Assembly (NCBI RefSeq): GCF_039724765.1
Contig: NZ_CP155729.1
Location: forward strand, 3,605,501-3,669,500
Origin: Sagittula stellata E-37
GTDB lineage: Bacteria; Pseudomonadota; Alphaproteobacteria; Rhodobacterales; Rhodobacteraceae
Direction of reading: 5' to 3'
DNA length: 64,000 nt
Each line of letters begins with the position of its first letter. Position 1 is the first letter of the stretch. The translations under genes were made by a program, and so were the position numbers. Below, in pieces: positions 1 to 64,000 of the stretch. Under the pieces are notes generated by a model, which was given only the letters and a program-made list of their open reading frames with translations, did no database searches and was not told the DNA's origin.

Positions 1-332
1 CCGGCGTGCTTGATGATGTAGAGCATCTGCTCGGCGGACAGGCGCGGGTTGATCGTGTGGCAGACCGCGCCCATGCCGGAGACGGCGTAATACAGCTCGA
101 AATGCCGGTAGCCGTTCCACGCGAGCGTGGCCACCCGATCCCCTTCGCCGACGCCGAGGTCTTTCAGCCCATGCGCCAGCTGCGCCACGCGGGCATAGGT
201 GTCGCGGTAGCTCTGGCGATGCAGATCCCCCTCGGTCCGGACTGAAACGATTTCTCCTCCCGGGTGCGCCGCCGCCGCATAATCCAGGATCTCGATGACC
301 CTCAACGGCATCTGCATCATCATGCCTTGCAT
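1..332 (-). CDS. Acyl-CoA synthetase (AMP-binding), N-terminal part only
   Basis: This is the first 110 codons of a fatty-acyl-CoA ligase that runs off the left edge of the window. The visible protein begins [10 protein letters not shown] and reads through the N-terminal AMP-binding region, with the segments [18 protein letters not shown] and INPRLSAEQ that are typical of medium or long-chain acyl-CoA synthetases. The ATG at 332 follows a strong AGGGAGGG ribosome site. The enzyme would activate fatty acids with ATP and CoA for beta-oxidation. Chain-length preference cannot be judged because the AMP-binding P-loop and the rest of the protein lie outside. It is transcribed divergently from the oxidoreductase at 444. 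Confidence 0.85.
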
Positions 333-443
333 CTGGCCCTCCCTTGCCGTCCGCTTCCTTGGGCCTAGACTGCGCAACATGACGGCCCGGGCGCAACAGC
401 TTTCCACAAGCGTCCGGAAGACAAATTGGAACAGGAGCCAGAC

Positions 444-1460
444 ATGCCTTCACAGATGACCCGTATCGCGATGGCCCGCCATCCGGAGGGCGACCCGGTG
501 GCAGAAGATTTCTCTTTGGAGCGGGGCGCGATGCCGGAACCGGCAGAGGGCGAGATCCTCGTGGAGGTCACGCTGCTGTCGCTTGATCCCTACATGCGGG
601 GCCGCATGGCGCCGGTAAAAAGTTACGCCCCCTCGCTGAGCGTTGGCGACACCATGACCGGACAAGGCGTTGGCCGTGTCATATCCTCGAAGGCGGACGG
701 TTTTGCTGAAGGCGATCTCGTGACCGGCATGACCGGCTGGGCCAGCCACGCGGTGCTCAAGGGCAATGAGGCGCGCAAGCTGGACAGCGACCTGCCGCCC
801 TCCACGGCGCTTGGCGTGCTGGGCATGCCGGGGTTCACAGCTTGGACCGGACTGAAGAAATACGGCCGCCCCAAAGCGGGTGAGACGCTGGTCGTGGCCG
901 CCGCGACGGGACCGGTGGGTGCCATGGTAGGACAGCTGGCAAAATCGCAGGGTCTGAGAACCGTGGCCATCGCAGGAGGCCCCGAGAAGTGCCGGATCGC
1001 GACGGAGACGTTCGGCTTCGACGCGGCTATCGACCACCGCGCCCATGACGCCGCATCGCTGCGCAAGGCGCTGGAAGAGGCCGCACCGGACGGCATCGAC
1101 ATCTACTGGGAAAACGTCGGCGGCAAGGTGCTTGAGGCGGTTCTGCCTCTGATGAACGTGCACGGCCGTATCCCGCTTTGCGGCACGATTGCCTGGTACA
1201 GCGGCTCGGATGACATCGCCGACGGGCTGCCGACGGTCTGGCGCAGCATCCTGACAAAGCGGCTTTCGGTGAACGGCCTGATCATCTTCGACCACTGGGA
1301 CGGCTTCCCGGACTTCCTGCGCGAGGTCACGCCGAAGGTTGCAGCGGACCAGATCACCTGGCTGGAAGACGTTGCCGAGGGGCTGGAGAATGCGCCGGCG
1401 GCCTTCATGGCGATGCTGAAGGGCGGCAACACCGGCAAGCAGATCGTCAAGCTGTCCTGA
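444..1460 (+). CDS. NADP-dependent medium-chain oxidoreductase (CurA/leukotriene B4 dehydrogenase-like)
   Basis: A 338-residue zinc-independent medium-chain dehydrogenase/reductase, related to NADPH-dependent curcumin reductase and prostaglandin reductase. The N-terminal part carries [12 protein letters not shown], and the nucleotide-binding part carries [14 protein letters not shown] and YWENVGG, which are hallmarks of this family. It would reduce the double bond of alpha,beta-unsaturated ketones or aldehydes with NADPH in the cytosol. The ATG at 444 was chosen over an in-frame TTG at 426 because CAGGAG lies 6 bases before it. Its last 14 bases overlap the end of the convergent GGDEF gene. 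The physiological substrate is unknown. Confidence 0.88.
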
Positions 1461-2856
1461 GCCGGGCCAACGTCACGTCCGATAGCTGTGGTTCATGCCC
1501 TGTCGGTCCTGGCTGCGGCTCCAGCCCATCACAAAGCACCACGCGGTTGCGACCCTGCTCCTTGGCACGGTACATCGCGTGGTCGGCAACGGACACCGCC
1601 TCGATGAGGGACCGTCCGACGCCCTTTTCTACGATGGTGCAGCCCAGCGAAGCGGTCACCACGGGCAGGCCATCGGTGCTTCGGGTGGCTTCGGCGATCC
1701 GGACACGCAGGACCTCTGCACGGGCGCGCAGGGCCACCGGATTGTTGAGCGGGAACATGACGGCGAATTCCTCGCCGCCCCAGCGCGTGACCATATCGGT
1801 CATGCGCATCTCTTCCTGCATGGCGCGCGCCGCCGTCTGGAGCACCGCATCGCCCACCGCGTGGCCATAGGTGTCGTTAACGTTCTTGAAGTGGTCGAGG
1901 TCGACCAGGATGACAGCGACATGCGAGCGCCAGATACGGTCCTCGAACCACGCCCGGGCCGCGCGTCTCGTGGCGGCACCGGTCAGGGAATCCGTCTCCA
2001 CATCCCGGACGAGAGCCCGTTCCAGCCGCCTGGCATTGTCTAGAAGACTGACGAACCGGATTCCGAAATGCATGATGCCCAGCAGGATCAGGCCCATCTG
2101 CGCGGTGTAAAGGGTCGGAAAAATTGTGTCGTGTGACAGGTTCACCAGCGGCAGAAGCCGCGCAACGAGCGGCAAGAACACCGCCAGCAACGTCCAGATT
2201 ACGATTTGCTGCCGGACAAGTTGGCCCGCAGGGTTGTCGACCAGCATCAGGCGTATTGATCTGTGTCGCGCAAAACGGGTCGCGTTGACCACGGCAAGAG
2301 CCAGCAAAGCGATGGCCGTGGGCAGCGCCATGCTTCCGAAAAAGGCCGGATCGCCGTGCGTGAAGCCGTTCAGCGCCACCGCCGGGGTAAACAACGCCAG
2401 CAAAGTGCAGACCAGCCCAGCCGTCGGCCGTGTTCGGCGCAACAATTGCCCCGTGCTCAGCAGAAGCAGACTGGCGGCGTTGTTCCAGGTCGACCCGTTC
2501 CACAACTCCGCATCGGTCGGGCCGAGCAGAACCAGACCGGTCAGGCAGATCAGAATGATAACCGCCCATATCAGCGCTTCGGAGCGGCCGGTGTGCCGCA
2601 ACGGCCGCTGCAACGAGGAGGCGACGATGGCCAGGGCAATGGCGACGTAGGTCAGAGCGCTCGTGTGTTGCACCGACCCAGCAGGATACAGACCGTCGAG
2701 AAAGTGGAACATCCGGTCGAGCAGCCCGAACGCCAGCATTGACGTCGCCAACGCCATCCCGGCGATCCGGACGGTCAACACGATGCGCGTCGGCACCGAG
2801 TACCAGCGCCTTCGTTTTCCAGTCGCTCTTGTCCTGTACGCCGCGAAAGACGACAT
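1447..2856 (-). CDS. Membrane-bound diguanylate cyclase (GGDEF)
   Basis: A 469-residue protein with about six hydrophobic membrane segments in residues 25-270, followed by a GGDEF domain. The active-site loop GGEEF is at residues 360-364 and the metal-binding segment VDLDHFKNVNDTYGH is near 318-332, so the cyclase should make c-di-GMP from two GTP. An RMTD at 351-354, five residues before GGEEF, fits the RxxD product-inhibition site. No EAL domain is present. The N-terminal membrane part has no sensor domain I can name. The start has AGGAG about 12 bases upstream, which is rather far. A CtrA-like sequence lies in the upstream region. Confidence 0.9.
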   Translation of the reverse strand: MSSFAAYRTRATGKRRRWYSVPTRIVLTVRIAGMALATSMLAFGLLDRMFHFLDGLYPAGSVQHTSALTYVAIALAIVASSLQRPLRHTGRSEALIWAVIILICLTGLVLLGPTDAELWNGSTWNNAASLLLLSTGQLLRRTRPTAGLVCTLLALFTPAVALNGFTHGDPAFFGSMALPTAIALLALAVVNATRFARHRSIRLMLVDNPAGQLVRQQIVIWTLLAVFLPLVARLLPLVNLSHDTIFPTLYTAQMGLILLGIMHFGIRFVSLLDNARRLERALVRDVETDSLTGAATRRAARAWFEDRIWRSHVAVILVDLDHFKNVNDTYGHAVGDAVLQTAARAMQEEMRMTDMVTRWGGEEFAVMFPLNNPVALRARAEVLRVRIAEATRSTDGLPVVTASLGCTIVEKGVGRSLIEAVSVADHAMYRAKEQGRNRVVLCDGLEPQPGPTGHEPQLSDVTLARLRTA

Positions 2857-2908
2857 TTTCCAGAGAATCTCCTGCTATCGCCACAGGACAACTCTTCATT
2901 CACAGTAG

Positions 2909-2923
2909 TTAATAACTCGTTAC
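2909..2923 (+). promoter_or_regulatory. Near-match to a CtrA box upstream of the GGDEF gene
   Basis: The sequence reads TTAA, seven bases, then TTAC, against the CtrA consensus TTAA-N7-TTAA(C). It lies about 55 bases upstream of the GGDEF start codon. Only one position of the two half-sites departs from consensus, but A/T-rich tetramers of this kind can occur by chance. Confidence 0.3.
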
Positions 2924-3006
2924 CAAGTCGCATTTACGCTAGGTAAACTATCCACTGCCACACCGCGCAAATACCAATCACCGAGTGGGTGCTGGGCGCC
3001 TTCCGG

Positions 3007-4548
3007 TCAGGCACCGGCAGCCGGATCCTGCGCTTCGAGCGTCAGGGGCGCGGGCGTACCTCCGAGATCGTCGATCCTGAGGCCGTCGGACGGCTTTGCC
3101 AGCCGGTTGCGCACGACCCAGAACAGCCGTGACTGCGCGCGCGTAATCGCAACGTAGGCCAGCCGTTTCCACAGCGGCTGCCCCGCCTCCACCCGCCCCA
3201 TCCGGGCCGCGGCATAAAGGTCGGGCGCAAAGACCTGCACGTTCTCCCACTGGCTGCCCTGCGCCTTGTGGATCGTCACGGCGGCACCGTGCAGGAACGT
3301 CGCGCCCATGCTGGCGGCGTACGGGATGAAGGGTTCTTCCTCGTCCGGCTTCTCGATCTTGACGATCGAGGCCGCCGAGACCTGCGGCTCCAACGCGCCC
3401 ACGACATGCAGCTTGGAGAAACCGGGCTTCCGGCCGGGGCCCAGGTAAATCACCTGCGCACCCTTGATGAGCCCGCGCGCTTCGAGATCGAGCCGCTTCT
3501 TGCGGTGCTTCAGGGGCAGTTCGATCCCGTCGCAGACCAGCGGCTCTCCGGGCAGAAGGGCGGTCTCCGGGGCACCATGCACATGCCGGAAAGCGTTGAT
3601 CAGTCGGATGCGCGTGGCGTTGCGCCAGACCAGCACCGGGGAGCGCGCCATAAGGTCGACCTCGACCCGCTGGGCAAAGACCACACGTTCGTCGCGCCGG
3701 GCCGCGTCTTCGACCATCCGTTCGAAATCCTCGAAACCGATGGCCGGATCCGCCAGCGCATGCGCCAGGTCGAGGATCGGGTTGTCGGCCTCCTGCCGGT
3801 GGATGCGGTGCAGCTCCAGCTTCTGGCTGTCCTTCAACCCGTCGAAGACCATCTTTCCGGACTGCCCCACCGGGGCGAGCTGCGCGGGATCGCCGAACAA
3901 CACGAGGTTGGGAAAGATCTCCTGCAGGTCCTCGAACTGCTTTTCGTCGAGCATCGAAGCTTCGTCGACGAATCCGATGTCCAGCGGCTCTTCCCGGCGT
4001 TTCCACCCGGTGATGAAGTCGGACCCGCGCAGGCCCGCCGCCGCCAAGGCCGCCGGAATCGACTTGTGCACCTCGTACGAGGCCTGCGCGCGGGCCAGCG
4101 CTTCTTCCGGGAGCTCTTCGATTTCCGGGGGATCGCCGTTGCCCATCAACCATTCCGCGACCTTCTCGTACTCCGGATCGTAGACCGGCGTGTAGATGAT
4201 GCGGTGGATGGTCGTGGCGGGCACGCCCCGCATCCTGAGGACGGAGGCCGCCTTGTTCGTCGGTGCCAGCACGGCCAGCGTGCGCGATTCGCGCGACCGG
4301 CGGCTTTCGTAGTCGCCGGAAACCGTCTCGACCCCAACGGCGTCCAGTGCCTTCACCAGTTCCGACAAAAGCAGCGTCTTGCCGGACCCCGCCTTGCCCA
4401 TCAAAGCCATGACCCGGGCGTCGCTTTCCTTGGCAGGCAGGCACAGACCGTTGTCGAGGTCGACGCCCGCCGCACGCAACAGGTCGCTGACGCGGTCGTG
4501 CGCCTCTGCCTGATCGGGGGAATATACGATTGGGCTGGCATCATTCAT
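3007..4548 (-). CDS. RecD-like ATP-dependent DNA helicase (AAA_30 plus UvrD C-terminal domain)
   Basis: A 513-residue superfamily 1B helicase. The Walker A motif GKAGSGKT is at residues 51-58, Walker B-like FVDEASM and the FGDPAQLAP motif follow, and the C-terminal helicase motifs VTIHKAQGSQW and YVAITRAQSRL lie near 420-475. It should translocate on single-stranded DNA using ATP, probably in repair or replication restart. No RecB or RecC gene is adjacent, so it is not a RecBCD subunit in the usual sense. The ATG at 4548 has AGGG 7-8 bases upstream; a GTG at 4557 lacks a usable ribosome site. Confidence 0.88.
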   Translation of the reverse strand: MNDASPIVYSPDQAEAHDRVSDLLRAAGVDLDNGLCLPAKESDARVMALMGKAGSGKTLLLSELVKALDAVGVETVSGDYESRRSRESRTLAVLAPTNKAASVLRMRGVPATTIHRIIYTPVYDPEYEKVAEWLMGNGDPPEIEELPEEALARAQASYEVHKSIPAALAAAGLRGSDFITGWKRREEPLDIGFVDEASMLDEKQFEDLQEIFPNLVLFGDPAQLAPVGQSGKMVFDGLKDSQKLELHRIHRQEADNPILDLAHALADPAIGFEDFERMVEDAARRDERVVFAQRVEVDLMARSPVLVWRNATRIRLINAFRHVHGAPETALLPGEPLVCDGIELPLKHRKKRLDLEARGLIKGAQVIYLGPGRKPGFSKLHVVGALEPQVSAASIVKIEKPDEEEPFIPYAASMGATFLHGAAVTIHKAQGSQWENVQVFAPDLYAAARMGRVEAGQPLWKRLAYVAITRAQSRLFWVVRNRLAKPSDGLRIDDLGGTPAPLTLEAQDPAAGA

Positions 4549-4590
4549 GGCGCGCACCCTACTTGGCGTGTCCGCCAGCCGCCAGATGCG

Positions 4591-4620
4591 AAAACGCGCG
4601 CACCCGGAAGGGTACGCGCG
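4591..4620 (-). terminator. Rho-independent terminator of luxI
   Basis: On the minus strand an 11-base-pair G+C-rich stem, with one G-U pair and a four-base loop, is followed directly by TTTT. It lies 20 bases beyond the luxI stop codon and before the RecD-like gene. Confidence 0.75.
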
Positions 4621-4641
4621 CCACCGTCGAACACGGCAGGA

Positions 4642-5280
4642 TCAGGCGGCGACGAGGCCCGCCTCGTCGATGATCTCGCCAAAGGACAGCTCGAACCAAC
4701 GCTTTGAAAGATCGGGCGAAATGCCTGCGCTGCGCGAGACATTCGCCTGTGCCTCCGGGGTGAATTCCCACAGGCCCACGGCAATCATGGCGCGCCCTTC
4801 CCCTTCCTGGCCGAGGATGTCCGGCGACGATCCGATCCGATTGTAGATGCGTACCATGCGCGCATCGAACACGCCCACGTAATGCTGGATGCCGAATTCC
4901 TGCATGACCTCTCCACCGGCCAGCATCAGGGCCGCCGCAACGCCCGGTCCGGCGGCCTTCGAAAGACAGAAACGGGTGCATTCCCAGATCAGCGGGCTTT
5001 CGATGCGGACGCCATCCGTCAGGTGAATGAAGTGGTCGTTGACCATTGTCCCGCCCACGGTCGGCAGAAGCCGCATCGAACCGCCGTGCGACCCGTCCTT
5101 GTTCTCCCAGATCACGTAAAGCGGATTCTCGTCGTCGTATGCGTCGCGCTCGAAACCGCGTTCGTCGACGTCGACGGCCCAGCCAAGGCGCGTCTTGAAC
5201 TGGTCGGCGCGGTCGAGGAACATTGTGCGGGCGAGTTTGGGAAACTTGTGCAGGTCGTTGCCGTAAATGTAGCGGATCAT
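4642..5280 (-). CDS. luxI: Acyl-homoserine-lactone synthase, LuxI family
   Basis: A 212-residue LuxI-type autoinducer synthase, which joins S-adenosylmethionine to an acyl-ACP to make an N-acyl-homoserine lactone. The conserved N-terminal segment RLGWAVDVDERGFERDAYD and the central GSMRLLPT and ECTRFCL motifs match the family. It lies 160 bases downstream of luxR on the same strand, as an autoinduction pair. Roseobacter enzymes of this type often make long-chain signals, but chain length cannot be read from the sequence. The upstream gap holds an inverted pair of TTAACC sites. A strong terminator follows the gene. Confidence 0.92.
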   Translation of the reverse strand: MIRYIYGNDLHKFPKLARTMFLDRADQFKTRLGWAVDVDERGFERDAYDDENPLYVIWENKDGSHGGSMRLLPTVGGTMVNDHFIHLTDGVRIESPLIWECTRFCLSKAAGPGVAAALMLAGGEVMQEFGIQHYVGVFDARMVRIYNRIGSSPDILGQEGEGRAMIAVGLWEFTPEAQANVSRSAGISPDLSKRWFELSFGEIIDEAGLVAA

Positions 5281-5330
5281 GCGTCCATCCTTCGCAGAAA
5301 GCGTTGATGGACCGAGCCTGCCGCTCGCGT

Positions 5331-5369
5331 GGTTAATGGGTTTAGGCGCCGGCGCGCGCGGAATTAACC
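5331..5369. promoter_or_regulatory. Inverted repeat of GGTTAAT / ATTAACC upstream of luxI
   Basis: A perfect 7-base inverted repeat (5331-5337 and 5363-5369) with a 25-base spacer lies 50-90 bases upstream of the luxI start. Each arm holds TTAACC, which is close to the CtrA half-site TTAACCAT. It may be an operator for CtrA or another factor. No canonical lux box was recognised here. Confidence 0.35.
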
Positions 5370-5440
5370 GATGATTCAGCCACCCGGACGATATCCTTGC
5401 GCAGGTGCACGGGCGCGAAGGAGACGCAATGCCCCATTCT

Positions 5441-6187
5441 TCAGATCACGATCACGCCCCGGCTGAGGGCCTGGGCGACCGCGTGAGTTGTGTTCATCGC
5501 CCCGAGTTTGTGGCGGGCGCTTTCGACATAGACCCTCAGCGTGTGTTCCGAGATAGAGAGCGTGTCGGCGGCCTGCGCCCGACTGTAGCCGATGGCCAGC
5601 AAGGTCATCGCCTCGATCTCTCTTGGGCTTAGGGGCTGCGCGGGTTCGGGTGTGCGGCCCGGCTCGAACTCCAGAGCTTTGGAATTGAAGGAATGCGCGA
5701 CGAGGATCAGGTCGCGGCGGTTGCTGATGGTGAACGCCTCCCATTCATCGTCGTTGCAGCTGTGGGACATGGTGAACAGCGCGAACTGGCCGTTGGGGCC
5801 ACGGATCGGGATGGAATATCCCTGGTTGCCGATGCCGTGGCCAATCGCGTCTTCGAGAAAAGCCCGTGCGGATTTAGAAGACCAGTCGAGGCGTTTCCAG
5901 TTCACCGGGTGAAAACGCTGGTAACATCCCTGAATGACCGGATCGATCCTCAGATAGCCTTTCTCTATGTAGTGATTGACCCATTCGAGATCGTAGGTGC
6001 CGCAGCCATATTGTTCTCCGGCGCTGTTGACCCAGTGATAGACGATATGATCGACACCATATTCGTCCCTCAGTTCTTCGATCAGAAGCTGGAGATCTTC
6101 CAGTCCGTCAGCGGACTCCAAACGTTCGATCAACCCGTCCAGACGCGGCGCGTTTCGCAGAAAGCCCAAGTCCCTTACCCTCGGCAA
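5441..6187 (-). CDS. luxR: LuxR-type autoinducer-binding transcriptional regulator
   Basis: A 248-residue protein with an N-terminal autoinducer-binding domain and a C-terminal LuxR helix-turn-helix (LSPREIEAMTLLAIGYS, then SISEHTLRVYVESARHKLGA). Ligand-pocket residues of the family are present in YHWVNSAGEQYGCGTYDLEWV and DPVIQGC. There is no ATG near the start: the frame opens just after a stop at 6194-6196, and the only candidates are TTG at 6187 or TTG at 6169, the latter preceded by GAGGGTAAGG. The start overlaps the small gene upstream, which suggests translational coupling. It should sense the signal made by the adjacent luxI. Confidence 0.9.
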   Translation of the reverse strand: MPRVRDLGFLRNAPRLDGLIERLESADGLEDLQLLIEELRDEYGVDHIVYHWVNSAGEQYGCGTYDLEWVNHYIEKGYLRIDPVIQGCYQRFHPVNWKRLDWSSKSARAFLEDAIGHGIGNQGYSIPIRGPNGQFALFTMSHSCNDDEWEAFTISNRRDLILVAHSFNSKALEFEPGRTPEPAQPLSPREIEAMTLLAIGYSRAQAADTLSISEHTLRVYVESARHKLGAMNTTHAVAQALSRGVIVI

Positions 6188-6314
6188 GTGACGTCATTTC
6201 CGCCTGCGCGACGAAGGACGCGTCGTCCAGTTGCGCCGCCAGCGACGGCATGCCGTTGGCGCGCGCAAAGGTTTTCAGGTCGGTCAGTACGTCCAAAATC
6301 CAGTCATGTCCCAT
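6108..6314 (-). CDS. Small protein of 68 residues preceding luxR
   Basis: The protein begins MGHDWILDVLTDLKTFARAN and I recognise no named domain. From memory, short proteins with this kind of N-terminus precede LuxR-type genes in other Rhodobacteraceae; that should be checked by search. The ATG at 6314 has GAGG 6 bases upstream. The first 45 residues look like a helical, acidic small protein; the basic C-terminal tail overlaps the start of luxR in another frame. It is the first gene of the small gene-luxR-luxI block and so receives the CtrA-box promoter. Function unknown. Confidence 0.7.
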   Translation of the reverse strand: MGHDWILDVLTDLKTFARANGMPSLAAQLDDASFVAQAEMTSLAEGKGLGLSAKRAASGRVDRTFGVR

Positions 6315-6332
6315 GGCAAGCCTCACCCTGTG

Positions 6333-6351
6333 ATGGTTAACGATCAATTAA
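6333..6351 (-). promoter_or_regulatory. Full CtrA-type box upstream of the luxR operon
   Basis: On the minus strand the site reads TTAA, TTGATCG, TTAACCAT: two TTAA half-sites exactly seven bases apart, the second extended to the full TTAACCAT. It lies about 20-40 bases upstream of the first gene of the luxR block, so it would overlap or adjoin the promoter. CtrA is known to bind TTAA-N7-TTAAC in Alphaproteobacteria. Confidence 0.6.
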
Positions 6352-6468
6352 GACAACTCTACCATGTACCCAAGCCTCCGGGTATTCACGGAAATTTCCT
6401 CCCCAGAAATAGCGAGGGCACGGTTCGGCAAGGCGCTGTAATTGCTTTGTCTGACCGACAGACAGAAG

Positions 6469-6502
6469 AACGCCCGCGAACCGTGACCGATTCGCGGGCG
6501 TT
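6469..6502 (-). terminator. Terminator downstream of ccr
   Basis: A perfect 12-base-pair stem (AACGCCCGCGAA and its complement) with a 10-base loop, followed on the minus strand by the U-rich TTCTTCTG. It sits 50 bases beyond the ccr stop codon. Confidence 0.7.
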
Positions 6503-6552
6503 TCAGCTTGCCCCCGGAGTCTCCTGGACCCCTAGGTTTTGGATGGTCGCGC

Positions 6553-7839
6553 CTACTTTCGCGCGTCGAGGCAATCCTCGATCGTCCGCAGACCGGTCTT
6601 CGGCGCCTGCACGAGAACGGCCATGTTGCCGGGCTTGTGCTCGTTGCGCATCATTTTCATGTGCGCGGCCGGGATCTCGTCCCACGGAAAGACTTCGGAC
6701 ATGCAGGGGTCGAGGCGGCGCTCGATCATCAGGCGGTTGGCAGAGGCCGCCTGCTTCAGGTTTGCGAAATGCGATCCCTGCAAGCGCTTCTGGTGCATCC
6801 ACATGTAGCGCACGTCGAAGGTGCAGTTGAAACCGGAGGTGCCGGCGCAGATCACCACGATGCCACCCTTCTTCACCACCAGCGTCGACACCGGGAAAGT
6901 CGCTTCGCCCGGATGCTCGAAGACCATATCCACGCTGACGCCCTTGCCGGTGATTTCCCAGATCGCCTTACCGAACTTGCGGGCTTCCTTAAGCCATTCG
7001 TTGTATTCCGGCGAATTGACCGTCGGAAGCTGGCCCCAGCAGTTGAAATCCTTGCGGTTGATCACGCCCTTCGCGCCCTGGTCCATCACGAACTGACGCT
7101 TGCTTTCGTCCGAGATCACGCCGATCGCATTGGCGCCCGCCGTGTTGGCAAGCTGGATCGCGTAAGAGCCCAGGCCGCCCGACGCGCCCCAAACCAGAAC
7201 GTTCTGGCCGGGCTTTAGCTCATGAGGATGGTGGCCGAACAGCATCCGATAGGCGGTTGCCAGAGTCAGCGTGTAGCAGGCGGCCTCTTCCCATGTCAGG
7301 TGCTTGGGCCGCGGCATGAGCTGCTGGGCCTGCACCCGAGTGAACTGCGCAAAGGAGCCGTCGCCGGTCTCGTAGCCCCAGATCCGCTGGGACGGAGAGA
7401 ACATCGGGTCGCCGCCGTTGCATTCCTCGTCGTCGCCATCGTCCTGGTTGCAGTGGATCACGACCTCGTCGCCCACCTTCCAGTTCTTCACCTTGTCGCC
7501 GACTTTCCAAACGATGCCCGAGGCGTCGGATCCCGCGATGTGGTAGTCCTGCTTGTGAACATCGAACGGGCTGATCGGAACGCCCTTCCCGGCCCAGACG
7601 CCGTTGTAGTTCACGCCCGCCGCCATGACGAGCACCAGAACCTCGTGGCTGTCGATGTCCCAGGTGTCCACGACTTCGACCTGGAATGACTTGTCGGGAT
7701 CCCCATGACGCTCGCGACGGATGTTCCACGCGTACATCTTCTTAGGGACGTAGCCCATCGGGGGCATTTCGCCGATCTCGTAGAGGTCTTTTTCCGGCGC
7801 GTCGTACTGAGCGATGCCAGTCTGCTGATCCAGTGCCAT
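6553..7839 (-). CDS. ccr: Crotonyl-CoA carboxylase/reductase
   Basis: A 428-residue member of the medium-chain reductase family. It catalyses the NADPH-dependent reductive carboxylation of crotonyl-CoA to ethylmalonyl-CoA, the key step of the ethylmalonyl-CoA pathway for acetyl-CoA assimilation. The sequence shows MAAGVNYNGVWAGKG, the cofactor site VWGASGGLGSYAIQLA, and the long acidic insert NQDDGDDEECNGGDP, all characteristic of Ccr rather than of simple quinone reductases. The ATG at 7839 follows AGGAGG. The gene is divergent from ecm, which encodes a later enzyme of the same pathway, and ends at a clear terminator. Confidence 0.96.
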   Translation of the reverse strand: MALDQQTGIAQYDAPEKDLYEIGEMPPMGYVPKKMYAWNIRRERHGDPDKSFQVEVVDTWDIDSHEVLVLVMAAGVNYNGVWAGKGVPISPFDVHKQDYHIAGSDASGIVWKVGDKVKNWKVGDEVVIHCNQDDGDDEECNGGDPMFSPSQRIWGYETGDGSFAQFTRVQAQQLMPRPKHLTWEEAACYTLTLATAYRMLFGHHPHELKPGQNVLVWGASGGLGSYAIQLANTAGANAIGVISDESKRQFVMDQGAKGVINRKDFNCWGQLPTVNSPEYNEWLKEARKFGKAIWEITGKGVSVDMVFEHPGEATFPVSTLVVKKGGIVVICAGTSGFNCTFDVRYMWMHQKRLQGSHFANLKQAASANRLMIERRLDPCMSEVFPWDEIPAAHMKMMRNEHKPGNMAVLVQAPKTGLRTIEDCLDARK

Positions 7840-8274
7840 GGGGGCCTCCTGTTCTAGGTCCTCGGTCGTTAACGGATACCGGCTCTGCAGCGCAGAATCG
7901 CGGCGTTGGACCACTGGATACGAGCCGATGCGCAACATTGCAACTTCATTCGACATAGTTTTGAAATTTTATAACCCAGCGGACGCAGAAACTTCTATTG
8001 CCACCGCAGAAAACACTGGGAGCGTGCTGTCCCGTACCCAACAGGCGAAAGCCTGAGCAGTGCGCTCCTCCAAATTCTCAGAGAGACGTCGAACAGTGGA
8101 CGCGGATCGCGCTTGAGCGCACACTTTCCGCGCCAGCAGTGCCGCAACGCGGCGAATTGACAGCGACATATTATTTCGCAATACAGAATGCAAACGTAAC
8201 AAGATTGCCCACCAGTCTCACGCCACGGCTTGCGCAGGACCCGCGCCGCGGCAGCGCCCACGAAGGAGGCCCCG
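7840..8274. other. 435-base divergent intergenic region between ccr and ecm
   Basis: No gene is supported here. The region must hold the promoters of both ccr and ecm. Near 7928-7945 there is TGCGCAACATTGCAA, containing the short inverted repeat GCAA-CA-TTGC, which resembles the TTGC-rich sites bound by regulators of propionate and acetate assimilation. A possible ecm promoter is listed separately. Confidence 0.5.
8157..8185 (+). promoter_or_regulatory. Possible ecm promoter
   Basis: A perfect TTGACA -35 box (8157-8162), a 17-base spacer and AATACA as a weak -10 box, about 90 bases upstream of the ecm start. The -35 is convincing, the -10 matches TATAAT at only three positions. Confidence 0.35.
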
Positions 8275-10275
8275 ATGACCGAGACCGCCAAAAGCGACAC
8301 CCCTATGAGCGCGCCCGCTCCCCAAGCCGACCGTCCCTGGCTGATCCGCACATATGCCGGACACTCCACCGCCGAGGCGTCGAATGCGCTTTATCGCTCC
8401 AACCTCGCGAAGGGGCAGACCGGTCTTTCGGTGGCTTTCGACCTGCCTACCCAGACCGGCTACGACAGCGATCACATCCTGTCCCGAGGCGAAGTGGGCA
8501 AGGTCGGCGTTCCGGTCTGCCACCTCGGCGACATGCGCATGCTGTTCCGGGACATCCCGCTGGAACAAATGAACACTTCCATGACGATCAATGCGACGGC
8601 GCCTTGGCTTCTTGCACTGTATATCGCGGTGGCAGAGGAACAGGGGGCCGATGTCTCAAAGCTTCAGGGGACCGTCCAGAACGATCTCATCAAGGAGTAT
8701 CTCTCGCGCGGCACCTACATCTGTCCGCCAAAGCCGTCGCTCAAGATGATCGGCGACGTGGCTGAATACTGCTACAAGCATGTCCCGAAGTGGAACCCGA
8801 TGAACGTCTGCTCCTACCACCTGCAGGAAGCGGGCGCGACGCCAGAGCAGGAACTGTCCTTCGCCCTGGCGACGGCCATCGCGGTCCTGGACGAACTGAA
8901 AGGCAGGATCGCACCCGAGGATTTTCCGGGCGTCTGCGGGCGGATCTCGTTCTTCGTGAACGCCGGCATCCGCTTTGTCACCGAGATGTGCAAGATGCGC
9001 GCCTTTGTCGACCTGTGGGACGAGATTCTGCAGGAGCGGTACGGCGTCGAGGATCCCAAGATGCGCCGCTTCCGCTACGGCGTGCAGGTGAACTCCCTCG
9101 GGCTGACGGAGCAGCAGCCAGAGAACAACGTTTATCGCATCCTGATCGAGATGCTGGCGGTAACGCTGTCTAAACGCGCCCGCGCGCGCGCCGTCCAATT
9201 GCCCGCATGGAACGAGGCGCTCGGGCTGCCGCGCCCCTGGGACCAACAGTGGTCCATGCGAATGCAGCAGATCCTCGCGTATGAAACCGATCTGCTGGAG
9301 TACGGCGACCTGTTCGACGGCAACCCGGCGGTGGATGCGAAGGTCGAGGCATTGAAGGAAGGTGCCCGGGCGGAACTTGCAAACATCGATTCGATGGGCG
9401 GTGCGATCAGTGCGATCGAGTACATGAAGGGGCGCCTTGTCGATTCAAACGCCGAGCGCCTAAACCGGATCGAGCGCGAAGAAACGATTGTCGTCGGCGT
9501 GAACCGCTGGCAGCAGACAGAGCCGTCGCCATTGATGGGTGAGGACGGTGGCATCATGACCGTCGATCCCGCGGTGGAGGAAGACCAGAAGGCGCGCCTT
9601 GCGGAATGGCGCGACGGACGGGATGCGGAGGCCGTGAAGGCCGCACTGTCCGAGCTCAGGACTGCGGCGCAGAAGGGTGAGAACGTCGTCCCGGCCTCGA
9701 TCGAATGTGCGAAGGCCGGCGTGACCACCGGTGAATGGGCGGGCGAAATGCGGGCTGTCCACGGAGAGTTCCGCGGCCCGACCGGCGTCTCGCGTGCCGT
9801 GTCCAACAAGACCGAAGGCCTGGACGACTTGCGCGCGATGGTGGACGCGGTCTCGGATCGCCTGGGCCGCCGGATGCGCTTCCTTGTCGGCAAGCCCGGC
9901 CTCGATGGTCATTCTAACGGCGCCGAGCAGATCGCTTTTCGGGCGCGCGACTGCGGAATGGAGATCGACTACGAAGGCATTCGCCTGACCCCTGAACAGA
10001 TCGTTACAGCAGCACAACAGGGCGCCCACGTCGTCGGCCTGTCGATCCTTTCGGGGTCGCATATCCCGCTCGTGGAGGACGTAATGCACCGCCTGAGAGC
10101 CGCCGGTCTTGGCGAATTGCCCGTGATCATCGGCGGCATCATTCCCGAAGAGGATGCCGTCCGTCTCAAGGCGATGGGGGTTGCCCGCGTCTATACGCCG
10201 AAGGATTTCGCACTCAACACGATCATGAAAGACATCGTGACCCTGGTGGACCCGCAGTCGGTCGCGGCGGAGTGA
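8275..10275 (+). CDS. ecm: Ethylmalonyl-CoA mutase (coenzyme B12-dependent)
   Basis: A 666-residue acyl-CoA mutase that converts (2R)-ethylmalonyl-CoA to (2S)-methylsuccinyl-CoA. The catalytic barrel fills the first 520 residues (FDLPTQTGYDSDHILSRGE, then SYHLQEAGATPEQELSFA), and the C-terminal B12-binding domain carries GKPGLDGHSNGAEQ near residue 545, the DxHxxG cobalt-ligand motif. Placement beside ccr favours Ecm over the closely related methylmalonyl-CoA mutase. The ATG at 8275 follows AAGGAGG and excludes a longer upstream frame. A terminator follows at 10294. Confidence 0.94.
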   Translation: MTETAKSDTPMSAPAPQADRPWLIRTYAGHSTAEASNALYRSNLAKGQTGLSVAFDLPTQTGYDSDHILSRGEVGKVGVPVCHLGDMRMLFRDIPLEQMNTSMTINATAPWLLALYIAVAEEQGADVSKLQGTVQNDLIKEYLSRGTYICPPKPSLKMIGDVAEYCYKHVPKWNPMNVCSYHLQEAGATPEQELSFALATAIAVLDELKGRIAPEDFPGVCGRISFFVNAGIRFVTEMCKMRAFVDLWDEILQERYGVEDPKMRRFRYGVQVNSLGLTEQQPENNVYRILIEMLAVTLSKRARARAVQLPAWNEALGLPRPWDQQWSMRMQQILAYETDLLEYGDLFDGNPAVDAKVEALKEGARAELANIDSMGGAISAIEYMKGRLVDSNAERLNRIEREETIVVGVNRWQQTEPSPLMGEDGGIMTVDPAVEEDQKARLAEWRDGRDAEAVKAALSELRTAAQKGENVVPASIECAKAGVTTGEWAGEMRAVHGEFRGPTGVSRAVSNKTEGLDDLRAMVDAVSDRLGRRMRFLVGKPGLDGHSNGAEQIAFRARDCGMEIDYEGIRLTPEQIVTAAQQGAHVVGLSILSGSHIPLVEDVMHRLRAAGLGELPVIIGGIIPEEDAVRLKAMGVARVYTPKDFALNTIMKDIVTLVDPQSVAAE

Positions 10276-10579
10276 ACCACACCGAAATCGCGGACGGCCA
10301 AGCCTCGTGCTTGGCCGTTCTTCATTTCAGATGCAGCCAGGAACGGATTTGAATTCACACAACATGCTCACTGGGAAATGACGCTAAATGGCGGCAAATC
10401 AAAAAAACGAATGCCGAAATTGTGTCTACCAGCGAATTTCTACCGATCAACCTAAATGCGAAACTCCTTACTTGTTGACGCCTGATTTACCCTGCATAAC
10501 CTATGCTCGCCTTGCAGTTCCTTCGCACTAGAATTAAGAGCTGCGAGTTACCTACTGCCAACGGATAAAGGACTTGGCT
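10276..10579 (+). other. 304-base intergenic region before the H-NS-like gene
   Basis: The left end holds the ecm terminator. The remainder (10340-10560) is clearly richer in A+T than its surroundings, as expected for the promoter region of the H-NS-like gene. A TTGACG at about 10475 could be a -35 box but no good -10 box follows it. No gene is visible. Confidence 0.5.
10294..10326 (+). terminator. Terminator of ecm
   Basis: A 10-base-pair perfect stem (ACGGCCAAGC and complement) with a 5-base loop, followed by TTCTTCATTT. Confidence 0.75.
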
Positions 10580-10888
10580 ATGAATGTTGATCTTGAGTCT
10601 CTTTCCCGTGACGAGTTACAAAAATTGGTTGCCGACGCGCAAAAGGCGCTGAGGACCGTTGATGCACGCCGCATGGCGGAGGCCAAGCGCGCCGCCGAAC
10701 AGGCTGCAAAGGAATACGGCTTCTCGCTTGAAGATGTGATGACTGCCGGGCCGAAAGGCTCCAAAAGCGCTCCGAAATACGCGAACCCCGCAGATCCTTC
10801 GCAGACCTGGACGGGCCGCGGGCGCAAGCCGAACTGGCTGATCGAAGCGCTGGATGAAGGCAAGTCTTTGGAAGACATGGCGCTTTGA
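10580..10888 (+). CDS. hvrA: H-NS-family DNA-binding protein (HvrA-like)
   Basis: A 102-residue nucleoid-associated protein. An N-terminal charged coiled-coil (residues 5-50, [17 protein letters not shown]) serves oligomerisation, and the C-terminal DNA-binding core carries [20 protein letters not shown], the strongly conserved H-NS signature. In Rhodobacter the homologue HvrA modulates photosynthesis and nitrogen genes; here its targets are unknown. The ATG at 10580 has AAGGA 7 bases upstream; a TTG at 10574 is too close to that site. The deoD gene starts 25 bases after it and may be co-transcribed. Confidence 0.9.
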
Positions 10889-10913
10889 CGTTCACGCAAC
10901 CAGGCATTTTACG

Positions 10914-11618
10914 ATGACAATCCACATCGGAGCAGCGCCGGGCGAGATCGCGGAAACGGTCTTGATGCCCGGCGATCCGCTTCGCGCCGAATGGGCCGCG
11001 CAGACCTTTCTTGAAAATGCCAAGTGCGTGAATCGCGTACGCGGCATGCTAGGGTACACTGGCACGTGGAAGGGTCAGCGCGTTACGATACAAGGCTCGG
11101 GCATGGGAATGCCCAGCCTTTCGATCTACGCGAACGAATTGATTCGAGACTATGGGGCGAAGACTCTGATCCGCATCGGTTCCTGCGGGGCGATGCAGAA
11201 TAGCGTCAAAATCCGAGATGTGATCGTCGCGATGACGGCGTCCACTCTTTCGACGCCGTCGCGCGGCATCTTTCGAGAATTGAATTTCGCACCTTGCGCG
11301 GATTTCGGCCTACTGGAAAAAGCCGTTACCGCTGCACGCGGCAAAGATTGTGGCGTGCATGTCGGCGGGATCTATTCTTCGGATGTTTTCTACGACGAAC
11401 GGCCGGATCTGAATGAGCAGATGGTCCGTCACGGCATACTCGGTGTCGAAATGGAAGCGGCAGAGCTCTACACGCTTGCGGCCCGACACGGTGTGCGGGC
11501 TTTGGCGGTTCTGACTGTGTCCGATCACCTTCTGACCCATGAAGCGTTGCCCTCCGAGGATCGAGAGCGCAGTTTTGGCGACATGGTCGAAATCGCGCTG
11601 GAAGCCGCGTTTTCCTGA
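10914..11618 (+). CDS. deoD: Purine-nucleoside phosphorylase, DeoD type
   Basis: A 234-residue hexameric-type phosphorylase that cleaves purine (deoxy)nucleosides with phosphate, giving the free base and ribose-1-phosphate for salvage. Family motifs are [10 protein letters not shown] near the start, [24 protein letters not shown] (phosphate site), [10 protein letters not shown] (ribose site) and [10 protein letters not shown] (base-binding Asp). The start ATG at 10914 gives the typical [14 protein letters not shown]-terminus. It follows hvrA by 25 bases and ends in a long hairpin shared with the convergent DUF1989 gene. Confidence 0.95.
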
Positions 11619-11625
11619 ACAGAGA

Positions 11626-11658
11626 ACCCACCCGGGACATTTTTAGAACCGGGTGGGT
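11626..11658. terminator. Bidirectional terminator between deoD and the DUF1989 gene
   Basis: A perfect 10-base-pair stem (ACCCACCCGG and complement) encloses a 13-base A+T-rich loop. It sits exactly between two convergent genes and could end both transcripts, though no strong U-tract follows on either side. Confidence 0.55.
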
Positions 11659-11659
11659 G

Positions 11660-12502
11660 TCACCGCCCGTGGCTGCGATCATATCCGTTTGGCGCAGGCG
11701 CAGCCCATCCGTTAAGACTGGTTTCGTCAGGCGACAGGATCTCGACCCCCAGAGGCGCACAGCGTGCCGTGTCCGAACTGTGCTCCGATCCGCAATCCCC
11801 TCCAGGACAAGCGCTGAGCGCGCCAAGCAAGTCGATTTCTGCGAAGAAGGTCAGAAAATCCCCGGGGCGCACAGGGGAGGCCTTCATGAAATACTGTCCG
11901 GTATCGTGGGTGAACCCCGTACACATGAAGACGTTCAGGACGTCATGCACATGCCGTTCAGCTTCAATCAGGTCCAAATTACGGGCGTTGGCCAAAGCGC
12001 GAGTCAGATTGGAATGGCAGCAATGGTGATATGCGCCGCCGGACAGCAGCGCATGGGTGTAGGGATCGCACCGCGTGCCGATCACGTCATGGACCGATCC
12101 GCCAAAGCTGTCGATGCCGTACCAGTCCAATGTGTCCTCGACGATGGTCGCCATCGGCCGCAGGTGAGGCAGCGCAGACCAGAGCCGGTCACCCGTCGAG
12201 ACGTGCGTTCCATGCAGCGCCCGCGTCTTGCCAGAGAAGAAGCGTTCCGACAGATCGTTGGCGTTCCACAGGTTCAGGTCGCCGACCTGCGGGGCTTCGG
12301 TGCAGGTGATGCGGAAGAAATGGCCGGCGGGCACCTCGAAGGTGCAAGCGTCACGCGGGGGAGCGGTGACACGATGCGTCACCTGGGCGGATCCCAAAGC
12401 CTTTCGATAGAGCGCAAGGTCGGGGTGTGGCAGCGTCTCTGTCGGATAACAGATGACTGGCGGGACGGCGCGGCGATCCTCTGCATCAATGGGCGTGTTC
12501 AT
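11660..12502 (-). CDS. DUF1989 (urea carboxylase-associated family) protein
   Basis: A 280-residue protein of the DUF1989 family, which is found with urea carboxylase or in aminomethyltransferase-like contexts. Segments such as FEVPAGHFFRITCTEAPQVGDLN and YHHCCHSNLTRAL match the family, whose structure binds a metal; the biochemical role is unsettled. No urea carboxylase or allophanate hydrolase gene is present, so a role in urea use is not supported here. The ATG at 12502 shares its A with the stop of the upstream gene (TGATG) and has GAAGGGA at a normal distance; ATG at 12505 is possible. Last gene of the tyrosinase block. Confidence 0.8.
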   Translation of the reverse strand: MNTPIDAEDRRAVPPVICYPTETLPHPDLALYRKALGSAQVTHRVTAPPRDACTFEVPAGHFFRITCTEAPQVGDLNLWNANDLSERFFSGKTRALHGTHVSTGDRLWSALPHLRPMATIVEDTLDWYGIDSFGGSVHDVIGTRCDPYTHALLSGGAYHHCCHSNLTRALANARNLDLIEAERHVHDVLNVFMCTGFTHDTGQYFMKASPVRPGDFLTFFAEIDLLGALSACPGGDCGSEHSSDTARCAPLGVEILSPDETSLNGWAAPAPNGYDRSHGR

Positions 12503-13245
12503 CATGTCCCTTCGGTTTCGTGGCGCCTGCGCCACTTTCGTGCGTAGTCGGACGGCTCGCCAGGTTTTGTGCGGGCGGCTGCTTCGCGTTCTGCCGTCTC
12601 TTCCGGCGTCTCGGCGCGGATGTCTGCATGTGGTGGCGTAAGCCGGCGCTCGAATGGGACCACCTGAACCATCGGCGTTCCGGCTGGCAGAAGAACCTGC
12701 TCTTCAGCAGCGATCCATCGGAACGGGATGTCCACGGGTTTTTGCAACACGTCGCAGTCGACCACCGCATCGAAGATACGGAAGGGCAGTTCGAAATGGT
12801 TCAGCGGATGCAGAAAGGCAGCTGACCACCCCGGCGGCAACTTGACCCGCCACGGATTGACGAACTTCAGCGGCAGAGCATCCTGAAACGGGGGACTGTC
12901 CGCGCCAATTTGCGCAGGGTTCATCAATTCGACCGGGGCGAACGGCACGTTTTCGGGCCACTGGAAGATCAATTGTCCTTCCTCGTCGCGCCCCACCCCC
13001 AGGTCGAACGGCGTGGGAAGCACCCACCCCAAGGCGAAGGCGTCATGCACGGGCAAGCAGGCGCTCATGGTTTTCCACGGCTGCCCCTCGGCACCCGGCA
13101 TGTCCAGCTCCATCGGCAGCTTGCGGAACCAGTCGGGGACATGTTGCGCGGCAGGCGTCGGGAACGGGATATGGCCCGCGAGGTCCGGCGGACAGACGAA
13201 GGAAAGCTCTGTCGGCTCGTCGTTTTCGGTCTCTGGACTGGTCAT
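12502..13245 (-). CDS. DUF6065-like protein of unknown function
   Basis: A 247-residue soluble protein with the features FVCPPDLAGHIPFPTPAAQ, PDWFRKLP, LGWVLPTPFDL and HPLNHFELPFRIFD. I believe it belongs to the DUF6065 family, but this rests on memory. The many conserved-looking Trp, Pro and His residues would suit a small-molecule or metal site. The start ATG overlaps the stop of the 65-residue gene before it (ATGA), and its own stop overlaps the DUF1989 start, so the three genes are translationally coupled. The C-terminal 30 residues are Arg/Glu-rich and probably unstructured. Confidence 0.7.
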   Translation of the reverse strand: MTSPETENDEPTELSFVCPPDLAGHIPFPTPAAQHVPDWFRKLPMELDMPGAEGQPWKTMSACLPVHDAFALGWVLPTPFDLGVGRDEEGQLIFQWPENVPFAPVELMNPAQIGADSPPFQDALPLKFVNPWRVKLPPGWSAAFLHPLNHFELPFRIFDAVVDCDVLQKPVDIPFRWIAAEEQVLLPAGTPMVQVVPFERRLTPPHADIRAETPEETAEREAAARTKPGEPSDYARKWRRRHETEGT

Positions 13246-13439
13246 TGGCTGTGTTCCCGGCGATAGCATTCGCGTGGGCGTTCTCCCCGCGGCAGGCTTA
13301 CCGTGGCGCCACAATGCACGCATGTCCACCGCACGTCGTCGTTGCTGCGGAACTCACGCCAACGACAAAGACGTGTCTCGGGTCGGTTGAAGATCAGCAG
13401 CAGGACAAACGCGACGACAAGCAGGATCGGGATGAGCAT
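13242..13439 (-). CDS. Small membrane protein with a zinc-ribbon-like tail
   Basis: A 65-residue protein: one N-terminal membrane segment (residues 2-18, LIPILLVVAFVLLLIF) followed by a soluble tail with four cysteines, including CVHCGA and a later ECYRRE, laid out like a short zinc ribbon. The tail also has CRWRE directly after the membrane. I do not recognise a named family. It overlaps the DUF6065-like gene by ATGA and lies 87 bases downstream of the tyrosinase gene, so it is probably part of one transcript. A tract of nine G residues (13478-13486) lies upstream. Confidence 0.7.
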   Translation of the reverse strand: MLIPILLVVAFVLLLIFNRPETRLCRWREFRSNDDVRWTCVHCGATVSLPRGERPRECYRREHSQ

Positions 13440-13525
13440 GCCTTGCCCTATCCCGGAACGCCCACGTGTGGAAGCCCGGGGGGGGGCAGGTCAACACATT
13501 GGCCCGCCCCATGTGTGCGCCGAGT

Positions 13526-14968
13526 CTATTCCTCTACGAACCGAATGTCTCCGACCAGTGGCTCCGCATTTTCGGCAGGCGCGCCCGCCGGGGCGAAGGT
13601 GACCTGCGGTGTGGGCAGCCCATCGTTGGCCTCCGACGTCAGGACCGCCATATGGTCGGTCACATCGAAGGCAAAGACGGCGTCGGTCTTCTCCGCCTCC
13701 TCTATCGAGGCAGTGGCGTTGAAGAAATGGATCTGGCCCACCAGCCACTCGTCCCGCTGCTCCCGAGCCACGTCCGGTCCGCCAAGGTATACGTCGTAGA
13801 CGACACCCGGCTGCACCTCTGTCGCGAGTGCCCCGATGACCAGATAGAGACGCTTGTCGGACGGACCTCCGAGCGCAAGGCTCTGCTCTGGCGCGGCGAC
13901 ACGTGCAGTGACAGGGTCCGCCCCCAACTTGACTGGTCCGGTGTCGACGCTTGCGGTCAACGGCACGTCCTCTGCTGCGGCCAGCACAATGGGCGCAGTT
14001 TCGGTCAGCTTGTCGCGCTCCACCATGGCGGTCAAAGGCGCAGGCTCGGGGACAAGGTCCTGGTAGGTATAGCCCAATTCCTCTGTCGTCGTGACGCTGC
14101 CGGACGCCACCGAAACAAGCTGGTTCTCGACGGGATCGTAGAACTGGAACGCCTGATCGGTCCACGTAGCATCGGTCGGGTTCGCTCCGCCTGCCGCGTT
14201 CCAACTGGCCCAGCAACGGTCAATCTGCGCGTGATGCACCCAGAACACCGGGTCGTTTGCAGCGGTCGGCACGTTGCCCATGTTCGTGGTCGTGCCCACC
14301 ATGACGTGCACGGCGCCATGTGGATTATTGTCCAGTGTCCGGTTGAACCCGATCTGGCCAAGGTACGCAGTGCGCGACATGAAGGCTGTCGACAAGCCAT
14401 TCATCACCGCGGTGCCATCGTTGATCCCCGGGTTGCGGTCGGCGACGAACAACGGGGATGCCGGATCGCGAAACTCCTCAGGAATGGCAAGGCTCGCAGG
14501 GTCGGAGTAGTTCCAGTAGGGCAGCGTGAAATCATCCTCGCCGGACACCTGCCGCACGATCTTTTCGAGGTAGAGCACGTACATCCTGTGCCACGGCACG
14601 AAGAAATCGGACTGGCTTGCCCAAGTGATGTGACCCCGGCAGGTGTTCCACATCGCCTCTGCCGCCATCTTCTCGGGCGAGGCATCCGGTCCATAGATCC
14701 GGTCGATCGCCGCAGCCTTCTGCTCGTCCATCCAATGCGTGAAGAACTGAAATTGCCAGGACGTCGGGTCGGAGGGATCCCGCGTCTTCATCTGGCCCAC
14801 GGCATTCGCGTAAATGCCAAGCATCTCCTTGCCCTCGGGAGACGCGGCGTCGTAGCGCGTCCGCATGTACTGGGCGCGCGCGCCGTTTATCCATGTGGCG
14901 AAGGGTACGGTTGTTGCGAACAGCCCTGCGGATCCGAGCGACAAGGCCCGTCTGCGTGTCATCGTCAT
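13526..14968 (-). CDS. Tat-exported tyrosinase-family copper oxidase
   Basis: A 480-residue type 3 copper protein. The N-terminus has a twin-arginine signal (TRRRALSLGSAGLF, cleavage expected after ARA near residue 32), so the protein folds and loads copper in the cytosol and is exported. The CuA signature FFVPWHRMYVLYLEK and the CuB signatures NPHGAVHVMVG and DPVFWVHHAQIDRCW supply the histidine ligands. Such enzymes oxidise monophenols or diphenols to quinones. The C-terminal 190 residues form a separate domain, probably beta-rich. The ATG at 14968 has GGGAGG upstream and a plausible promoter. Its natural substrate is unknown. Confidence 0.92.
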   Translation of the reverse strand: MTMTRRRALSLGSAGLFATTVPFATWINGARAQYMRTRYDAASPEGKEMLGIYANAVGQMKTRDPSDPTSWQFQFFTHWMDEQKAAAIDRIYGPDASPEKMAAEAMWNTCRGHITWASQSDFFVPWHRMYVLYLEKIVRQVSGEDDFTLPYWNYSDPASLAIPEEFRDPASPLFVADRNPGINDGTAVMNGLSTAFMSRTAYLGQIGFNRTLDNNPHGAVHVMVGTTTNMGNVPTAANDPVFWVHHAQIDRCWASWNAAGGANPTDATWTDQAFQFYDPVENQLVSVASGSVTTTEELGYTYQDLVPEPAPLTAMVERDKLTETAPIVLAAAEDVPLTASVDTGPVKLGADPVTARVAAPEQSLALGGPSDKRLYLVIGALATEVQPGVVYDVYLGGPDVAREQRDEWLVGQIHFFNATASIEEAEKTDAVFAFDVTDHMAVLTSEANDGLPTPQVTFAPAGAPAENAEPLVGDIRFVEE

Positions 14969-14999
14969 TGAAAATGCCTCCCTGAAAATAGGTGAGGCA

Positions 15000-15028
15000 A
15001 TCATGCCACGAAACGCTGAAAAATTCAA
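15000..15028 (-). promoter_or_regulatory. Predicted promoter of the tyrosinase gene
   Basis: On the minus strand TTGAAT, a 17-base spacer and CATGAT (four of six matches to TATAAT) lie about 35 bases before the start codon, giving a short leader that contains the ribosome site. Confidence 0.5.
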
Positions 15029-15103
15029 CGCAGAGGTGTATCGGCCCTTTACGCCACGCGCCGAGATTAGGTCCGCGCGTGACGCCTGGCCGAATATGTC
15101 ATG

Positions 15104-15253
15104 TCAGCTTGCCAGCGGCAGGTCTTCGTATTCCGGGGTCAACGCGACAAGGCGCTTTTCGGGCATGTAGTAGGACCATGCCTCATCGAGGGCGGCCAGC
15201 GCGGCCTGGGCCTTTGTGGGTTGCTGCTCTTTCAGGGGGCGGACGTTCGCCAT
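15104..15253 (-). CDS. Small protein of 49 residues upstream of tyrosinase
   Basis: A 50-codon gene below usual length cut-offs. It begins MANVRPLKEQQPTKAQAALA and ends PEYEDLPLAS; it has two adjacent tyrosines in the middle (AWSYYMPE) and one near the end. The ATG at 15253 has AAAGG at an ideal distance, and its codons favour G or C at the third position like those of the neighbours. No signal peptide, membrane segment or cysteine is present. It is on the same strand as, and 135 bases upstream of, the tyrosinase gene, but that gene seems to have its own promoter. Function unknown. Confidence 0.65.
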   Translation of the reverse strand: MANVRPLKEQQPTKAQAALAALDEAWSYYMPEKRLVALTPEYEDLPLAS

Positions 15254-15371
15254 GGGAATGACCTTTCTTGTCGTGGTTCCTCCCGTGGCCCCAGATACGC
15301 CTGCTGCACTGCAGCGACATCCCCCTTTTGGTCAAACACGCCATGCACAGAGGGCATGGCCTTGATCGGGA

Positions 15372-15399
15372 ACGAAAAAGGGTGCCGCAAGGGCACCCT
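15372..15399 (-). terminator. Terminator after the 66-residue gene
   Basis: A 7-base-pair stem (GGGTGCC with GGCACCC) and 5-base loop followed on the minus strand by TTTTTC. Its position 29 bases after the small gene at 15428-15628 supports that gene being transcribed. Confidence 0.7.
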
Positions 15400-15427
15400 C
15401 ATGGTCTTGTGACGTCAGGCCGGATTT

Positions 15428-15628
15428 CTAGTCACGACCCAACGCAAACCGCATCGCCGATTTCGGACAGTCGTCGAAGCGCGCCGGCCCCGGGTGAGGG
15501 ACCCTTCTCGACTCGGGTCTAAGGCGCACGACGTTGCCGTCGCGCACCATGCTTTGGCGGGCGTCGGTCTGCTTGTCTTGCGTGTTGTCTTGATGGCCCC
15601 CGGAGAGGCCGTCGCGGATCACGTCCAT
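15428..15628 (-). CDS. Hypothetical protein of 66 residues
   Basis: A short, hydrophilic, charged protein beginning MDVIRDGLSGGHQDN and ending FDDCPKSAMRFALGRD. I recognise no domain. Support comes from the GGGAGAG ribosome site before the ATG at 15628 and from a good terminator just after the stop codon. It stands alone between the tyrosinase block and the sdh operon on the same strand as both. It could be a small stress or regulatory protein, but nothing in the sequence says which. Confidence 0.55.
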   Translation of the reverse strand: MDVIRDGLSGGHQDNTQDKQTDARQSMVRDGNVVRLRPESRRVPHPGPARFDDCPKSAMRFALGRD

Positions 15629-15704
15629 CGAAACTCTCCCTTCCAGATTGTTGGACCAGTATAACATCTTCGGCGGCACAGGTCATGACTCAAGTCAACG
15701 TGCG

Positions 15705-15983
15705 TCACCGTTTCGACAGCTCCTTGTCGAGAAGCGCCAAAAAAGCCGCCCGAGGATCCTCACCAGAGCCCTCCTGCCAGCCATCCCCAAATCTTTGCTG
15801 TGTTTCCTTGTCTTTCAGGAGAACCGCCATTTGGGCCGCAGAGCGAAGAAGTTCGGCATACCACCATGCGAACCTGCTCTCACCCAAGGCCACCCTGTTC
15901 AGGTAATGCATCCGCGCGGCCATCGCCCGAAGCAGCTCTGCCAGCTCCTCCGGACTGTTGTAGGCGCGCGGATCCTCGGTCAT
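15705..15983 (-). CDS. Hypothetical protein of 92 residues at the end of the sdh operon
   Basis: A small soluble, mainly helical protein (ELAELLRAMAARMHYLNRV, AWWYAELLRSAAQMAVLL). No named domain was recognised. Its ATG at 15983 shares its A with the sdhB stop codon (TGATG), so it is translated from the sdh transcript. Conserved placement directly after sdhB would point to a helper role for succinate dehydrogenase, for example assembly, but it does not resemble SdhE, the known flavinylation factor, in any motif I can see. Confidence 0.72.
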   Translation of the reverse strand: MTEDPRAYNSPEELAELLRAMAARMHYLNRVALGESRFAWWYAELLRSAAQMAVLLKDKETQQRFGDGWQEGSGEDPRAAFLALLDKELSKR

Positions 15984-16765
15984 CAGACGGCGCGTTCCAG
16001 CATCATCTTCTTGATCTCTGCAATGGCCTTCGCAGGGTTCAGACCCTTCGGGCAGGTTTTCGTGCAGTTCATGATTGTGTGGCAGCGGTACAGCTTGAAA
16101 GGGTCTTCCAGCTGATCAAGGCGTTCGCCCGTGGCTTCATCCCGGGAATCGATGATCCAGCGATAGGCATGCAGAAGCGCTGCGGGGCCAAGGTACTTGT
16201 CGCCGTTCCACCAATAAGACGGGCAGGACGTGGAGCAGGACGCACACATCACGCATTCATAGAGGCCGTCGAGCTTCTTGCGATCCTCGATGGACTGCCT
16301 CCACTCTTTGGCCGGGCGGTTGGTCTTGGTCTCCAGCCAAGGCATGATGGAAGCATGCTGGGCATAGAAGTGCGTCAGGTCAGGGATCAGGTCCTTGACC
16401 ACCGGCATGTGCGGCAGCGGGTAGATCTTGACCTCATCGCCGTCGATCTCGTCGAGACCGTAGATGCAGGCCAGCGTGTTGATGCCGTCGATGTTCATGG
16501 CGCAGGACCCGCAGATCCCCTCGCGGCACGAGCGGCGGAAGGTCAGCGTCGGGTCGACCTCGTTCTTGATCTTGATGAGCGCGTCCAGAACCATCGGACC
16601 GCATTCATCCATGTTCAGGAAATAGGTGTCGACGCGCGGGTTCTCTCCGTCGTCGGGGTTCCAGCGGTAGATCTTGAACGCCCGGACGTTGGTCGCCCCT
16701 TCCGGCTTCGGCCAGGTCTTGCCGGTGCGGATTCTGGAGTTCTTGGGGAGCGTGAATTGAACCAT
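15983..16765 (-). CDS. sdhB: Succinate dehydrogenase iron-sulfur subunit
   Basis: A 260-residue subunit of respiratory complex II that carries electrons from the FAD of SdhA to quinone. All three cluster motifs are intact: [16 protein letters not shown] with a following LAC for [2Fe-2S], [16 protein letters not shown] for [4Fe-4S], and [17 protein letters not shown] for [3Fe-4S]. The ATG at 16765 follows AAGGAGAGAGAG. It is separated from sdhA by two small exported-protein genes, and its stop overlaps the start of a 92-residue gene. Confidence 0.97.
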
Positions 16766-16775
16766 CTCTCTCTCC

Positions 16776-17093
16776 TTATCGAAGCAGGGCTGGCAGGCCT
16801 TCGGTCGCCAGGCAGGTAACGGTCTCGGGTTTCGAGACGATCTGGGTAACGATCTGGACCGAGCTTTCGGTCGGGCCGCCGACGGTGTCCGCCGCCAGCG
16901 CGTAGATCTGGGGTGCATCGGCGTTGTCGATCACGCAGTCGATGGCCGGTTGCACCGGCACCCCGGGAAAACGGTTCACGACCACGCGGGAAACGGTCGA
17001 CCGTGCGGCTTCACGCGCCACGGCGTCCTGCGCCTGCGGCGTGCACGCGCCAAGCACCAGGCCCAGCGAAAGCCCTGCGACGGCCTTGAGCAT
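16776..17093 (-). CDS. Small lipoprotein between sdhA and sdhB
   Basis: A 105-residue protein with a lipoprotein signal: a hydrophobic stretch ([12 protein letters not shown]) ending in the lipobox LGAC, so the mature protein would begin at the cysteine near residue 17 and be anchored in a membrane. The rest is a small domain with two further cysteines (AIDCVIDN and TVTCLA), which could form a disulfide. No family recognised. Its start overlaps the preceding gene as TGATG, and sdhB starts 10 bases after it. Confidence 0.75.
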
Positions 17094-17398
17094 CAATTCA
17101 GGCAATAGAGCGTTCCCCGATACATTTTTGGAGCGCCCGGCGGGCAGGTGCCGGCGATCCGTGCGCGGTTGCGGTGCGGCGACGGGATATAACCGGCGTA
17201 GCCACCACTGTAACGCGAAAGGCAGGCATCGTAAGCGGCCTGATATTCGGCTGCATATCCGCTTTTTGCCCCGGAGAACCCCACGCCGTTCGCGTAGGCC
17301 TGGCAATCCTGAACAGCGCTTCCTTGCCCGTAGCCGTTGGCCAATGCGGGTGCCGCGAGGGCGGTGAAAGCTGCGGTGAAGATTGCCAGGTGTCGCAT
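17093..17398 (-). CDS. Small exported protein following sdhA
   Basis: A 101-residue protein with a Sec signal peptide (RHLAIFTAAFTALAAPALA, cleavage expected after ALA). The mature part is rich in Gly, Tyr and Ala with four cysteines (QDCQAY, DACLSRY, GTCPPG, LYCLN), so two disulfides in the periplasm are likely. No domain recognised. The ATG at 17398 overlaps the sdhA stop codon as TGATG, and its own stop overlaps the next gene in the same way, so it is tightly built into the sdh operon. Confidence 0.78.
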   Translation of the reverse strand: MRHLAIFTAAFTALAAPALANGYGQGSAVQDCQAYANGVGFSGAKSGYAAEYQAAYDACLSRYSGGYAGYIPSPHRNRARIAGTCPPGAPKMYRGTLYCLN

Positions 17399-19200
17399 CA
17401 GAATGTCCTCGCCTTTGGTGCGATAGTCTTGAGGCTGATCCCACCCTCGTCTTCGGTGGTCAGCGGATCAACAATCACAGGACGATAGGACAGATCGACG
17501 GCGTTTCCAGAGACACGCGCCACGGTGTGCACGCGCCACTTGTCGTCGTCACGCTCGGTAAAGTCCTCATGCGCATGGGCACCACGCGATTCCTTGCGGG
17601 CCTCGGCCCCGACGATCGTCGCCAGAGCGTTGGGCATGAGGTTCGTCAGTTCCAGCGTTTCCATCAGGTCGGAGTTCCAGATCAGCGACGTGTCGGTCAC
17701 ACGCAGGTCGTCGATCTTGCCGGCAATGGCCGTCATCTTCTCGACGCCGTCCTCAAGCGTCTTCGATGTGCGGAACACAGCGGCGTCGGCCTGCATGGTC
17801 TTCTGCATCTCCAGGCGCAGTTCGGCGGTCGGCGTGCCGCCCTGCGCGTACCGCAGGCCGTCGAACCGGTCGAACGCCTTGTCGATCTGGGCTTTGGGCG
17901 CGGTAGGGATGGCAGAGTCACGGTCGACCACCTTGCCGGCACGGATCGCCGCCGCACGCCCGAACACCACGAGGTCGATCAGCGAGTTGGAGCCGAGACG
18001 GTTGGCGCCGTGCACCGAGGCACACCCTGCCTCGCCCACGGCCATCAGGCCTGGGACCACGGCGGTCGGGTTGTCTTCGGTCGGGTTCAGCACTTCGCCC
18101 CAGTAGTTGGTCGGAATGCCGCCCATGTTATAGTGCACTGTCGGCAGAACCGGGATCGGCTCTTTCGTGACATCGACACCGGCAAAGATCTTCGCGGACT
18201 CGGAGATGCCCGGAAGACGTTCGGCCAGCGCTTCTGCCGGCAAGTGGCTGAGGTTCAGGTGGATGTGGTCGCCGTCCTTGCCAACGCCCCTGCCCTCGCG
18301 GATCTCCATCGTCATCGAGCGGGACACGTAATCACGCGGCGCGAGGTCCTTGTAGGTCGGTGCGTACCGCTCCATGAAGCGTTCGCCTTCGGAGTTGGTC
18401 AGATAGCCGCCCTCGCCGCGCGCGCCTTCGGTGATGAGGCAGCCGGAACCGTAGATGCCGGTGGGGTGAAACTGAACGAATTCCATGTCCTGCAAGGCAA
18501 GGCCCGCACGCGCCACCATGCCCCCGCCGTCGCCGGTGCATGTGTGCGCCGAAGTCGCCGAAAAATAAGCACGGCCATAGCCGCCGGTGGCGAGCACAAC
18601 CATCTTGGCGTTGAAGACATGGAAGGTGCCATCGTCCAGTTTCCAGGTCAGCACACCCTTGCAAACGCCGTCTTCCATCAGGAGATCGATGGCAAAGTAC
18701 TCGACGTAGAACTCGGCGCTTTCTTTCAAAGACTGGCCGTACAGCGTGTGCAGGATCGCGTGGCCGGTCCGGTCGGCGGCGGCACAGGTGCGCTGCACCG
18801 GCGGGCCTTCACCGAACTCGGTGGTATGACCGCCGAAGGGGCGCTGGTAGATCTTGCCTTCTTCGGTCCGCGAGAACGGGACGCCGTAGTGCTCAAGCTC
18901 GTAAACGGCCTTCGGTGCCTCGCGGGCGAGGTATTCCATGGCGTCGGTGTCGCCCAGCCAGTCGGACCCCTTTACCGTGTCGTACATGTGCCACTGCCAG
19001 TTGTCGGGTCCCATGTTGGACAACGACGCGGCGATGCCACCCTGCGCGGCGACGGTGTGCGACCGGGTCGGGAAGACCTTGGTCACGCAGGCGGTCTTGA
19101 GTCCCTGCTCTGCCATGCCCAGCGTGGCGCGCAGTCCGGCGCCGCCGGCACCCACAACAACGACGTCGTAATCGTGCGTCTCGTATTCGTATGCAGCCAT
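17398..19200 (-). CDS. sdhA: Succinate dehydrogenase flavoprotein subunit
   Basis: A 600-residue FAD subunit that oxidises succinate to fumarate. The FAD-binding motif [16 protein letters not shown] opens the protein, [14 protein letters not shown] holds the histidine that binds FAD covalently, and [32 protein letters not shown] and [19 protein letters not shown] are the standard substrate and flavin segments. Length is normal. Its stop overlaps a small exported-protein gene. sdhD lies 67 bases upstream on the same strand. Confidence 0.98.
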
Positions 19201-19267
19201 GTGTCAGCCTCGTGTCTTTGGCGCGCGTCCAGACCGGCGTGGGGCCGTCGCTCCGCCCGAAAAGTCG

Positions 19268-19639
19268 TTAGAGCGCCAGTCTGACCAGCGCGAACAGCCC
19301 CGCCGCGATCAGCACGTAGGAGAACGCCGTCACCGCGACCGCGAGCAGTTTGCCGGTGGTGCCGTGTACGTAATCCTCGATCGCTTCCTGCGCTTCGCCG
19401 TTGAAGTGGATCACGCCAACCACCAGCATCAGGGCCGTAATGATTGCCGGGAACGGACGGGCAAAAAACGCCTGTACGTCCTCGTAGCTTCCACCGAAGC
19501 CCGAGCCGAAGCTGAAGACGAACAGCGGCACCAGCACGACCAGAGCCATGGAGGTCACCAGCATTCGCTTGTGGAACTGGGTCCCGGTGCGTCCCGACCC
19601 GAGGCCCTGAGCGCGCTTGCGATCCGTGAGATATTGCAT
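19268..19639 (-). CDS. sdhD: Succinate dehydrogenase membrane anchor subunit
   Basis: A 123-residue membrane protein with three hydrophobic segments (about residues 25-47, 63-80 and 97-120). The second contains GVIHFNGEAQEAIEDYVHG, which supplies the histidine heme ligand and the quinone-site region. With SdhC it anchors complex II and binds heme b. It follows sdhC by 12 bases in the same operon. Confidence 0.93.
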   Translation of the reverse strand: MQYLTDRKRAQGLGSGRTGTQFHKRMLVTSMALVVLVPLFVFSFGSGFGGSYEDVQAFFARPFPAIITALMLVVGVIHFNGEAQEAIEDYVHGTTGKLLAVAVTAFSYVLIAAGLFALVRLAL

Positions 19640-19651
19640 GACCGTTCCTCC

Positions 19652-20041
19652 TCAGACCACGATTGCGGTAAAGATCGCCATGACGCTGGCACCGATGAAC
19701 ATGATCCAGCCCATCATTTCGGACGGCTCGATCTCGACCATGTATCCAAGGTCCCAGATCACGTGGCGTAGACGGCCCAGCATGTGATACCAGATAGCCC
19801 AGCTTGCCAGCAGCATCAGGACGTCTCCGATGAAACTGGTCAGGATGCCGTTCACCACGGCGTAAGCGTCGGGCGATGTGGCGGCGCAGAGCAGCCATAG
19901 AACCAGCAGAGCTGCGGTGCCGAGTGAGGCGATGCCGGTAATGCGCACCATGATCGACGAGATGGATGTCATCTGCGGGCGGTAGTATTGCCCGATCATG
20001 AAGGGCGAAAGCGGGCGGTTGCCCCGGTTCACGTCGGCCAT
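19652..20041 (-). CDS. sdhC: Succinate dehydrogenase cytochrome b556 subunit
   Basis: A 129-residue membrane subunit with three hydrophobic segments. The N-terminal NRGNRPLSPFMIGQYYRPQMTSISSIMVRITG is the conserved SdhC entry region, with the Ser and Arg of the quinone site, and the middle segment WYHMLGRLRHVIWD holds the heme-binding histidine. The ATG at 20041 is preferred to the one at 20047 because AAGGAC is then at a normal distance. First gene of the sdh operon; an unusual double palindrome lies about 120 bases upstream. Confidence 0.94.
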   Translation of the reverse strand: MADVNRGNRPLSPFMIGQYYRPQMTSISSIMVRITGIASLGTAALLVLWLLCAATSPDAYAVVNGILTSFIGDVLMLLASWAIWYHMLGRLRHVIWDLGYMVEIEPSEMMGWIMFIGASVMAIFTAIVV

Positions 20042-20160
20042 GGTCATGTCCTTGCGTTGAATTCCGTTGCCCCCGTTTTAGTGGCTTTTGCTGCGCTGTC
20101 ACGTGGGCTGCGCGCTGCTAGCTGCGGTTTTTTGGCACAAATAGGCGGATTTTTCCGATT

Positions 20161-20191
20161 TGTGATCACGGCTTGCAGGGCCGTGATCACA
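20161..20191. promoter_or_regulatory. Double palindromic operator upstream of sdhC
   Basis: Two copies of the 10-base palindrome TGTGATCAC(A/G) lie at 20161-20170 and 20182-20191, 21 bp centre to centre. Together they also make a larger perfect inverted repeat of 12-base arms. The same pair with the same spacing lies upstream of sucC, so it is probably the binding site of a shared TCA-cycle regulator. Confidence 0.75.
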
Positions 20192-20200
20192 CTTTGGCGG

Positions 20201-20230
20201 TAACGGCGCCGCAGTGCGGCGGCGCCGTTA
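20201..20230. repeat. Perfect 12-base-pair hairpin next to the sdh operator
   Basis: TAACGGCGCCGC and its exact complement are separated by six bases. No U-tract follows on either strand, so it is not a classical terminator. It may still separate mch transcription from the sdh promoter, or act as a further protein site. Confidence 0.6.
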
Positions 20231-20398
20231 CACATGTCGCGATCATGAGAGATTCGGTCGGGAAAGGGCGTCGGATCACCCCAGTGCAGTCGCGCAACGC
20301 CATTAGGTACGGCGACTTACTTCGGCCATCTCACGGCGAGGTAGTGGCCATGCGCCAACAACCTCGACCAAACGGAACCGGCCATGGGCCCGGTGTCG

Positions 20399-21427
20399 TC
20401 AGACCGGCATCAATGCCCAATAGTCGAGATCAAGCAGCACATCCGGAAGGTATTTCCCATCCGGCCCCTTCAGCTCGAACGGACGGCCCCCTTTTGTCGC
20501 CACCAGCCTGAGACGGATCGCGCCGACACCGGGCGCGGAGGTCTCTGCCTTGTCCAGCACCTCCGACCATGCCTTGACGGTGTTCCCGGCCAGGCAGGGA
20601 TTGGCATGCGCGCCGCCGTTCAGCCCGACAATCATCTGCGCGTTGGCAAGACCGTTGAACGACAACGCCCGCGCCATGGAGATGACATGGCCGCCGTAGA
20701 TCAGGCGCTGGTCCGGCCGGGCGGTGACGTCGAAATGCACCTTCGACGTGTTCTGCCACAGGCGCGTCGCCATCATGTGCTCGGCTTCCTCGATCGTCAC
20801 ACCGTCGACATGGTCGATCTTCTCGCCGATTTCGTAATCGCCAAGGCGATGCGGTTCGCCTGCCAGCGTGTCGTCGTAATTCGTGAAGTCCAACCCTTCG
20901 GGGATCACAAGGTCCGCCGGATCCAGCACCGATTTCAGGTCCGGCAAGACGGCATCCGGTGCGGGCGCGTCAAGGTCGCGCTTTCGCAGCATGACCCAAC
21001 GCTTGTACTCCATCACGCATTCGTCGCGTTGATTGAAGCCTTTGGAGTGGACGTAGACCACACCCGTACGGCCATTCGAGTTCTGCTTCAGACCGATCAC
21101 TTCCGACGACGCGCGGAGCGTGTCGCCCGGCCAAACCGGCTTAAGCCAACGCCCTTCGGCATAGCCGAGGTTTGCGACGGCATTCAGCGACACGTCCGGC
21201 ACCGTCTTGCCGAAGACGATATGAAACGCAGCAAGATCGTCCAGCGGCCCACCCGGCAGACCGCAAGACCTTGAGAACTCGTCCGAGGAATAAAGCGCGT
21301 GGCGCATCGGGTAGAGCGCGTGATACAGTGCACGCTCACCTCCCGACACGGTGCGTGGCACTGCGTGGTCTATGACCTGCCCGACTTTGTAGTCCTCGAA
21401 GAAGCGTCCGGGATTGGTCTTCTGCAT
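20399..21427 (-). CDS. mch: Mesaconyl-CoA hydratase (MaoC family)
   Basis: A 342-residue double hot-dog hydratase that interconverts mesaconyl-C1-CoA and (2R,3S)-beta-methylmalyl-CoA in the ethylmalonyl-CoA pathway. The N-terminal half has FFEDYKVGQVIDHAVPRTVS and the second half repeats the theme with LGDYEIGEKIDHVDGVTIEEAEH, as expected of a tandem MaoC fold; YGGHVISMARALSFNGL is the hydratase helix. Length matches the Rhodobacter enzyme. The ATG overlaps the stop of the DUF1737 gene (TGATG), and mcl2 is in the same operon. Confidence 0.92.
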   Translation of the reverse strand: MQKTNPGRFFEDYKVGQVIDHAVPRTVSGGERALYHALYPMRHALYSSDEFSRSCGLPGGPLDDLAAFHIVFGKTVPDVSLNAVANLGYAEGRWLKPVWPGDTLRASSEVIGLKQNSNGRTGVVYVHSKGFNQRDECVMEYKRWVMLRKRDLDAPAPDAVLPDLKSVLDPADLVIPEGLDFTNYDDTLAGEPHRLGDYEIGEKIDHVDGVTIEEAEHMMATRLWQNTSKVHFDVTARPDQRLIYGGHVISMARALSFNGLANAQMIVGLNGGAHANPCLAGNTVKAWSEVLDKAETSAPGVGAIRLRLVATKGGRPFELKGPDGKYLPDVLLDLDYWALMPV

Positions 21428-21630
21428 CAGTACGCTCCCAACTTGATGTCGGGGGCATAGGTGCCGTCCACCTCCTTCACGACCGCCTGGCCACAGCGCA
21501 TGACCCCGTTGGCCGCGTCGAAGGCATAGGTCGGCGTGCCGTAAAGCTCCCAGCCGGCATTCAGCGCGGCCGTGACCTTGTGGCAGAAGGCCGAGGTATC
21601 GTCCTCGGACAAGAAGCGGTAAAGTTTCAT
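21427..21630 (-). CDS. DUF1737 domain protein
   Basis: A 67-residue protein consisting of one DUF1737 domain (KLYRFLSEDDTSAFCHKVTAALNAGWELYGTPTYAFD). Proteins of this type are short, soluble and of unknown function. It starts 4 bases after nnrU and its stop overlaps the mch start, so it belongs to the mcl2-nnrU-DUF1737-mch transcript. Nothing in its sequence ties it to CoA chemistry. Confidence 0.8.
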   Translation of the reverse strand: MKLYRFLSEDDTSAFCHKVTAALNAGWELYGTPTYAFDAANGVMRCGQAVVKEVDGTYAPDIKLGAY

Positions 21631-21634
21631 GAGG

Positions 21635-22180
21635 TTACCCGAATGCAGGTGGGCCGATCAGCCCATGGACATAGCCGATCACAACGAGCAGCACGAGAGA
21701 GATCGCCATAAACATGGCGTCCTTCGCGATGCTGCCTTTGGACGGAGCGACCCAACCGGGTTCGGCACGGTTGATGACGATCATCTCCACGACGGCCCAG
21801 AGGCCCAGACCGCCGAACAGGACGAAGGACGGAACGTCACCGTTCACCAGCAGGTGCGCCAGAGTCCAGAGAAGGAACCCCAGGAGCATCGGGTGGCGCA
21901 ATTTGTAGAACAGTGCACCCTTTTTCGGTCCCGGCGACGTCAGGTACAGAGCAAAGAGCATGATGAGGTTGTTGATCCCGACCGTCGCCGGGTGACGCCC
22001 CCAAAAGAATGCACCGTCGGCCATACGGTAGCCGAAGATCATGAGAAGAATGGAGGCGACGAGCGCGAGCGCGACAACCCCCTTGCCCTTGTTGCCCATG
22101 GGCTCTCGTACGCCCGGTGCGATGCGTTTGAAGAGGTGCGCGGCCCACCAGAGCGCAACACCCAGAATCAGCAGAAGCAT
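21635..22180 (-). CDS. nnrU: NnrU-family membrane protein
   Basis: A 181-residue membrane protein with about five hydrophobic segments and the NnrU/isoprenylcysteine-methyltransferase-like core LRHPMLLGFLLWTLAHLLVNGD. NnrU was first described with nitrite and nitric oxide reductase genes, but many Rhodobacteraceae keep it away from denitrification genes, as here. The ATG at 22180 follows GAGGAA. It lies between mcl2 and the DUF1737 gene in one operon; a role in respiration or in NO response would be an inference only. Confidence 0.85.
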   Translation of the reverse strand: MLLLILGVALWWAAHLFKRIAPGVREPMGNKGKGVVALALVASILLMIFGYRMADGAFFWGRHPATVGINNLIMLFALYLTSPGPKKGALFYKLRHPMLLGFLLWTLAHLLVNGDVPSFVLFGGLGLWAVVEMIVINRAEPGWVAPSKGSIAKDAMFMAISLVLLVVIGYVHGLIGPPAFG

Positions 22181-22218
22181 GGTTAAGTTCCTCGTCCTGG
22201 TCGGTGCGCACCCTGCCC

Positions 22219-23067
22219 TTATCCAGCGAGCGCAGCAATGGCCTGCGCCTTGGCGAGGGTCTTCTTCGCGGTCTCGACGTGCAGGTTCTCTACGATCTTG
22301 CCATCCACCACCGCGACGCCTTGCCCCTGGGCTTTCGCGTCTTCGAAGGCCTCGATCTGGCGGCGGGCGAGGTCGATCTCCTTCTCGTCTGGCGCGAAGG
22401 CGGCATTGGTGATGTCGACCTGTGCGGGGTGGATCAGCGTCTTGCCGTCCATACCCATGTCACGGCCCTGTGCGCATTCGGCCTTCAGTCCGTCGTCGTC
22501 CTTGAAGGCATTGTAGACGCCATCGACTACGACCTTCCCGAACGCCTTCGCCGCCAGCACACAGAGCCCCAGACCGGTGATCATCGGCAGGCGGTCCGCG
22601 CGGAAGCGCGCGTTAAGTTCCTTTGCAAGGTCGTTGGTGCCCATGACCATGCCCTGCAGACGGGGATGCGCGCCGATGTCCCTGGCATTAAGCATGCCCA
22701 TGGGCGTCTCCATCATTGCCCAGAGCGGCTTGTCGGTGATCTCCGCCAACCGGTCGAGCTGCGCGGGGGTCTCCACCTTGGGCAGGAGGATTGCGTCACA
22801 GTTCATCGCGGTCGCCGCCTTCGCGTCATCCAGCCCCCATTCCGTGTCGAGCGCGTTGATCCGCACAATCCGGGTGCGCTGGCCGTAGGACGTCTTCAGC
22901 GCATCGGCGAGAGTGGCACGGGCGGCGGGCTTTTCCTCCGGTGCGACGGCGTCCTCGAGGTCGAAGATGATGGCATCGACCGGCATCGAACGCGCCTTCT
23001 CGAGCGCGCGCTCCTTGGAGGCGGGAATGTATAGAACGGACCGGAAAGGTCGGGTCGCCATGTCCAT
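22219..23067 (-). CDS. mcl2: (3S)-malyl-CoA thioesterase, Mcl2 type (CitE-like)
   Basis: A 282-residue HpcH/HpaI-CitE family protein. Segments PFRSVLYIPASKERALEKAR, DAIIFDLEDAV, LLPKVETPAQLDRL and GMVMGTNDLAKELNAR match the shorter Mcl2 type of Rhodobacter, which hydrolyses (3S)-malyl-CoA to malate and CoA at the end of the ethylmalonyl-CoA pathway. The longer Mcl1 lyase has a different N-terminus and about 318 residues. The ATG at 23067 follows AAGGAG. First gene of an operon with nnrU and mch. An inverted repeat CGCAA-N5-TTGCG directly precedes the ribosome site. Confidence 0.88.
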   Translation of the reverse strand: MDMATRPFRSVLYIPASKERALEKARSMPVDAIIFDLEDAVAPEEKPAARATLADALKTSYGQRTRIVRINALDTEWGLDDAKAATAMNCDAILLPKVETPAQLDRLAEITDKPLWAMMETPMGMLNARDIGAHPRLQGMVMGTNDLAKELNARFRADRLPMITGLGLCVLAAKAFGKVVVDGVYNAFKDDDGLKAECAQGRDMGMDGKTLIHPAQVDITNAAFAPDEKEIDLARRQIEAFEDAKAQGQGVAVVDGKIVENLHVETAKKTLAKAQAIAALAG

Positions 23068-23379
23068 CTGAGTCTCCTTGCGCAACTTTATTGCGTTGGG
23101 ATGCACATTTTTTGCCGGAAAGTTCAAGAGAAAACTCGCTGCATTGCAGAATGCGGTGCGTTGTGAGGCGCGGTTTTCAGGCAATTGGTTCGCATTTGAT
23201 CCAGCGCGCGCCGCATTAACCGGATTTAAGCCGGTCAAGGCAGAGGATGTTCGCAGGTCGTTCCAATACGACGACGAATGATCGAGGGGCGCTTCCAGAC
23301 AGGGTCGGCGCCCGGGAACCGAGAGGACTCACACAGCGTTCTCCGTCTGACGGAGCGCAAGAGCCGAAAGGTCAAGACG
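23068..23379. other. 312-base divergent intergenic region
   Basis: It must carry the promoters of mcl2 (leftward) and of the exported-protein gene at 23380. At the left end CGCAA (23081-23085) and TTGCG (23091-23095) form a short inverted repeat inside the mcl2 leader. A TTAACC at 23216 is a lone CtrA-like half-site. No gene is supported. Confidence 0.45.
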
Positions 23380-23694
23380 ATGATAACGATGAAATTGGGT
23401 CTGCTCTCCGCAGGTTTCATTCTGGGCGCAGCATCTCTCGTAGAGGCGCAACAGCTTCAGCACTGCGCCCCGCGCGAGAAAGTGGTGGAGCGGCTCGCAG
23501 ACAAATACGGTGAAACGCGCCAAAGCATGGGTCTTGGCTCCAACAACGCCGTGATGGAGGTTTTCGCCTCGGTCGAAAGCGGATCCTGGACGATCACTGT
23601 CACCATGTCCAACGGCATCACCTGCCTGGTGGCGTCCGGCCAGGCGTTCGAGGAACTGGCCGAAGTTCTCCCGCCCAAAGGAGACGATGCATGA
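23380..23694 (+). CDS. Exported hypothetical protein
   Basis: A 104-residue protein with a Sec signal peptide (MKLGLLSAGFILGAASLVEAQ, cleavage near VEA). The mature part reads QHCAPREKVVERLADKYGETRQ and later SWTITVTMSNGITCLVASGQ, giving two cysteines that may form a disulfide. I have the impression that similar short proteins are common in Rhodobacteraceae but know no function. The ATG at 23380 has AAAGG upstream; ATG at 23389 is an alternative. Transcribed divergently from mcl2 and convergent with the TauE/SafE gene. Confidence 0.75.
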   Translation: MITMKLGLLSAGFILGAASLVEAQQLQHCAPREKVVERLADKYGETRQSMGLGSNNAVMEVFASVESGSWTITVTMSNGITCLVASGQAFEELAEVLPPKGDDA

Positions 23695-23740
23695 AGTGAA
23701 CCGGGCACGATCCTGAACAGTCGTGCCCGTATCGTGGATC

Positions 23741-24493
23741 TCAGGTCAGCGCGTCCCAGATAAGCTTTGCCCCGGTCAGCGTCAGCGCGACATACGTGAT
23801 CCCGAAGAAAACCCGCTCTGGCAACATGTGATGCGCCCGAATGCCTATCCACGTCCCGAGTATCGCAAAGGGCACGAGGATCAGATCCAGCATCAGAGTT
23901 TCGTGCGTGAAAATGCCCATGAAGGCGTAGAAGAAAGACTTGAAGAGGTTCACGGCCCAGAAAACCAGCACGGTTGTGGCCTGGTAGGACGTCTTCGAAA
24001 TCCCTTGCCCCAACATGTAGACGGCAGCCGCCGGTCCGCCGGCGTGGCTGACAAAGCTCGTGAAACCGAGAACCACTCCCGACGTCACGCCGGTCTTGGG
24101 TCCAAAGCGCATTCCCAGCCTGATGAGACCTGTGGACCGGGCCGCCTGCCAGCCCACGAACAACAGGGCCACGCTCCCGATCAGGAATCTGATCGCGTCA
24201 GGGTCGGCCCAGGCCCAGAACAGCGCCCCGAGGATCGTGCCCGGGATCGACCCGACCAGCAGAATCTTCGCCACCTCCCAGTCCCACTTCTTCCAGTAGG
24301 CCCAGAGGCTGGTGACATCCATCATCATCAACAGCGGCAACATCAGCCCTACCGCCACCTCCGGTGGCAGCACTAGCGCCAGAATCGAACTGCTCGCGAA
24401 AGCGACCCCGGACCCGAAGCCGCCCTTGGAAATGCCTGCGAAGACGACCGCGGGAAGGCAGAAAGCGATGACGGTCCAATTGACCAGTTCCAC
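23741..24493 (-). CDS. TauE/SafE-family sulfite or anion exporter
   Basis: A 250-residue membrane protein with about eight hydrophobic segments. AGISKGGFGSGVAFASS near the start and TSFVSHAGGPAAAVYML in the middle are the duplicated Gly-rich motifs of the TauE/SafE family, which exports sulfite, sulfoacetate or related anions. It might serve sulfonate metabolism, but the tau genes are more than 20 kb away. A GTG start at 24493 is chosen because GAGGAG lies 6 bases before it; there is no ATG nearby. Confidence 0.85.
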   Translation of the reverse strand: MELVNWTVIAFCLPAVVFAGISKGGFGSGVAFASSSILALVLPPEVAVGLMLPLLMMMDVTSLWAYWKKWDWEVAKILLVGSIPGTILGALFWAWADPDAIRFLIGSVALLFVGWQAARSTGLIRLGMRFGPKTGVTSGVVLGFTSFVSHAGGPAAAVYMLGQGISKTSYQATTVLVFWAVNLFKSFFYAFMGIFTHETLMLDLILVPFAILGTWIGIRAHHMLPERVFFGITYVALTLTGAKLIWDALT

Positions 24494-24561
24494 GCCACTC
24501 TCCTCTAAAACGCCGCGCAAACCGGGCTTTAACGCAGCCGTCCCGGGTATGATAGCCCTAA

Positions 24562-25614
<1,053 letters not shown>

Positions 25615-25639
25615 CGGGCCAGACGCAACACGTCATTTG

Positions 25640-25670
25640 ATGCCGGTCCCTGCAAGGGGCCGGCATTTTC
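25640..25670 (+). terminator. Terminator of mdh
   Basis: An 11-base-pair stem with one wobble (ATGCCGGTCCC with GGGGCCGGCAT), a 5-base loop and a TTTT tail, 26 bases after the mdh stop. The reverse gene at 25674 ends next to it and may use it too. Confidence 0.8.
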
Positions 25671-25673
25671 GTG

Positions 25674-26582
25674 TCAGGGGTCGACGCTCGTCACTTTCGC
25701 ATAGCCCTCTCCGGTCCACCGCCAAACGCCAAATGGCATGTCCACCCCGCCGACCGGTTGCATCCACAGATCCGGCCACCCCTCGGTCCGATTTGCGCTA
25801 TCCGCCCAGATCACTGTCCCGACATGCTGCGCGATCTGCCACGCCGCTCCATCCTCGACGATGGCCAGGCTCACGGATGTTCCGGACGCGCCATACATCT
25901 CTGACGGGCCGGTCTCGATAGCCAGGAGAGCGACACCCTCGCTCACCGGCAGACGCGTTATGGACAAGATGCCATCGGGTCCGATGACCTCCAGCTGGTC
26001 GGCAAGTAGGACGGCCGCCCGCGACACGTCGTCGGCAGACCCCTTCCCTCCGAACATCGGCACGAAGCGGTCGGAAGTCTGCCCCGGAACGGGACGCTCG
26101 GTCCCAGCCTTGTCTTCCCCGCTTTTCCGGCACGCGTCTTGCACCCGCACCAGCGCCCTCGACGACCCTTTCAGAGGCAGAGGGAAAGACGCGATACGGC
26201 CCCTGTCCAATCCGACGGTCGCCAGAACGCCACGCCCGAGCGCCTCGACCAGAGCATCGTCACGGTCGGCATTGAAGTCAGACGCGGCAATCATACCGGA
26301 GATATCCATGTCGAGGGTGTAGGTCGTCCCGCCGATCGCAAGAGAGACGCCCAGCTGCCCGTCGTCCGGCATGTCTGGCAGGGTCATCGCCCATCCCAGA
26401 TCGCCCGCGTCGCACCTGAGGATGAGGCAGGCTTGGGCTCCGCCGATGGTCGTGCAACCCCGCGCGCCTTGCCCGATACCGTCGCCTTCACCAAGCGCGC
26501 CCCAATCTGCCAGCGCCTCCTGCACAGGCAAAATGCCCAGTGCCATTGCAATCACCGCTGATCGACAAAATGCCGAAGCCAT
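25674..26582 (-). CDS. Exported hypothetical protein of 302 residues
   Basis: The protein has a Sec signal peptide (SAVIAMALGILPVQEALA, cleavage near residue 25). The mature part contains WGALGEGDGIGQGARGCTTIGGAQACLILRC, a cysteine-rich start reminiscent of DUF1176 and invasion-associated-locus-B-like proteins, then no recognisable domain. AGGAG lies very close to the first ATG, so the start might be the later ATG at 26546, which would still leave the signal. It is single, convergent with mdh and divergent from sucC. Confidence 0.72.
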   Translation of the reverse strand: MASAFCRSAVIAMALGILPVQEALADWGALGEGDGIGQGARGCTTIGGAQACLILRCDAGDLGWAMTLPDMPDDGQLGVSLAIGGTTYTLDMDISGMIAASDFNADRDDALVEALGRGVLATVGLDRGRIASFPLPLKGSSRALVRVQDACRKSGEDKAGTERPVPGQTSDRFVPMFGGKGSADDVSRAAVLLADQLEVIGPDGILSITRLPVSEGVALLAIETGPSEMYGASGTSVSLAIVEDGAAWQIAQHVGTVIWADSANRTEGWPDLWMQPVGGVDMPFGVWRWTGEGYAKVTSVDP

Positions 26583-26684
26583 TCTCCTGCACGCTCCCCA
26601 TAAATCGCTCTCAGCCTAGGCCGCCGACGCCTTTGGGACAAGATAGCGCTTGATTCCTTGACAAACGCTAACACCGCCAATGCT

Positions 26685-26715
26685 TGTGATCACACTTTTC
26701 CGGGCTGTGATCACA
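26685..26715. promoter_or_regulatory. Double palindromic operator upstream of sucC
   Basis: Two perfect palindromes TGTGATCACA lie at 26685-26694 and 26706-26715, 21 bp centre to centre, about 115 bases before the sucC start. Both the motif and the spacing repeat the arrangement upstream of sdhC. On the downstream side both operators are followed within a few bases by TCGGAAA. Confidence 0.75.
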
Positions 26716-26828
26716 GATGTCGGAAAGTAACCCCTTTTTCACGTTCATTGGCATTTTTTGTTTAACCCCACCCGCAATGCGTGCCTATACCCGATGCAAA
26801 TCGCAGCAAGCACGGGGATCACGTACCC

Positions 26829-28022
26829 ATGAATATCCACGAATATCAGGCCAAGGCACTTCTGCGCAGCTACGGGGCTCCGGTGTCGGACGGACGCGTC
26901 GTCCTGAGAGCCGAAGAAGCAAAGACCGCGGCAGGTGCACTCGATGGCCCGCTCTGGGTGGTCAAGGCGCAGATCCACGCGGGCGGCCGCGGCAAGGGCT
27001 CCTTCAAGGAGGCCGACGCGGGCGAGAAGGGCGGCGTGCGCCTCGCCAAGAGCGTGGAAGAAGCGGCGGAAGAAGCCAAGAAGATGCTGGGCAAGACGCT
27101 CGTCACCCACCAGACCGGCCCGGCCGGCAAGCAGGTGAACCGCATCTACATCGAGGACGGCTCCGACATCGAGCGCGAGCTGTATCTTGCGCTGCTGGTG
27201 GACCGCCAGACTTCCCGCATCTCCTTCGTGTGCTCCACCGAGGGTGGCATGGACATCGAGGAAGTGGCCGCGAGCACCCCGGAAAAGATCCTGTCCTTCT
27301 CCGTCGATCCGGCCACCGGCTACCAGCCGTTCCACGGCCGCCGCATCGCCTTTGCGCTCGGTCTCGACAAGGCCGGCCAGAAGCATTGCGTGAAGCTGAT
27401 GGGCATCCTCTACAAGGCCTTCGTCGAGAAGGACATGGAGATGCTCGAAATCAACCCGCTGATCGTCCTGAAAGACGGCACGCTCAAGGTGCTGGACGCC
27501 AAGCTGGGCTTCGACGGCAACGCTTTGTACCGCCAGGCCGAAGTGGCCGAGCTGCGTGACGAGACCGAGGAAGATTCCAAGGAACTGCAGGCGTCGAAGT
27601 ACGACCTGAACTACATCGCCCTCGACGGCGAGATCGGCTGCATGGTGAACGGCGCGGGCCTTGCCATGGCGACCATGGACATCATCAAGCTTTATGGGGC
27701 CGAGCCTGCCAACTTCCTCGATGTGGGCGGCGGCGCGACCAAGGAGAAGGTGACCGAGGCGTTCAAGATCATCACCTCGGACAAGAACGTCAAAGGCATC
27801 CTCGTCAACATCTTCGGCGGTATCATGCGCTGTGACATCATTGCCGAAGGCGTCATCGCCGCAGTGAAGGAGGTTGGCCTGCAAGTCCCGCTTGTCGTCC
27901 GTCTCGAAGGCACGAACGTCGAGAAAGGCAAAGAGATCATTGCGAACTCCGGCCTGAACGTGATCGCCGCCGACGACCTCAAAGACGGCGCCGAGAAGAT
28001 CGTGAAAGCCGTCAAGGGCTGA
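26829..28022 (+). CDS. sucC: Succinyl-CoA synthetase beta subunit (ADP-forming)
   Basis: A 397-residue ATP-grasp subunit; with SucD it converts succinyl-CoA to succinate with substrate-level phosphorylation. It begins [19 protein letters not shown] and has [22 protein letters not shown] (metal ligands), [18 protein letters not shown] and [10 protein letters not shown] in order, and has the family length. The ribosome site is weak (GGGGAT), and the double palindrome lies upstream. A small membrane-protein gene separates it from sucD. Confidence 0.97.
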
Positions 28023-28211
28023 CCTGACCGCCGGCGGACCTCAGGGAATGCCGGCCGTCTCCCTTCCTTGCACAGGGACGATACATGACCCTCCCCTTCC
28101 ACATGTCCGCAGCAAGACGCCGCGACCGCTCTGGCGGTCGTGACGGCATTGCTTCCGCCGCGGAACCTGGAACGGGTTTTCAGGGTTGTCTCTTCAATGG
28201 AGGGAACTCGG

Positions 28212-28574
28212 ATGAACAAGATCTTACGTCATGGCGACCTGCCGGGTCGCGCGGCCCTGAAGCGGATCACCACGCCAGCGGCGAAGAACACGGACCGCTG
28301 GACGCCGTTGGTGTTTGGCGGCGCGCTGATCGGGATCGGTGCCGTTCTGCTGAAGGTCAAGCCGCGCATCGGCCATGTGCCGAACCCGACGCCGTTTACG
28401 GACCAAACCACATCCAAGCGCCGGCATATCAACGCGCGCAAGGCCCGCGACACGGTGAAGGCCTTCGCACCCACCAATGTCACCGACCAGATCGGTCGTT
28501 CGCTCGTTCTGGGCGGCACGGCTTTGCTGCTGACACGCCTGCTGGACGAAGCATCCGGTCGCGCGCGGCGGTAA
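28212..28574 (+). CDS. Small membrane protein between sucC and sucD
   Basis: A 120-residue protein beginning [19 protein letters not shown]. It has a hydrophobic segment at about residues 36-52 ([16 protein letters not shown]) and a weaker one near 98-110, with a basic region between. No domain recognised. The ATG at 28212 follows a strong GGAGGGAA. Its location inside the suc operon suggests co-transcription with succinyl-CoA synthetase, but no functional link can be read from the sequence. Confidence 0.75.
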
Positions 28575-28731
28575 ACGTCCGAGCGTCCGGCGCCACTGAC
28601 ACGGCAAACATCACCCCGAGATGGGACCCGCAGGCACACGCCCGCGCGGTCCCGTTTGCATGTCCGGCCCGAGGCACTGGCGCCCGGGCCCCCGAAACCC
28701 CGTAATTCACTCCACGAAGAAAGCGTACATC

Positions 28732-29619
28732 ATGGCCGTTCTCATCGACGAAAACACCAAAGTCATTTGCCAGGGCTTCACCGGCTCGCAGGGCACTTTC
28801 CACTCGGAACAGGCCATTGCCTACGGCACCAAGATGGTCGGCGGCGTGACGCCCGGCAAAGGCGGTCAGACCCACCTCGACCTTCCCGTCTTCGACAGCG
28901 TGCACGAAGCCAAAGCCAAGACCGAGGCAAACGCATCGGTGATCTACGTGCCGCCGCCGTTCGCTGCCGACTCAATCCTCGAAGCGATCGACGCTGAGAT
29001 GGAACTGATCGTCTGCATCACCGAGGGCATCCCGGTGCTCGATATGATGAAGGTCAAGCGCGCGCTGGAGAACTCCAAATCGACGCTGATCGGCCCGAAC
29101 TGCCCCGGCGTCATCACGCCCGACGCCTGCAAGATCGGCATCATGCCCGGTCACATCCACAAGCGCGGCAAAGTGGGCGTCGTGTCCCGCTCCGGCACGC
29201 TGACCTACGAGGCCGTGAAGCAGACCACCGACGTCGGCCTCGGCCAGTCGACCTGCGTCGGCATCGGCGGCGATCCCATCAAAGGCACTGAGCACATCGA
29301 CGTGCTGGAATGGTTCCTGGCGGACGACGAAACCGAGGCGATCATCATGATCGGTGAAATCGGCGGATCGGCGGAAGAGGACGCGGCTGCGTTCCTCGCC
29401 TCCGAAAAGAAAAAGGGCCGCTGGAAGCCGACCGCCGGTTTCATCGCGGGCCGCACCGCACCTCCGGGGCGCCGCATGGGCCACGCGGGCGCCATTGTCG
29501 CCGGCGGCAAAGGTGGTGCCGATGACAAGATCGAAGCGATGAAGGCCGCCGGCATCGTCGTGGCGGACAGCCCCGCCACGCTCGGCGAGGCCGTGCTCGA
29601 AGCCATCAAGAATGGCTGA
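28732..29619 (+). CDS. sucD: Succinyl-CoA synthetase alpha subunit
   Basis: A 295-residue subunit that binds CoA and is phosphorylated on histidine. The CoA fold is [37 protein letters not shown] precedes RSGTLTYE, and the active-site histidine is in [16 protein letters not shown]. Length is typical. It forms the enzyme with SucC. Hairpins lie in the long gap after it. Confidence 0.97.
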
Positions 29620-29978
29620 CCGGATCGGGTGGCCCGCAAGGGACACCCGGCCCACCCGGACGGTGGAGGACGAATGCGACCGTTTCCGCGCTCTTCACTT
29701 CCCGACCTTAAGACAGGCCGCGTGCGACACCACGGATCGCCCGGGCCACACCCCAAGAACGAGCCCCGGGGAAAGGCGGGAGCGATGGATAGCATGGCAC
29801 ATCAAGGAGCCTGTTCCGTACGGACCGCACCGCCAGTGTGCGGCCTGTACGCATTCACGACATCGCAACCCGCCCCACTGACCGGGCAGATGGATGCGCG
29901 TGTCCTGGCGCGCCTTCGCCCGACCGTCGCTTCGCAATCCAACCGGTCGCCCGACCATTTCCCTCGGGGAGCCGTGCG
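29620..29978 (+). other. 359-base gap after sucD with two hairpins
   Basis: I see no convincing gene. Two structures stand out: a 10-base stem with a GCAA loop at 29626-29649 (one mismatch), right after the sucD stop, and a longer stem at 29817-29851 (13 of 14 pairs including a wobble). Neither has a U-tract. They may stabilise or punctuate the suc transcript ahead of the genes at 29979. Confidence 0.45.
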
Positions 29979-30443
29979 ATGATGTCGCCCGAACAACCGA
30001 AGAGAAGGGTCGGACTGCGCATCATCATCGCGTTCGTCGGCGTGGTCGGGGCTTTCATTCTGTGGGACGAACTCGTGCCGCGCGGCCCCGTCTCCGAAGG
30101 CATGCAGGCGCGGCTTCGCTGTGTCGCGAAATCGGTCGCTCTGCATCAGGCCCTGTTCTCCGCAGAGGAAGAGGGCATTGCGTTGGAACGCGACTTCCGC
30201 GAAGAATTCGATACGGTATTCAATGGGTTGCAACGTTTCCAGAGAGGCCTTGTCCGACGCGACGATCCCGGAAGACTCGCTTTCCGCCCGATCATGATCC
30301 AGGAGGAGGACGCCAAGGACGCGGCAATGGCAGAAGATCCGCAGGGATACCTCACCCGCGCATGGGCGGAACTGCAGGCCTGCTACGACGCGTTGTTCCT
30401 GCAACAGTCCGCTGGCCGCCAGATGCAGGAGGGCGTGGCATGA
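29979..30443 (+). CDS. Hypothetical membrane-anchored protein
   Basis: A 154-residue protein with one N-terminal membrane segment (residues 12-30, VGLRIIIAFVGVVGAFILW) and a soluble helical domain rich in Glu, Arg and Gln (FREEFDTVFNGLQRFQRGL). No domain recognised. GGGGAG lies 7 bases before the ATG at 29979. Its stop codon overlaps the start of the next gene as ATGA, so the two are translated together between sucD and sucA. Confidence 0.72.
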   Translation: MMSPEQPKRRVGLRIIIAFVGVVGAFILWDELVPRGPVSEGMQARLRCVAKSVALHQALFSAEEEGIALERDFREEFDTVFNGLQRFQRGLVRRDDPGRLAFRPIMIQEEDAKDAAMAEDPQGYLTRAWAELQACYDALFLQQSAGRQMQEGVA

Positions 30444-31129
30444 TCAACAGGTCACTTTCCATGTCTCGTTGCACGGCGGCCCTGACAGCGGCCCTGTGGT
30501 GCGTATCGCTGCCGGCCTCCGCGCAGGAGGACGACACCGCCGCCATGCTGGTCCAGTTCCAGAACGCGACCTGCGCCTCGCCCGTTGCCACGCCGCTGTC
30601 GCAGGTCGATTTCGGCAGCGACTGGCGAGAGGCGCAGGACGAAGACCGCGAAGCGTTGGTGGAGCTTCTGGCCGATTTCGCAACCCGGATCGATTTCCTC
30701 ACCAACCAGCAGGGCGATGCCGATCCGAAGGCGGTTCTGGCAGGTCACCGGCTGCGCTGGCAGCGTGCCATCCTCGCCACGGATCCCGCGGCACCGCAGG
30801 CCCGGATCATGCGGCACACCACCGTCGGTGCGTTGACCTCCGCCCTCTACGCCGAGCAGGCAGAGGGCGAGTCGATGCTGTCCTGCACGCTTGTCCTGCA
30901 GGGTCCCAGCGAAGACCTAGTCGACGGCCTTGCGCGTCGCTTCGAGGTCATGCCGGTTTACGAGAACGCCCTGACGCGCCACTGGCAGGCAAGGGACGCC
31001 GTGACCTCTCCGGACGGTGAAACCCGCGATGCCTTGCGCAGCCTGACCCTGCGTCTGTCGCCCGCCGACCAGTCGGTCACGCATGCGGTGCTGACCTATC
31101 GAACAACGCTTGCCCGTGGGGAGGAATGA
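30440..31129 (+). CDS. Exported hypothetical protein between sucD and sucA
   Basis: A 229-residue protein with a Sec signal peptide (SRCTAALTAALWCVSLPASAQ, cleavage after ASA near residue 28). The mature part is a soluble alpha/beta-looking protein with two cysteines and no named domain. The ATG overlaps the stop of the preceding gene. The pair at 29979-31129 lies between the succinyl-CoA synthetase and 2-oxoglutarate dehydrogenase genes, on the same strand. Confidence 0.75.
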   Translation: MINRSLSMSRCTAALTAALWCVSLPASAQEDDTAAMLVQFQNATCASPVATPLSQVDFGSDWREAQDEDREALVELLADFATRIDFLTNQQGDADPKAVLAGHRLRWQRAILATDPAAPQARIMRHTTVGALTSALYAEQAEGESMLSCTLVLQGPSEDLVDGLARRFEVMPVYENALTRHWQARDAVTSPDGETRDALRSLTLRLSPADQSVTHAVLTYRTTLARGEE

Positions 31130-31235
31130 GGATGCGCCCCTCCTCTCTCCCGGTCACAATCCTGTCGAGGGCCTTGCCTCCCTCGGTGAAACCCGGTCCC
31201 AACGAATACGGTCCCAACCCACAAGAGGTGCCCCA

Positions 31236-34202
31236 ATGACCGACCAAAGCCCGAACGACCTTTTCCGCGCCTCCAGCTTCATGCAGGGGCACAACGCGGA
31301 GTACCTGGAACAGATGTACGCCCGCTATGCCGCCAATCCGAGCGCGGTTGACGATGCCTGGGCGGCGTTTTTCAAACAGTTGGGCGACGATGAAACCTCT
31401 GTCCGGCGCGAGGCGGAAGGCCCTTCCTGGGCGCGCTCCGACTGGCCGCCCGCGCCGGAAGACGACCTTACAGCGGCCCTGACCGGCGAATGGCCGATGC
31501 CCGCCGTCCCGGCAGAGGCGAAGGGCGCCGCCAAAAAGATTGCCGCGAAGGCGAATGAGCAGGGCGTTTCCGTCTCGAACGAGGCGATCCAGCGCGCCGT
31601 TCTGGATTCGATCCGCGCGCTGATGCTGATCCGGGCCTACCGCATCCGCGGCCACCTCGCCGCCGACCTCGACCCGCTGGGTCTGCGCGACACGTCCAAT
31701 CACCCGGAGCTCGACCCGAAGTCCTACGGCTTTACCGAAAGCGACATGGACCGCCCGATCTTCATCGACAACGTTCTGGGGCTGCAGATCGCCTCCCTGC
31801 GCGAAATCGTGTCTATCGTGAAACGCACCTATTGCGGCACCTTCGCACTGCAGTACATGCACATCTCGGACCCGGAGCAATCCTCGTGGCTGAAGGAACG
31901 GATCGAGGGCTACGGCAAGGAGATCCACTTCACGCGTGAGGGGCGCAAGGCGATCCTCAACAAGATGGTGGAGGCCGAGGGCTTCGAAAAGTTCCTACAC
32001 GTCAAGTACATGGGCACGAAGCGGTTCGGTCTCGACGGCGGCGAATCCCTGATCCCGGCGATGGAACAGATCATCAAGCGCGGCGGCAACCTCGGACTGA
32101 AGGAAATCGTCATCGGGATGCCGCACCGTGGCCGCCTGTCGGTGCTCGCGAACGTGATGAACAAGCCCTACAAGGCGATCTTCAACGAGTTCCAGGGCGG
32201 CAGCTTCAAGCCGGAAGACGTGGACGGTTCGGGCGACGTGAAGTACCACCTCGGCGCGTCCTCCGACCGCGAGTTCGACGGCAACACCGTGCACCTGTCC
32301 CTGACGGCGAACCCATCGCACCTGGAAGCCGTGAACCCGGTCGTTCTGGGCAAGGTCCGCGCCAAGCAGGACCAGTTCGGCGACGTGAACCGGACGCAGG
32401 TCATGCCGATCCTGTTGCACGGCGACGCGGCCTTTGCCGGTCAGGGCGTCGTGGCGGAATGTTTCGCCCTGTCGGGCCTGCGCGGTCACCGCACCGGCGG
32501 CACGATGCACATCATCGTCAACAACCAGATCGGCTTCACCACCGCGCCGCATTTCTCGCGCTCGTCCCCCTACCCGACCGACAACGCGCTGGTGGTCGAG
32601 GCACCAATCTTCCACGTCAACGGCGACGACCCGGAGGCCGTCGTGCACGCCGCGAAGGTCGCGACCGAGTTCCGCCAGAAGTTCGGCAAGGACGTGGTCA
32701 TCGACATCTTCTGCTATCGCCGCTTCGGTCACAACGAGGGCGACGAGCCCATGTTCACCAACCCGGTGATGTACAACAAGATCAAGAAGCAGAAGACGAC
32801 GCTGACGCTGTACACGGAACGGCTGGTCAAGGACGGTCTGATCCCCGAGGGCGAGATCGAGGACATGAAAGCCGCGTTCCAGGCCAAGCTGAACGAGGAG
32901 TTCGAGGCAGGCAAAGTCTACAAGCCCAACAAGGCCGACTGGCTGGACGGTCGCTGGTCGCACCTCGACAAGCAGAAAGAGGGCAAGTACCAGCGCGGCA
33001 AGACGGCGATCAAGGAAGAGACCTTCCAGAAGATCGGCTCTGCCCTGACGACCGTTCCGGACGGTTTCCCGCTGCACAAGACCGTGGGCCGACTGGTCGA
33101 CGCACGGGCACAGATGTTCAAGACGGGACAGGGTTTCGACTGGGCGACGGCAGAGGCCTTGGCCTTCGGTTCGCTCCAGCTCGAAGGGTATCCCGTCCGT
33201 CTGGCCGGCCAGGACTCCACACGTGGCACGTTCAGCCAGCGCCACTCCGCGTTCGTCAACCAGGAGACGGAAGAGCGCTATTACCCGCTGAACAACATCC
33301 GCGAAGGCCAGGCCCGGTACGAAGTGATCGACTCCGCGCTGTCCGAATACGCGGTGCTGGGCTTCGAGTACGGCTACTCCATGGCTGAACCGAACGCCCT
33401 GACCCTGTGGGAAGCGCAGTTCGGCGACTTCGCCAACGGCGCGCAGATCATGTTCGACCAGTTCATCTCAAGCGGTGAATCGAAGTGGCTTCGGATGTCC
33501 GGCCTCGTCTGCTTGATGCCGCACGGCTTCGAAGGCCAGGGGCCGGAACACTCATCCGCCCGCCTTGAGCGTTTCCTGCAGCTCTGCGGACAGGACAACT
33601 GGATCGTCGCGAACTGCTCCACGCCCGCGAACTATTTCCACATCCTGCGTCGCCAGCTGCACCGGTCCTACCGGAAGCCTCTGATGCTGATGACGCCGAA
33701 GTCGCTTCTGCGCCACAAGCTGTGCGTCTCGGAGATGGAGATGTTCACCACAGGCTCGTCCTTCCACCGCGTCCTCTGGGACGACTCGGAAACCGGGCAT
33801 TCGGAAACCAAGCTGGTGGCGGACGACAAGATCAAGCGCGTCGTCATGTGCTCGGGCAAGGTCTACTTCGACCTCCTCGAAGAACGCGACGCCCGCGGTC
33901 TGGATGACGTCTACCTGCTGCGGGTCGAACAGTTCTACCCGTTCCCGGCGATCAGCCTCGTCAAGGAGCTGGAACGTTTCAAGCAGGCCGAGATGATCTG
34001 GTGTCAGGAAGAGCCGAAGAACCAGGGCGCCTGGTCCTTCATCGAGCCGAACATCGAATGGGTCCTTGGCCGCATCAAGGCCGAGCATCCGCGCCCGCGC
34101 TACGTGGGCCGCGCCACTTCGGCCTCGCCCGCGACGGGCCTGGCCTCCACCCACAAGGCACAGCAAGCCGCGCTTGTCGACGAAGCGCTGACGATCGAAT
34201 GA
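31236..34202 (+). CDS. sucA: 2-oxoglutarate dehydrogenase E1 component
   Basis: A 988-residue thiamine-diphosphate enzyme that decarboxylates 2-oxoglutarate and passes the succinyl group to the lipoyl arm of OdhB. The N-terminus (LFRASSFMQGHNAEYLEQMYARY) is the E2-binding helix; GMPHRGRLSVLANVMNKPY, HLGASSDREFDG and MPILLHGDAAFAGQGVV form the cofactor site, and SQRHSAFVNQETEERYYPL follows later. AAGAGG precedes the ATG. odhB begins 46 bases after it. Confidence 0.98.
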   Translation: MTDQSPNDLFRASSFMQGHNAEYLEQMYARYAANPSAVDDAWAAFFKQLGDDETSVRREAEGPSWARSDWPPAPEDDLTAALTGEWPMPAVPAEAKGAAKKIAAKANEQGVSVSNEAIQRAVLDSIRALMLIRAYRIRGHLAADLDPLGLRDTSNHPELDPKSYGFTESDMDRPIFIDNVLGLQIASLREIVSIVKRTYCGTFALQYMHISDPEQSSWLKERIEGYGKEIHFTREGRKAILNKMVEAEGFEKFLHVKYMGTKRFGLDGGESLIPAMEQIIKRGGNLGLKEIVIGMPHRGRLSVLANVMNKPYKAIFNEFQGGSFKPEDVDGSGDVKYHLGASSDREFDGNTVHLSLTANPSHLEAVNPVVLGKVRAKQDQFGDVNRTQVMPILLHGDAAFAGQGVVAECFALSGLRGHRTGGTMHIIVNNQIGFTTAPHFSRSSPYPTDNALVVEAPIFHVNGDDPEAVVHAAKVATEFRQKFGKDVVIDIFCYRRFGHNEGDEPMFTNPVMYNKIKKQKTTLTLYTERLVKDGLIPEGEIEDMKAAFQAKLNEEFEAGKVYKPNKADWLDGRWSHLDKQKEGKYQRGKTAIKEETFQKIGSALTTVPDGFPLHKTVGRLVDARAQMFKTGQGFDWATAEALAFGSLQLEGYPVRLAGQDSTRGTFSQRHSAFVNQETEERYYPLNNIREGQARYEVIDSALSEYAVLGFEYGYSMAEPNALTLWEAQFGDFANGAQIMFDQFISSGESKWLRMSGLVCLMPHGFEGQGPEHSSARLERFLQLCGQDNWIVANCSTPANYFHILRRQLHRSYRKPLMLMTPKSLLRHKLCVSEMEMFTTGSSFHRVLWDDSETGHSETKLVADDKIKRVVMCSGKVYFDLLEERDARGLDDVYLLRVEQFYPFPAISLVKELERFKQAEMIWCQEEPKNQGAWSFIEPNIEWVLGRIKAEHPRPRYVGRATSASPATGLASTHKAQQAALVDEALTIE

Positions 34203-34248
34203 ACCTACGGCCGCAAGGCTCAGGGGTATTGAAAAAGGAAGTTAAAAC

Positions 34249-35781
34249 ATGACCGAAGTACGCGTCCCCACCCTTGGGGAATCGGTGACCGAGGCCACCG
34301 TGGCCACCTGGTTCAAGAAGCCAGGCGACAGCGTTGCCGTGGACGAAATGCTGTGTGAACTGGAAACCGACAAGGTAACGGTCGAAGTGCCCTCGCCCGT
34401 TGCCGGCACCCTGTCGGACATCGTGGCAAAGGAAGGCGATACAGTGGGCGTCGATGCCCTTCTGGCCAACATCGCCGAATCTGGCAGCGCCGGCCCCGAA
34501 GAGACGAAACCCCGCGAAAATGATGCCGAGACAAGCCGGGGCAGCGCCTCCGGTGGCGGCGACAGCGTCGACGTCGTGGTGCCCACTCTGGGCGAATCCG
34601 TGACCGAAGCGACCGTATCCACCTGGTTCAAGAAGGTCGGCGACAGCGTCACACAAGACGAGATGCTCTGCGAACTGGAAACCGACAAGGTCTCGGTCGA
34701 GGTGCCCGCTCCGGCCTCCGGCACACTGACGGAGATCGTCGCCCAGGAAGGCGAAACCGTCGAAGCCAACGCCAAGCTTGCGGTGATCGCCTCCGGCGAG
34801 GGTGTTTCCGCCGCGCCGAAAGCAGAGACCGCACCGAAGGACACGCAGTACTCCACACCGCCCGCGGGCGATGGCGGGCCGGGCAAGGACATCAAGGACG
34901 GCCCGGCAGCCGAAAAGGCCATGGCCGAAGCAGGTGTTTCCCGCGATCAGGTCAAGGGCACCGGCAAGGACGGTCGCGCGACGAAGGCAGATGTGGCCGC
35001 AGCCGTGGCTGCCGCGAACGCTTCCCCTGCGACATCCGCTCCGGCCTCTGCACCGCGTGCGCCCGTCGCGGCCCAAGATGAGGCACGCGAAGAGCGGGTG
35101 AAGATGACCCGCCTGCGCCAGACCATCGCACGCCGCCTGAAGGACGCGCAGAACACCGCCGCGATCCTGACCACCTACAACGAAGTGGACATGACCGAGG
35201 TCATGGCGCTGCGGTCCGAGTACAAGGACCTTTTCGAGAAGAAGCACGGCGTTCGTCTGGGCTTCATGTCCTTCTTCACGAAGGCCTGCTGCCACGCGCT
35301 GAAAGAAGTGCCCGAAGTCAACGCAGAGATCGACGGCACCGACATCGTCTACAAGAACTTCGTGCACATGGGCATCGCGGCGGGCACGCCGCAGGGTCTG
35401 GTGGTTCCGGTGATCCGCGACGCCGACAGCATGTCTTTCGCGGAAATCGAGAAGGCGATCAACGAGAAGGGCAAGCGCGCCCGTGACGGCAAGCTGTCCA
35501 TGGCAGAGATGCAGGGCGGCACCTTCACCATCTCCAACGGTGGCGTCTATGGCTCGCTCATGTCCTCGCCGATCCTGAACCCCCCGCAGTCCGGCATCCT
35601 CGGCATGCACAAGATCCAGGACCGCCCGATGGTCATCAACGGCGAGATCAAGATCCGCCCGATGATGTATCTGGCGCTGAGCTACGACCACCGCATCGTC
35701 GACGGCAAGGGCGCAGTGACATTCCTCGTCCGCGTGAAAGAGGCACTGGAAGACCCCCGCCGCCTGCTGATGGACCTGTAA
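34249..35781 (+). CDS. sucB: 2-oxoglutarate dehydrogenase E2 (dihydrolipoamide succinyltransferase) with two lipoyl domains
   Basis: A 510-residue core subunit. Two lipoyl domains in tandem carry the lipoylated lysine in ELETDKV at residues 42 and 147; their opening sequences [13 protein letters not shown] are nearly identical. A peripheral-subunit-binding domain ([24 protein letters not shown]) follows, then an Ala/Pro linker and the catalytic domain ending in [13 protein letters not shown] with the active-site His. One lipoyl domain is usual in well-studied bacterial OdhB proteins. A terminator follows directly. Confidence 0.97.
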
Positions 35782-35791
35782 CAGTTAAAGG

Positions 35792-35825
35792 GTCTGGCGA
35801 GTCTTCTCGTCAGACTCTTTTCTTT
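35792..35825 (+). terminator. Terminator of the sucAB transcript
   Basis: A 10-base-pair stem with one wobble, a four-base loop and a TCTTTTCTTT tail lie 10 bases after the sucB stop. It should separate sucAB from the downstream genes and from lpd. Confidence 0.8.
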
Positions 35826-35841
35826 CGAAGAGGAGAATGAA

Positions 35842-36348
35842 ATGCCGTTCCGCTGGCTAGCTGCGCTATTTCTTCTGTGTACTTCAGCAAATGCTGAGGT
35901 CATCACGGCGACTGATGGACGGCAGTTTGAATTAAACGAAGATGGAACGTTCTCCGAAATTGTTTTGGAGGCTGCTAGCAGAGCGCCGCTCGAGATCGGC
36001 GAGCCTTTGTTCACGCATAATGCTGGAAACTACAATCAAAACACGGTGCGCTTTATGCCTATCGTAACGAACACTACCGACAAAACCGTAGTGGGCTACC
36101 GCTTTTCTACGACTTTCCGGTCTGCATTTGGCGATGCTCTTTTCAATTTTTCCGGTGAAAGCAGCGAGCGTATCTCACCGGGTGCTACATCGAAGGCGTC
36201 GGCCTTCTATTATTGGGAGGACAATCAGTTTATCGGCGACCAACCCTACGATAAGTTGAAGATCTTCGAGGCTAATGGAACAGGATCAATCGAGACCGAA
36301 GTTACGGCGATCGCATTTGATGATGGGACTTTTTGGAAAGCCCAATAG
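35842..36348 (+). CDS. Exported hypothetical protein, lower G+C than its surroundings
   Basis: A 168-residue protein with a Sec signal peptide (FRWLAALFLLCTSANA, cleavage near residue 18). The mature part begins EVITATDGRQFELNEDGTFSEI and contains a domain reading MPIVTNTTDKTVVGYRFSTTFRSAFGDALF, like small extracellular beta-sandwich proteins; no family is named. The gene is visibly richer in A+T and in A/T-ending codons than both neighbours, which suggests later acquisition. GAAGAGGAG precedes the start. It sits just after the sucB terminator. Confidence 0.75.
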   Translation: MPFRWLAALFLLCTSANAEVITATDGRQFELNEDGTFSEIVLEAASRAPLEIGEPLFTHNAGNYNQNTVRFMPIVTNTTDKTVVGYRFSTTFRSAFGDALFNFSGESSERISPGATSKASAFYYWEDNQFIGDQPYDKLKIFEANGTGSIETEVTAIAFDDGTFWKAQ

Positions 36349-36351
36349 AAA

Positions 36352-36891
36352 ATGCTTTCTACGGTACCTGACGCCATCCGCCGCCGCCGCGCTTTCGCCC
36401 TGCCCGGGTACAAGACATTCGCAGAGGAAGGTTTCGACGGCGAATACGTCTCGCCCATTCAGATGACTTCCGGAAATCTCACAGGGCCGATGCTGATCTC
36501 CAAGGACTGGCTCGACGCGCCTTCGGCCAATGCCAACCGGGCCATCCTGACGAAACAGGGCTACCTGCCCGGCAACCACTACAACCGTGTCATCGACAAG
36601 GTTCTGGTCCTCGCTGGCCTTGTGCGCGCAGACATCTACATCACCCCCGTCTTCGGCCTGCTGACGGCGAAGCGGTCGTCCGTTATCCCGGCCAAGGACA
36701 GGCGCGCGTCGTTCGAGGCGGTCGGCCAGCACGAACTGATGGACCGAAAGCCCATCGCGCTCGGGACGGACGCGGCCTCCGTCCTACGTTGGTTCGGTAT
36801 CGACCATATCGAAACCATACATCCCTCGGCGCGCGGCCTCACCTTCGACGACCGCGCCCGGCGGATCGCCAAGGCACTGGAGGCCGCATGA
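36352..36891 (+). CDS. Hypothetical protein, possibly uracil-DNA-glycosylase-like
   Basis: A 179-residue soluble protein. YVSPIQMTSGNLTGPMLISKDWLD, VRADIYITPVFGLL and the C-terminal HPSARGLTFDDRARRIAKAL vaguely recall the uracil-DNA-glycosylase fold, in which a late HPS motif lies near the active site. This is a guess from short motifs and the first catalytic motif is not clear. It begins 4 bases after the previous stop with no good ribosome site, and its stop overlaps the next start as ATGA. Confidence 0.6.
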   Translation: MLSTVPDAIRRRRAFALPGYKTFAEEGFDGEYVSPIQMTSGNLTGPMLISKDWLDAPSANANRAILTKQGYLPGNHYNRVIDKVLVLAGLVRADIYITPVFGLLTAKRSSVIPAKDRRASFEAVGQHELMDRKPIALGTDAASVLRWFGIDHIETIHPSARGLTFDDRARRIAKALEAA

Positions 36892-37121
36892 CACACCAAC
36901 TTCTTCTCAGGTTCGACAGCTTCGATCCGTCCGCTTTCGACGCGGACGCGGAGGCGCGCGGTCAGGTGGGCCTGACACTGCTGCAAATGTGGCGCGAAGG
37001 CACGGGCAGGCACTGGGCGCTGTTCTCGGTCAACGACGCCGACAAGGCAAAGGCGTGGCTTTCGAAGGAAGCCGGGCTTGGCCATCCGCCCTCTGCCTCG
37101 CACATGCTGGAGACCGTTTGA
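36888..37121 (+). CDS. Hypothetical protein of 77 residues
   Basis: A small soluble protein beginning MTHQLLLRFDSFDPSAFDADAEARGQ and containing LLQMWREGTGRHWALFSVND. It appears to be a single alpha/beta domain with no named family. Its ATG overlaps the upstream stop codon (ATGA), and the glycosyltransferase starts 2 bases after its own stop, so the three genes form a compact unit. Confidence 0.65.
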   Translation: MTHQLLLRFDSFDPSAFDADAEARGQVGLTLLQMWREGTGRHWALFSVNDADKAKAWLSKEAGLGHPPSASHMLETV

Positions 37122-37122
37122 C

Positions 37123-38097
37123 GTGACGCCCCCGGCCCGCATCGCGCTTGTGTCCTGCATGAGAAACGAAGGCATCTTCGTGCCGGAATGGCTGGCGTAC
37201 CATGCGGGCCTGGGCTTCGACCGGATCGTGGTGGCGACCAACGGCTGCAGCGACGGCACCGATGCGCTGTTGGCCCATCTCGCCAGTCGGGGCATGGTCG
37301 ACCACATCGATCACGATCCGGCTGGCCGTCCGCCGCAGGATGCCGCGATGGATCTGGTCCTGGCCTGGGCGCGGGAGGCGGGCGTCACCCACATACTGCA
37401 CATCGACGCCGACGAATTCCTTTGCCTGGCCGAAGGGGATTTGGCTGATCTTATTGAACGGACGCATGGCGCGGACGTGGTGCCCCTGCCGTGGCGCACC
37501 TTCGGCGACAGCGGCGTGACGAAGTGGACGCCTGGCGACCTCGTGCTGGAGAGGAACACCCGTGCGGAAGCTGAGCCAGTACCGGGTATCACCAAATTCA
37601 AGTGCCTCTTCCGCGTCGCGAGTTTTGCCCGCGCCACCGACCACAACCCGCTGGAGCCGCAAATCCCCGACCCGAAAGTGATGACGCCGGACGGCGCGCT
37701 GCTGTCCAATGCCTCCCTTTATCAGAAGAAGTCGGCGCGCTTCCGGCCGCACGAGGTTGCAGCCCGCGCGACCTCTGCCCAAGTCTATCACTACGCGGTG
37801 CGGTCCGAAGATGTGTTCCTGCTGAAGAACGACCGTGGCGACGGGCAAGGCAAGAGAGGCGATGCGAAATACCACCTGAACTCTCGCTGGCACCGGCAGG
37901 CCAACCGCAACGACGTCGACGCACCGGAGATGCTGCAATATCTTCCCGGTGTACGGTCACGTCTGGCGGAGTGGCGCCGGGATCCAGATTTCGCCCAGCT
38001 GGAACTGGCCTGCGCCGATGCCTTCGCCGCACAGCGGGCAAAGGTCCTGACGGCAGAGAACCGCGCGGCCTGGACCAAAGAGATGCGCCCGGCATGA
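37123..38097 (+). CDS. Glycosyltransferase family 2-like protein
   Basis: A 324-residue cytosolic protein of the GT-A type. The opening RIALVSCMRNEGIFVPEWLAYH and VVATNGCSDGTDALL form the nucleotide-sugar fold, and ILHIDADEFLCL contains the DxD metal motif. It resembles the Glyco_tranf_2_4 group, whose acceptors are mostly unknown. The start is a GTG at 37123, one base after the previous stop codon, with GGAG about 10 bases upstream; an ATG at 37078 would overlap the previous gene heavily. Confidence 0.82.
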   Translation: MTPPARIALVSCMRNEGIFVPEWLAYHAGLGFDRIVVATNGCSDGTDALLAHLASRGMVDHIDHDPAGRPPQDAAMDLVLAWAREAGVTHILHIDADEFLCLAEGDLADLIERTHGADVVPLPWRTFGDSGVTKWTPGDLVLERNTRAEAEPVPGITKFKCLFRVASFARATDHNPLEPQIPDPKVMTPDGALLSNASLYQKKSARFRPHEVAARATSAQVYHYAVRSEDVFLLKNDRGDGQGKRGDAKYHLNSRWHRQANRNDVDAPEMLQYLPGVRSRLAEWRRDPDFAQLELACADAFAAQRAKVLTAENRAAWTKEMRPA

Positions 38098-38194
38098 TCC
38101 GTTCCGACATACCATTGTCTATTGCGGCGCCCACATTCCACGACGTCGCTGCAAACCACGCAAGACCTGCTGGCACAGCGAAAGGAGACACTAA

Positions 38195-38584
38195 ATGACC
38201 CCCGAACTGGCAGCCCTTGCCGCGACCGTGCTGGTACATCTGGCGGCCGTCGTCTGGTCGCAGAAATCCTTCGAGAAGGACGTTGGCCGGGAAGGCAATC
38301 TTTCCCCACGGGACGGGTCCATGGATCTGTCTGTCGAGACCGAGCGACTGAAACGCGCGTTGGGCAACCATACAGAGAACATCGCCCCGTTCGTAATCGC
38401 CGTCGTGCTCGTGCAGTTCACCGATTCGAACAGCTGGGTTACGGCGCTTTTCGCATGGGTCTTCGTGGCGGCACGTGCGCTCTATCTTCCGGCCTACGCC
38501 CTCGGATGGGTGCCCTGGCGGTCCTACCTCTTCATGGCGGGATTGCTGTCCACGCTGATCATGATCGTCGCGGCTTTCGTATGA
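38195..38584 (+). CDS. MAPEG-family membrane protein, first copy
   Basis: A 129-residue protein with four predicted membrane segments and the MAPEG core (RALGNHTENIAPFVIAVVL, then AARALYLPAYALGWVPWRS). MAPEG proteins include microsomal glutathione transferases; many bacterial members are uncharacterised. AAAGGAG precedes the ATG. The next gene is a paralogue of the same length that overlaps it by four bases. Confidence 0.86.
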   Translation: MTPELAALAATVLVHLAAVVWSQKSFEKDVGREGNLSPRDGSMDLSVETERLKRALGNHTENIAPFVIAVVLVQFTDSNSWVTALFAWVFVAARALYLPAYALGWVPWRSYLFMAGLLSTLIMIVAAFV

Positions 38585-38970
38585 CCCCGGAGCTTACAAT
38601 CCTGACGCTCGCGGCTCTGTTGCAGGCCGTGCAGTTCGCGATCTACTCCGTGGCAGCGCAGATGCAGGTCGGTACGCGCTATGCCGCTTCGCCACGGGAC
38701 GAGCCGCGCCAGTTGACCGGTCTGGCGGGCCGCGCGCAGCGTGCGCTCAACAACCATTTCGAAGGGCTGATCCTCTTCTCCATCGCTGTCATGGTGGTTA
38801 CGTACTCTGATATCGGAGACGAGTTCACAGCAGCCGCGGCTCTGGTCTATCTCGTAGCGCGGGTTCTTTACGTGCCCGCGTATCTCTTCGGTTGGGCGCC
38901 CTGGCGCTCGCTGATCTGGTTCGCGGGGTTTCTCGCCACCGTCTTCATGCTGATCTGGTGCCTCCTGTGA
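38581..38970 (+). CDS. MAPEG-family membrane protein, second copy
   Basis: A 129-residue paralogue of the preceding gene. Corresponding segments are [20 protein letters not shown] and [19 protein letters not shown], and both proteins start MTPEL. The ATG at 38581 overlaps the previous stop as ATGA. Equal length and tandem order indicate an old local duplication, and MAPEG proteins are usually trimers, so a mixed complex is possible. Confidence 0.86.
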
Positions 38971-39076
38971 CCGATCGGCCCCGCACACCCGGCCCAGTTT
39001 CGGGCTGAACGACTCCCGGGGGGCTCCGCCGGAGCGGGGGCACTGCCTCCTCCCCCTCAGACAGAAGGAAAACGAC

Positions 39077-40477
<1,401 letters not shown>

Positions 40478-40530
40478 GGGTGTTGACCGACGCCATCTGC
40501 CCTGCGTAGCCGGAGTCGAAAACGGATGGA

Positions 40531-40565
40531 AAGGGGCGCGGTCCGGACCGCGCCCCTTGTTGTTT
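40531..40565. terminator. Terminator after lpd
   Basis: A perfect 28-base palindrome (14-base arms built around GGGGCGCGGTCC) followed on the plus strand by TTGTTGTTT. It ends lpd and could also stop the convergent oxidase gene. Confidence 0.75.
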
Positions 40566-40717
40566 CACCTGGCATGGGTTCATGCGATACCGCTCGATGC
40601 CGGGTTGCCGAGGCATCCAGCAACGGATCGGCGGCGGCACCATCGAAGGCACGCCTGCCGATCAGGGCCGCATTACGTGGTCAGTGTCCGGGTCAGGCCC
40701 GCTTGGCCCACCCCGTT

Positions 40718-41320
40718 TCACCAAAGACGGGTCTTTGCGTAGTCCGGATAGGCGCGGTCGTAGTCCGCACCGCCCTGCGCGCCCTGCGACATGTCGGCGA
40801 GGATCTCGCCCACCGTCGGCAGGTCGAGTTGCGGGTCACGCGGCCAGAGCCCCGAGCGCATCAGTGCCTTGGCGCATTGCGTGTAGACCTCTGTCACGTC
40901 GACCACGATGACCGTGGCGGGCAGCCGGTCGCCCTTGGCAAAGCTCTGCCGCAGATCCTGGTCGTCGGTCAGGAATGCGCGGCCATTTACGCGGACCGTA
41001 GTGTGGGTGCCGGGGATCATGAACAGAAGGGCACAGCGCCCGTCGGACACGATATCCCGCAGGCAATCGAGCCGGTTGTTGCCGCGCCAGTCGGGCATCA
41101 GCAGACGCTCGGCGCCATCCACCCGGATCACCGGGCCATCGTCGCCGCGCGGCGAACCATGCACACCGTCCGGCCCGACCGTGGAAAGGATACAGAACCG
41201 TGCTGCCTCTACCCAGCGGCGATAGAGCGGCGTCAGGCTTGGCGAAACCTTGACCAGCGCGGCCGGGACCGCTTCGGGATAAAGCGCCTCAAGGTCCGGG
41301 ACGGTCGCTATGGGCTTCAT
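40718..41320 (-). CDS. Pyridoxamine 5'-phosphate oxidase-related FMN-binding protein
   Basis: A 200-residue protein of the MSMEG_1061-like PPOX group. RFCILSTVGPDGVHGSPRGDDGPV is the flavin-binding strand region, followed by LLMPDWRGNNRLDCLRDIVSDGRCALLFMIPG. These proteins bind FMN or F420 and reduce small molecules; true PdxH has different substrate residues. AAGGAG precedes the ATG. It lies 4 bases after the plsC-like gene at the end of an ftsE-ftsX-plsC transcript. Confidence 0.82.
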   Translation of the reverse strand: MKPIATVPDLEALYPEAVPAALVKVSPSLTPLYRRWVEAARFCILSTVGPDGVHGSPRGDDGPVIRVDGAERLLMPDWRGNNRLDCLRDIVSDGRCALLFMIPGTHTTVRVNGRAFLTDDQDLRQSFAKGDRLPATVIVVDVTEVYTQCAKALMRSGLWPRDPQLDLPTVGEILADMSQGAQGGADYDRAYPDYAKTRLW

Positions 41321-41324
41321 TGGC

Positions 41325-42050
41325 TTACTCCTTGGGGTCGAAACCGGCCTCGCGCATCAGAGCGTTCGAAGCCGCCTCGACCTCCGTCTCCAGCCGGATC
41401 AGAAAAGTCTCTCGGCCAAGGCCCGGATCTATGGTCGGAAGGAACTCGACGACGGCCAGTCCCGGCTTGCGCAGGATGCCCTTGCGCGGCCAGAACAAAC
41501 CGACGTTGGTCGCCGCCGGAACACAGGGCTGGCCGGTCTGTTCATAGAGCAGCGCCGCACCAACCTTGTAGCCCTGCTTTACGCCCGGAGCGACGCGAGT
41601 GCCCTGCGGATAGATGATGAGCTGTCCGGGATCGGCCGCCCCCTTCTCCACGTCCGACAGCATCCGGGCGATGGCAGCCCCGCGTTTTCCGCGCGAGACG
41701 GGCACACAGCCGATGCGGTAGGCATACTGCCCGATAATGGGCGTGTAGAGCAGTTCCTGCTTCATGATGAACTTGCCGGCAGGTACGGCGCCGAAGATCA
41801 GAATGATGTCGAGGAAGGATTGGTGCTTGGCGGCGATCAGGACTTCGCCCTGCGGAACCGGTCCCCGAACCTCGGTCCGCAGGCCAACCATCCAGCGTGC
41901 GGTAAAGCGGGTCCAGGCACAGAAGGACTTGCACGCCATCCGGGCACCGCGGCTGGAGAACAGCGCCCAAGGCAGGAAGACGATCCCGAGGACGAGCATG
42001 GCAAAGTAAAGCTGGAAGACGAATATCGCCGAACGTACCCACTGGATCAC
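41325..42050 (-). CDS. plsC: 1-acyl-sn-glycerol-3-phosphate acyltransferase (PlsC type)
   Basis: A 241-residue membrane enzyme that adds the second acyl chain in phospholipid synthesis. An N-terminal hydrophobic segment (FVFQLYFAMLVLGIVFLPWAL) is followed by motif I, IAAKHQSFLD, here with Q in place of the more usual E or W-containing variants, and motif III, IIYPQGTR. Both catalytic residues His and Asp (HxxxxD) are present. The start is a GTG at 42050 that overlaps the ftsX stop as GTGA and follows GGGGGAA. Confidence 0.88.
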   Translation of the reverse strand: MIQWVRSAIFVFQLYFAMLVLGIVFLPWALFSSRGARMACKSFCAWTRFTARWMVGLRTEVRGPVPQGEVLIAAKHQSFLDIILIFGAVPAGKFIMKQELLYTPIIGQYAYRIGCVPVSRGKRGAAIARMLSDVEKGAADPGQLIIYPQGTRVAPGVKQGYKVGAALLYEQTGQPCVPAATNVGLFWPRKGILRKPGLAVVEFLPTIDPGLGRETFLIRLETEVEAASNALMREAGFDPKE

Positions 42051-42952
42051 GCCAGTTCCCCCAGTACACGCCGTGCCGCAAGGTCGGTCGCGATATAGGC
42101 CACCAGTGCGGCCAGCGGCGGCACGAACAGCGGCCAGAGCCATTGGAAGCCCTCGAAGCGCAGCCCCGTCAAGAGCCCCTCCACATCACCGGCTGCGGGC
42201 ATCAAAACAAGCGCCAGCATCCCAAGAACGGTGCCGGCGGCGGCACCGGTCAACGTCCGCAGGGTAAAGCGCCGGACGAATGCCTGCGCGATGTATCGGT
42301 CTGTGGCGCCGACCAGCCGAAGGACGGCGATGACCTGCGCATTGGCGGCCAGTGCAGCGTGGGCGGCCAGCGTGACCATTGCCCCGGTGGCCGCGCCGAT
42401 CAGCAGGATCGAGGTCCAGCCCAGCAGACGCAGCCGCGAGGCCGCCGCCACCAGCGGTTTGCGCCAGCGGCTGTGTTCGTCCAGCACCGCGCCGGGTGCC
42501 TCGGCCTGCAGCCGCAGGCGCAGCCCGTCTGAATCGTAGCCGTCGCCGGTCTCAAGAACCTCGACGAGCTGGGGCACCGGAAGCTGTTCGACCGGCAGCC
42601 CCGGACCAAACCATGGCTCAAGCAGCGCGCGCTGTTCGTCGGCACTCAGGGCGCGGGCAGAGGCAACGCCCGGCGTTTGCTCCAGCACCGTCAGCACCGC
42701 CGCCACCTGTTCGGCCATCTGCCCTTCGGGGGCAGAGATGCGCACGGTCGAGGCGCGCGCCAGTTCGTCCCCCCAGCTCGTGGCGAGCCGTCCGGCGGCC
42801 AGTGACAACGCCAGCGCAAAGATGGTCAGGAAGGCCATCGCGATAGACGTCAGCAGCGTCAGGCGCACGGTGAATCCGGAGGGCGGCACGACCCGGTCCG
42901 CACCTCGATCGCCTTTCACGAGGCCGCGGATGCTGGCGAGCCGCGCGATCAC
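42047..42952 (-). CDS. ftsX: Cell-division ABC transporter permease FtsX
   Basis: A 301-residue membrane protein with a first membrane segment at about residues 30-53, an extracytoplasmic domain of about 110 residues, and three further segments in the C-terminal FtsX domain (AAHAALAANAQVIAVLRLVGATDRYI). FtsEX links divisome activity to cell-wall hydrolases. The extracytoplasmic loop would contact a hydrolase activator. It overlaps ftsE by ATGA, and plsC by GTGA. Confidence 0.88.
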   Translation of the reverse strand: MIARLASIRGLVKGDRGADRVVPPSGFTVRLTLLTSIAMAFLTIFALALSLAAGRLATSWGDELARASTVRISAPEGQMAEQVAAVLTVLEQTPGVASARALSADEQRALLEPWFGPGLPVEQLPVPQLVEVLETGDGYDSDGLRLRLQAEAPGAVLDEHSRWRKPLVAAASRLRLLGWTSILLIGAATGAMVTLAAHAALAANAQVIAVLRLVGATDRYIAQAFVRRFTLRTLTGAAAGTVLGMLALVLMPAAGDVEGLLTGLRFEGFQWLWPLFVPPLAALVAYIATDLAARRVLGELA

Positions 42953-43626
42953 AGGTCCGCCCCCGCGGTCTGCAGAGACCGGTTCTGAATGCGCAGGACC
43001 CGGGCCTGCACGTGCGCCTTCGCGGCGCGGATCAGGGCGAGGTCGTGGGTGGCGATCATCACTGTCTTGCCCATCTTGTTCAGCTCGATCAGCAGCCGCA
43101 GAAGCCTTTGCGACATTTCCCAGTCGACGTTGCCTGTGGGTTCATCGGCAAGGATCACGTCCGGGCTGAGGATCAGCGCGCGGGCAAGCGCCGCACGCTG
43201 ACGCTCCCCGCCGGACAGCTCTGGCGGCAGGGCGTCGAATTTGCCGGTCAGTCCGACCCAGCTCATGAGTTCATGAAGGTTGTCGGCCTGGCTCGGGTCC
43301 GCTTGGCCGGAGACGGTCAGAGGAAGGGCCACGTTTTCCGCCACCGGAAGATGGTCGAGGAACTGGCAATCCTGGTGGACCACACCGATGCGCCGACGCA
43401 TGTAGGCAACGGCGTTGCGATCCATCTGCGTCACGTCTTCGCTGAAAATGTGGACTGTCCCCGCCGTTGGCTTCAGCGCGCCGTAGCACAGCTTCAGAAA
43501 CGTCGTCTTGCCCGCGCCGGAAGGGCCGGTGAGGAAGTGGAAGGTTCCCGGCGCCAGCTTCAGCGAAATGTCGGTAAGCAGCGCCTCCCCGCTATAGGAA
43601 TAGGCCGCGTTTTCCAGCTCGATCAC
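42949..43626 (-). CDS. ftsE: Cell-division ABC transporter ATP-binding protein FtsE
   Basis: A 225-residue ATPase with Walker A GPSGAGKTT, Q-loop VHQDCQFLDHLP, signature LSGGERQRAALARAL, and Walker B VILADEPTGNVD. The order ftsE-ftsX and the sequence IELENAAYSYSGEALLTDISL identify it as FtsE. It powers FtsX during division. A TTAACCAT CtrA half-site lies about 110 bases upstream, in the shared region with the zinc-ribbon gene. Confidence 0.93.
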   Translation of the reverse strand: MIELENAAYSYSGEALLTDISLKLAPGTFHFLTGPSGAGKTTFLKLCYGALKPTAGTVHIFSEDVTQMDRNAVAYMRRRIGVVHQDCQFLDHLPVAENVALPLTVSGQADPSQADNLHELMSWVGLTGKFDALPPELSGGERQRAALARALILSPDVILADEPTGNVDWEMSQRLLRLLIELNKMGKTVMIATHDLALIRAAKAHVQARVLRIQNRSLQTAGADL

Positions 43627-43736
43627 GGGTCGTGTGCCCTCACCCTTTTGTTGACCCTGTTGTGCCAGTGCAAGCCCGGTTGTGCAACGCGGCTCATAGG
43701 CCAGAAATGGACTTTTCCCCTTGTGTCATCGCACCT

Positions 43737-43744
43737 ATGGTTAA
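43737..43744 (-). promoter_or_regulatory. TTAACCAT, CtrA-type half-site between ftsE and the zinc-ribbon gene
   Basis: An exact TTAACCAT (read on the minus strand) lies in the 162-base divergent region. No second TTAA is found seven bases away, so it is only a half-site. Cell-division genes are common CtrA targets in Alphaproteobacteria. Confidence 0.35.
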
Positions 43745-43788
43745 TGCAACGCCCGCGAAGGGGCGATGAGAGACAGGATCGGAGCAGC

Positions 43789-44820
43789 ATGCGGCTGATT
43801 TGCCCGAATTGCGGAGCGCAATACGACGTCCCTGCGGAGGTCATCCCCGAGGGCGGTCGCGACGTTCAGTGTTCCAACTGCGGCCACACGTGGTTCCAGC
43901 GTCACCCGGATATGGATGCGGATCTGGCCGAGGATCTGAACCAGCCCGTGCCGGACGAAGAATGGACGCCGGAGGACGAGCCGGCAGAGGCGATATCTTC
44001 CATCCCCCCCGCCGAACGGCCCCACCTCTCTCGCCGCGCCGCCGCGCCGGTCGCGCAAGTGGACGACGAGGAAGACGGGGTCGAGACGGAGCCCGAACCT
44101 TTACCGTCCACGGATGAGGCAAAGCCGCGCGGACTCGATCCGGAAGTGGCCGAGATCTTCCGCGAGGAACGCGACTACGAAGCCCGCAGGCGCACGGCGG
44201 AATCGCTGGAGACGCAACCGGACCTCGGTCTGGGAGAGCCGGATGAGGACGAACGAGCGCGCCGGTCGAGGCAGGCGCGCGAACGCATGTCCCGCATCCG
44301 CGGGGACGAGGCCACGGCACCGCAGTCCACCAGGCGCCCGGCCCCGCCCGTTGTCCCCGAAACCGCCCCCCCCGACCAGGACGAAGGCCGGGCAACGGCA
44401 GAAGCGGTCGCGGCTGCGGCAGCGAGTTCGCGGCGCGACCTCCTCCCGGACGTGGACGAAATCAACCAGACGCTGCGCTCCACTTCCGAGCCGCGCGTCA
44501 TCGACTCCGCCGAGCGCAACGCGACCGCGACCGATCCGAAGTCGGGCGGTTTCGGCAAGGGCTTCCTGCTGGTGATCGTTCTTGCCGCGCTGGCCATCGG
44601 CACCTACGCCAACGCCACCAAGATCTCCATGTCCGTGCCGCAGGTCGCGCCTGCGCTGGACGCCTACGTGGCCACGGTCAACAAGGGGCGCGTGTGGCTG
44701 GACCAGCAGGTGCTGCAGCTCATGACGATGCTCGACGGGATGAGCTCGGAGGCAGCCCCCTCGACGACGGAGACGCCTGCGGAGCAGGACGCCGAAACGG
44801 ACACGTCAGAGAGTAACTGA
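43789..44820 (+). CDS. MJ0042-type zinc-ribbon membrane protein
   Basis: A 343-residue protein. The N-terminal zinc ribbon is MRLICPNCGAQYDV with a partner CSNCGHTW near residues 26-33, the four cysteines that bind zinc. A long, acidic, probably disordered middle follows (residues 40-240), then one membrane segment near 250-270 (GKGFLLVIVLAALAIGTYA) and a short outer tail. Family members in Rhodobacteraceae are uncharacterised; the form suggests a cytosolic sensor or scaffold held at the membrane. It is divergent from ftsE. Confidence 0.85.
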   Translation: MRLICPNCGAQYDVPAEVIPEGGRDVQCSNCGHTWFQRHPDMDADLAEDLNQPVPDEEWTPEDEPAEAISSIPPAERPHLSRRAAAPVAQVDDEEDGVETEPEPLPSTDEAKPRGLDPEVAEIFREERDYEARRRTAESLETQPDLGLGEPDEDERARRSRQARERMSRIRGDEATAPQSTRRPAPPVVPETAPPDQDEGRATAEAVAAAAASSRRDLLPDVDEINQTLRSTSEPRVIDSAERNATATDPKSGGFGKGFLLVIVLAALAIGTYANATKISMSVPQVAPALDAYVATVNKGRVWLDQQVLQLMTMLDGMSSEAAPSTTETPAEQDAETDTSESN

Positions 44821-44947
44821 TCCGCGGAACCGCCGAACGCGCGGGTCCTGCGGGGCCGGCGCGATTTCGGAACGCCGACTGTCGGTGCCCCTGAAATGGC
44901 CCACACGGTTGGGCCGTTCGAATGCACCGGATTGGTGTGCTCCCCCA

Positions 44948-44979
44948 ACAAAAAGGACCGCCGGTCACACCGGCAGTCC
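44948..44979 (-). terminator. Terminator of the tauABC transcript
   Basis: An 11-base-pair stem with one mismatch (GGACTGCCGGT with ACCGGCGGTCC on the minus strand) is followed by TTTTT, 32 bases after the tauC stop. Confidence 0.8.
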
Positions 44980-45011
44980 ACTCGTGCGTTCCGGGTCCTA
45001 CAGGTGCAGGT

Positions 45012-46277
45012 TCAGACCCGGCCCTTCCAAGGCACCAGCACCCGTTCGGCCCATCGCATCAGGATGTCGATCCCGAAGCCGATGATGCCGATCAGGATGA
45101 TCCCCATGATGACGATGTCGGTCAGCTGGAACTTCGAGGCGACCATGATCATCATCCCGGCCCCCTTCTCTGCCGCGACAAGCTCGGCCGCGACGACGGT
45201 GCCCCAGCAGACCCCCATCGCCACCCGCGCGCCGGTGAATATCTCCGGCAGGGAGTTCGGTACGATGACGTGCCGCATGATCTGCCACTTGGACGCGCCA
45301 AGCGAATAGGCGGCGTGGACCTTGGAAATCGCCACGCCGGACACCCCGGCCCGTGCGGCGATGGCCATGATCCAGAGCGCGGCCAGGAACAAAAGGATGA
45401 TCTTTCCCAGCTCGCCGATGCCTGCCCAGATGATGACCAGCGGGATCAGAGCCAGCGGCGGCACGGGGCGCATGAATTCCACGATCGGATCGAACCAGCC
45501 GCGAAACCAGTCCGAGAGACCCATTGCGTAGCCCAGCGGAATGCCCACCAGCGCTCCGAAGAAGAAGCCGAGGATCACGCGGAACAACGAATAACCGAGG
45601 TGTTCCCACAGGGTCGAGTCGCGATAGCCGTCAGAGGCGATTTCGCCGAGGCGGGCCAGGACGGCTTCGGGCGGCGGCAGCCAGATCGGCTCCATCTGCC
45701 AGCCCTTCGCCGGTTCGAAGTTCAGCGTGCCCTTGGGCGACATACCCACCCGCCCGAACTCGGTCATGACGGAGCCGCCCGGCTCGATGGGTTCGCCGTT
45801 CACCGCGATCACGGTGTGGCCTGCGTCGCGGTCCATCTCGTCGTTGCGGTCGACCCGGATCAGGCCGGAGCGCCAGGCGCCCACGCTGTCGCTGTCGTTC
45901 TTCGCCCAGCCCTCACCGGGATCGACCTCCGGCGCGTCTGCATCCGTACCGACCTCGAACACCCGGACCGTCACCGTGGCGTCGTCCGGTTCGACACCGT
46001 CGGCCGTTGCGGTGTAGGTAAAGGTCGCGTCGCCGATGAAGGGACCCGGAGCGTGCAGGAAGCCCGGCACAAGCTTTGAACCGGTGAAAGCCGCCCACAA
46101 CAGGAAGATCACAAGGATCGAGATCACGCTGGCGATGCGGTTCGGCACCACGGCGCTTTCGTCGCCGAACGTCACCGTCTTGAGAGAGGTGTAGTCGGTC
46201 GTCGTCTTGCGCACGATGAACTTCACCAGCACGAAAGACACGACAAAGACGATGGCGTAGATGAGGAAGACGATCAT
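45012..46277 (-). CDS. tauC: Taurine ABC transporter permease, long form
   Basis: A 421-residue permease. Residues 1-22 and about 48-67 are membrane segments, residues about 70-205 form an acidic, largely soluble insert (DGVEPDDATVTVRVFEVGTDADAPE), and the permease domain follows (RVILGFFFGALVGIPLGYAMG, with EAA-loop region AAYSLGASKWQIMRHVIVPNSLPEIF). Escherichia coli TauC has about 275 residues, so the insert is extra. The domain would lie in the periplasm and might help hold the binding protein. Context with tauA, tauB and tpa supports taurine as substrate. Confidence 0.88.
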   Translation of the reverse strand: MIVFLIYAIVFVVSFVLVKFIVRKTTTDYTSLKTVTFGDESAVVPNRIASVISILVIFLLWAAFTGSKLVPGFLHAPGPFIGDATFTYTATADGVEPDDATVTVRVFEVGTDADAPEVDPGEGWAKNDSDSVGAWRSGLIRVDRNDEMDRDAGHTVIAVNGEPIEPGGSVMTEFGRVGMSPKGTLNFEPAKGWQMEPIWLPPPEAVLARLGEIASDGYRDSTLWEHLGYSLFRVILGFFFGALVGIPLGYAMGLSDWFRGWFDPIVEFMRPVPPLALIPLVIIWAGIGELGKIILLFLAALWIMAIAARAGVSGVAISKVHAAYSLGASKWQIMRHVIVPNSLPEIFTGARVAMGVCWGTVVAAELVAAEKGAGMMIMVASKFQLTDIVIMGIILIGIIGFGIDILMRWAERVLVPWKGRV

Positions 46278-46329
46278 GACGCTTCTCCCCTGTCTTGCTG
46301 CATCACGTGCACCCCTGCTCTGAGAACGC

Positions 46330-47136
46330 TCATTCCGCCGTCTCCGATCGTCCCATGATTTCCTCTTCCATGTCCCAGATCATCCCGAGGATCTCCTCGC
46401 GTTTCTGGCCGAAGTCGGGGTGCTTCTTCACCTCTCGCAGGTCCGCGTTGACGCCCATGTCGGCGAAGGGCAGACGGTATTCCGTGTGGATGCGACCCGG
46501 GCGCGGCGCCATGACCAGCAGCCGCTCCCCCAGCAGCAGCGCCTCCTCGACCGAGTGGGTGATGAGGATGATGGTCTTGCCCGTCTCCTTCCAGAGTTTC
46601 AGAACCAGACCTTGCATCTTCTCGCGCGTCAGCGCGTCCAGAGCGCCCAAGGGTTCGTCCATCAGGATCACGTCCGGTTCGTTCGCGAGGCAGCGGGCCA
46701 GGGCCACACGCTGCTGCATCCCGCCCGACAATTCGTAAACTGCCTTTTCCTTGAAGTCCTTAAGGCCCACGACCTCCAAAAGGTGATCGACGGTCTGGGC
46801 CCAGTCGCGTTCACGTTTGCCTGCCATGCGGGGGCCGAAGGACACGTTTTCCCGCACGTTCATCCACTCGAAAAGCGCACCCTGCTGAAACACCATTCCG
46901 CGTTCGCGGTCCGGGCCACGCACCCGGTGCCCGTTCATCACGATCTGCCCTTCGGTCGGCGCAAGGAAACCCGCGACGATGTTCAGAAGCGTGGTCTTTC
47001 CGCAGCCCGAGGGGCCAAGGACGCTCATGAGTTCGCCAGGGGCAAGGGTAAGCGACACGTCTTTCAGCGCCTGCACCGAACTTCCGTTCGGCAGATCGAA
47101 GCGCATGGAAAGGTTTTCGATGGCGAGACCGCTCAT
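46330..47136 (-). CDS. tauB: Taurine ABC transporter ATP-binding protein
   Basis: A 268-residue ATPase with Walker A GPSGCGKTT, Q-loop VFQQGALFEW, signature LSGGMQQRVALARCL, Walker B VILMDEP and H-loop THSVEEAL. This is the nitrate/sulfonate/taurine subgroup. It is preceded by tauA with a stable hairpin in the 120-base gap, and followed after 52 bases by tauC. Confidence 0.92.
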   Translation of the reverse strand: MSGLAIENLSMRFDLPNGSSVQALKDVSLTLAPGELMSVLGPSGCGKTTLLNIVAGFLAPTEGQIVMNGHRVRGPDRERGMVFQQGALFEWMNVRENVSFGPRMAGKRERDWAQTVDHLLEVVGLKDFKEKAVYELSGGMQQRVALARCLANEPDVILMDEPLGALDALTREKMQGLVLKLWKETGKTIILITHSVEEALLLGERLLVMAPRPGRIHTEYRLPFADMGVNADLREVKKHPDFGQKREEILGMIWDMEEEIMGRSETAE

Positions 47137-47225
47137 GCCACCTCCTTTTCTGAGTGCGGAGTTCTGGCCCGACGGATCGGGTCGCGGGCACAGTCATACG
47201 GCGAACCACCGAACCCGGCCCGATG

Positions 47226-47254
47226 GCGCCGCGGCAGGGCCACTGCCGCGGCGC
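47226..47254 (-). repeat. Intercistronic hairpin between tauA and tauB
   Basis: A perfect 11-base-pair G+C-rich stem (GCGCCGCGGCA and complement) with a 7-base loop lies 6 bases after the tauA stop. There is no U-tract. Such hairpins after binding-protein genes usually protect the upstream message and give more binding protein than permease. Confidence 0.65.
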
Positions 47255-47259
47255 AGGTC

Positions 47260-48246
47260 TTACATGCCGTTCGCCGCTTCGAGCGGACCGGTGTTTACGT
47301 TGCCAGCGTAGCTGTCGAGTGCGGAATCGATGGATCCCGCCTCGACGAAGACGTCGGCCACCCCCTTCATGAACTCCTGCGCGCCGCCGCCCAGCCACTT
47401 TTCGGTCAGCTGGTCCTCGACCGTCGGGAAGACGAAGGTCGAGATGGTCGCCATGGTGGCTTCTTCGTCCATCCCCGCGTCCTTGGCGATGACCGGCAGC
47501 ATCTTCTCATGATTGGCTTCGTCCGCCCACATGGCGTTCGCCTCTGCGGTCACGGCAAGGAATTGCGATACGATGTCGGAGTTTTCGGCCACCCAGCCAG
47601 CCGGGCCGGAGGTCACGTCGAACACCAGGATGCCCAGATCTTCCTTCTCGGCGCCGGTCAGCAGGACATTGCCGTGCTCTTTCATGCGGCGCAGCGAACC
47701 GCCCCAGCCGCAGGCCATATCGACCGAGCCCTGCGCGATGGCGGCGGCACCGTCCGGCGGTGCCATGTCGACCACTTCCATGGAAGAGATATCCACGCCG
47801 AAGTGGTTCATCTGCTTCAAGAAACCGTAATGCGCAGCGGTGCCCAGCGGGACGGCGACCTTCTTGCCAGCAAGCTCCCCGGCAGAGTCCTTGTCGATCT
47901 CCAGCGCCTCGGCCACGACGCAGTTGTCGTTGTCGGCATAGGACACCGCGACGTCTAGGATCTGCAGATCCTGACCTGCGGAAACCGCAACCACGAAGGG
48001 CGGCACGCCCTGGCTGACGGACAGGTTCACGTCACCGGAAGCCATCGCGGCGCTCATCGCGGTCCCTGTGTCGAAGCTGACCCAGTTGACGTCCACGCCC
48101 ATCGCCTCTTCGTACATGCCTTCGGCCTTCGCGTACTGGAAGGGCATTGGCCATTCGAGGAAGTAGCCAACGGTGATTTCTTCGGCCTGCGCCATCCCTG
48201 CCATGACGGCCATACCGGCCACGGCGCCCAGAAGGGTCTTTTTCAT
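47260..48246 (-). CDS. tauA: Taurine ABC transporter substrate-binding protein
   Basis: A 328-residue periplasmic protein with a signal peptide (KTLLGAVAGMAVMAGMAQA, cleavage near residue 21). The mature part has ITVGYFLEWPMPFQYAKAEG and SVSQGVPPFVVAVSAGQDL, which resembles taurine and sulfonate binding proteins. First gene of tauABC, divergent from tpa. Substrate is inferred from context. Confidence 0.92.
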   Translation of the reverse strand: MKKTLLGAVAGMAVMAGMAQAEEITVGYFLEWPMPFQYAKAEGMYEEAMGVDVNWVSFDTGTAMSAAMASGDVNLSVSQGVPPFVVAVSAGQDLQILDVAVSYADNDNCVVAEALEIDKDSAGELAGKKVAVPLGTAAHYGFLKQMNHFGVDISSMEVVDMAPPDGAAAIAQGSVDMACGWGGSLRRMKEHGNVLLTGAEKEDLGILVFDVTSGPAGWVAENSDIVSQFLAVTAEANAMWADEANHEKMLPVIAKDAGMDEEATMATISTFVFPTVEDQLTEKWLGGGAQEFMKGVADVFVEAGSIDSALDSYAGNVNTGPLEAANGM

Positions 48247-48575
48247 CGATACATCTCCCGTGTTGTCCCCGTCCTTGCGGGGGCTTTACGCGGGTCCGGC
48301 CCGCGGACGCCTCGCTTCGGACGCCGCGTCCGATCCGACCAGCAAACAGGCAGCCGATCAACGATTTTTCGGACAGACCTTGTACCCCATAGGTTCTGCG
48401 CACCCTGACCGGCCTCGAATTATTCTGGCAACCACCTGAGATTCATGAGAAATCGATTCCGTGCGCAACCGGCAAGCGACAAACTGGCACCATATGAGCG
48501 CCTCAACTGGCCCTATAAGCCGCTCAAAATTACGGCCAACTGGATCAAATCCCGCCTCTTAAGGAGTCTCTCACG
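48247..48575. other. 329-base divergent region between tauA and tpa
   Basis: No gene is supported. The tpa-proximal half carries three CTGG-headed repeats (48484, 48507 and 48540) that may be TauR-type operators. The tauA-proximal half is G+C-rich and holds a small CCCCG-GCGGGG hairpin in the tauA leader. Confidence 0.5.
48482..48551 (+). promoter_or_regulatory. Direct repeats upstream of tpa, candidate TauR operators
   Basis: AACTGGCACCATATGAGC (from 48482) and AACTGGCCCTATAAGC (from 48505) are imperfect direct repeats 23 bp apart; a third, AACTGGATCAAATC, starts at 48538. TauR, a MocR-type activator of taurine genes in Rhodobacter capsulatus, is reported to bind direct repeats of the type CTGGAC-Y-TAA, which these resemble. 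Confidence 0.5.
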
Positions 48576-49970
48576 ATGATGGACGGCACCTACTCCCAGA
48601 ACGATCTTTCCCACGTGGTGGATGCAGACAAGGCCCACGTCTGGCACCACCTTGTGCAGCACAAGCCCTTCGAGACGAAGGACCCGAATATCATCATCGA
48701 GGGCAAGGGCATGCGCGTCTGGAACCAGGCGGGCAAGGAACACCTCGACGCCGTGTCCGGCGGTGTCTGGACGGTCAACGTGGGCTACGGCCGCGAGCGG
48801 ATTGCAAAGGCGGTCTACGACCAGCTCATGCGGCTGAACTACTTTGCGGGCTCTGCCGGATCGGTGCCCGGCGCGCTCTTTGCCGAAAAGCTGATCGAGA
48901 AGATGCCGGGGATGACCCGCGTCTACTACACGAACTCGGGCTCGGAGGCGAACGAGAAGGCCTTCAAGATGATCCGCCAGATCGCGCACAAGCGTCATGG
49001 CGGCAAGAAGCACAAGATCCTGTACCGCGACCGCGATTATCACGGCACGACCATCGGTTGCCTGTCGGCGGGCGGTCAGGACGAGCGCAACGCGCAATAC
49101 GGCCCCTTCACTCCCGGGTTCGTCCGCGTCCCGCATTGTCTCGAATACCGCAAGCACGAGCAGGACGGCGCGCCGGTCGAGAACTACGGCGAGTGGGCCG
49201 CGGAGCAGATCGAAAAGGTCATCCTCGCCGAGGGGCCGGACACTGTGGGTGGGCTCTGCCTTGAGCCGGTGACCGCAGGCGGCGGCGTGATCGCACCGCC
49301 GGAGGGCTACTGGCAGAAGGTGCAGGAGATCTGCCGCAAGTACGATGTGTTGCTGCACATCGACGAAGTGGTCTGCGGCGTGGGCCGGACCGGCACCTGG
49401 TTCGGCTACCAGCACTACGGCATCGAGCCCGACTTCGTGACCATGGCCAAGGGCGTCGCTTCCGGGTATGCGGCCATCGCCTGCATGGTCACGTCCGAGC
49501 GCGTCTTCGAGATGTTCAAGGACGATGCCACCGACCCGATGAACTACTTCCGCGATATCTCCACCTTCGGGGGCTGCACGGCAGGTCCGGCGGCCGCCAT
49601 CGAGAACATGGCGATCATCGAGGAAGAGGGGCTGCTGGAGAACACAACGGACATGGGCGCCTACATGCTCGACCAGCTCAACGCGCTGGCCGACCGGCAC
49701 AAGGTCATCGGCGACGTGCGCGGCAAGGGGTTGTTCCTTGGCGCCGAACTGGTGACCGACCGCCAGTCGAAGGACGTCGTGCCCGAGGCGCAGGTGCAAG
49801 CTGTGGTTGCGGACTGCATGGCGCAGGGCGTCATCATCGGCGCGACCAACCGGTCCGTCCCGGGGCGCAACAACACGCTGTGCTTCTCGCCCGCACTCAT
49901 CGCGACGAAGGACGACATCGACGAGATCGTCTCTGCCGTCGACGGTGCGCTCGGGCGTATCTTCGCGTGA
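48576..49970 (+). CDS. tpa: Taurine--pyruvate aminotransferase
   Basis: A 464-residue class III PLP aminotransferase that converts taurine and pyruvate to sulfoacetaldehyde and alanine. Cofactor motifs are YTNSGSEANEKAFKM, RDRDYHGTTIG, HIDEVVCGVGRTG and TMAKGVASGY with the Schiff-base lysine. Placement opposite tauABC makes taurine the likely substrate rather than another omega-amino acid. AAGGAG precedes the start (an ATGATG pair). xsc, which would use the product, is not in this window. Confidence 0.93.
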   Translation: MMDGTYSQNDLSHVVDADKAHVWHHLVQHKPFETKDPNIIIEGKGMRVWNQAGKEHLDAVSGGVWTVNVGYGRERIAKAVYDQLMRLNYFAGSAGSVPGALFAEKLIEKMPGMTRVYYTNSGSEANEKAFKMIRQIAHKRHGGKKHKILYRDRDYHGTTIGCLSAGGQDERNAQYGPFTPGFVRVPHCLEYRKHEQDGAPVENYGEWAAEQIEKVILAEGPDTVGGLCLEPVTAGGGVIAPPEGYWQKVQEICRKYDVLLHIDEVVCGVGRTGTWFGYQHYGIEPDFVTMAKGVASGYAAIACMVTSERVFEMFKDDATDPMNYFRDISTFGGCTAGPAAAIENMAIIEEEGLLENTTDMGAYMLDQLNALADRHKVIGDVRGKGLFLGAELVTDRQSKDVVPEAQVQAVVADCMAQGVIIGATNRSVPGRNNTLCFSPALIATKDDIDEIVSAVDGALGRIFA

Positions 49971-50659
49971 CCCCGACCAATGACCACGGGCAGCCCATAG
50001 GCGTGTCCGTGGCCCCACATTTCCCGCGCCCCCGTCCGCCGCACGTTGCGCTGGACGGGCGGTTCGGGCGTCTTGTACCGCTGCGCGAGGAACACGCGTC
50101 TGGGCTGTACGCCGCCTTTGCGGCGGACACGGCTGGCACCGGCTGGACCTATCTGCCCATCGACGCATGGGACACAGAAGAGGCCGCCGCCCGCTGGTGC
50201 CGCACAGCGCAGGGTTCGGCCGATCCACAATTCTACACCGTAGAGGATGCGGATGGCGTGGCGTCGGGCTTTTGCTCGCTTCTCAGGATCGACCCTTCCG
50301 TGGGGTCCGCAGAGGTCGGCTTCATCCACTTTGCACCCCGCTTGCAACGCACGGCCCTGGCGACCGAAGCGATGGTCCTGCTCATGCGTCACGCCTTCGA
50401 CACTCTTGGATACCGGCGCTACGAGTGGAAATGCGATGCGCTGAACGCGCCGTCGATGCGTGCGGCAGAGCGGCTGGGCTTTACATACGAAGGCACGTTT
50501 CGACAGGCGACGATCTACAAGGCCCGCAACCGCGACACGGCGTGGTTCTCGATCATCGACGCCGAGTGGCCAGCGCTGAAGGCACGCTTCGACCGCTGGC
50601 TCTCGCACGGGAACTTCGACGGCGATGGCCGCCAGAAAGCCCGCCTGTCCGAGGTCTAA
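49967..50659 (+). CDS. GNAT-family N-acetyltransferase (RimJ/RimL type)
   Basis: A 230-residue acetyltransferase. GSAEVGFIHFAPRLQRTALATEAMVLLMRHAF is the acetyl-CoA-binding motif A region (with T replacing the usual Gly in QRTALAT), and SMRAAERLGFTYEGTFRQATIYKARNRDTAWFS is the RimL-type C-terminal part. The start is a GTG at 49967 overlapping the tpa stop as GTGA, so it is coupled to tpa, but no taurine-related function is known. The acceptor is unknown. Confidence 0.83.
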   Translation: MTPTNDHGQPIGVSVAPHFPRPRPPHVALDGRFGRLVPLREEHASGLYAAFAADTAGTGWTYLPIDAWDTEEAAARWCRTAQGSADPQFYTVEDADGVASGFCSLLRIDPSVGSAEVGFIHFAPRLQRTALATEAMVLLMRHAFDTLGYRRYEWKCDALNAPSMRAAERLGFTYEGTFRQATIYKARNRDTAWFSIIDAEWPALKARFDRWLSHGNFDGDGRQKARLSEV

Positions 50660-50786
50660 TCCGCCGGACAGCCGGGTTTTGCTGTGTATTGCAGACATAT
50701 TCCGGCTTGATGCGTAGCGAGGGTTGAGAAACGGTCAACCTGTTTCGTGGCATGACTGGACAAATCCACCAATATGGAGCGTTCGC

Positions 50787-51377
50787 ATGCCGGCCCGTTA
50801 CCCAGACTATCCCTATGTGGAACCCATCGCCTCGAACGTCTCCCAGGAAGAGATCGAGGCGACAATAAGCGACCTTCTGGCCAATCACCCGGGGGTCTGC
50901 CTGAAAGAGGGGCCGCTTGACGGGCTGTGCCGGGCGTTGAACGTCGACATCGAGTACTCCAGCCCGCCGCACGAAATGATGCTGGACGTGCCGCTGCACA
51001 AGCGTGCGGTGATCTGGCTTCCGAAGAACGGGCGCCCGAAGAATGACCGCGTCGCAGCCGCCATCGGGATCGGCCACTGGATCCTGCACGTTCCGATCAC
51101 CCGCGAAAAGCACCCCGGGTGCGGGGTGCAGGCGCTTCACCGGCCCAAGGAACTCGCGGCGCAGATGGAGGCGCGCCGCTTCGCCTACATCCTGCTGATG
51201 CCGGACGAAGCGTTCCGCAATCTATGGTACGAAGGGCGCGCGCAGGCTGTGGCAGACGTGCTGAACGTGCCGACGCAGGTTGTCTATGAACGCGCGTCGA
51301 TGCTGGACCTCGCCCCTCCGGAGAGTGCCGGTGACAAGTACGAATGGAAGGAGCGTCCGGCCATCGGCGGCTATTGA
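50787..51377 (+). CDS. ImmA/IrrE-family protein with a degenerate metal site
   Basis: A 196-residue protein with the ImmA/IrrE layout: an N-terminal helix pair, GPLDGLCRALNVDIEY, the helix AAAIGIGHWILHVP, and QMEARRFAYILLMPDEAFRNL followed by a VLNVPTQVVYERASML ending. In active members the helix reads HELGHxxLH; here the first His and the Glu are replaced (IGIGHWILH), while EARRFA, with the third ligand, remains. So it is unlikely to be a protease of the normal type and may act by binding. GGAG precedes the ATG. No phage or toxin gene is near. Confidence 0.8.
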   Translation: MPARYPDYPYVEPIASNVSQEEIEATISDLLANHPGVCLKEGPLDGLCRALNVDIEYSSPPHEMMLDVPLHKRAVIWLPKNGRPKNDRVAAAIGIGHWILHVPITREKHPGCGVQALHRPKELAAQMEARRFAYILLMPDEAFRNLWYEGRAQAVADVLNVPTQVVYERASMLDLAPPESAGDKYEWKERPAIGGY

Positions 51378-51393
51378 GCCCCTCAAACGACAA

Positions 51394-51424
51394 AGGGCCG
51401 CCAGCATGGACGACCCTCTTTATA
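51394..51424 (+). terminator. Terminator after the ImmA/IrrE-family gene
   Basis: A 9-base-pair stem around AGGGCCGCC with wobble pairs, followed by CTTTATAT, lies 17 bases after the stop. On the other strand it is followed by TTTG and could serve the convergent HU gene. Confidence 0.5.
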
Positions 51425-51503
51425 TCTGTGGGGGCGTTGGCCCCGATCGAGCGCTGCACGACCAAAAGCTTCCGCCCTGCGGCCGGATCAGCCTCTGCAG
51501 CGA

Positions 51504-51791
51504 TCAGGCGTTTACGCTGTCCTTCAGAGCCTTCGCAATGGTCATCTTGACCTGCTTGTCGGCTTCCTTCTTGAACTGCTCGCCGGTGGCGGGGTTCCGC
51601 ACCATGCGTTCCGGACGCTCACGGCAGTAGATCTTGCCAACGCCGGGAAGGGTCACGGCACCGCCGTCAGCCACTTCGGAAGTAATGATTTCCACAAGGC
51701 TGTCCAGAGCAGCGTTCGCGGTCTTCTTGTCCGCGTCCATCTTCTCTGCCAGTGCAGCCACAAGCTGGGTCTTTGTCATCGGCTTCGCCAT
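51504..51791 (-). CDS. hup: HU-family DNA-binding protein
   Basis: A 95-residue histone-like protein. It starts MAKPMTKTQLVAALAEKMDADKK, has the dimer core SLVEIITSEVADGGAVTLPGVGKI, and the DNA-binding arm CRERPERMVRNPATGE with the conserved NPxTG. It bends and compacts DNA in the nucleoid. AAGGAG precedes the ATG at 51791; a plausible promoter lies about 110-140 bases upstream. It is longer at the N-terminus than minimal HU by a few residues. Confidence 0.93.
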   Translation of the reverse strand: MAKPMTKTQLVAALAEKMDADKKTANAALDSLVEIITSEVADGGAVTLPGVGKIYCRERPERMVRNPATGEQFKKEADKQVKMTIAKALKDSVNA

Positions 51792-51900
51792 TTCATGGTC
51801 TCCTTCTGATGCGCCACCGCCTACCTGCATGAGCGCTTTATCACTGCCCAAACTCCCTTGGGCCTCTGCGCGGCATTAAAACCGGATATGGGCGGGAAAC

Positions 51901-51929
51901 ACAATAATTCGTGGCTTACACCCAACCAA
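51901..51929 (-). promoter_or_regulatory. Possible HU promoter
   Basis: On the minus strand TTGGTT, a 17-base spacer and TATTGT lie about 110 bases upstream of the HU start in an A+T-rich gap. The -10 matches TATAAT at four positions. Confidence 0.35.
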
Positions 51930-51972
51930 TATTGTGCATTTTGTGCCTGTTTCCCTCAGGTCAACTGACGCT

Positions 51973-53457
51973 TCAGAGGAATGCAGTCTCTTCAAAGCTG
52001 CGCAGTTTGCGGCTGTGTATGCGTTCCAGCGGCATGTCGCGCAGTGATTCCATGGCTCTTATTCCGATTCTCAGGTGGCGTGCCACCTGCGTCTTGTAGA
52101 AATCGGAGGCCATGCCCGGCAATTTCAGCTCGCCGTGTAGCGGCTTGTCGGACACGCACAGCAGCGTCCCGTAAGGCACGCGAAAGCGAAATCCGTTGGC
52201 CGCGATCGTCGCGGATTCCATATCCAAGGCCACTGCCCGCGACTGCGAAAGGCGCTGGACCGGGCCTGTGTGTTCGCGCAGTTCCCAGTTGCGATTATCG
52301 ACGGTCGCCACCGTCCCTGTGCGCATGATCCGCTTCAGGTCATACCCAGAAAGCTGCGTTTCGGCCGCGACCGCGTCTTCCAGGGCCACCTGGATCTCGG
52401 CCAGCGCAGGGATCGGCACCCATATCGGCAGGTCGTCGTCCAGGACCTTGTCCTCGCGCAGGTAGCCGTGTGCCAGAACGAAATCCCCCAGAGACTGCGA
52501 ATTCCGGAGCCCTGCGCAATGCCCGACCATCAGCCAGGCATGGGGCCGCAGCACCGCGATGTGGTCCGTCGCCGTCTTGGCGTTCGACGGTCCGATGCCG
52601 ATGTTGACCAGCGTGATACCGGACCCGTCGGGACGCTTGAGGTGATACGTCGGCATCTGCGGCATCCGCAGGGGCACAGCAATCTGTTCCGAGGGGTCAG
52701 ATATCTCGGTGTTGTCGGTGCTCACGAAGCTGGTGTAGCCCGATGCCTCGTCGGCCAGCATCGCGCGGGCGTACGCTTCGAATTCCGACACGTAGAACTG
52801 GTAGTTGGTGAAGAGGACGTGGTTCTGGAAGTGAGCGGGGTCTGTCGCCGTGTAATGCGCAAGCCGAGCCAGCGAGTAGTCGACGCGCTGTGCCGTGAAG
52901 GGCGCCAGCGGCGCGGCCTCTCCCGGCTGGGTCACGGCCACGCCGTTGACGATGTCGTCGTTCGTCGTCGTGAGATCCGGCACGTCGAACACGTCCCGCA
53001 GGACAAAATCCGCGGCACCTTCCTGCGGGACGGTCACGTCCGGGTAGTTGGCAACGGCGAAATGCACCGGCATCGGCACGTCGGAGGCACCGATCTGCAC
53101 TTTCACCCCGTGGTTCGCCAGCAGCAGACCGATCTGCTGCCGCAGGTAGTGGCGGAACATGTAGGGCCGCGTCACCGTCGTGGCAAAGGTCCCCGGCGTC
53201 GCCACGTGACCGAACGACAGGCGGCTGTCGACCTTGGCGAAGCTGGCCGTGGTGAAACGGACCTCGGGATAGAAGGCGCGAAGCCGCCGCCCGGGATGCC
53301 CTTCGACCATCGCCTGCAGGAAGCCATCCCGAAGAAAGCCCGCGGACGCGTCGTAAAGTTCGCAAAGCCTGTCCACTGCGGCGCGCGCGTCGTCGAATAG
53401 TTCCGGCTCCGGCAGGTCCGGGGTCAGTTCATTCAACGGCTCCATGGTGTCTTGCAT
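51973..53457 (-). CDS. amn: AMP nucleosidase
   Basis: A 494-residue enzyme that cleaves AMP to adenine and ribose-5-phosphate in purine turnover. The N-terminal regulatory domain (AFYPEVRFTTASFAKVDSRLSFG) is followed by a phosphorylase-like catalytic domain with LVNIGIGPSNAKTATDHIAVLRP, WLMVGHCAGLRNSQSLGDFVLA and ALDMESATIAANGF. Length matches the long bacterial AMN. Both domains are intact. It lies alone between convergent and divergent neighbours. Confidence 0.93.
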   Translation of the reverse strand: MQDTMEPLNELTPDLPEPELFDDARAAVDRLCELYDASAGFLRDGFLQAMVEGHPGRRLRAFYPEVRFTTASFAKVDSRLSFGHVATPGTFATTVTRPYMFRHYLRQQIGLLLANHGVKVQIGASDVPMPVHFAVANYPDVTVPQEGAADFVLRDVFDVPDLTTTNDDIVNGVAVTQPGEAAPLAPFTAQRVDYSLARLAHYTATDPAHFQNHVLFTNYQFYVSEFEAYARAMLADEASGYTSFVSTDNTEISDPSEQIAVPLRMPQMPTYHLKRPDGSGITLVNIGIGPSNAKTATDHIAVLRPHAWLMVGHCAGLRNSQSLGDFVLAHGYLREDKVLDDDLPIWVPIPALAEIQVALEDAVAAETQLSGYDLKRIMRTGTVATVDNRNWELREHTGPVQRLSQSRAVALDMESATIAANGFRFRVPYGTLLCVSDKPLHGELKLPGMASDFYKTQVARHLRIGIRAMESLRDMPLERIHSRKLRSFEETAFL

Positions 53458-53540
53458 CGCGTGTTCCTTACTCTCTTGCCCGGAACGTTGACAGCTTGTC
53501 GCAGCGGGTGCAACCTGCCGAAAAGGTCAGGAGGACTGAC

Positions 53541-53975
53541 ATGATCGACGGAATGGACCTGGAGACCGTCAAGCCGGAAGATTTCGGTCGAACCTTGCGC
53601 GGTTTTGGCGTCAACCTGCTCGTGCGCGACGTTCGGGACGAGGCGGAGCGTCTGTCTGCGGTCTTCGGCATGACAGCGCATCGGGTCAGCGACGATTTCG
53701 CCATCCTCCTCTACGGACCGCAGGTGTTCCAGCTTCATTCCGACGGCACCTACCACGCCAACCCCCTGCTGTCGCTCGTCCCCGAGCAGCCGCCGCGCGG
53801 GGCCGGTCTGGAACTGCGCCTGTTCGAAACCGACCCGGACCAGGCCACGGCCCGCGCCGGTGCGCACGGCTTCCACGTGCTGCAACCGCCGACCGACAAG
53901 CCGCATGGCCTGCGCGAAGCCTATCTGCTTTGCCCGGACGGTTACGCCTGGGTGCCATCACGTCCGCTGGACTGA
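53541..53975 (+). CDS. VOC-superfamily (glyoxalase-like) protein
   Basis: A 144-residue single-domain protein with the beta-alpha-beta-beta-beta form of the vicinal oxygen chelate fold: FGVNLLVRDVRDEAERLSAVFGM, then FAILLYGPQVFQLHSD, and later GAHGFHVLQPPTDKPHGLREAYLLCPDGYAWVPS. Some metal-ligand positions are kept (His and Glu in the C-terminal half). A dioxygenase, isomerase or resistance-protein role cannot be chosen. It starts 36 bases before the topoisomerase gene and may be co-transcribed. Confidence 0.8.
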   Translation: MIDGMDLETVKPEDFGRTLRGFGVNLLVRDVRDEAERLSAVFGMTAHRVSDDFAILLYGPQVFQLHSDGTYHANPLLSLVPEQPPRGAGLELRLFETDPDQATARAGAHGFHVLQPPTDKPHGLREAYLLCPDGYAWVPSRPLD

Positions 53976-54011
53976 CGGGAACCGGCGGGGTCCTTCGCGG
54001 GTTCTCGGAAC

Positions 54012-54983
54012 ATGCTCGCCACGGTGTCCCTCACGTATTATCCCGACTCGCGCCCCGGCATCAGCCGACTGAGATGCGGACGTGGCTTTTCTTACATTGC
54101 ACCGGACGGCACCCGGATCGATGACCGGACGGAGCGCGCGCGGATCAAGGCCCTGGCGGTGCCGCCCGCCTACGAAGACGTCTGGATCTGCCCGTTGCCC
54201 GACGGGCACCTTCAGGCGACCGGGCGCGATGCCCGCAGCCGCAAGCAGTATCGCTACCACCCGGACTGGCGAACCTGGCGCGATGCCCGGAAGTACGACC
54301 ATCTGCACAGTTTCGGAGAGATGCTGCCCGGTCTCAGACGGCGCATAAGACGGACGCTGCGGCAGAGCGAGGTCGGCGATCACGCCTTTGCCCTCGCCGC
54401 GATACTGGCGTTGCTGGACCGCGCCTCTTTGCGGATCGGCACAGCCGATTATGCGCGCGAGAACAAGACCTATGGTGCCACCACACTGAAACGGCGCCAC
54501 GTCGCACTCGACGGCGACGGGTTGCGCTTCCGCTTCGCCGCGAAAGGCGGCAAGCGCGTCGACAAGTCGTTGCAGGACCGGACGCTAAACCGCATCCTGA
54601 CCCGCATGGGCGACCTGCCCGGCCCCGAACTCGTCAAATGGATCGACGACGATGGTGCGCGGCACGCCGTCAGCTCGGGCGAGGTCAACGCCTGGCTGGA
54701 GGACATCACCGGCACCGAGGGCCTGACCGCCAAGACGTTCCGCACCTGGAACGGCACGGTCGCCGCGCTTGAAGCCGCCGAGCAGGCAGACAAGCCCACG
54801 ATCAAGGCGATGGCGGAGGCGGCGTCCGACCGCCTTCATAACACGCCCGCCATCGCGCGTTCTGCCTACATTCACCCCAGGGTCATCGCCTTGGCCGAGG
54901 CGCCGCGCGACCTTTCGGGCTCACCGGATGTGCGCGGTCTGCGCCGCAGCGAATGCCTGCTGATGCACCTGCTGTCGGATTGA
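54012..54983 (+). CDS. DNA topoisomerase IB
   Basis: A 323-residue poxvirus-type IB topoisomerase, which nicks one strand and relaxes supercoils without ATP. The N-terminal part has GFSYIAPDGTRI and LAVPPAYEDVWICP; the catalytic domain has RIGTADYARENKTYGATTL, the arginine and lysine pentad region, and the active tyrosine Y286 in ARSAYIHPRV. Bacterial homologues are scattered and their cellular role is uncertain. It may be co-transcribed with the VOC gene before it. Confidence 0.92.
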   Translation: MLATVSLTYYPDSRPGISRLRCGRGFSYIAPDGTRIDDRTERARIKALAVPPAYEDVWICPLPDGHLQATGRDARSRKQYRYHPDWRTWRDARKYDHLHSFGEMLPGLRRRIRRTLRQSEVGDHAFALAAILALLDRASLRIGTADYARENKTYGATTLKRRHVALDGDGLRFRFAAKGGKRVDKSLQDRTLNRILTRMGDLPGPELVKWIDDDGARHAVSSGEVNAWLEDITGTEGLTAKTFRTWNGTVAALEAAEQADKPTIKAMAEAASDRLHNTPAIARSAYIHPRVIALAEAPRDLSGSPDVRGLRRSECLLMHLLSD

Positions 54984-55030
54984 CTTCGGAGGCCGCACCA
55001 CGTGCAATACGCGGACCAAAGGAGGCTCAG

Positions 55031-55786
55031 ATGAACGCACCACAAACCCGACCGAACCTTGACCACTGGCAGGAGCGCGTCGATCTGGCCGCGGCCTTTC
55101 GATGGACGGTCCGCCTCAACATGCATGAGGCCGTGGCCAACCACTTCTCGCTTGCCGTGAACGACGACGGATCGAAGTTCCTGATGAACCCGAACCAGAT
55201 GCATTTCTCGCGCGTACGCGCCTCGGACCTGCTGTTGGTGGACGCGAACGACCCTGCCACGCTGGACCGCCCCGGCGCCCCCGATCCGACGGCCTGGGGC
55301 CTGCACGGAGCGCTGCACCGCCATTGCCCGCATGCCCGCTGCGCTATGCATGTGCACTCGGTCCATGCGACCGTCCTCGCCTGCCTGAAGGACAAGCGCC
55401 TTCCCCCGCTGGATCAGACCTGTGCGATGTTCTTCAACCGCGTCGCCATCGACGATTCCTATGGCGGGCTGGCCTTCGAGGAGGAAGGCGAACGTTGCGC
55501 GCAACTCTTGCAGGATCCGAAGGTGAAGACGCTGGTGATGGGCAATCACGGCGTCATGGTAATCGGCGACACGGTGGCCGAGACATGGAACCGTCTCTAC
55601 TACTTCGAGCGCGCCGCACAAACCTACATCACGGCGCTTCAGACCGGCGTGGAACTGGACTTCCTTTCGGACGAGGTCGCCGAGAAGACGGCCCACGAGA
55701 TCGAGACGTACCCGGAACAGGACATCCGCCATCTCGCCGAACTGAAGGCGATTCTGGATATCGAAGGGTCAGACTACGCGGCTTGA
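55031..55786 (+). CDS. Class II aldolase/adducin-family protein
   Basis: A 251-residue protein with the fuculose-aldolase fold. AAAFRWTVRLNMHEAVANHFSL opens the domain; HCPHARCAMHVHSVHATVLACL gives the HxH zinc ligands and LVMGNHGVMVIGD the third, near the expected spacing. Members cleave or isomerise small sugar phosphates, or act as decarboxylases; the conserved catalytic Glu is not certain here. AAAGGAGG precedes the ATG. Confidence 0.85.
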   Translation: MNAPQTRPNLDHWQERVDLAAAFRWTVRLNMHEAVANHFSLAVNDDGSKFLMNPNQMHFSRVRASDLLLVDANDPATLDRPGAPDPTAWGLHGALHRHCPHARCAMHVHSVHATVLACLKDKRLPPLDQTCAMFFNRVAIDDSYGGLAFEEEGERCAQLLQDPKVKTLVMGNHGVMVIGDTVAETWNRLYYFERAAQTYITALQTGVELDFLSDEVAEKTAHEIETYPEQDIRHLAELKAILDIEGSDYAA

Positions 55787-55814
55787 CCGTGGGTCCGCGC
55801 CCGACCGACGGGGC

Positions 55815-55838
55815 GGCGGCGCATAGCCCCGCCCTACA
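55815..55838 (-). repeat. Short repeat, copy 1 (overlaps methyltransferase stop codon)
   Basis: On the minus strand this 24-base element, TGTAGGGCGGGGCTATGCGC followed by CGCC, differs by one base from a second copy at 58981-59004 in the opposite orientation. It can form a GGCGG/CCGCC stem and lies at the end of the methyltransferase gene, which is convergent with the aldolase-like gene. Confidence 0.6.
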
Positions 55839-56457
55839 CCGGTATGCGCTTGAGGGTCAGGATGCGGCTGAGGTCCTTCGCATGTTCCCCTTTGGCCGAA
55901 GCGCCATAGATCGGCACTTCTGTCCACGACGCCTCGGCTGTGCCGGCCAGTGCCGAAATGGCCGCGTCGTAGCCCTTGTCGACCCAATGCGCGGCATTGA
56001 CGGATAGGACGGCGATGCTGCCGGGCCGGATCACGCGCAAGACCTCGGGAAGCGCCTCTGGCCCGACATGCCCATGGGTAAAGGTGCCGGAACTCACCGC
56101 ACCGGCGAAGGCGCCGTCGTCGACCGGCAGGCGCTCCAGCAAGTTACCTGTAAAGATCCGGTCGTAAATGCCCTTGCCTTCGGCAACGCTCAGCATCTCC
56201 TGGGACAGGTCCGTCGCCGTGACCGGAGCGATCCCCAGCGTCCGCAGCGCCGCGCCACACAGCCCCGTGCCCGCGCCGAGGTCGATCACGGGTCCGGTCC
56301 CGCCGCCGTCGCGATAGGCTTGGGCGACGTGCATCGGCAGGACGTAGTCCATGTCTTCGGCAAACGCGGCATCGTAGGTTTGCGCCCAGTCTCGGTAGAG
56401 CGCGATGTTGTCGTCGGGTGTATCCAGCCCGTAGGCCGCTTCCAGATCCTGTGCCAT
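55834..56457 (-). CDS. SAM-dependent methyltransferase
   Basis: A 207-residue class I methyltransferase. Motif I is PVIDLGAGTGLCGAALRTLG, followed by TATDLSQEMLSVA and the motif IV-like GAVSSGTFTHGH. It resembles UbiE/Methyltransf_11 proteins of small-molecule type. The acceptor is unknown. Its stop codon lies inside a short repeated element. The N-terminal segment DNIALYRDWAQTYDAAF is usual for this group. Confidence 0.85.
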   Translation of the reverse strand: MAQDLEAAYGLDTPDDNIALYRDWAQTYDAAFAEDMDYVLPMHVAQAYRDGGGTGPVIDLGAGTGLCGAALRTLGIAPVTATDLSQEMLSVAEGKGIYDRIFTGNLLERLPVDDGAFAGAVSSGTFTHGHVGPEALPEVLRVIRPGSIAVLSVNAAHWVDKGYDAAISALAGTAEASWTEVPIYGASAKGEHAKDLSRILTLKRIPV

Positions 56458-56548
56458 GGCAAGAGTCTAACGCGGAACGCACGCACCCCGCAATTGCGCA
56501 GCTCTTCCGGCCAAAATCACCTACCGACGCGACGGACGCTTTGCCGTT

Positions 56549-57019
56549 TCAGTTCGACCGCAACCCGGTTTCGACCAATATGCCTTTGCGCTTGGCTTCG
56601 TAGTAGTAGCCCTTGGCATACCACATAATCGAGTCGTCCCAGTCGCCATCGGCCACCATATACGCGCCCTTGAGGTACTTCAGCGCATACTGAAGGTTGG
56701 TCTCCGCATCGAGAAGATCGGGGGCAGACCCGCGGAATCCCATGGTGCGTGCGGTGGCAGGCAGGATCTGGAAGAGTCCCCAGTATGGGCCGTTCCGGGC
56801 TTTCGGGTTGTGCGTGCTTTCCCGGACGGCGAGGCGATGCACCAACGGGCGAGGCAGCCCGTAGTGATCGGACCACTTGTTAATGGCGTCGCGCAATTCG
56901 GGCGTTTCGTTTGGGAAAAGCGGCAGCGCATCGACGGGCTTTTCGACGGGCTCCGGCTTCGGCGCGGAACAGGCCGCAGTAAGGGCCAGCATGAGGATCA
57001 ACGTAAGGCGTGGCAGCAT
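56549..57019 (-). CDS. Lytic transglycosylase lipoprotein (SLT domain)
   Basis: A 156-residue lipoprotein. The signal LILMLALTAAC ends in a lipobox with the acylated Cys near residue 17. The transglycosylase core contains HRLAVRESTHNPKARNGPYWGLFQILPATARTMGF, with the catalytic Glu in RES and the GLFQI motif, and later NLQYALKYLKGAYM. It cleaves peptidoglycan strands non-hydrolytically. The domain is short but appears complete. GGAGAG precedes the ATG at 57019. Confidence 0.87.
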   Translation of the reverse strand: MLPRLTLILMLALTAACSAPKPEPVEKPVDALPLFPNETPELRDAINKWSDHYGLPRPLVHRLAVRESTHNPKARNGPYWGLFQILPATARTMGFRGSAPDLLDAETNLQYALKYLKGAYMVADGDWDDSIMWYAKGYYYEAKRKGILVETGLRSN

Positions 57020-57456
57020 GAGTCTCTCCGTGAACGGAGATCTCTTACGGCGAGAGGCACGCGCCAAGCGAGTCCCTCCTGAAAGCATCGGCGAAGCCTT
57101 GCCAATGGCGGGCGGACCGGATGTTCCAACAGCAAAACAAAGAGGCACATCGGCCCCCCAAGCCTGGACCCTCGCCAGCACGGCGCCCTCGCTCCGAAGC
57201 GGCTGGCCGGGTGATCAAGTTCTCCTCCGATATGTGGCCGTCGCTTTCATAAGCCGCCTCGCCCGATCTGGCAGGTGCGCGTACAGCAATGGCCTTCTGG
57301 ACCTTCGACAAGCGTCCCTCCGCACCGTTCGATTTCTGAGGATGCGGGACAAGCCTCCTTTAATGTCCTCGACCCGAATGCACACGACAAGACACGTTGG
57401 GAAAAGGGATTATTGAAATACTTGCCAAATTCCATTGCCGACGCCACCTATGCCTC
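57020..57456. other. 437-base intergenic region with no recognised gene
   Basis: It lies between the divergent transglycosylase and SDR genes and must hold both promoters. Short open frames exist on both strands but none has a ribosome site with a plausible protein. No repeat, hairpin or RNA gene stood out. The last 80 bases are A+T-rich, in keeping with a promoter of the gene at 57457. Confidence 0.45.
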
Positions 57457-58332
57457 ATGACAAAGACCCTTCTATCCCTCGGCCATGGCTTCTCGGCGCG
57501 CTTTCTGGCAGCGGACCTTCTGGCCGAAGGATGGCGCGTCATCGGAACCACCCGATCCGCAAACAAGCTCGGTCCACTGGAAGCGACCGGCGTGGAGGCG
57601 ATCCTGTGGACGCACGACTCCGTGGCGCGGGCCTTGTCAGAGGCCACGCACGTGCTGATGAGCGCCGCCCCGGACGCGGAAGGCGATCCGGCATTGCGGC
57701 TGATCGGCCCGGAACTGGCGGATCGGGCCGGTGGACTGGCGTGGGTCGGTTACCTCTCCACGACCGGCGTGTACGGCAACGCCGACGGCGCCTGGGTCGA
57801 CGAGACTTCGCCGCTCGACGGGCATTCGCGCCGCGCTCGCGCCCGGATCGAGGCCGAGGCCGCATGGCGCGCCATTCCCGGCCTGCCGGTCCACAGTTTC
57901 CGCCTCGCGGGCATCTACGGCCCCGGTCGAGGCCCGTTCGAGAAGCTGCGAAACGGCACAGCCCGCCGCATCATCAAGGACGACCAGATATTCTCGCGCA
58001 TTCATGGCGAGGACATCTCGCAGGTGCTGCGTGCCTCCATCGCGCGCCCCAACCCGGGCGCGGCTTACAACGTTTGCGACGACGAGCCGGCGCCGCCGCA
58101 GGACGTCATCGCCTTCGCCGCCGAACTGCTTGACGTGCCGCCGCCTCCCGAAGTGGCATTCGAGGACGCCGACATGTCGCCTATGGCCCGCAGCTTCTAC
58201 GCCGACAACAAGCGCGTTTCGAACCGCCGCATCCGTGAAGAACTGGGTGTCACCCTGCGCTACCCCGACTACAAGTCGGGTCTGCGTGCCGTGCTCGCCG
58301 CTGAAGAGCTGCAGAACGGCTCCGGCCAATGA
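57457..58332 (+). CDS. NAD(P)-binding SDR-family protein (YeeZ-like)
   Basis: A 291-residue atypical short-chain dehydrogenase. The N-terminus LLSLGHGFSARFLAADL is a variant of the GxGxxG dinucleotide site, followed by VIGTTRSANKL, and later YLSTTGVYGNADGAWVDE (with the active-region Tyr) and FRLAGIYGPGRGPFE. YeeZ-type proteins have no known substrate. The ATG overlaps nothing upstream; its stop overlaps the exoD start as ATGA. Confidence 0.85.
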   Translation: MTKTLLSLGHGFSARFLAADLLAEGWRVIGTTRSANKLGPLEATGVEAILWTHDSVARALSEATHVLMSAAPDAEGDPALRLIGPELADRAGGLAWVGYLSTTGVYGNADGAWVDETSPLDGHSRRARARIEAEAAWRAIPGLPVHSFRLAGIYGPGRGPFEKLRNGTARRIIKDDQIFSRIHGEDISQVLRASIARPNPGAAYNVCDDEPAPPQDVIAFAAELLDVPPPPEVAFEDADMSPMARSFYADNKRVSNRRIREELGVTLRYPDYKSGLRAVLAAEELQNGSGQ

Positions 58333-58931
58333 CGCCTCAGGAACGTCCGGCACCGGAAAACCTCAACGCCCTGCTCGACGCCATCAGCCCCGACGAAGGG
58401 CAGGAGCGCGTGTCCGTCGAGAATGTGCTGGACAAGATCGGCGGGCGGTCTTTCTCGGCCGTGATCCTTGTGCCTGCCGTCATTCTCGTATCGCCGATTT
58501 CCGGCATTCCGGGGACGCCCACAATCGGCGGGCTGACCGTGCTGCTGATCACGCTTCAGGCCATGTTCGGACGCAAACACCTGTGGCTCCCGGGCGTGCT
58601 GCGCAGACGTGCCGTATCCGCTGCGCGTCTGCAAAAGGGGATTGACTGGCTGCGCAAACCGGCAGGTTGGATGGACCGCCACAGCCACAACAGGCTGCGA
58701 ATTCTCGTCAGCGGCCCCGCCCGCTTTGTGGCCTACCTGACATGCTCGATCATGGCACTCAGCTGGCCGCCGCTTGAACTGTTGCCCTTTTTCACCAGCT
58801 TCAGCGCCGGCGCGGTGGCCATGATCATGTATGGGCTGATGGTCCGCGACGGTGCCTATACCCTCGCAGGATACATCCAGACCGGCCTGCTTTACATGAT
58901 CCTGCTGTCGGTCTGGGCGGGGATCGTCTAA
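58329..58931 (+). CDS. exoD: ExoD-family membrane protein
   Basis: A 200-residue membrane protein of the ExoD family, named after a rhizobial gene needed for exopolysaccharide synthesis and alkaline tolerance. It has SFSAVILVPAVILVSPISGIPGTPTIGGL and two further C-terminal membrane pairs. The molecular function is not known. The ATG overlaps the SDR stop codon, so the two genes are coupled. A short repeat lies between its end and dxs. Confidence 0.87.
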   Translation: MTPQERPAPENLNALLDAISPDEGQERVSVENVLDKIGGRSFSAVILVPAVILVSPISGIPGTPTIGGLTVLLITLQAMFGRKHLWLPGVLRRRAVSAARLQKGIDWLRKPAGWMDRHSHNRLRILVSGPARFVAYLTCSIMALSWPPLELLPFFTSFSAGAVAMIMYGLMVRDGAYTLAGYIQTGLLYMILLSVWAGIV

Positions 58932-58980
58932 GCGCGACAGCCCGACCTGCGCGTGTCCGGCCCAATTTGGCGTGATGCGA

Positions 58981-59004
58981 TGTAGGGCGGGGCTGTGCGC
59001 CGCC
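58981..59004 (+). repeat. Short repeat, copy 2 (between exoD and dxs)
   Basis: TGTAGGGCGGGGCTGTGCGC followed by CGCC, one base different from the copy at 55815-55838 and in opposite orientation. It lies between convergent genes, as does the first copy, and may work as a terminator-like hairpin. Confidence 0.6.
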
Positions 59005-59010
59005 CAGCCT

Positions 59011-60960
59011 TCAGGCCCGCTTGTCCAGCCGTTCGACCCCCAGCGCGGACAGCACCTTCGCCTCGATGTCCTCTGCGTTCAGTTGCGCCACAGCGTACAT
59101 GTCGCGCGGGCTTGCCTGGTCGATGAAGATGTCGGGCAGAACCATGCTGCGGTACTTCAGGCCGCGATCAAAGACACCTTCCTCGGCCAGAAGCTGCGCC
59201 ACATGTGACCCGAAGCCACCCACCGCCCCTTCTTCGACGGTGATCAGAGCCTCGTGTTCGCGCGCGAGCCGCAGCACCAGATCACGGTCGAGCGGCTTGG
59301 CGAAACGTGCATCCGCCACGGTAACCGACACGCCTCGGGCCTCCAGCGCCTCTGCCGCTTTGATGCTCTCGCCAAGGCGCGTCCCGAAGGACAGGATGGC
59401 GACCCGCGTGCCTTCGCGCATCACCCGGCCCACACCGATCTGTAACGGCACGCCACGCACCGGCATCTCGACGCCTTCGCCCTCGCCACGCGGATAACGG
59501 AAGGCGATGGGGCCTTCGTCATGCGCGGCTGCGGTGGCGACCATGTGCTTCAGTTCGGCTTCGTCGGCGGCGGCCATGACCACGAACCCGGGCAGGTTCG
59601 ACAGGTAGGCGACGTCGTAGGACCCGGCATGCGTCGCACCGTCCGCACCGACGAGGCCCGCCCGGTCGATGGCAAAGCGCACAGGCAGCCGCTGGATGGC
59701 CACGTCGTGCACGACCTGGTCGTAGCCGCGTTGCAGGAAGGTGGAGTACATCGCGCAGAACGGGCGCATGCCCCCTGCGGCAAGACCCGCGCTAAACGTC
59801 ACGCCGTGCTGCTCGGCGATACCCACGTCGAAGCACCGCGACGGATAACGCTCCGCAAACAGATCCAACCCGGTGCCATCCGGCATCGCGGCTGTCACCG
59901 CGCAGATACGACTGTCTTCCGCCGCCTCCTGCATGAGCGCCTCGGCGAATACCTTGGTGTAGGACGGCGCGTTCGACGGCGACTTCTTCTGCTCCCCCGT
60001 GACAACGTCGAACTTCGCCCGGGCATGGCCTTTGTCGGCGGCATGCTCCGCGTGGCTGTAGCCCTTGCCCTTGCGGGTCAGCGCGTGGATCAGGATCGGC
60101 CCCGTCGCCCGCGCCTTCACCGTGCGCAGCACGGGCAGCAACTGGTCAAGATCGTGCCCGTCAATCGGGCCGAGGTAGGAAAACCCCAGTTCCTCGAACA
60201 GTGTGCCCCCGACCGCCATCCCTTTCAGCATTTCCTTGGCGCGTTTGGCGCCTTCGCGGAACGGTTCCGGCAGCAGCGATACCGCGCCTTTCGCGGCGGC
60301 CTTCAGGTCGTGAAACGGCGCCTCGGCATACAGCCGGGTCAGGTAGGAGGACAACGCGCCGGTCGGCGGCGCTATGCTCATCTCGTTGTCGTTCAGGATG
60401 ACGATCAAGCGTTTCTTCAGGTGGCCGGCGTTGTTCAGCGCCTCAAAGGCCATACCGGCGCTCATTGCACCGTCCCCAATCACCGCAATGGCGTCACCGT
60501 GACCGGTGTCGCACGCCCCCCCCAGATCACGCGCGACGGCAAATCCCAGCGCGGCGGAAATCGAAGTGGACGAATGCGCCGCCCCGAACGGATCGTAGGG
60601 CGACTCCGAACGCTTGGTGAACCCCGACAGACCGTCCTTCTGCCGAAGGGTCCGGATGCGGTCGCGCCGCCCGGTCAGGATCTTGTGCGGGTAACACTGG
60701 TGCGACACATCCCAGATGATCTTGTCGCGCGGTGCGTCAAAGACCGAATGCAGCGCCACGGTCAGCTCGATCACACCCAGACCGGCGCCGAGGTGACCGC
60801 CGGTTTCCGACACGGTAGAGATCGTCTCTTCCCGCAACTCCTGCGCCACGCGCTTCAACTCCGCGTCGGAGAACTGCTTGAGGTCGGCAGGGTTATGAAC
60901 CCGGTCGAGCAAGGGCGTCTCGGGGCGGTTCGGACGGGTGTCGGACGTGGTATCGGGCAT
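59011..60960 (-). CDS. dxs: 1-deoxy-D-xylulose-5-phosphate synthase
   Basis: A 649-residue thiamine-diphosphate enzyme that condenses pyruvate and glyceraldehyde 3-phosphate in the first step of the MEP isoprenoid pathway. [32 protein letters not shown], and [18 protein letters not shown] form the cofactor site; [18 protein letters not shown] follows later. The ATG at 60960 lacks a close ribosome site (GAGAGGACC is about 12 bases away); ATG at 60996 is a weaker option. ispA lies upstream on the same strand. Confidence 0.95.
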
Positions 60961-61040
60961 GGTGCGGACTGGGTCCTCTCTTGGCTCAACGTCCATGTAG
61001 GGCACTTGGGCGTCAAGGCCCGGGCAAAGGACGGCGTGCG

Positions 61041-61949
61041 TCAGTTCCGCCGCGAGATAACGAAGCGGGCGGCGTCCCGCAAGGCGTCTGCCGCGTCTCC
61101 GTATAGGTCGAGGGAAGTGCAGGCTTCGTGCACGAGTTCCTGAGCCCGCGCCTTCGCGCCCTCCATCCCGAGCAGGCTGACGAAGGTCGCCTTTCCGCGA
61201 TCGGCGTCCTTGCCCACTGCCTTGCCGACCGTGGCGGCATCGCCTTCCACGTCCAGCACGTCGTCCCAGATCTGGAACGCGAGGCCAAGGCAGTCACCGT
61301 AGCGTCGCAGGGGGCCGGTGCTTTGCCCCGCCATCACGGCGCCCGCCCCGCAGGACCATGAGATCAGCGCGCCGGTCTTGCCGGCCTGAAGGGCGGTGAT
61401 CTCTTCCAGCGTCAGCGGGGTCTGTGCGCTCTCGGCGGCGATATCGCGCGCTTGACCGCCGACCATGCCCCGCAACCCCGCCGCCGTAGCAAGCCCCGCG
61501 ACAAGTTCCAGGCGGCGGTCCGCAGGACAGGCCGTGTGCGTCACCAACTGGAAGGCCAGGGCCTGCAGCGCATCGCCGGCCAGTACCGCCGTGGTTTCGT
61601 CCCACTTGCGGTGCACGGTCGGCTTTCCGCGCCGCATATCGTCATCGTCCATGCACGGCAGATCGTCGTGAACCAGACTGTAGGCGTGCAATGCCTCGAT
61701 GGCCCCCGCCGCAGGCGCCGCGTGCTGCCGGTCGATGTCGAACAGTCGCGCGCCCTCGATCACCATGAAGGCCCGCAGAGCCTTGCCGCCCTCGACCGCA
61801 TAGCGCATCGCCGCGGCCACCGGCCCGGGCACACCCGACAAGGCGTAGGAAATCTGGCCGTTCGCCAGCTCTGCGGCGCGGGCAAGCGCCGCCTCGAACC
61901 CGAGCGGCGCAATGTCCCCTGTCCGCTCCTGTCCGGCGGCGTCCGTCAT
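61041..61949 (-). CDS. ispA: Polyprenyl (farnesyl) diphosphate synthase
   Basis: A 302-residue prenyltransferase. The first aspartate-rich motif is [18 protein letters not shown] and the second is [42 protein letters not shown] opens the protein. The length and motif type fit farnesyl diphosphate synthase, which supplies quinones, cell-wall lipid carriers and carotenoids. The ATG shares its A with the xseB stop codon (TGATG). dxs follows downstream, so isoprenoid supply genes are grouped. Confidence 0.93.
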
Positions 61950-62191
61950 CAGAGACCCTCGACCGGCTTCGTCCCCACGGGATTGCCGTCGCCGTCGAGC
62001 GTGATCGCCGCGACCTTTTCCTCGGCTTCCTTCAGCTTCTGGTCGCAGCGCTTGCGCAATTCCGCGCCGCGTTCATACAGCTTGATCGAGTCTTCCAAAG
62101 CCACGTCGCCACGCTCCAGTGCGCCCACGACACGCTCCAGCTCTGCCATGGCCTGCTCAAAGCTCATCTCGTTCACAGGTTGGTCGCTCAT
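61949..62191 (-). CDS. xseB: Exodeoxyribonuclease VII small subunit
   Basis: An 80-residue protein with the XseB core SFEQAMAELERVVGALERGDVALEDSIKLYERGAELRKRC. With XseA (not in the window) it forms exonuclease VII, which degrades single-stranded DNA. The ATG at 62191 overlaps the stop of the deacetylase-family gene as ATGA, and its own stop overlaps ispA, so it is translated between them. Confidence 0.93.
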   Translation of the reverse strand: MSDQPVNEMSFEQAMAELERVVGALERGDVALEDSIKLYERGAELRKRCDQKLKEAEEKVAAITLDGDGNPVGTKPVEGL

Positions 62192-63114
62192 GAACCCGCC
62201 TCCATCAGGACTTCGACATGCGCCTTCGCCGACGCACTCAGGCCCGCAAGATCATACCCGCCTTCCAAAGTCGAGACCACGCGCCCGCCGGCCGTCTCTG
62301 CCGCGATGTCGCACAGCGCACGCGTCACCCAGCGGAAGTCGTCCACGGTCCAGTTGAGGTTGGCGAGCGGGTCGTCCTGGTGCGCGTCGAACCCGGCCGA
62401 GATGATCAGCAACTCCGGCGCAAAGTCCCGAAGGCGTGGAAAGGCATCGTTCTCGTACCGGGCGCGCATTTCCGCGCCGCCGCTTTCGGGCGGCAACGGC
62501 AGGTTCATGACGTTGTCGTGCGCGCCGCGTTCTTCGGGGCGTCCCGTACCGGGCCAGAGCGGCATCTGCTGCGAGGTGATGAACAGGCTGCGCGCCTCGT
62601 TCCACAACAGGTCCTGCGTGCCGTTGCCGTGGTGCACGTCGAAATCGACCACCGCAACCCGTTCCAGCCCGTGCACATCCAGAGCATGTTTCGCCGCAAG
62701 CGCCGCCGTGCCGAACAGACAGAAGCCCATGGGCGTTTCCGTCTCCGCGTGGTGGCCCGGCGGGCGGGTTGCGCAGAAGACGTTCTGCGCCTCGCCTCCC
62801 ATGACCATGTCGACAGCCTGGATCCCGGCCCCCGCCGCAAGCCGTGCGGCCCGGACGGACCCCCTCGACATCCACGTGTCGGCATCCAGCTGGGCAATAC
62901 CCTGCCCGGGTTCGGCCGCGACGATCCGGTCTATGTAGCGTTGTGGATGCACCCGGCGGAGTTCCTCGTCCGTAGCTTCGCGCGCCGTAACGCGGTGCAG
63001 GTCGAGCGCCTGCAACGCGTGCAGGACATGTTCCAGCCGGGCCACGCGTTCCGGATGGCCATCCGGTGTCACATGCTCAAGGCAATCGGCATGGGTTATC
63101 AGTGCGGTCGTCAT
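62188..63114 (-). CDS. Histone-deacetylase-family hydrolase
   Basis: A 308-residue zinc-dependent hydrolase of the class II HDAC/acetylpolyamine amidohydrolase superfamily. RPPGHHAETETPMGFCLF holds the paired active histidines, VVDFDVHHGNGTQDLL the zinc ligands, and ISAGFDAHQDDPL the third. Bacterial members deacetylate polyamines or small amides. The ATG at 63114 is chosen because GAGGGAGAG lies a normal distance before it. It begins the xseB-ispA-dxs transcript. Confidence 0.92.
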   Translation of the reverse strand: MTTALITHADCLEHVTPDGHPERVARLEHVLHALQALDLHRVTAREATDEELRRVHPQRYIDRIVAAEPGQGIAQLDADTWMSRGSVRAARLAAGAGIQAVDMVMGGEAQNVFCATRPPGHHAETETPMGFCLFGTAALAAKHALDVHGLERVAVVDFDVHHGNGTQDLLWNEARSLFITSQQMPLWPGTGRPEERGAHDNVMNLPLPPESGGAEMRARYENDAFPRLRDFAPELLIISAGFDAHQDDPLANLNWTVDDFRWVTRALCDIAAETAGGRVVSTLEGGYDLAGLSASAKAHVEVLMEAGS

Positions 63115-63155
63115 GACGCTCTCCCTCGAATTCACCTGAGAAGCGTAGCCGTGCG

Positions 63156-63857
63156 TTAGTCAGGTGCAAGCATGTATCCGGCGCCGCGCACCGTCTGCAG
63201 ATAGCGCGGCTGCTTCGGATCGCTTTCCAGCTTGCGCCGCAAACGGGTGATCTGCACGTCCACCGCGCGCTCTTGTGCCTGCCCCTTGTCACGGCCCAGT
63301 TCCTCGACAAGCCTTGTGCGGCTCAGCGCCTCACCCGGCTTGGCGGAAAAGATACGCATGAGCTGCGCTTCGGTCGCGGTCAGGCGCACGATCTCTTCGC
63401 CACGCCACATTTCACCGCGCTCGATGTCGTAGCGGACCGCGCCAAGCGTCATGAGCTTCGGAGCGGTTTCCTGAGCGGCGGGTTCCGGCATGCGCCGCAG
63501 GATCGCGTTGATCCTGAGCAGCAGCTCCTTCGGCTCGAACGGCTTGGCAAGGTAGTCGTCCGCCCCGGCTTCTAGCCCGGCAATCCGATCCTCCGTCTCT
63601 GAACGGGCCGTCAACAGCAGGATCGGCACCGTCGAGGTCTCGCGAATGCCGCGCGTCAGGCTGACGCCATCCTCGCCCGGCATCATCACGTCCAGCACGA
63701 TCATGTCGAAATCCAGACCCAGCAACAACCGCCGCGCATGGGCCGCATCGCGCGCGGCACTTACCAGAAAACCGTTCCGAACAAGGAACTTCTGCAGCAG
63801 CCCCCGTATCCGCTCATCGTCGTCCACGATCAGCAGATGGGCGTCGTTCTCACTCAT
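63156..63857 (-). CDS. petR: OmpR-family response regulator, PetR-like
   Basis: A 233-residue regulator. The receiver has LLIVDDDERIRG, the phosphorylated Asp at position 56 in VLDVMMPGEDG, and AKPFEPKELLLR; the winged-helix DNA-binding domain ends VDVQITRLRRKLESDPKQPRYLQTVRGAGYML. PetR is known in Rhodobacter capsulatus for control of cytochrome bc1 genes, and a MarR-type partner, petP, precedes it there as it appears to here. No histidine kinase gene is adjacent. The ATG overlaps the upstream stop. Confidence 0.85.
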   Translation of the reverse strand: MSENDAHLLIVDDDERIRGLLQKFLVRNGFLVSAARDAAHARRLLLGLDFDMIVLDVMMPGEDGVSLTRGIRETSTVPILLLTARSETEDRIAGLEAGADDYLAKPFEPKELLLRINAILRRMPEPAAQETAPKLMTLGAVRYDIERGEMWRGEEIVRLTATEAQLMRIFSAKPGEALSRTRLVEELGRDKGQAQERAVDVQITRLRRKLESDPKQPRYLQTVRGAGYMLAPD

Positions 63858-64000
63858 CCGCGACCCTCCCTGAGCTTTTGATACTGGAGCCGCATCTCCG
63901 GGTCCATCATCGCTTCGAGCACCCGGCGAAACCCGGCGACCGCCTCAGGTCCAGCATCGCGAAAGGCTGAGCGCATCCGGGCACGCTGCACGTCGGACAG
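63854..64000 (-). CDS. petP: C-terminal end of a MarR-type regulator, PetP-like (partial)
   Basis: The last 48 codons of a gene entering from the right edge: LSDVQRARMRSAFRDAGPEAV, then GFRRVLEAMMDPEMRLQYQK. This fits the helical C-terminal dimerisation region of a MarR-family protein. The identification as PetP rests mainly on overlap with petR (ATGA) and on my memory of the petP-petR order; the DNA-binding part is outside the window. Confidence 0.6.
   Translation of the reverse strand: MSDVQRARMRSAFRDAGPEAVAGFRRVLEAMMDPEMRLQYQKLREGRG

Follow-up and report, generated by a model that had tools for sequence, protein, structure and literature searches.

Paired palindromes upstream of sdhC and sucC in Sagittula stellata E-37, very probable docking sites of one AkgR-like GntR-type regulator

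The 64,000-nucleotide stretch of the Sagittula stellata E-37 genome analysed here (the window) contains two pairs of palindromes, each located upstream of the first gene of a TCA-cycle operon, to which one AkgR-like regulator of the GntR type very probably docks. In the reading favoured by the sequence comparisons, to which a probability of about 85% is assigned, dimers of an AkgR-kind protein, P0001, would activate the sdh and suc operons from one face of the helix when bound to the pairs, and would repress their own gene, akgR, when bound to a single self-site.

The sdh operator pair, TGTGATCACGGCTTGCAGGGCCGTGATCACA, is located at 20161–20191 (minus strand) and comprises the 10-bp palindromes TGTGATCACG (20161–20170) and CGTGATCACA (20182–20191). 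The suc operator pair, TGTGATCACACTTTTCCGGGCTGTGATCACA, is located at 26685–26715 (plus strand), with the 10-bp palindrome TGTGATCACA at 26685–26694 and again at 26706–26715. In both cases the spacing measures 21 bp from one palindrome centre to the other, and the pattern TGTGATCAC-N13-GTGATCACA used for the pair search recovered as exact matches the two places named in the original prediction. Its placement of the pairs before the first genes of TCA-cycle operons also holds, with a gap of 113 bp, in place of the claimed 115–120 bp, between the end of the pair and the start codon of both sdhC (20047, minus strand) and sucC (26829, plus strand).

NCBIfam profiles confirm the identities of sdhCDAB, mdh and sucCDAB in the window. 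The sdh operon, on the minus strand, begins with sdhC, encoding the succinate dehydrogenase cytochrome b556 subunit (19652–20047, TIGR02970), and includes genes for the membrane anchor SdhD (19268–19639, TIGR02968), the flavoprotein subunit SdhA (17398–19200, TIGR01816) and the iron-sulfur subunit SdhB (15983–16765, NF004616). The suc operon, on the plus strand, begins with sucC, encoding the succinyl-CoA synthetase beta subunit (26829–28022, NF001913), followed by genes for the alpha subunit SucD (28732–29619, NF004230), 2-oxoglutarate dehydrogenase E1, SucA (31236–34202, NF006914), and dihydrolipoyllysine succinyltransferase, SucB (34249–35781, NF004309). The genes sucA and sucB probably belong to one operon with sucC, as gene order and strand indicate for sucA. 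Between the sdh operator and sdhC, a –35 box GTGACA (20097–20102, minus strand), 58 bp past the operator, and a –10 box TAAAAC (20075–20080, minus strand) are predicted, with a 16-bp spacer. The predicted sucC boxes are TTAACC (26762–26767, plus strand), 46 bp past the operator at a distance where the consensus reads TTT, and CTATAC (26785–26790, plus strand), with a 17-bp spacer.

Within the window, the four palindromes of the two pairs are the only sites matching TGTGATCACA with no or one mismatch. With up to two mismatches, 13 single palindromes were found against a shuffle mean of 19.6, and it is therefore the exact pair, rather than loose single palindromes, that is the noteworthy feature. 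The statement that no other copy occurs in the window was borne out, and no third copy with up to two mismatches was found in the whole 5.29 Mb genome; at up to three mismatches, the genome contains the two exact places and two more with three mismatches. The 9-base word TGTGATCAC has 14 genomic occurrences counting strands, and the complete TGTGATCACA has three, namely the two sucC palindromes and one elsewhere. Since about 2.3 copies of the latter are expected from composition, its location matters rather than its copy number.

The pair is present with up to two mismatches in 261 of 295 genomes of the same family. A scan of genomes drawn from the class at a different threshold, up to one mismatch, found it in 5 of 289, and in 1 of 284 outside the family. 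A rough base-composition estimate puts the chance level at about 0.1 match per genome at two mismatches; a reversed-pattern control matched 1 of 295 genomes, an unfair estimate, since CTAG, a scarce tetramer in many bacteria, forms part of the reversed word. Forty stretches around listed pairs were examined, 36 covering the one or two pairs that a genome usually has and four covering an additional one; being picked for holding pairs, they tell which genes the pairs precede and not how frequent the pairs are. Together with the window they provide 32 sdhC and 31 sucC promoters, in which the end of the pair lies 100–184 bp (sdhC) or 98–149 bp (sucC; 105–113 bp in 24 of 31) from the start codon. 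Neither of the observations named originally as refuting the prediction was made: the orthologous sdhC and sucC upstream regions of relatives conserve the pair, and exact pairs do not occur at random positions genome-wide. The sequence TCGGAAA, described originally as following both pairs, does follow both in the window and is absent from all other promoters compared, 31 of sdhC and 30 of sucC; with one occurrence among 32 and one among 31, the window's own each time, it was rejected as a shared element and is incidental.

A second set comprised 34 genomes chosen for at least three matches at two mismatches, genomes already taken being left out. At one mismatch they contain two pairs in 27 cases, one in 3 and three in 4, and in three of the four three-pair genomes (G135, G191, and G285) the third pair belongs to a 21+21-bp triple. 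In 30 loci of this set all 33 pairs at 21 bp could be assigned, 26 to sucC and 7 to sdhC. The regulon seems to be very small, as the assigned pairs almost all precede one of these two genes. Exact pairs 123 bp upstream of fumC (L223, G042) and 134 bp upstream of sucA (L205, G177), one instance each, look real; sucAB follow sucCD in the window, while L205 has a separate pair for sucA. Two pairs with one mismatch (L225 and L232) are located within coding sequences of the transaldolase / fructose-6-phosphate aldolase family and were rejected as operators, being explained by codons, and two with two mismatches (L218 and L224), in or before TPR-like reading frames, were treated as chance.

The spacing is 20 bp instead of 21 bp in three genomes (G133, G151, and G286), before sucC or sdhC, and the inner spacers of the pairs vary between genomes. 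A scan of spacings from 22 to 52 bp found exact cores in 42 of 256 family genomes; many of these look like coding sequence, and those in G135 and G191 are the ends of 21+21-bp triples. The proposal of one dimeric regulator occupying adjacent sites on one face of the helix is supported by the 21-bp (in three genomes 20-bp) spacing, by the 21+21-bp triples and by phase-locking to the promoter.

The third perfect TGTGATCACA of the genome precedes the gene for P0001 (G000:C1:1010669-1011322, locus L001), with 7 bp between it and the start codon; this gene is located outside the window. P0001 carries GntR and FCD domains above the Pfam cut-offs; no FCD gene is encoded in the window, and the whole genome yields 27 FCD matches. 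Its closest solved relative by sequence is the GntR/FCD protein McbR of Escherichia coli (PDB 4p9f; E 1.3e-20), which is distant from P0001. McbR is not known as a TCA-cycle regulator. In the consensus of the P0001 family, two histidines are retained at positions typical of FCD metal ligands; a third is presumably not kept. With a threshold of E ≤ 1e-40, 269 of 295 family genomes encode a relative of P0001, and its presence coincides with that of the pair (both in 253 genomes, protein only in 16, pair only in 8, neither in 18; Fisher p 8e-14, a value that is only indicative since the genomes are related). Among the eight pair-only genomes at this threshold, G101 and G114 scored 100% complete; at least three of the 16 protein-only genomes (G133, G151, and G286) are accounted for by their 20-bp pairs.

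The palindrome recurs at the regulator gene itself: TGTGATCACA with no or one mismatch lies upstream of 78 of 80 P0001 orthologues (the best 80 loci from named genomes, 79 of them distinct and two identical) and before the gene in 29 of 30 loci of a family search, a set overlapping the 80. An exception is orthologue L236, with 74% identity, which has no palindrome upstream. Counted downstream from a TTGAnn box, the start of the self-site is exactly 11 bp away in 67 of the 78 cases and 11 or 12 bp away in 75, and 7–9 bp separate the end of the site from the first in-frame start codon in 66. Given a 17-bp spacer, the predicted –10 box would coincide with the 3' part of the palindrome, and the transcript would begin at the start codon or close to it. 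This spacing of TTGAnn box, palindrome and start codon suggests that akgR is leaderless and, through the overlap of its single palindrome with the predicted –10 region, self-repressed.

Outside the family, homologues of P0001 reach at best 42% identity. An exact TGTGATCACA occurs within 350 bp upstream of 7 of 25 of them (32–42% identity), for which our own estimate of the chance expectation is far below one; it is absent in the other 18, some of which carry variants such as TGTTATAACA or TTTGATCATA. A GntR gene (L226) likewise follows the sole pair found outside the family. On the grounds of these sites, the palindrome seems to be a property of a wider GntR clade.

The distance between operator and promoter is confined to certain values. 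Among 33 sdhC rows, which represent 32 promoters since one was entered in two registers, the –35/–10-like pattern (G/T)TGAC-N16-18-TA occurs downstream of the operator in 26, and 5 have no GTGAC within reach. At sdhC the distances from the operator to the –35 box form classes of 46–47, 56–59, 67–69 and 77–78 bp, about one helical turn apart; the last lies beyond the searched range and is based on the stretches L188 and L189 together with the outer pair in the triple of L205. In a search for exact cores at 21 bp with GTGAC within 42–72 bases, 171 of 295 family genomes match, and among the 150 matches listed, GTGAC lies 46–47 bp from the operator end in 8, 56–59 bp in 125 and 67–69 bp in 9, while 8 are scattered (43, 53, 53, 54, 62, 65, 65, and 70 bp). 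Twenty of the listed matches were checked in sequence. All 16 checked from the 46–47 and 67–69 classes are sdhC promoters, as is the seventeenth (G134); of the scattered values, 54 and the two of 65 come from sucC, and 70 is a wrong-strand match. The other four scattered values, by their listed positions, are on the strand opposite to a main-class match on the same pair (G002, G003, and G005) or opposite to a mapped sdhC (G219). The 125 main-class cases were verified where they fall inside the examined stretches, and they include at least one wrong-strand match (G242, with matches on both strands of one pair). When the 25 minor distances, scattered values included, were compared with the phase of the main class, none of 100,000 uniform draws was as good. 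The predicted sucC –35 box, 46–47 bp past the operator, is one turn from the sdhC main class; the consensus of the sucC boxes is weak, a simple –35/–10 pattern being found in 12 of 32 rows.

These whole-turn classes of operator-to-(–35) distance argue for activation from one helix face, and the phasing would fit a direct activator of TCA genes. As with upstream activators of the CRP/FNR type, the distance between site and promoter here seems to shift by whole helical turns only, a rule known for CRP sites. CRP belongs to another protein family and has the consensus TGTGA-N6-TCACA; here TGTGA and TCACA abut, with no six-base gap, which upholds the original exclusion of CRP.

According to the proposed mechanism, each palindrome would be bound by one dimer of the GntR-family (FadR/FCD-type) regulator P0001, and the two dimers would lie two helical turns apart on the same DNA face. 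Relative to the predicted transcription start, their centres would be located near –87 and –108 at sucC and near –98 and –119 at sdhC. Both operons would be activated through contact with RNA polymerase from that face; the activator reading follows from two dimers located upstream, two turns apart and locked to the helical phase of the promoter. At akgR, the single palindrome over the predicted –10 would be bound with the opposite outcome, the repressor reading following from the position of one dimer over the –10 region.

Imam et al., writing in mBio in 2015, are said to have given the name AkgR to RSP_0981 of Rhodobacter sphaeroides. AkgR resembles P0001 in its GntR family, its targets and synteny: RSP_0981 was predicted to control succinyl-CoA synthetase, succinate dehydrogenase and 2-oxoglutarate dehydrogenase (sucCD, sdh, and sucAB) (PMC4344238). 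By locus numbers, RSP_0981 is near its target genes, while the P0001 gene is about 2.6 Mb from the window operators; in G208, G274, G203 and G294, the P0001 orthologue is, like RSP_0981, within about 20 kb of the operators on the same contig. Control of these operons by AkgR is thus already predicted in print. In a text search of the literature, TGTGATCAC occurs in 84 papers, and none of the 40 titles listed is about this operator; the detailed anatomy of the site as an AkgR-type operator may be new.

Both AkgR and CceR were named as candidates in the original prediction, and the evidence favours AkgR. It is improbable, though slightly less so than any other regulator binding the pairs, that the same GntR regulator acts on the sdh and suc operons as a repressor, be it through DNA looping, by keeping another activator from working or in some other way. 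Repressors are common among FCD regulators, and the self-site at akgR is itself suggested to serve repression; the pairs, by contrast, are well upstream of the predicted promoter boxes, at whole-turn distances, and direct activation by AkgR is reportedly described by Imam et al. in their 2015 mBio paper. A different regulator, such as CceR or another FCD protein, that also controls akgR through its palindrome is a little less probable still. The genome offers 27 FCD matches to choose from, and words resembling the CceR motif lie close to 14 of the 32 sdhC promoters, where simple shuffling gives 5.4, and to 7 of the 31 sucC promoters, where it gives 5.0. CceR (RSP_1663) was itself predicted for central carbon genes including sdh in R. 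sphaeroides, but it is a LacI-family protein with a different motif, (A/G/T)GTT-N6-8-AAC(A/C/T) (PMC4344238), and this motif is absent from TGTGATCACA. Against any such regulator, the palindrome stands upstream of this one GntR gene in 78 of 80 loci, where an autoregulatory site is expected, and also before genes of distant homologues of P0001.

That the pair acts as an RNA hairpin, an attenuator or terminator with no protein site, is very improbable. The sdhC pair does fold into a 12-bp stem adjoining a 13-bp stem (111 nt, z –6.6), but two copies of one palindrome pair with each other in any case, and the inner spacers vary among genomes. Moreover, the predicted promoter is situated downstream of the pair, one copy is enough at the regulator gene, and no Rfam match was found within 19000–28500.

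Binding of the pairs by P0001 remains the preferred reading, and a broader scheme built on it is put forward tentatively, at somewhat less than even odds. The sign of regulation by this GntR/FCD protein would be set by the number and place of the words: a pair or triple at 20 or 21 bp, phase-locked about 85–120 bp upstream, would activate, and a single copy at the –10 of a predicted leaderless gene would repress. Most of the family would have retained a regulon made up of the two TCA operons and the regulator itself while the operator moved by whole turns, and the palindrome would be the old self-site of a wider alphaproteobacterial GntR clade.

Overall, the paired palindromes provide a concrete and testable operator for TCA-cycle control across a large bacterial family. 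The many genomes in which an activator site is shifted relative to the promoter by whole helical turns constitute a natural experiment, and a DNA word tied to a GntR clade beyond the family helps to annotate regulators that are still unnamed.

Additional copies of the operator, the pair of palindromes spaced 21 bp centre to centre, lie at further TCA-cycle genes in relatives. In genome G042, a gene for a class II fumarase has an exact 21-bp pair (L223:4093-4123) 123 bp upstream, which suggests that fumC has been recruited into the regulon there. Genome G177 carries an exact pair 134 bp before sucA (L205:4032-4062), in addition to a triple palindrome array before sdhC. Hits to TGTGATCAC, counted by strand, are unusually numerous in three family genomes, G055 (68), G133 (52), and G151 (67), versus 14 in that of S. 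stellata E-37; perhaps this reflects an expanded regulon, or base composition alone.

CceR-like words, defined as GTT-N6-8-AAC or GCGCTAAC, are present in 14 of the 32 sdhC regions of the relatives (L186-L222) and the window, versus 5.4 expected from mononucleotide shuffles. Judging from these words, sdhC could possibly be under joint control, with CceR as an additional regulator.

Immediately past the sdhC operator, between sdhC and a mesaconyl-CoA hydratase-like gene (20399-21427, minus strand), lies a perfect inverted repeat (20200-20231) whose 13-bp arms enclose a loop of 6 bases. It is perhaps the terminator of the hydratase-like gene; a T run is absent. Downstream of sdhB, a gene for a tyrosinase-domain protein (13526-15028; PF00264, E 3e-30) is odd company for TCA-cycle genes. 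A 302-amino-acid reading frame on the opposite strand between mdh and sucC (25674-26582) matched no family in a Pfam search at E 1e-5.

Exact TGTGATCACA occurs upstream of seven GntR homologues from other families (L237, L239, L242, L252, L253, L255, and L260), with 32-42% identity to the candidate regulator P0001. Some relatives without the exact word show look-alikes, such as TGTTATAACA in L245 and L250. Together, these sequences may represent a family of self-sites with shifting specificity.
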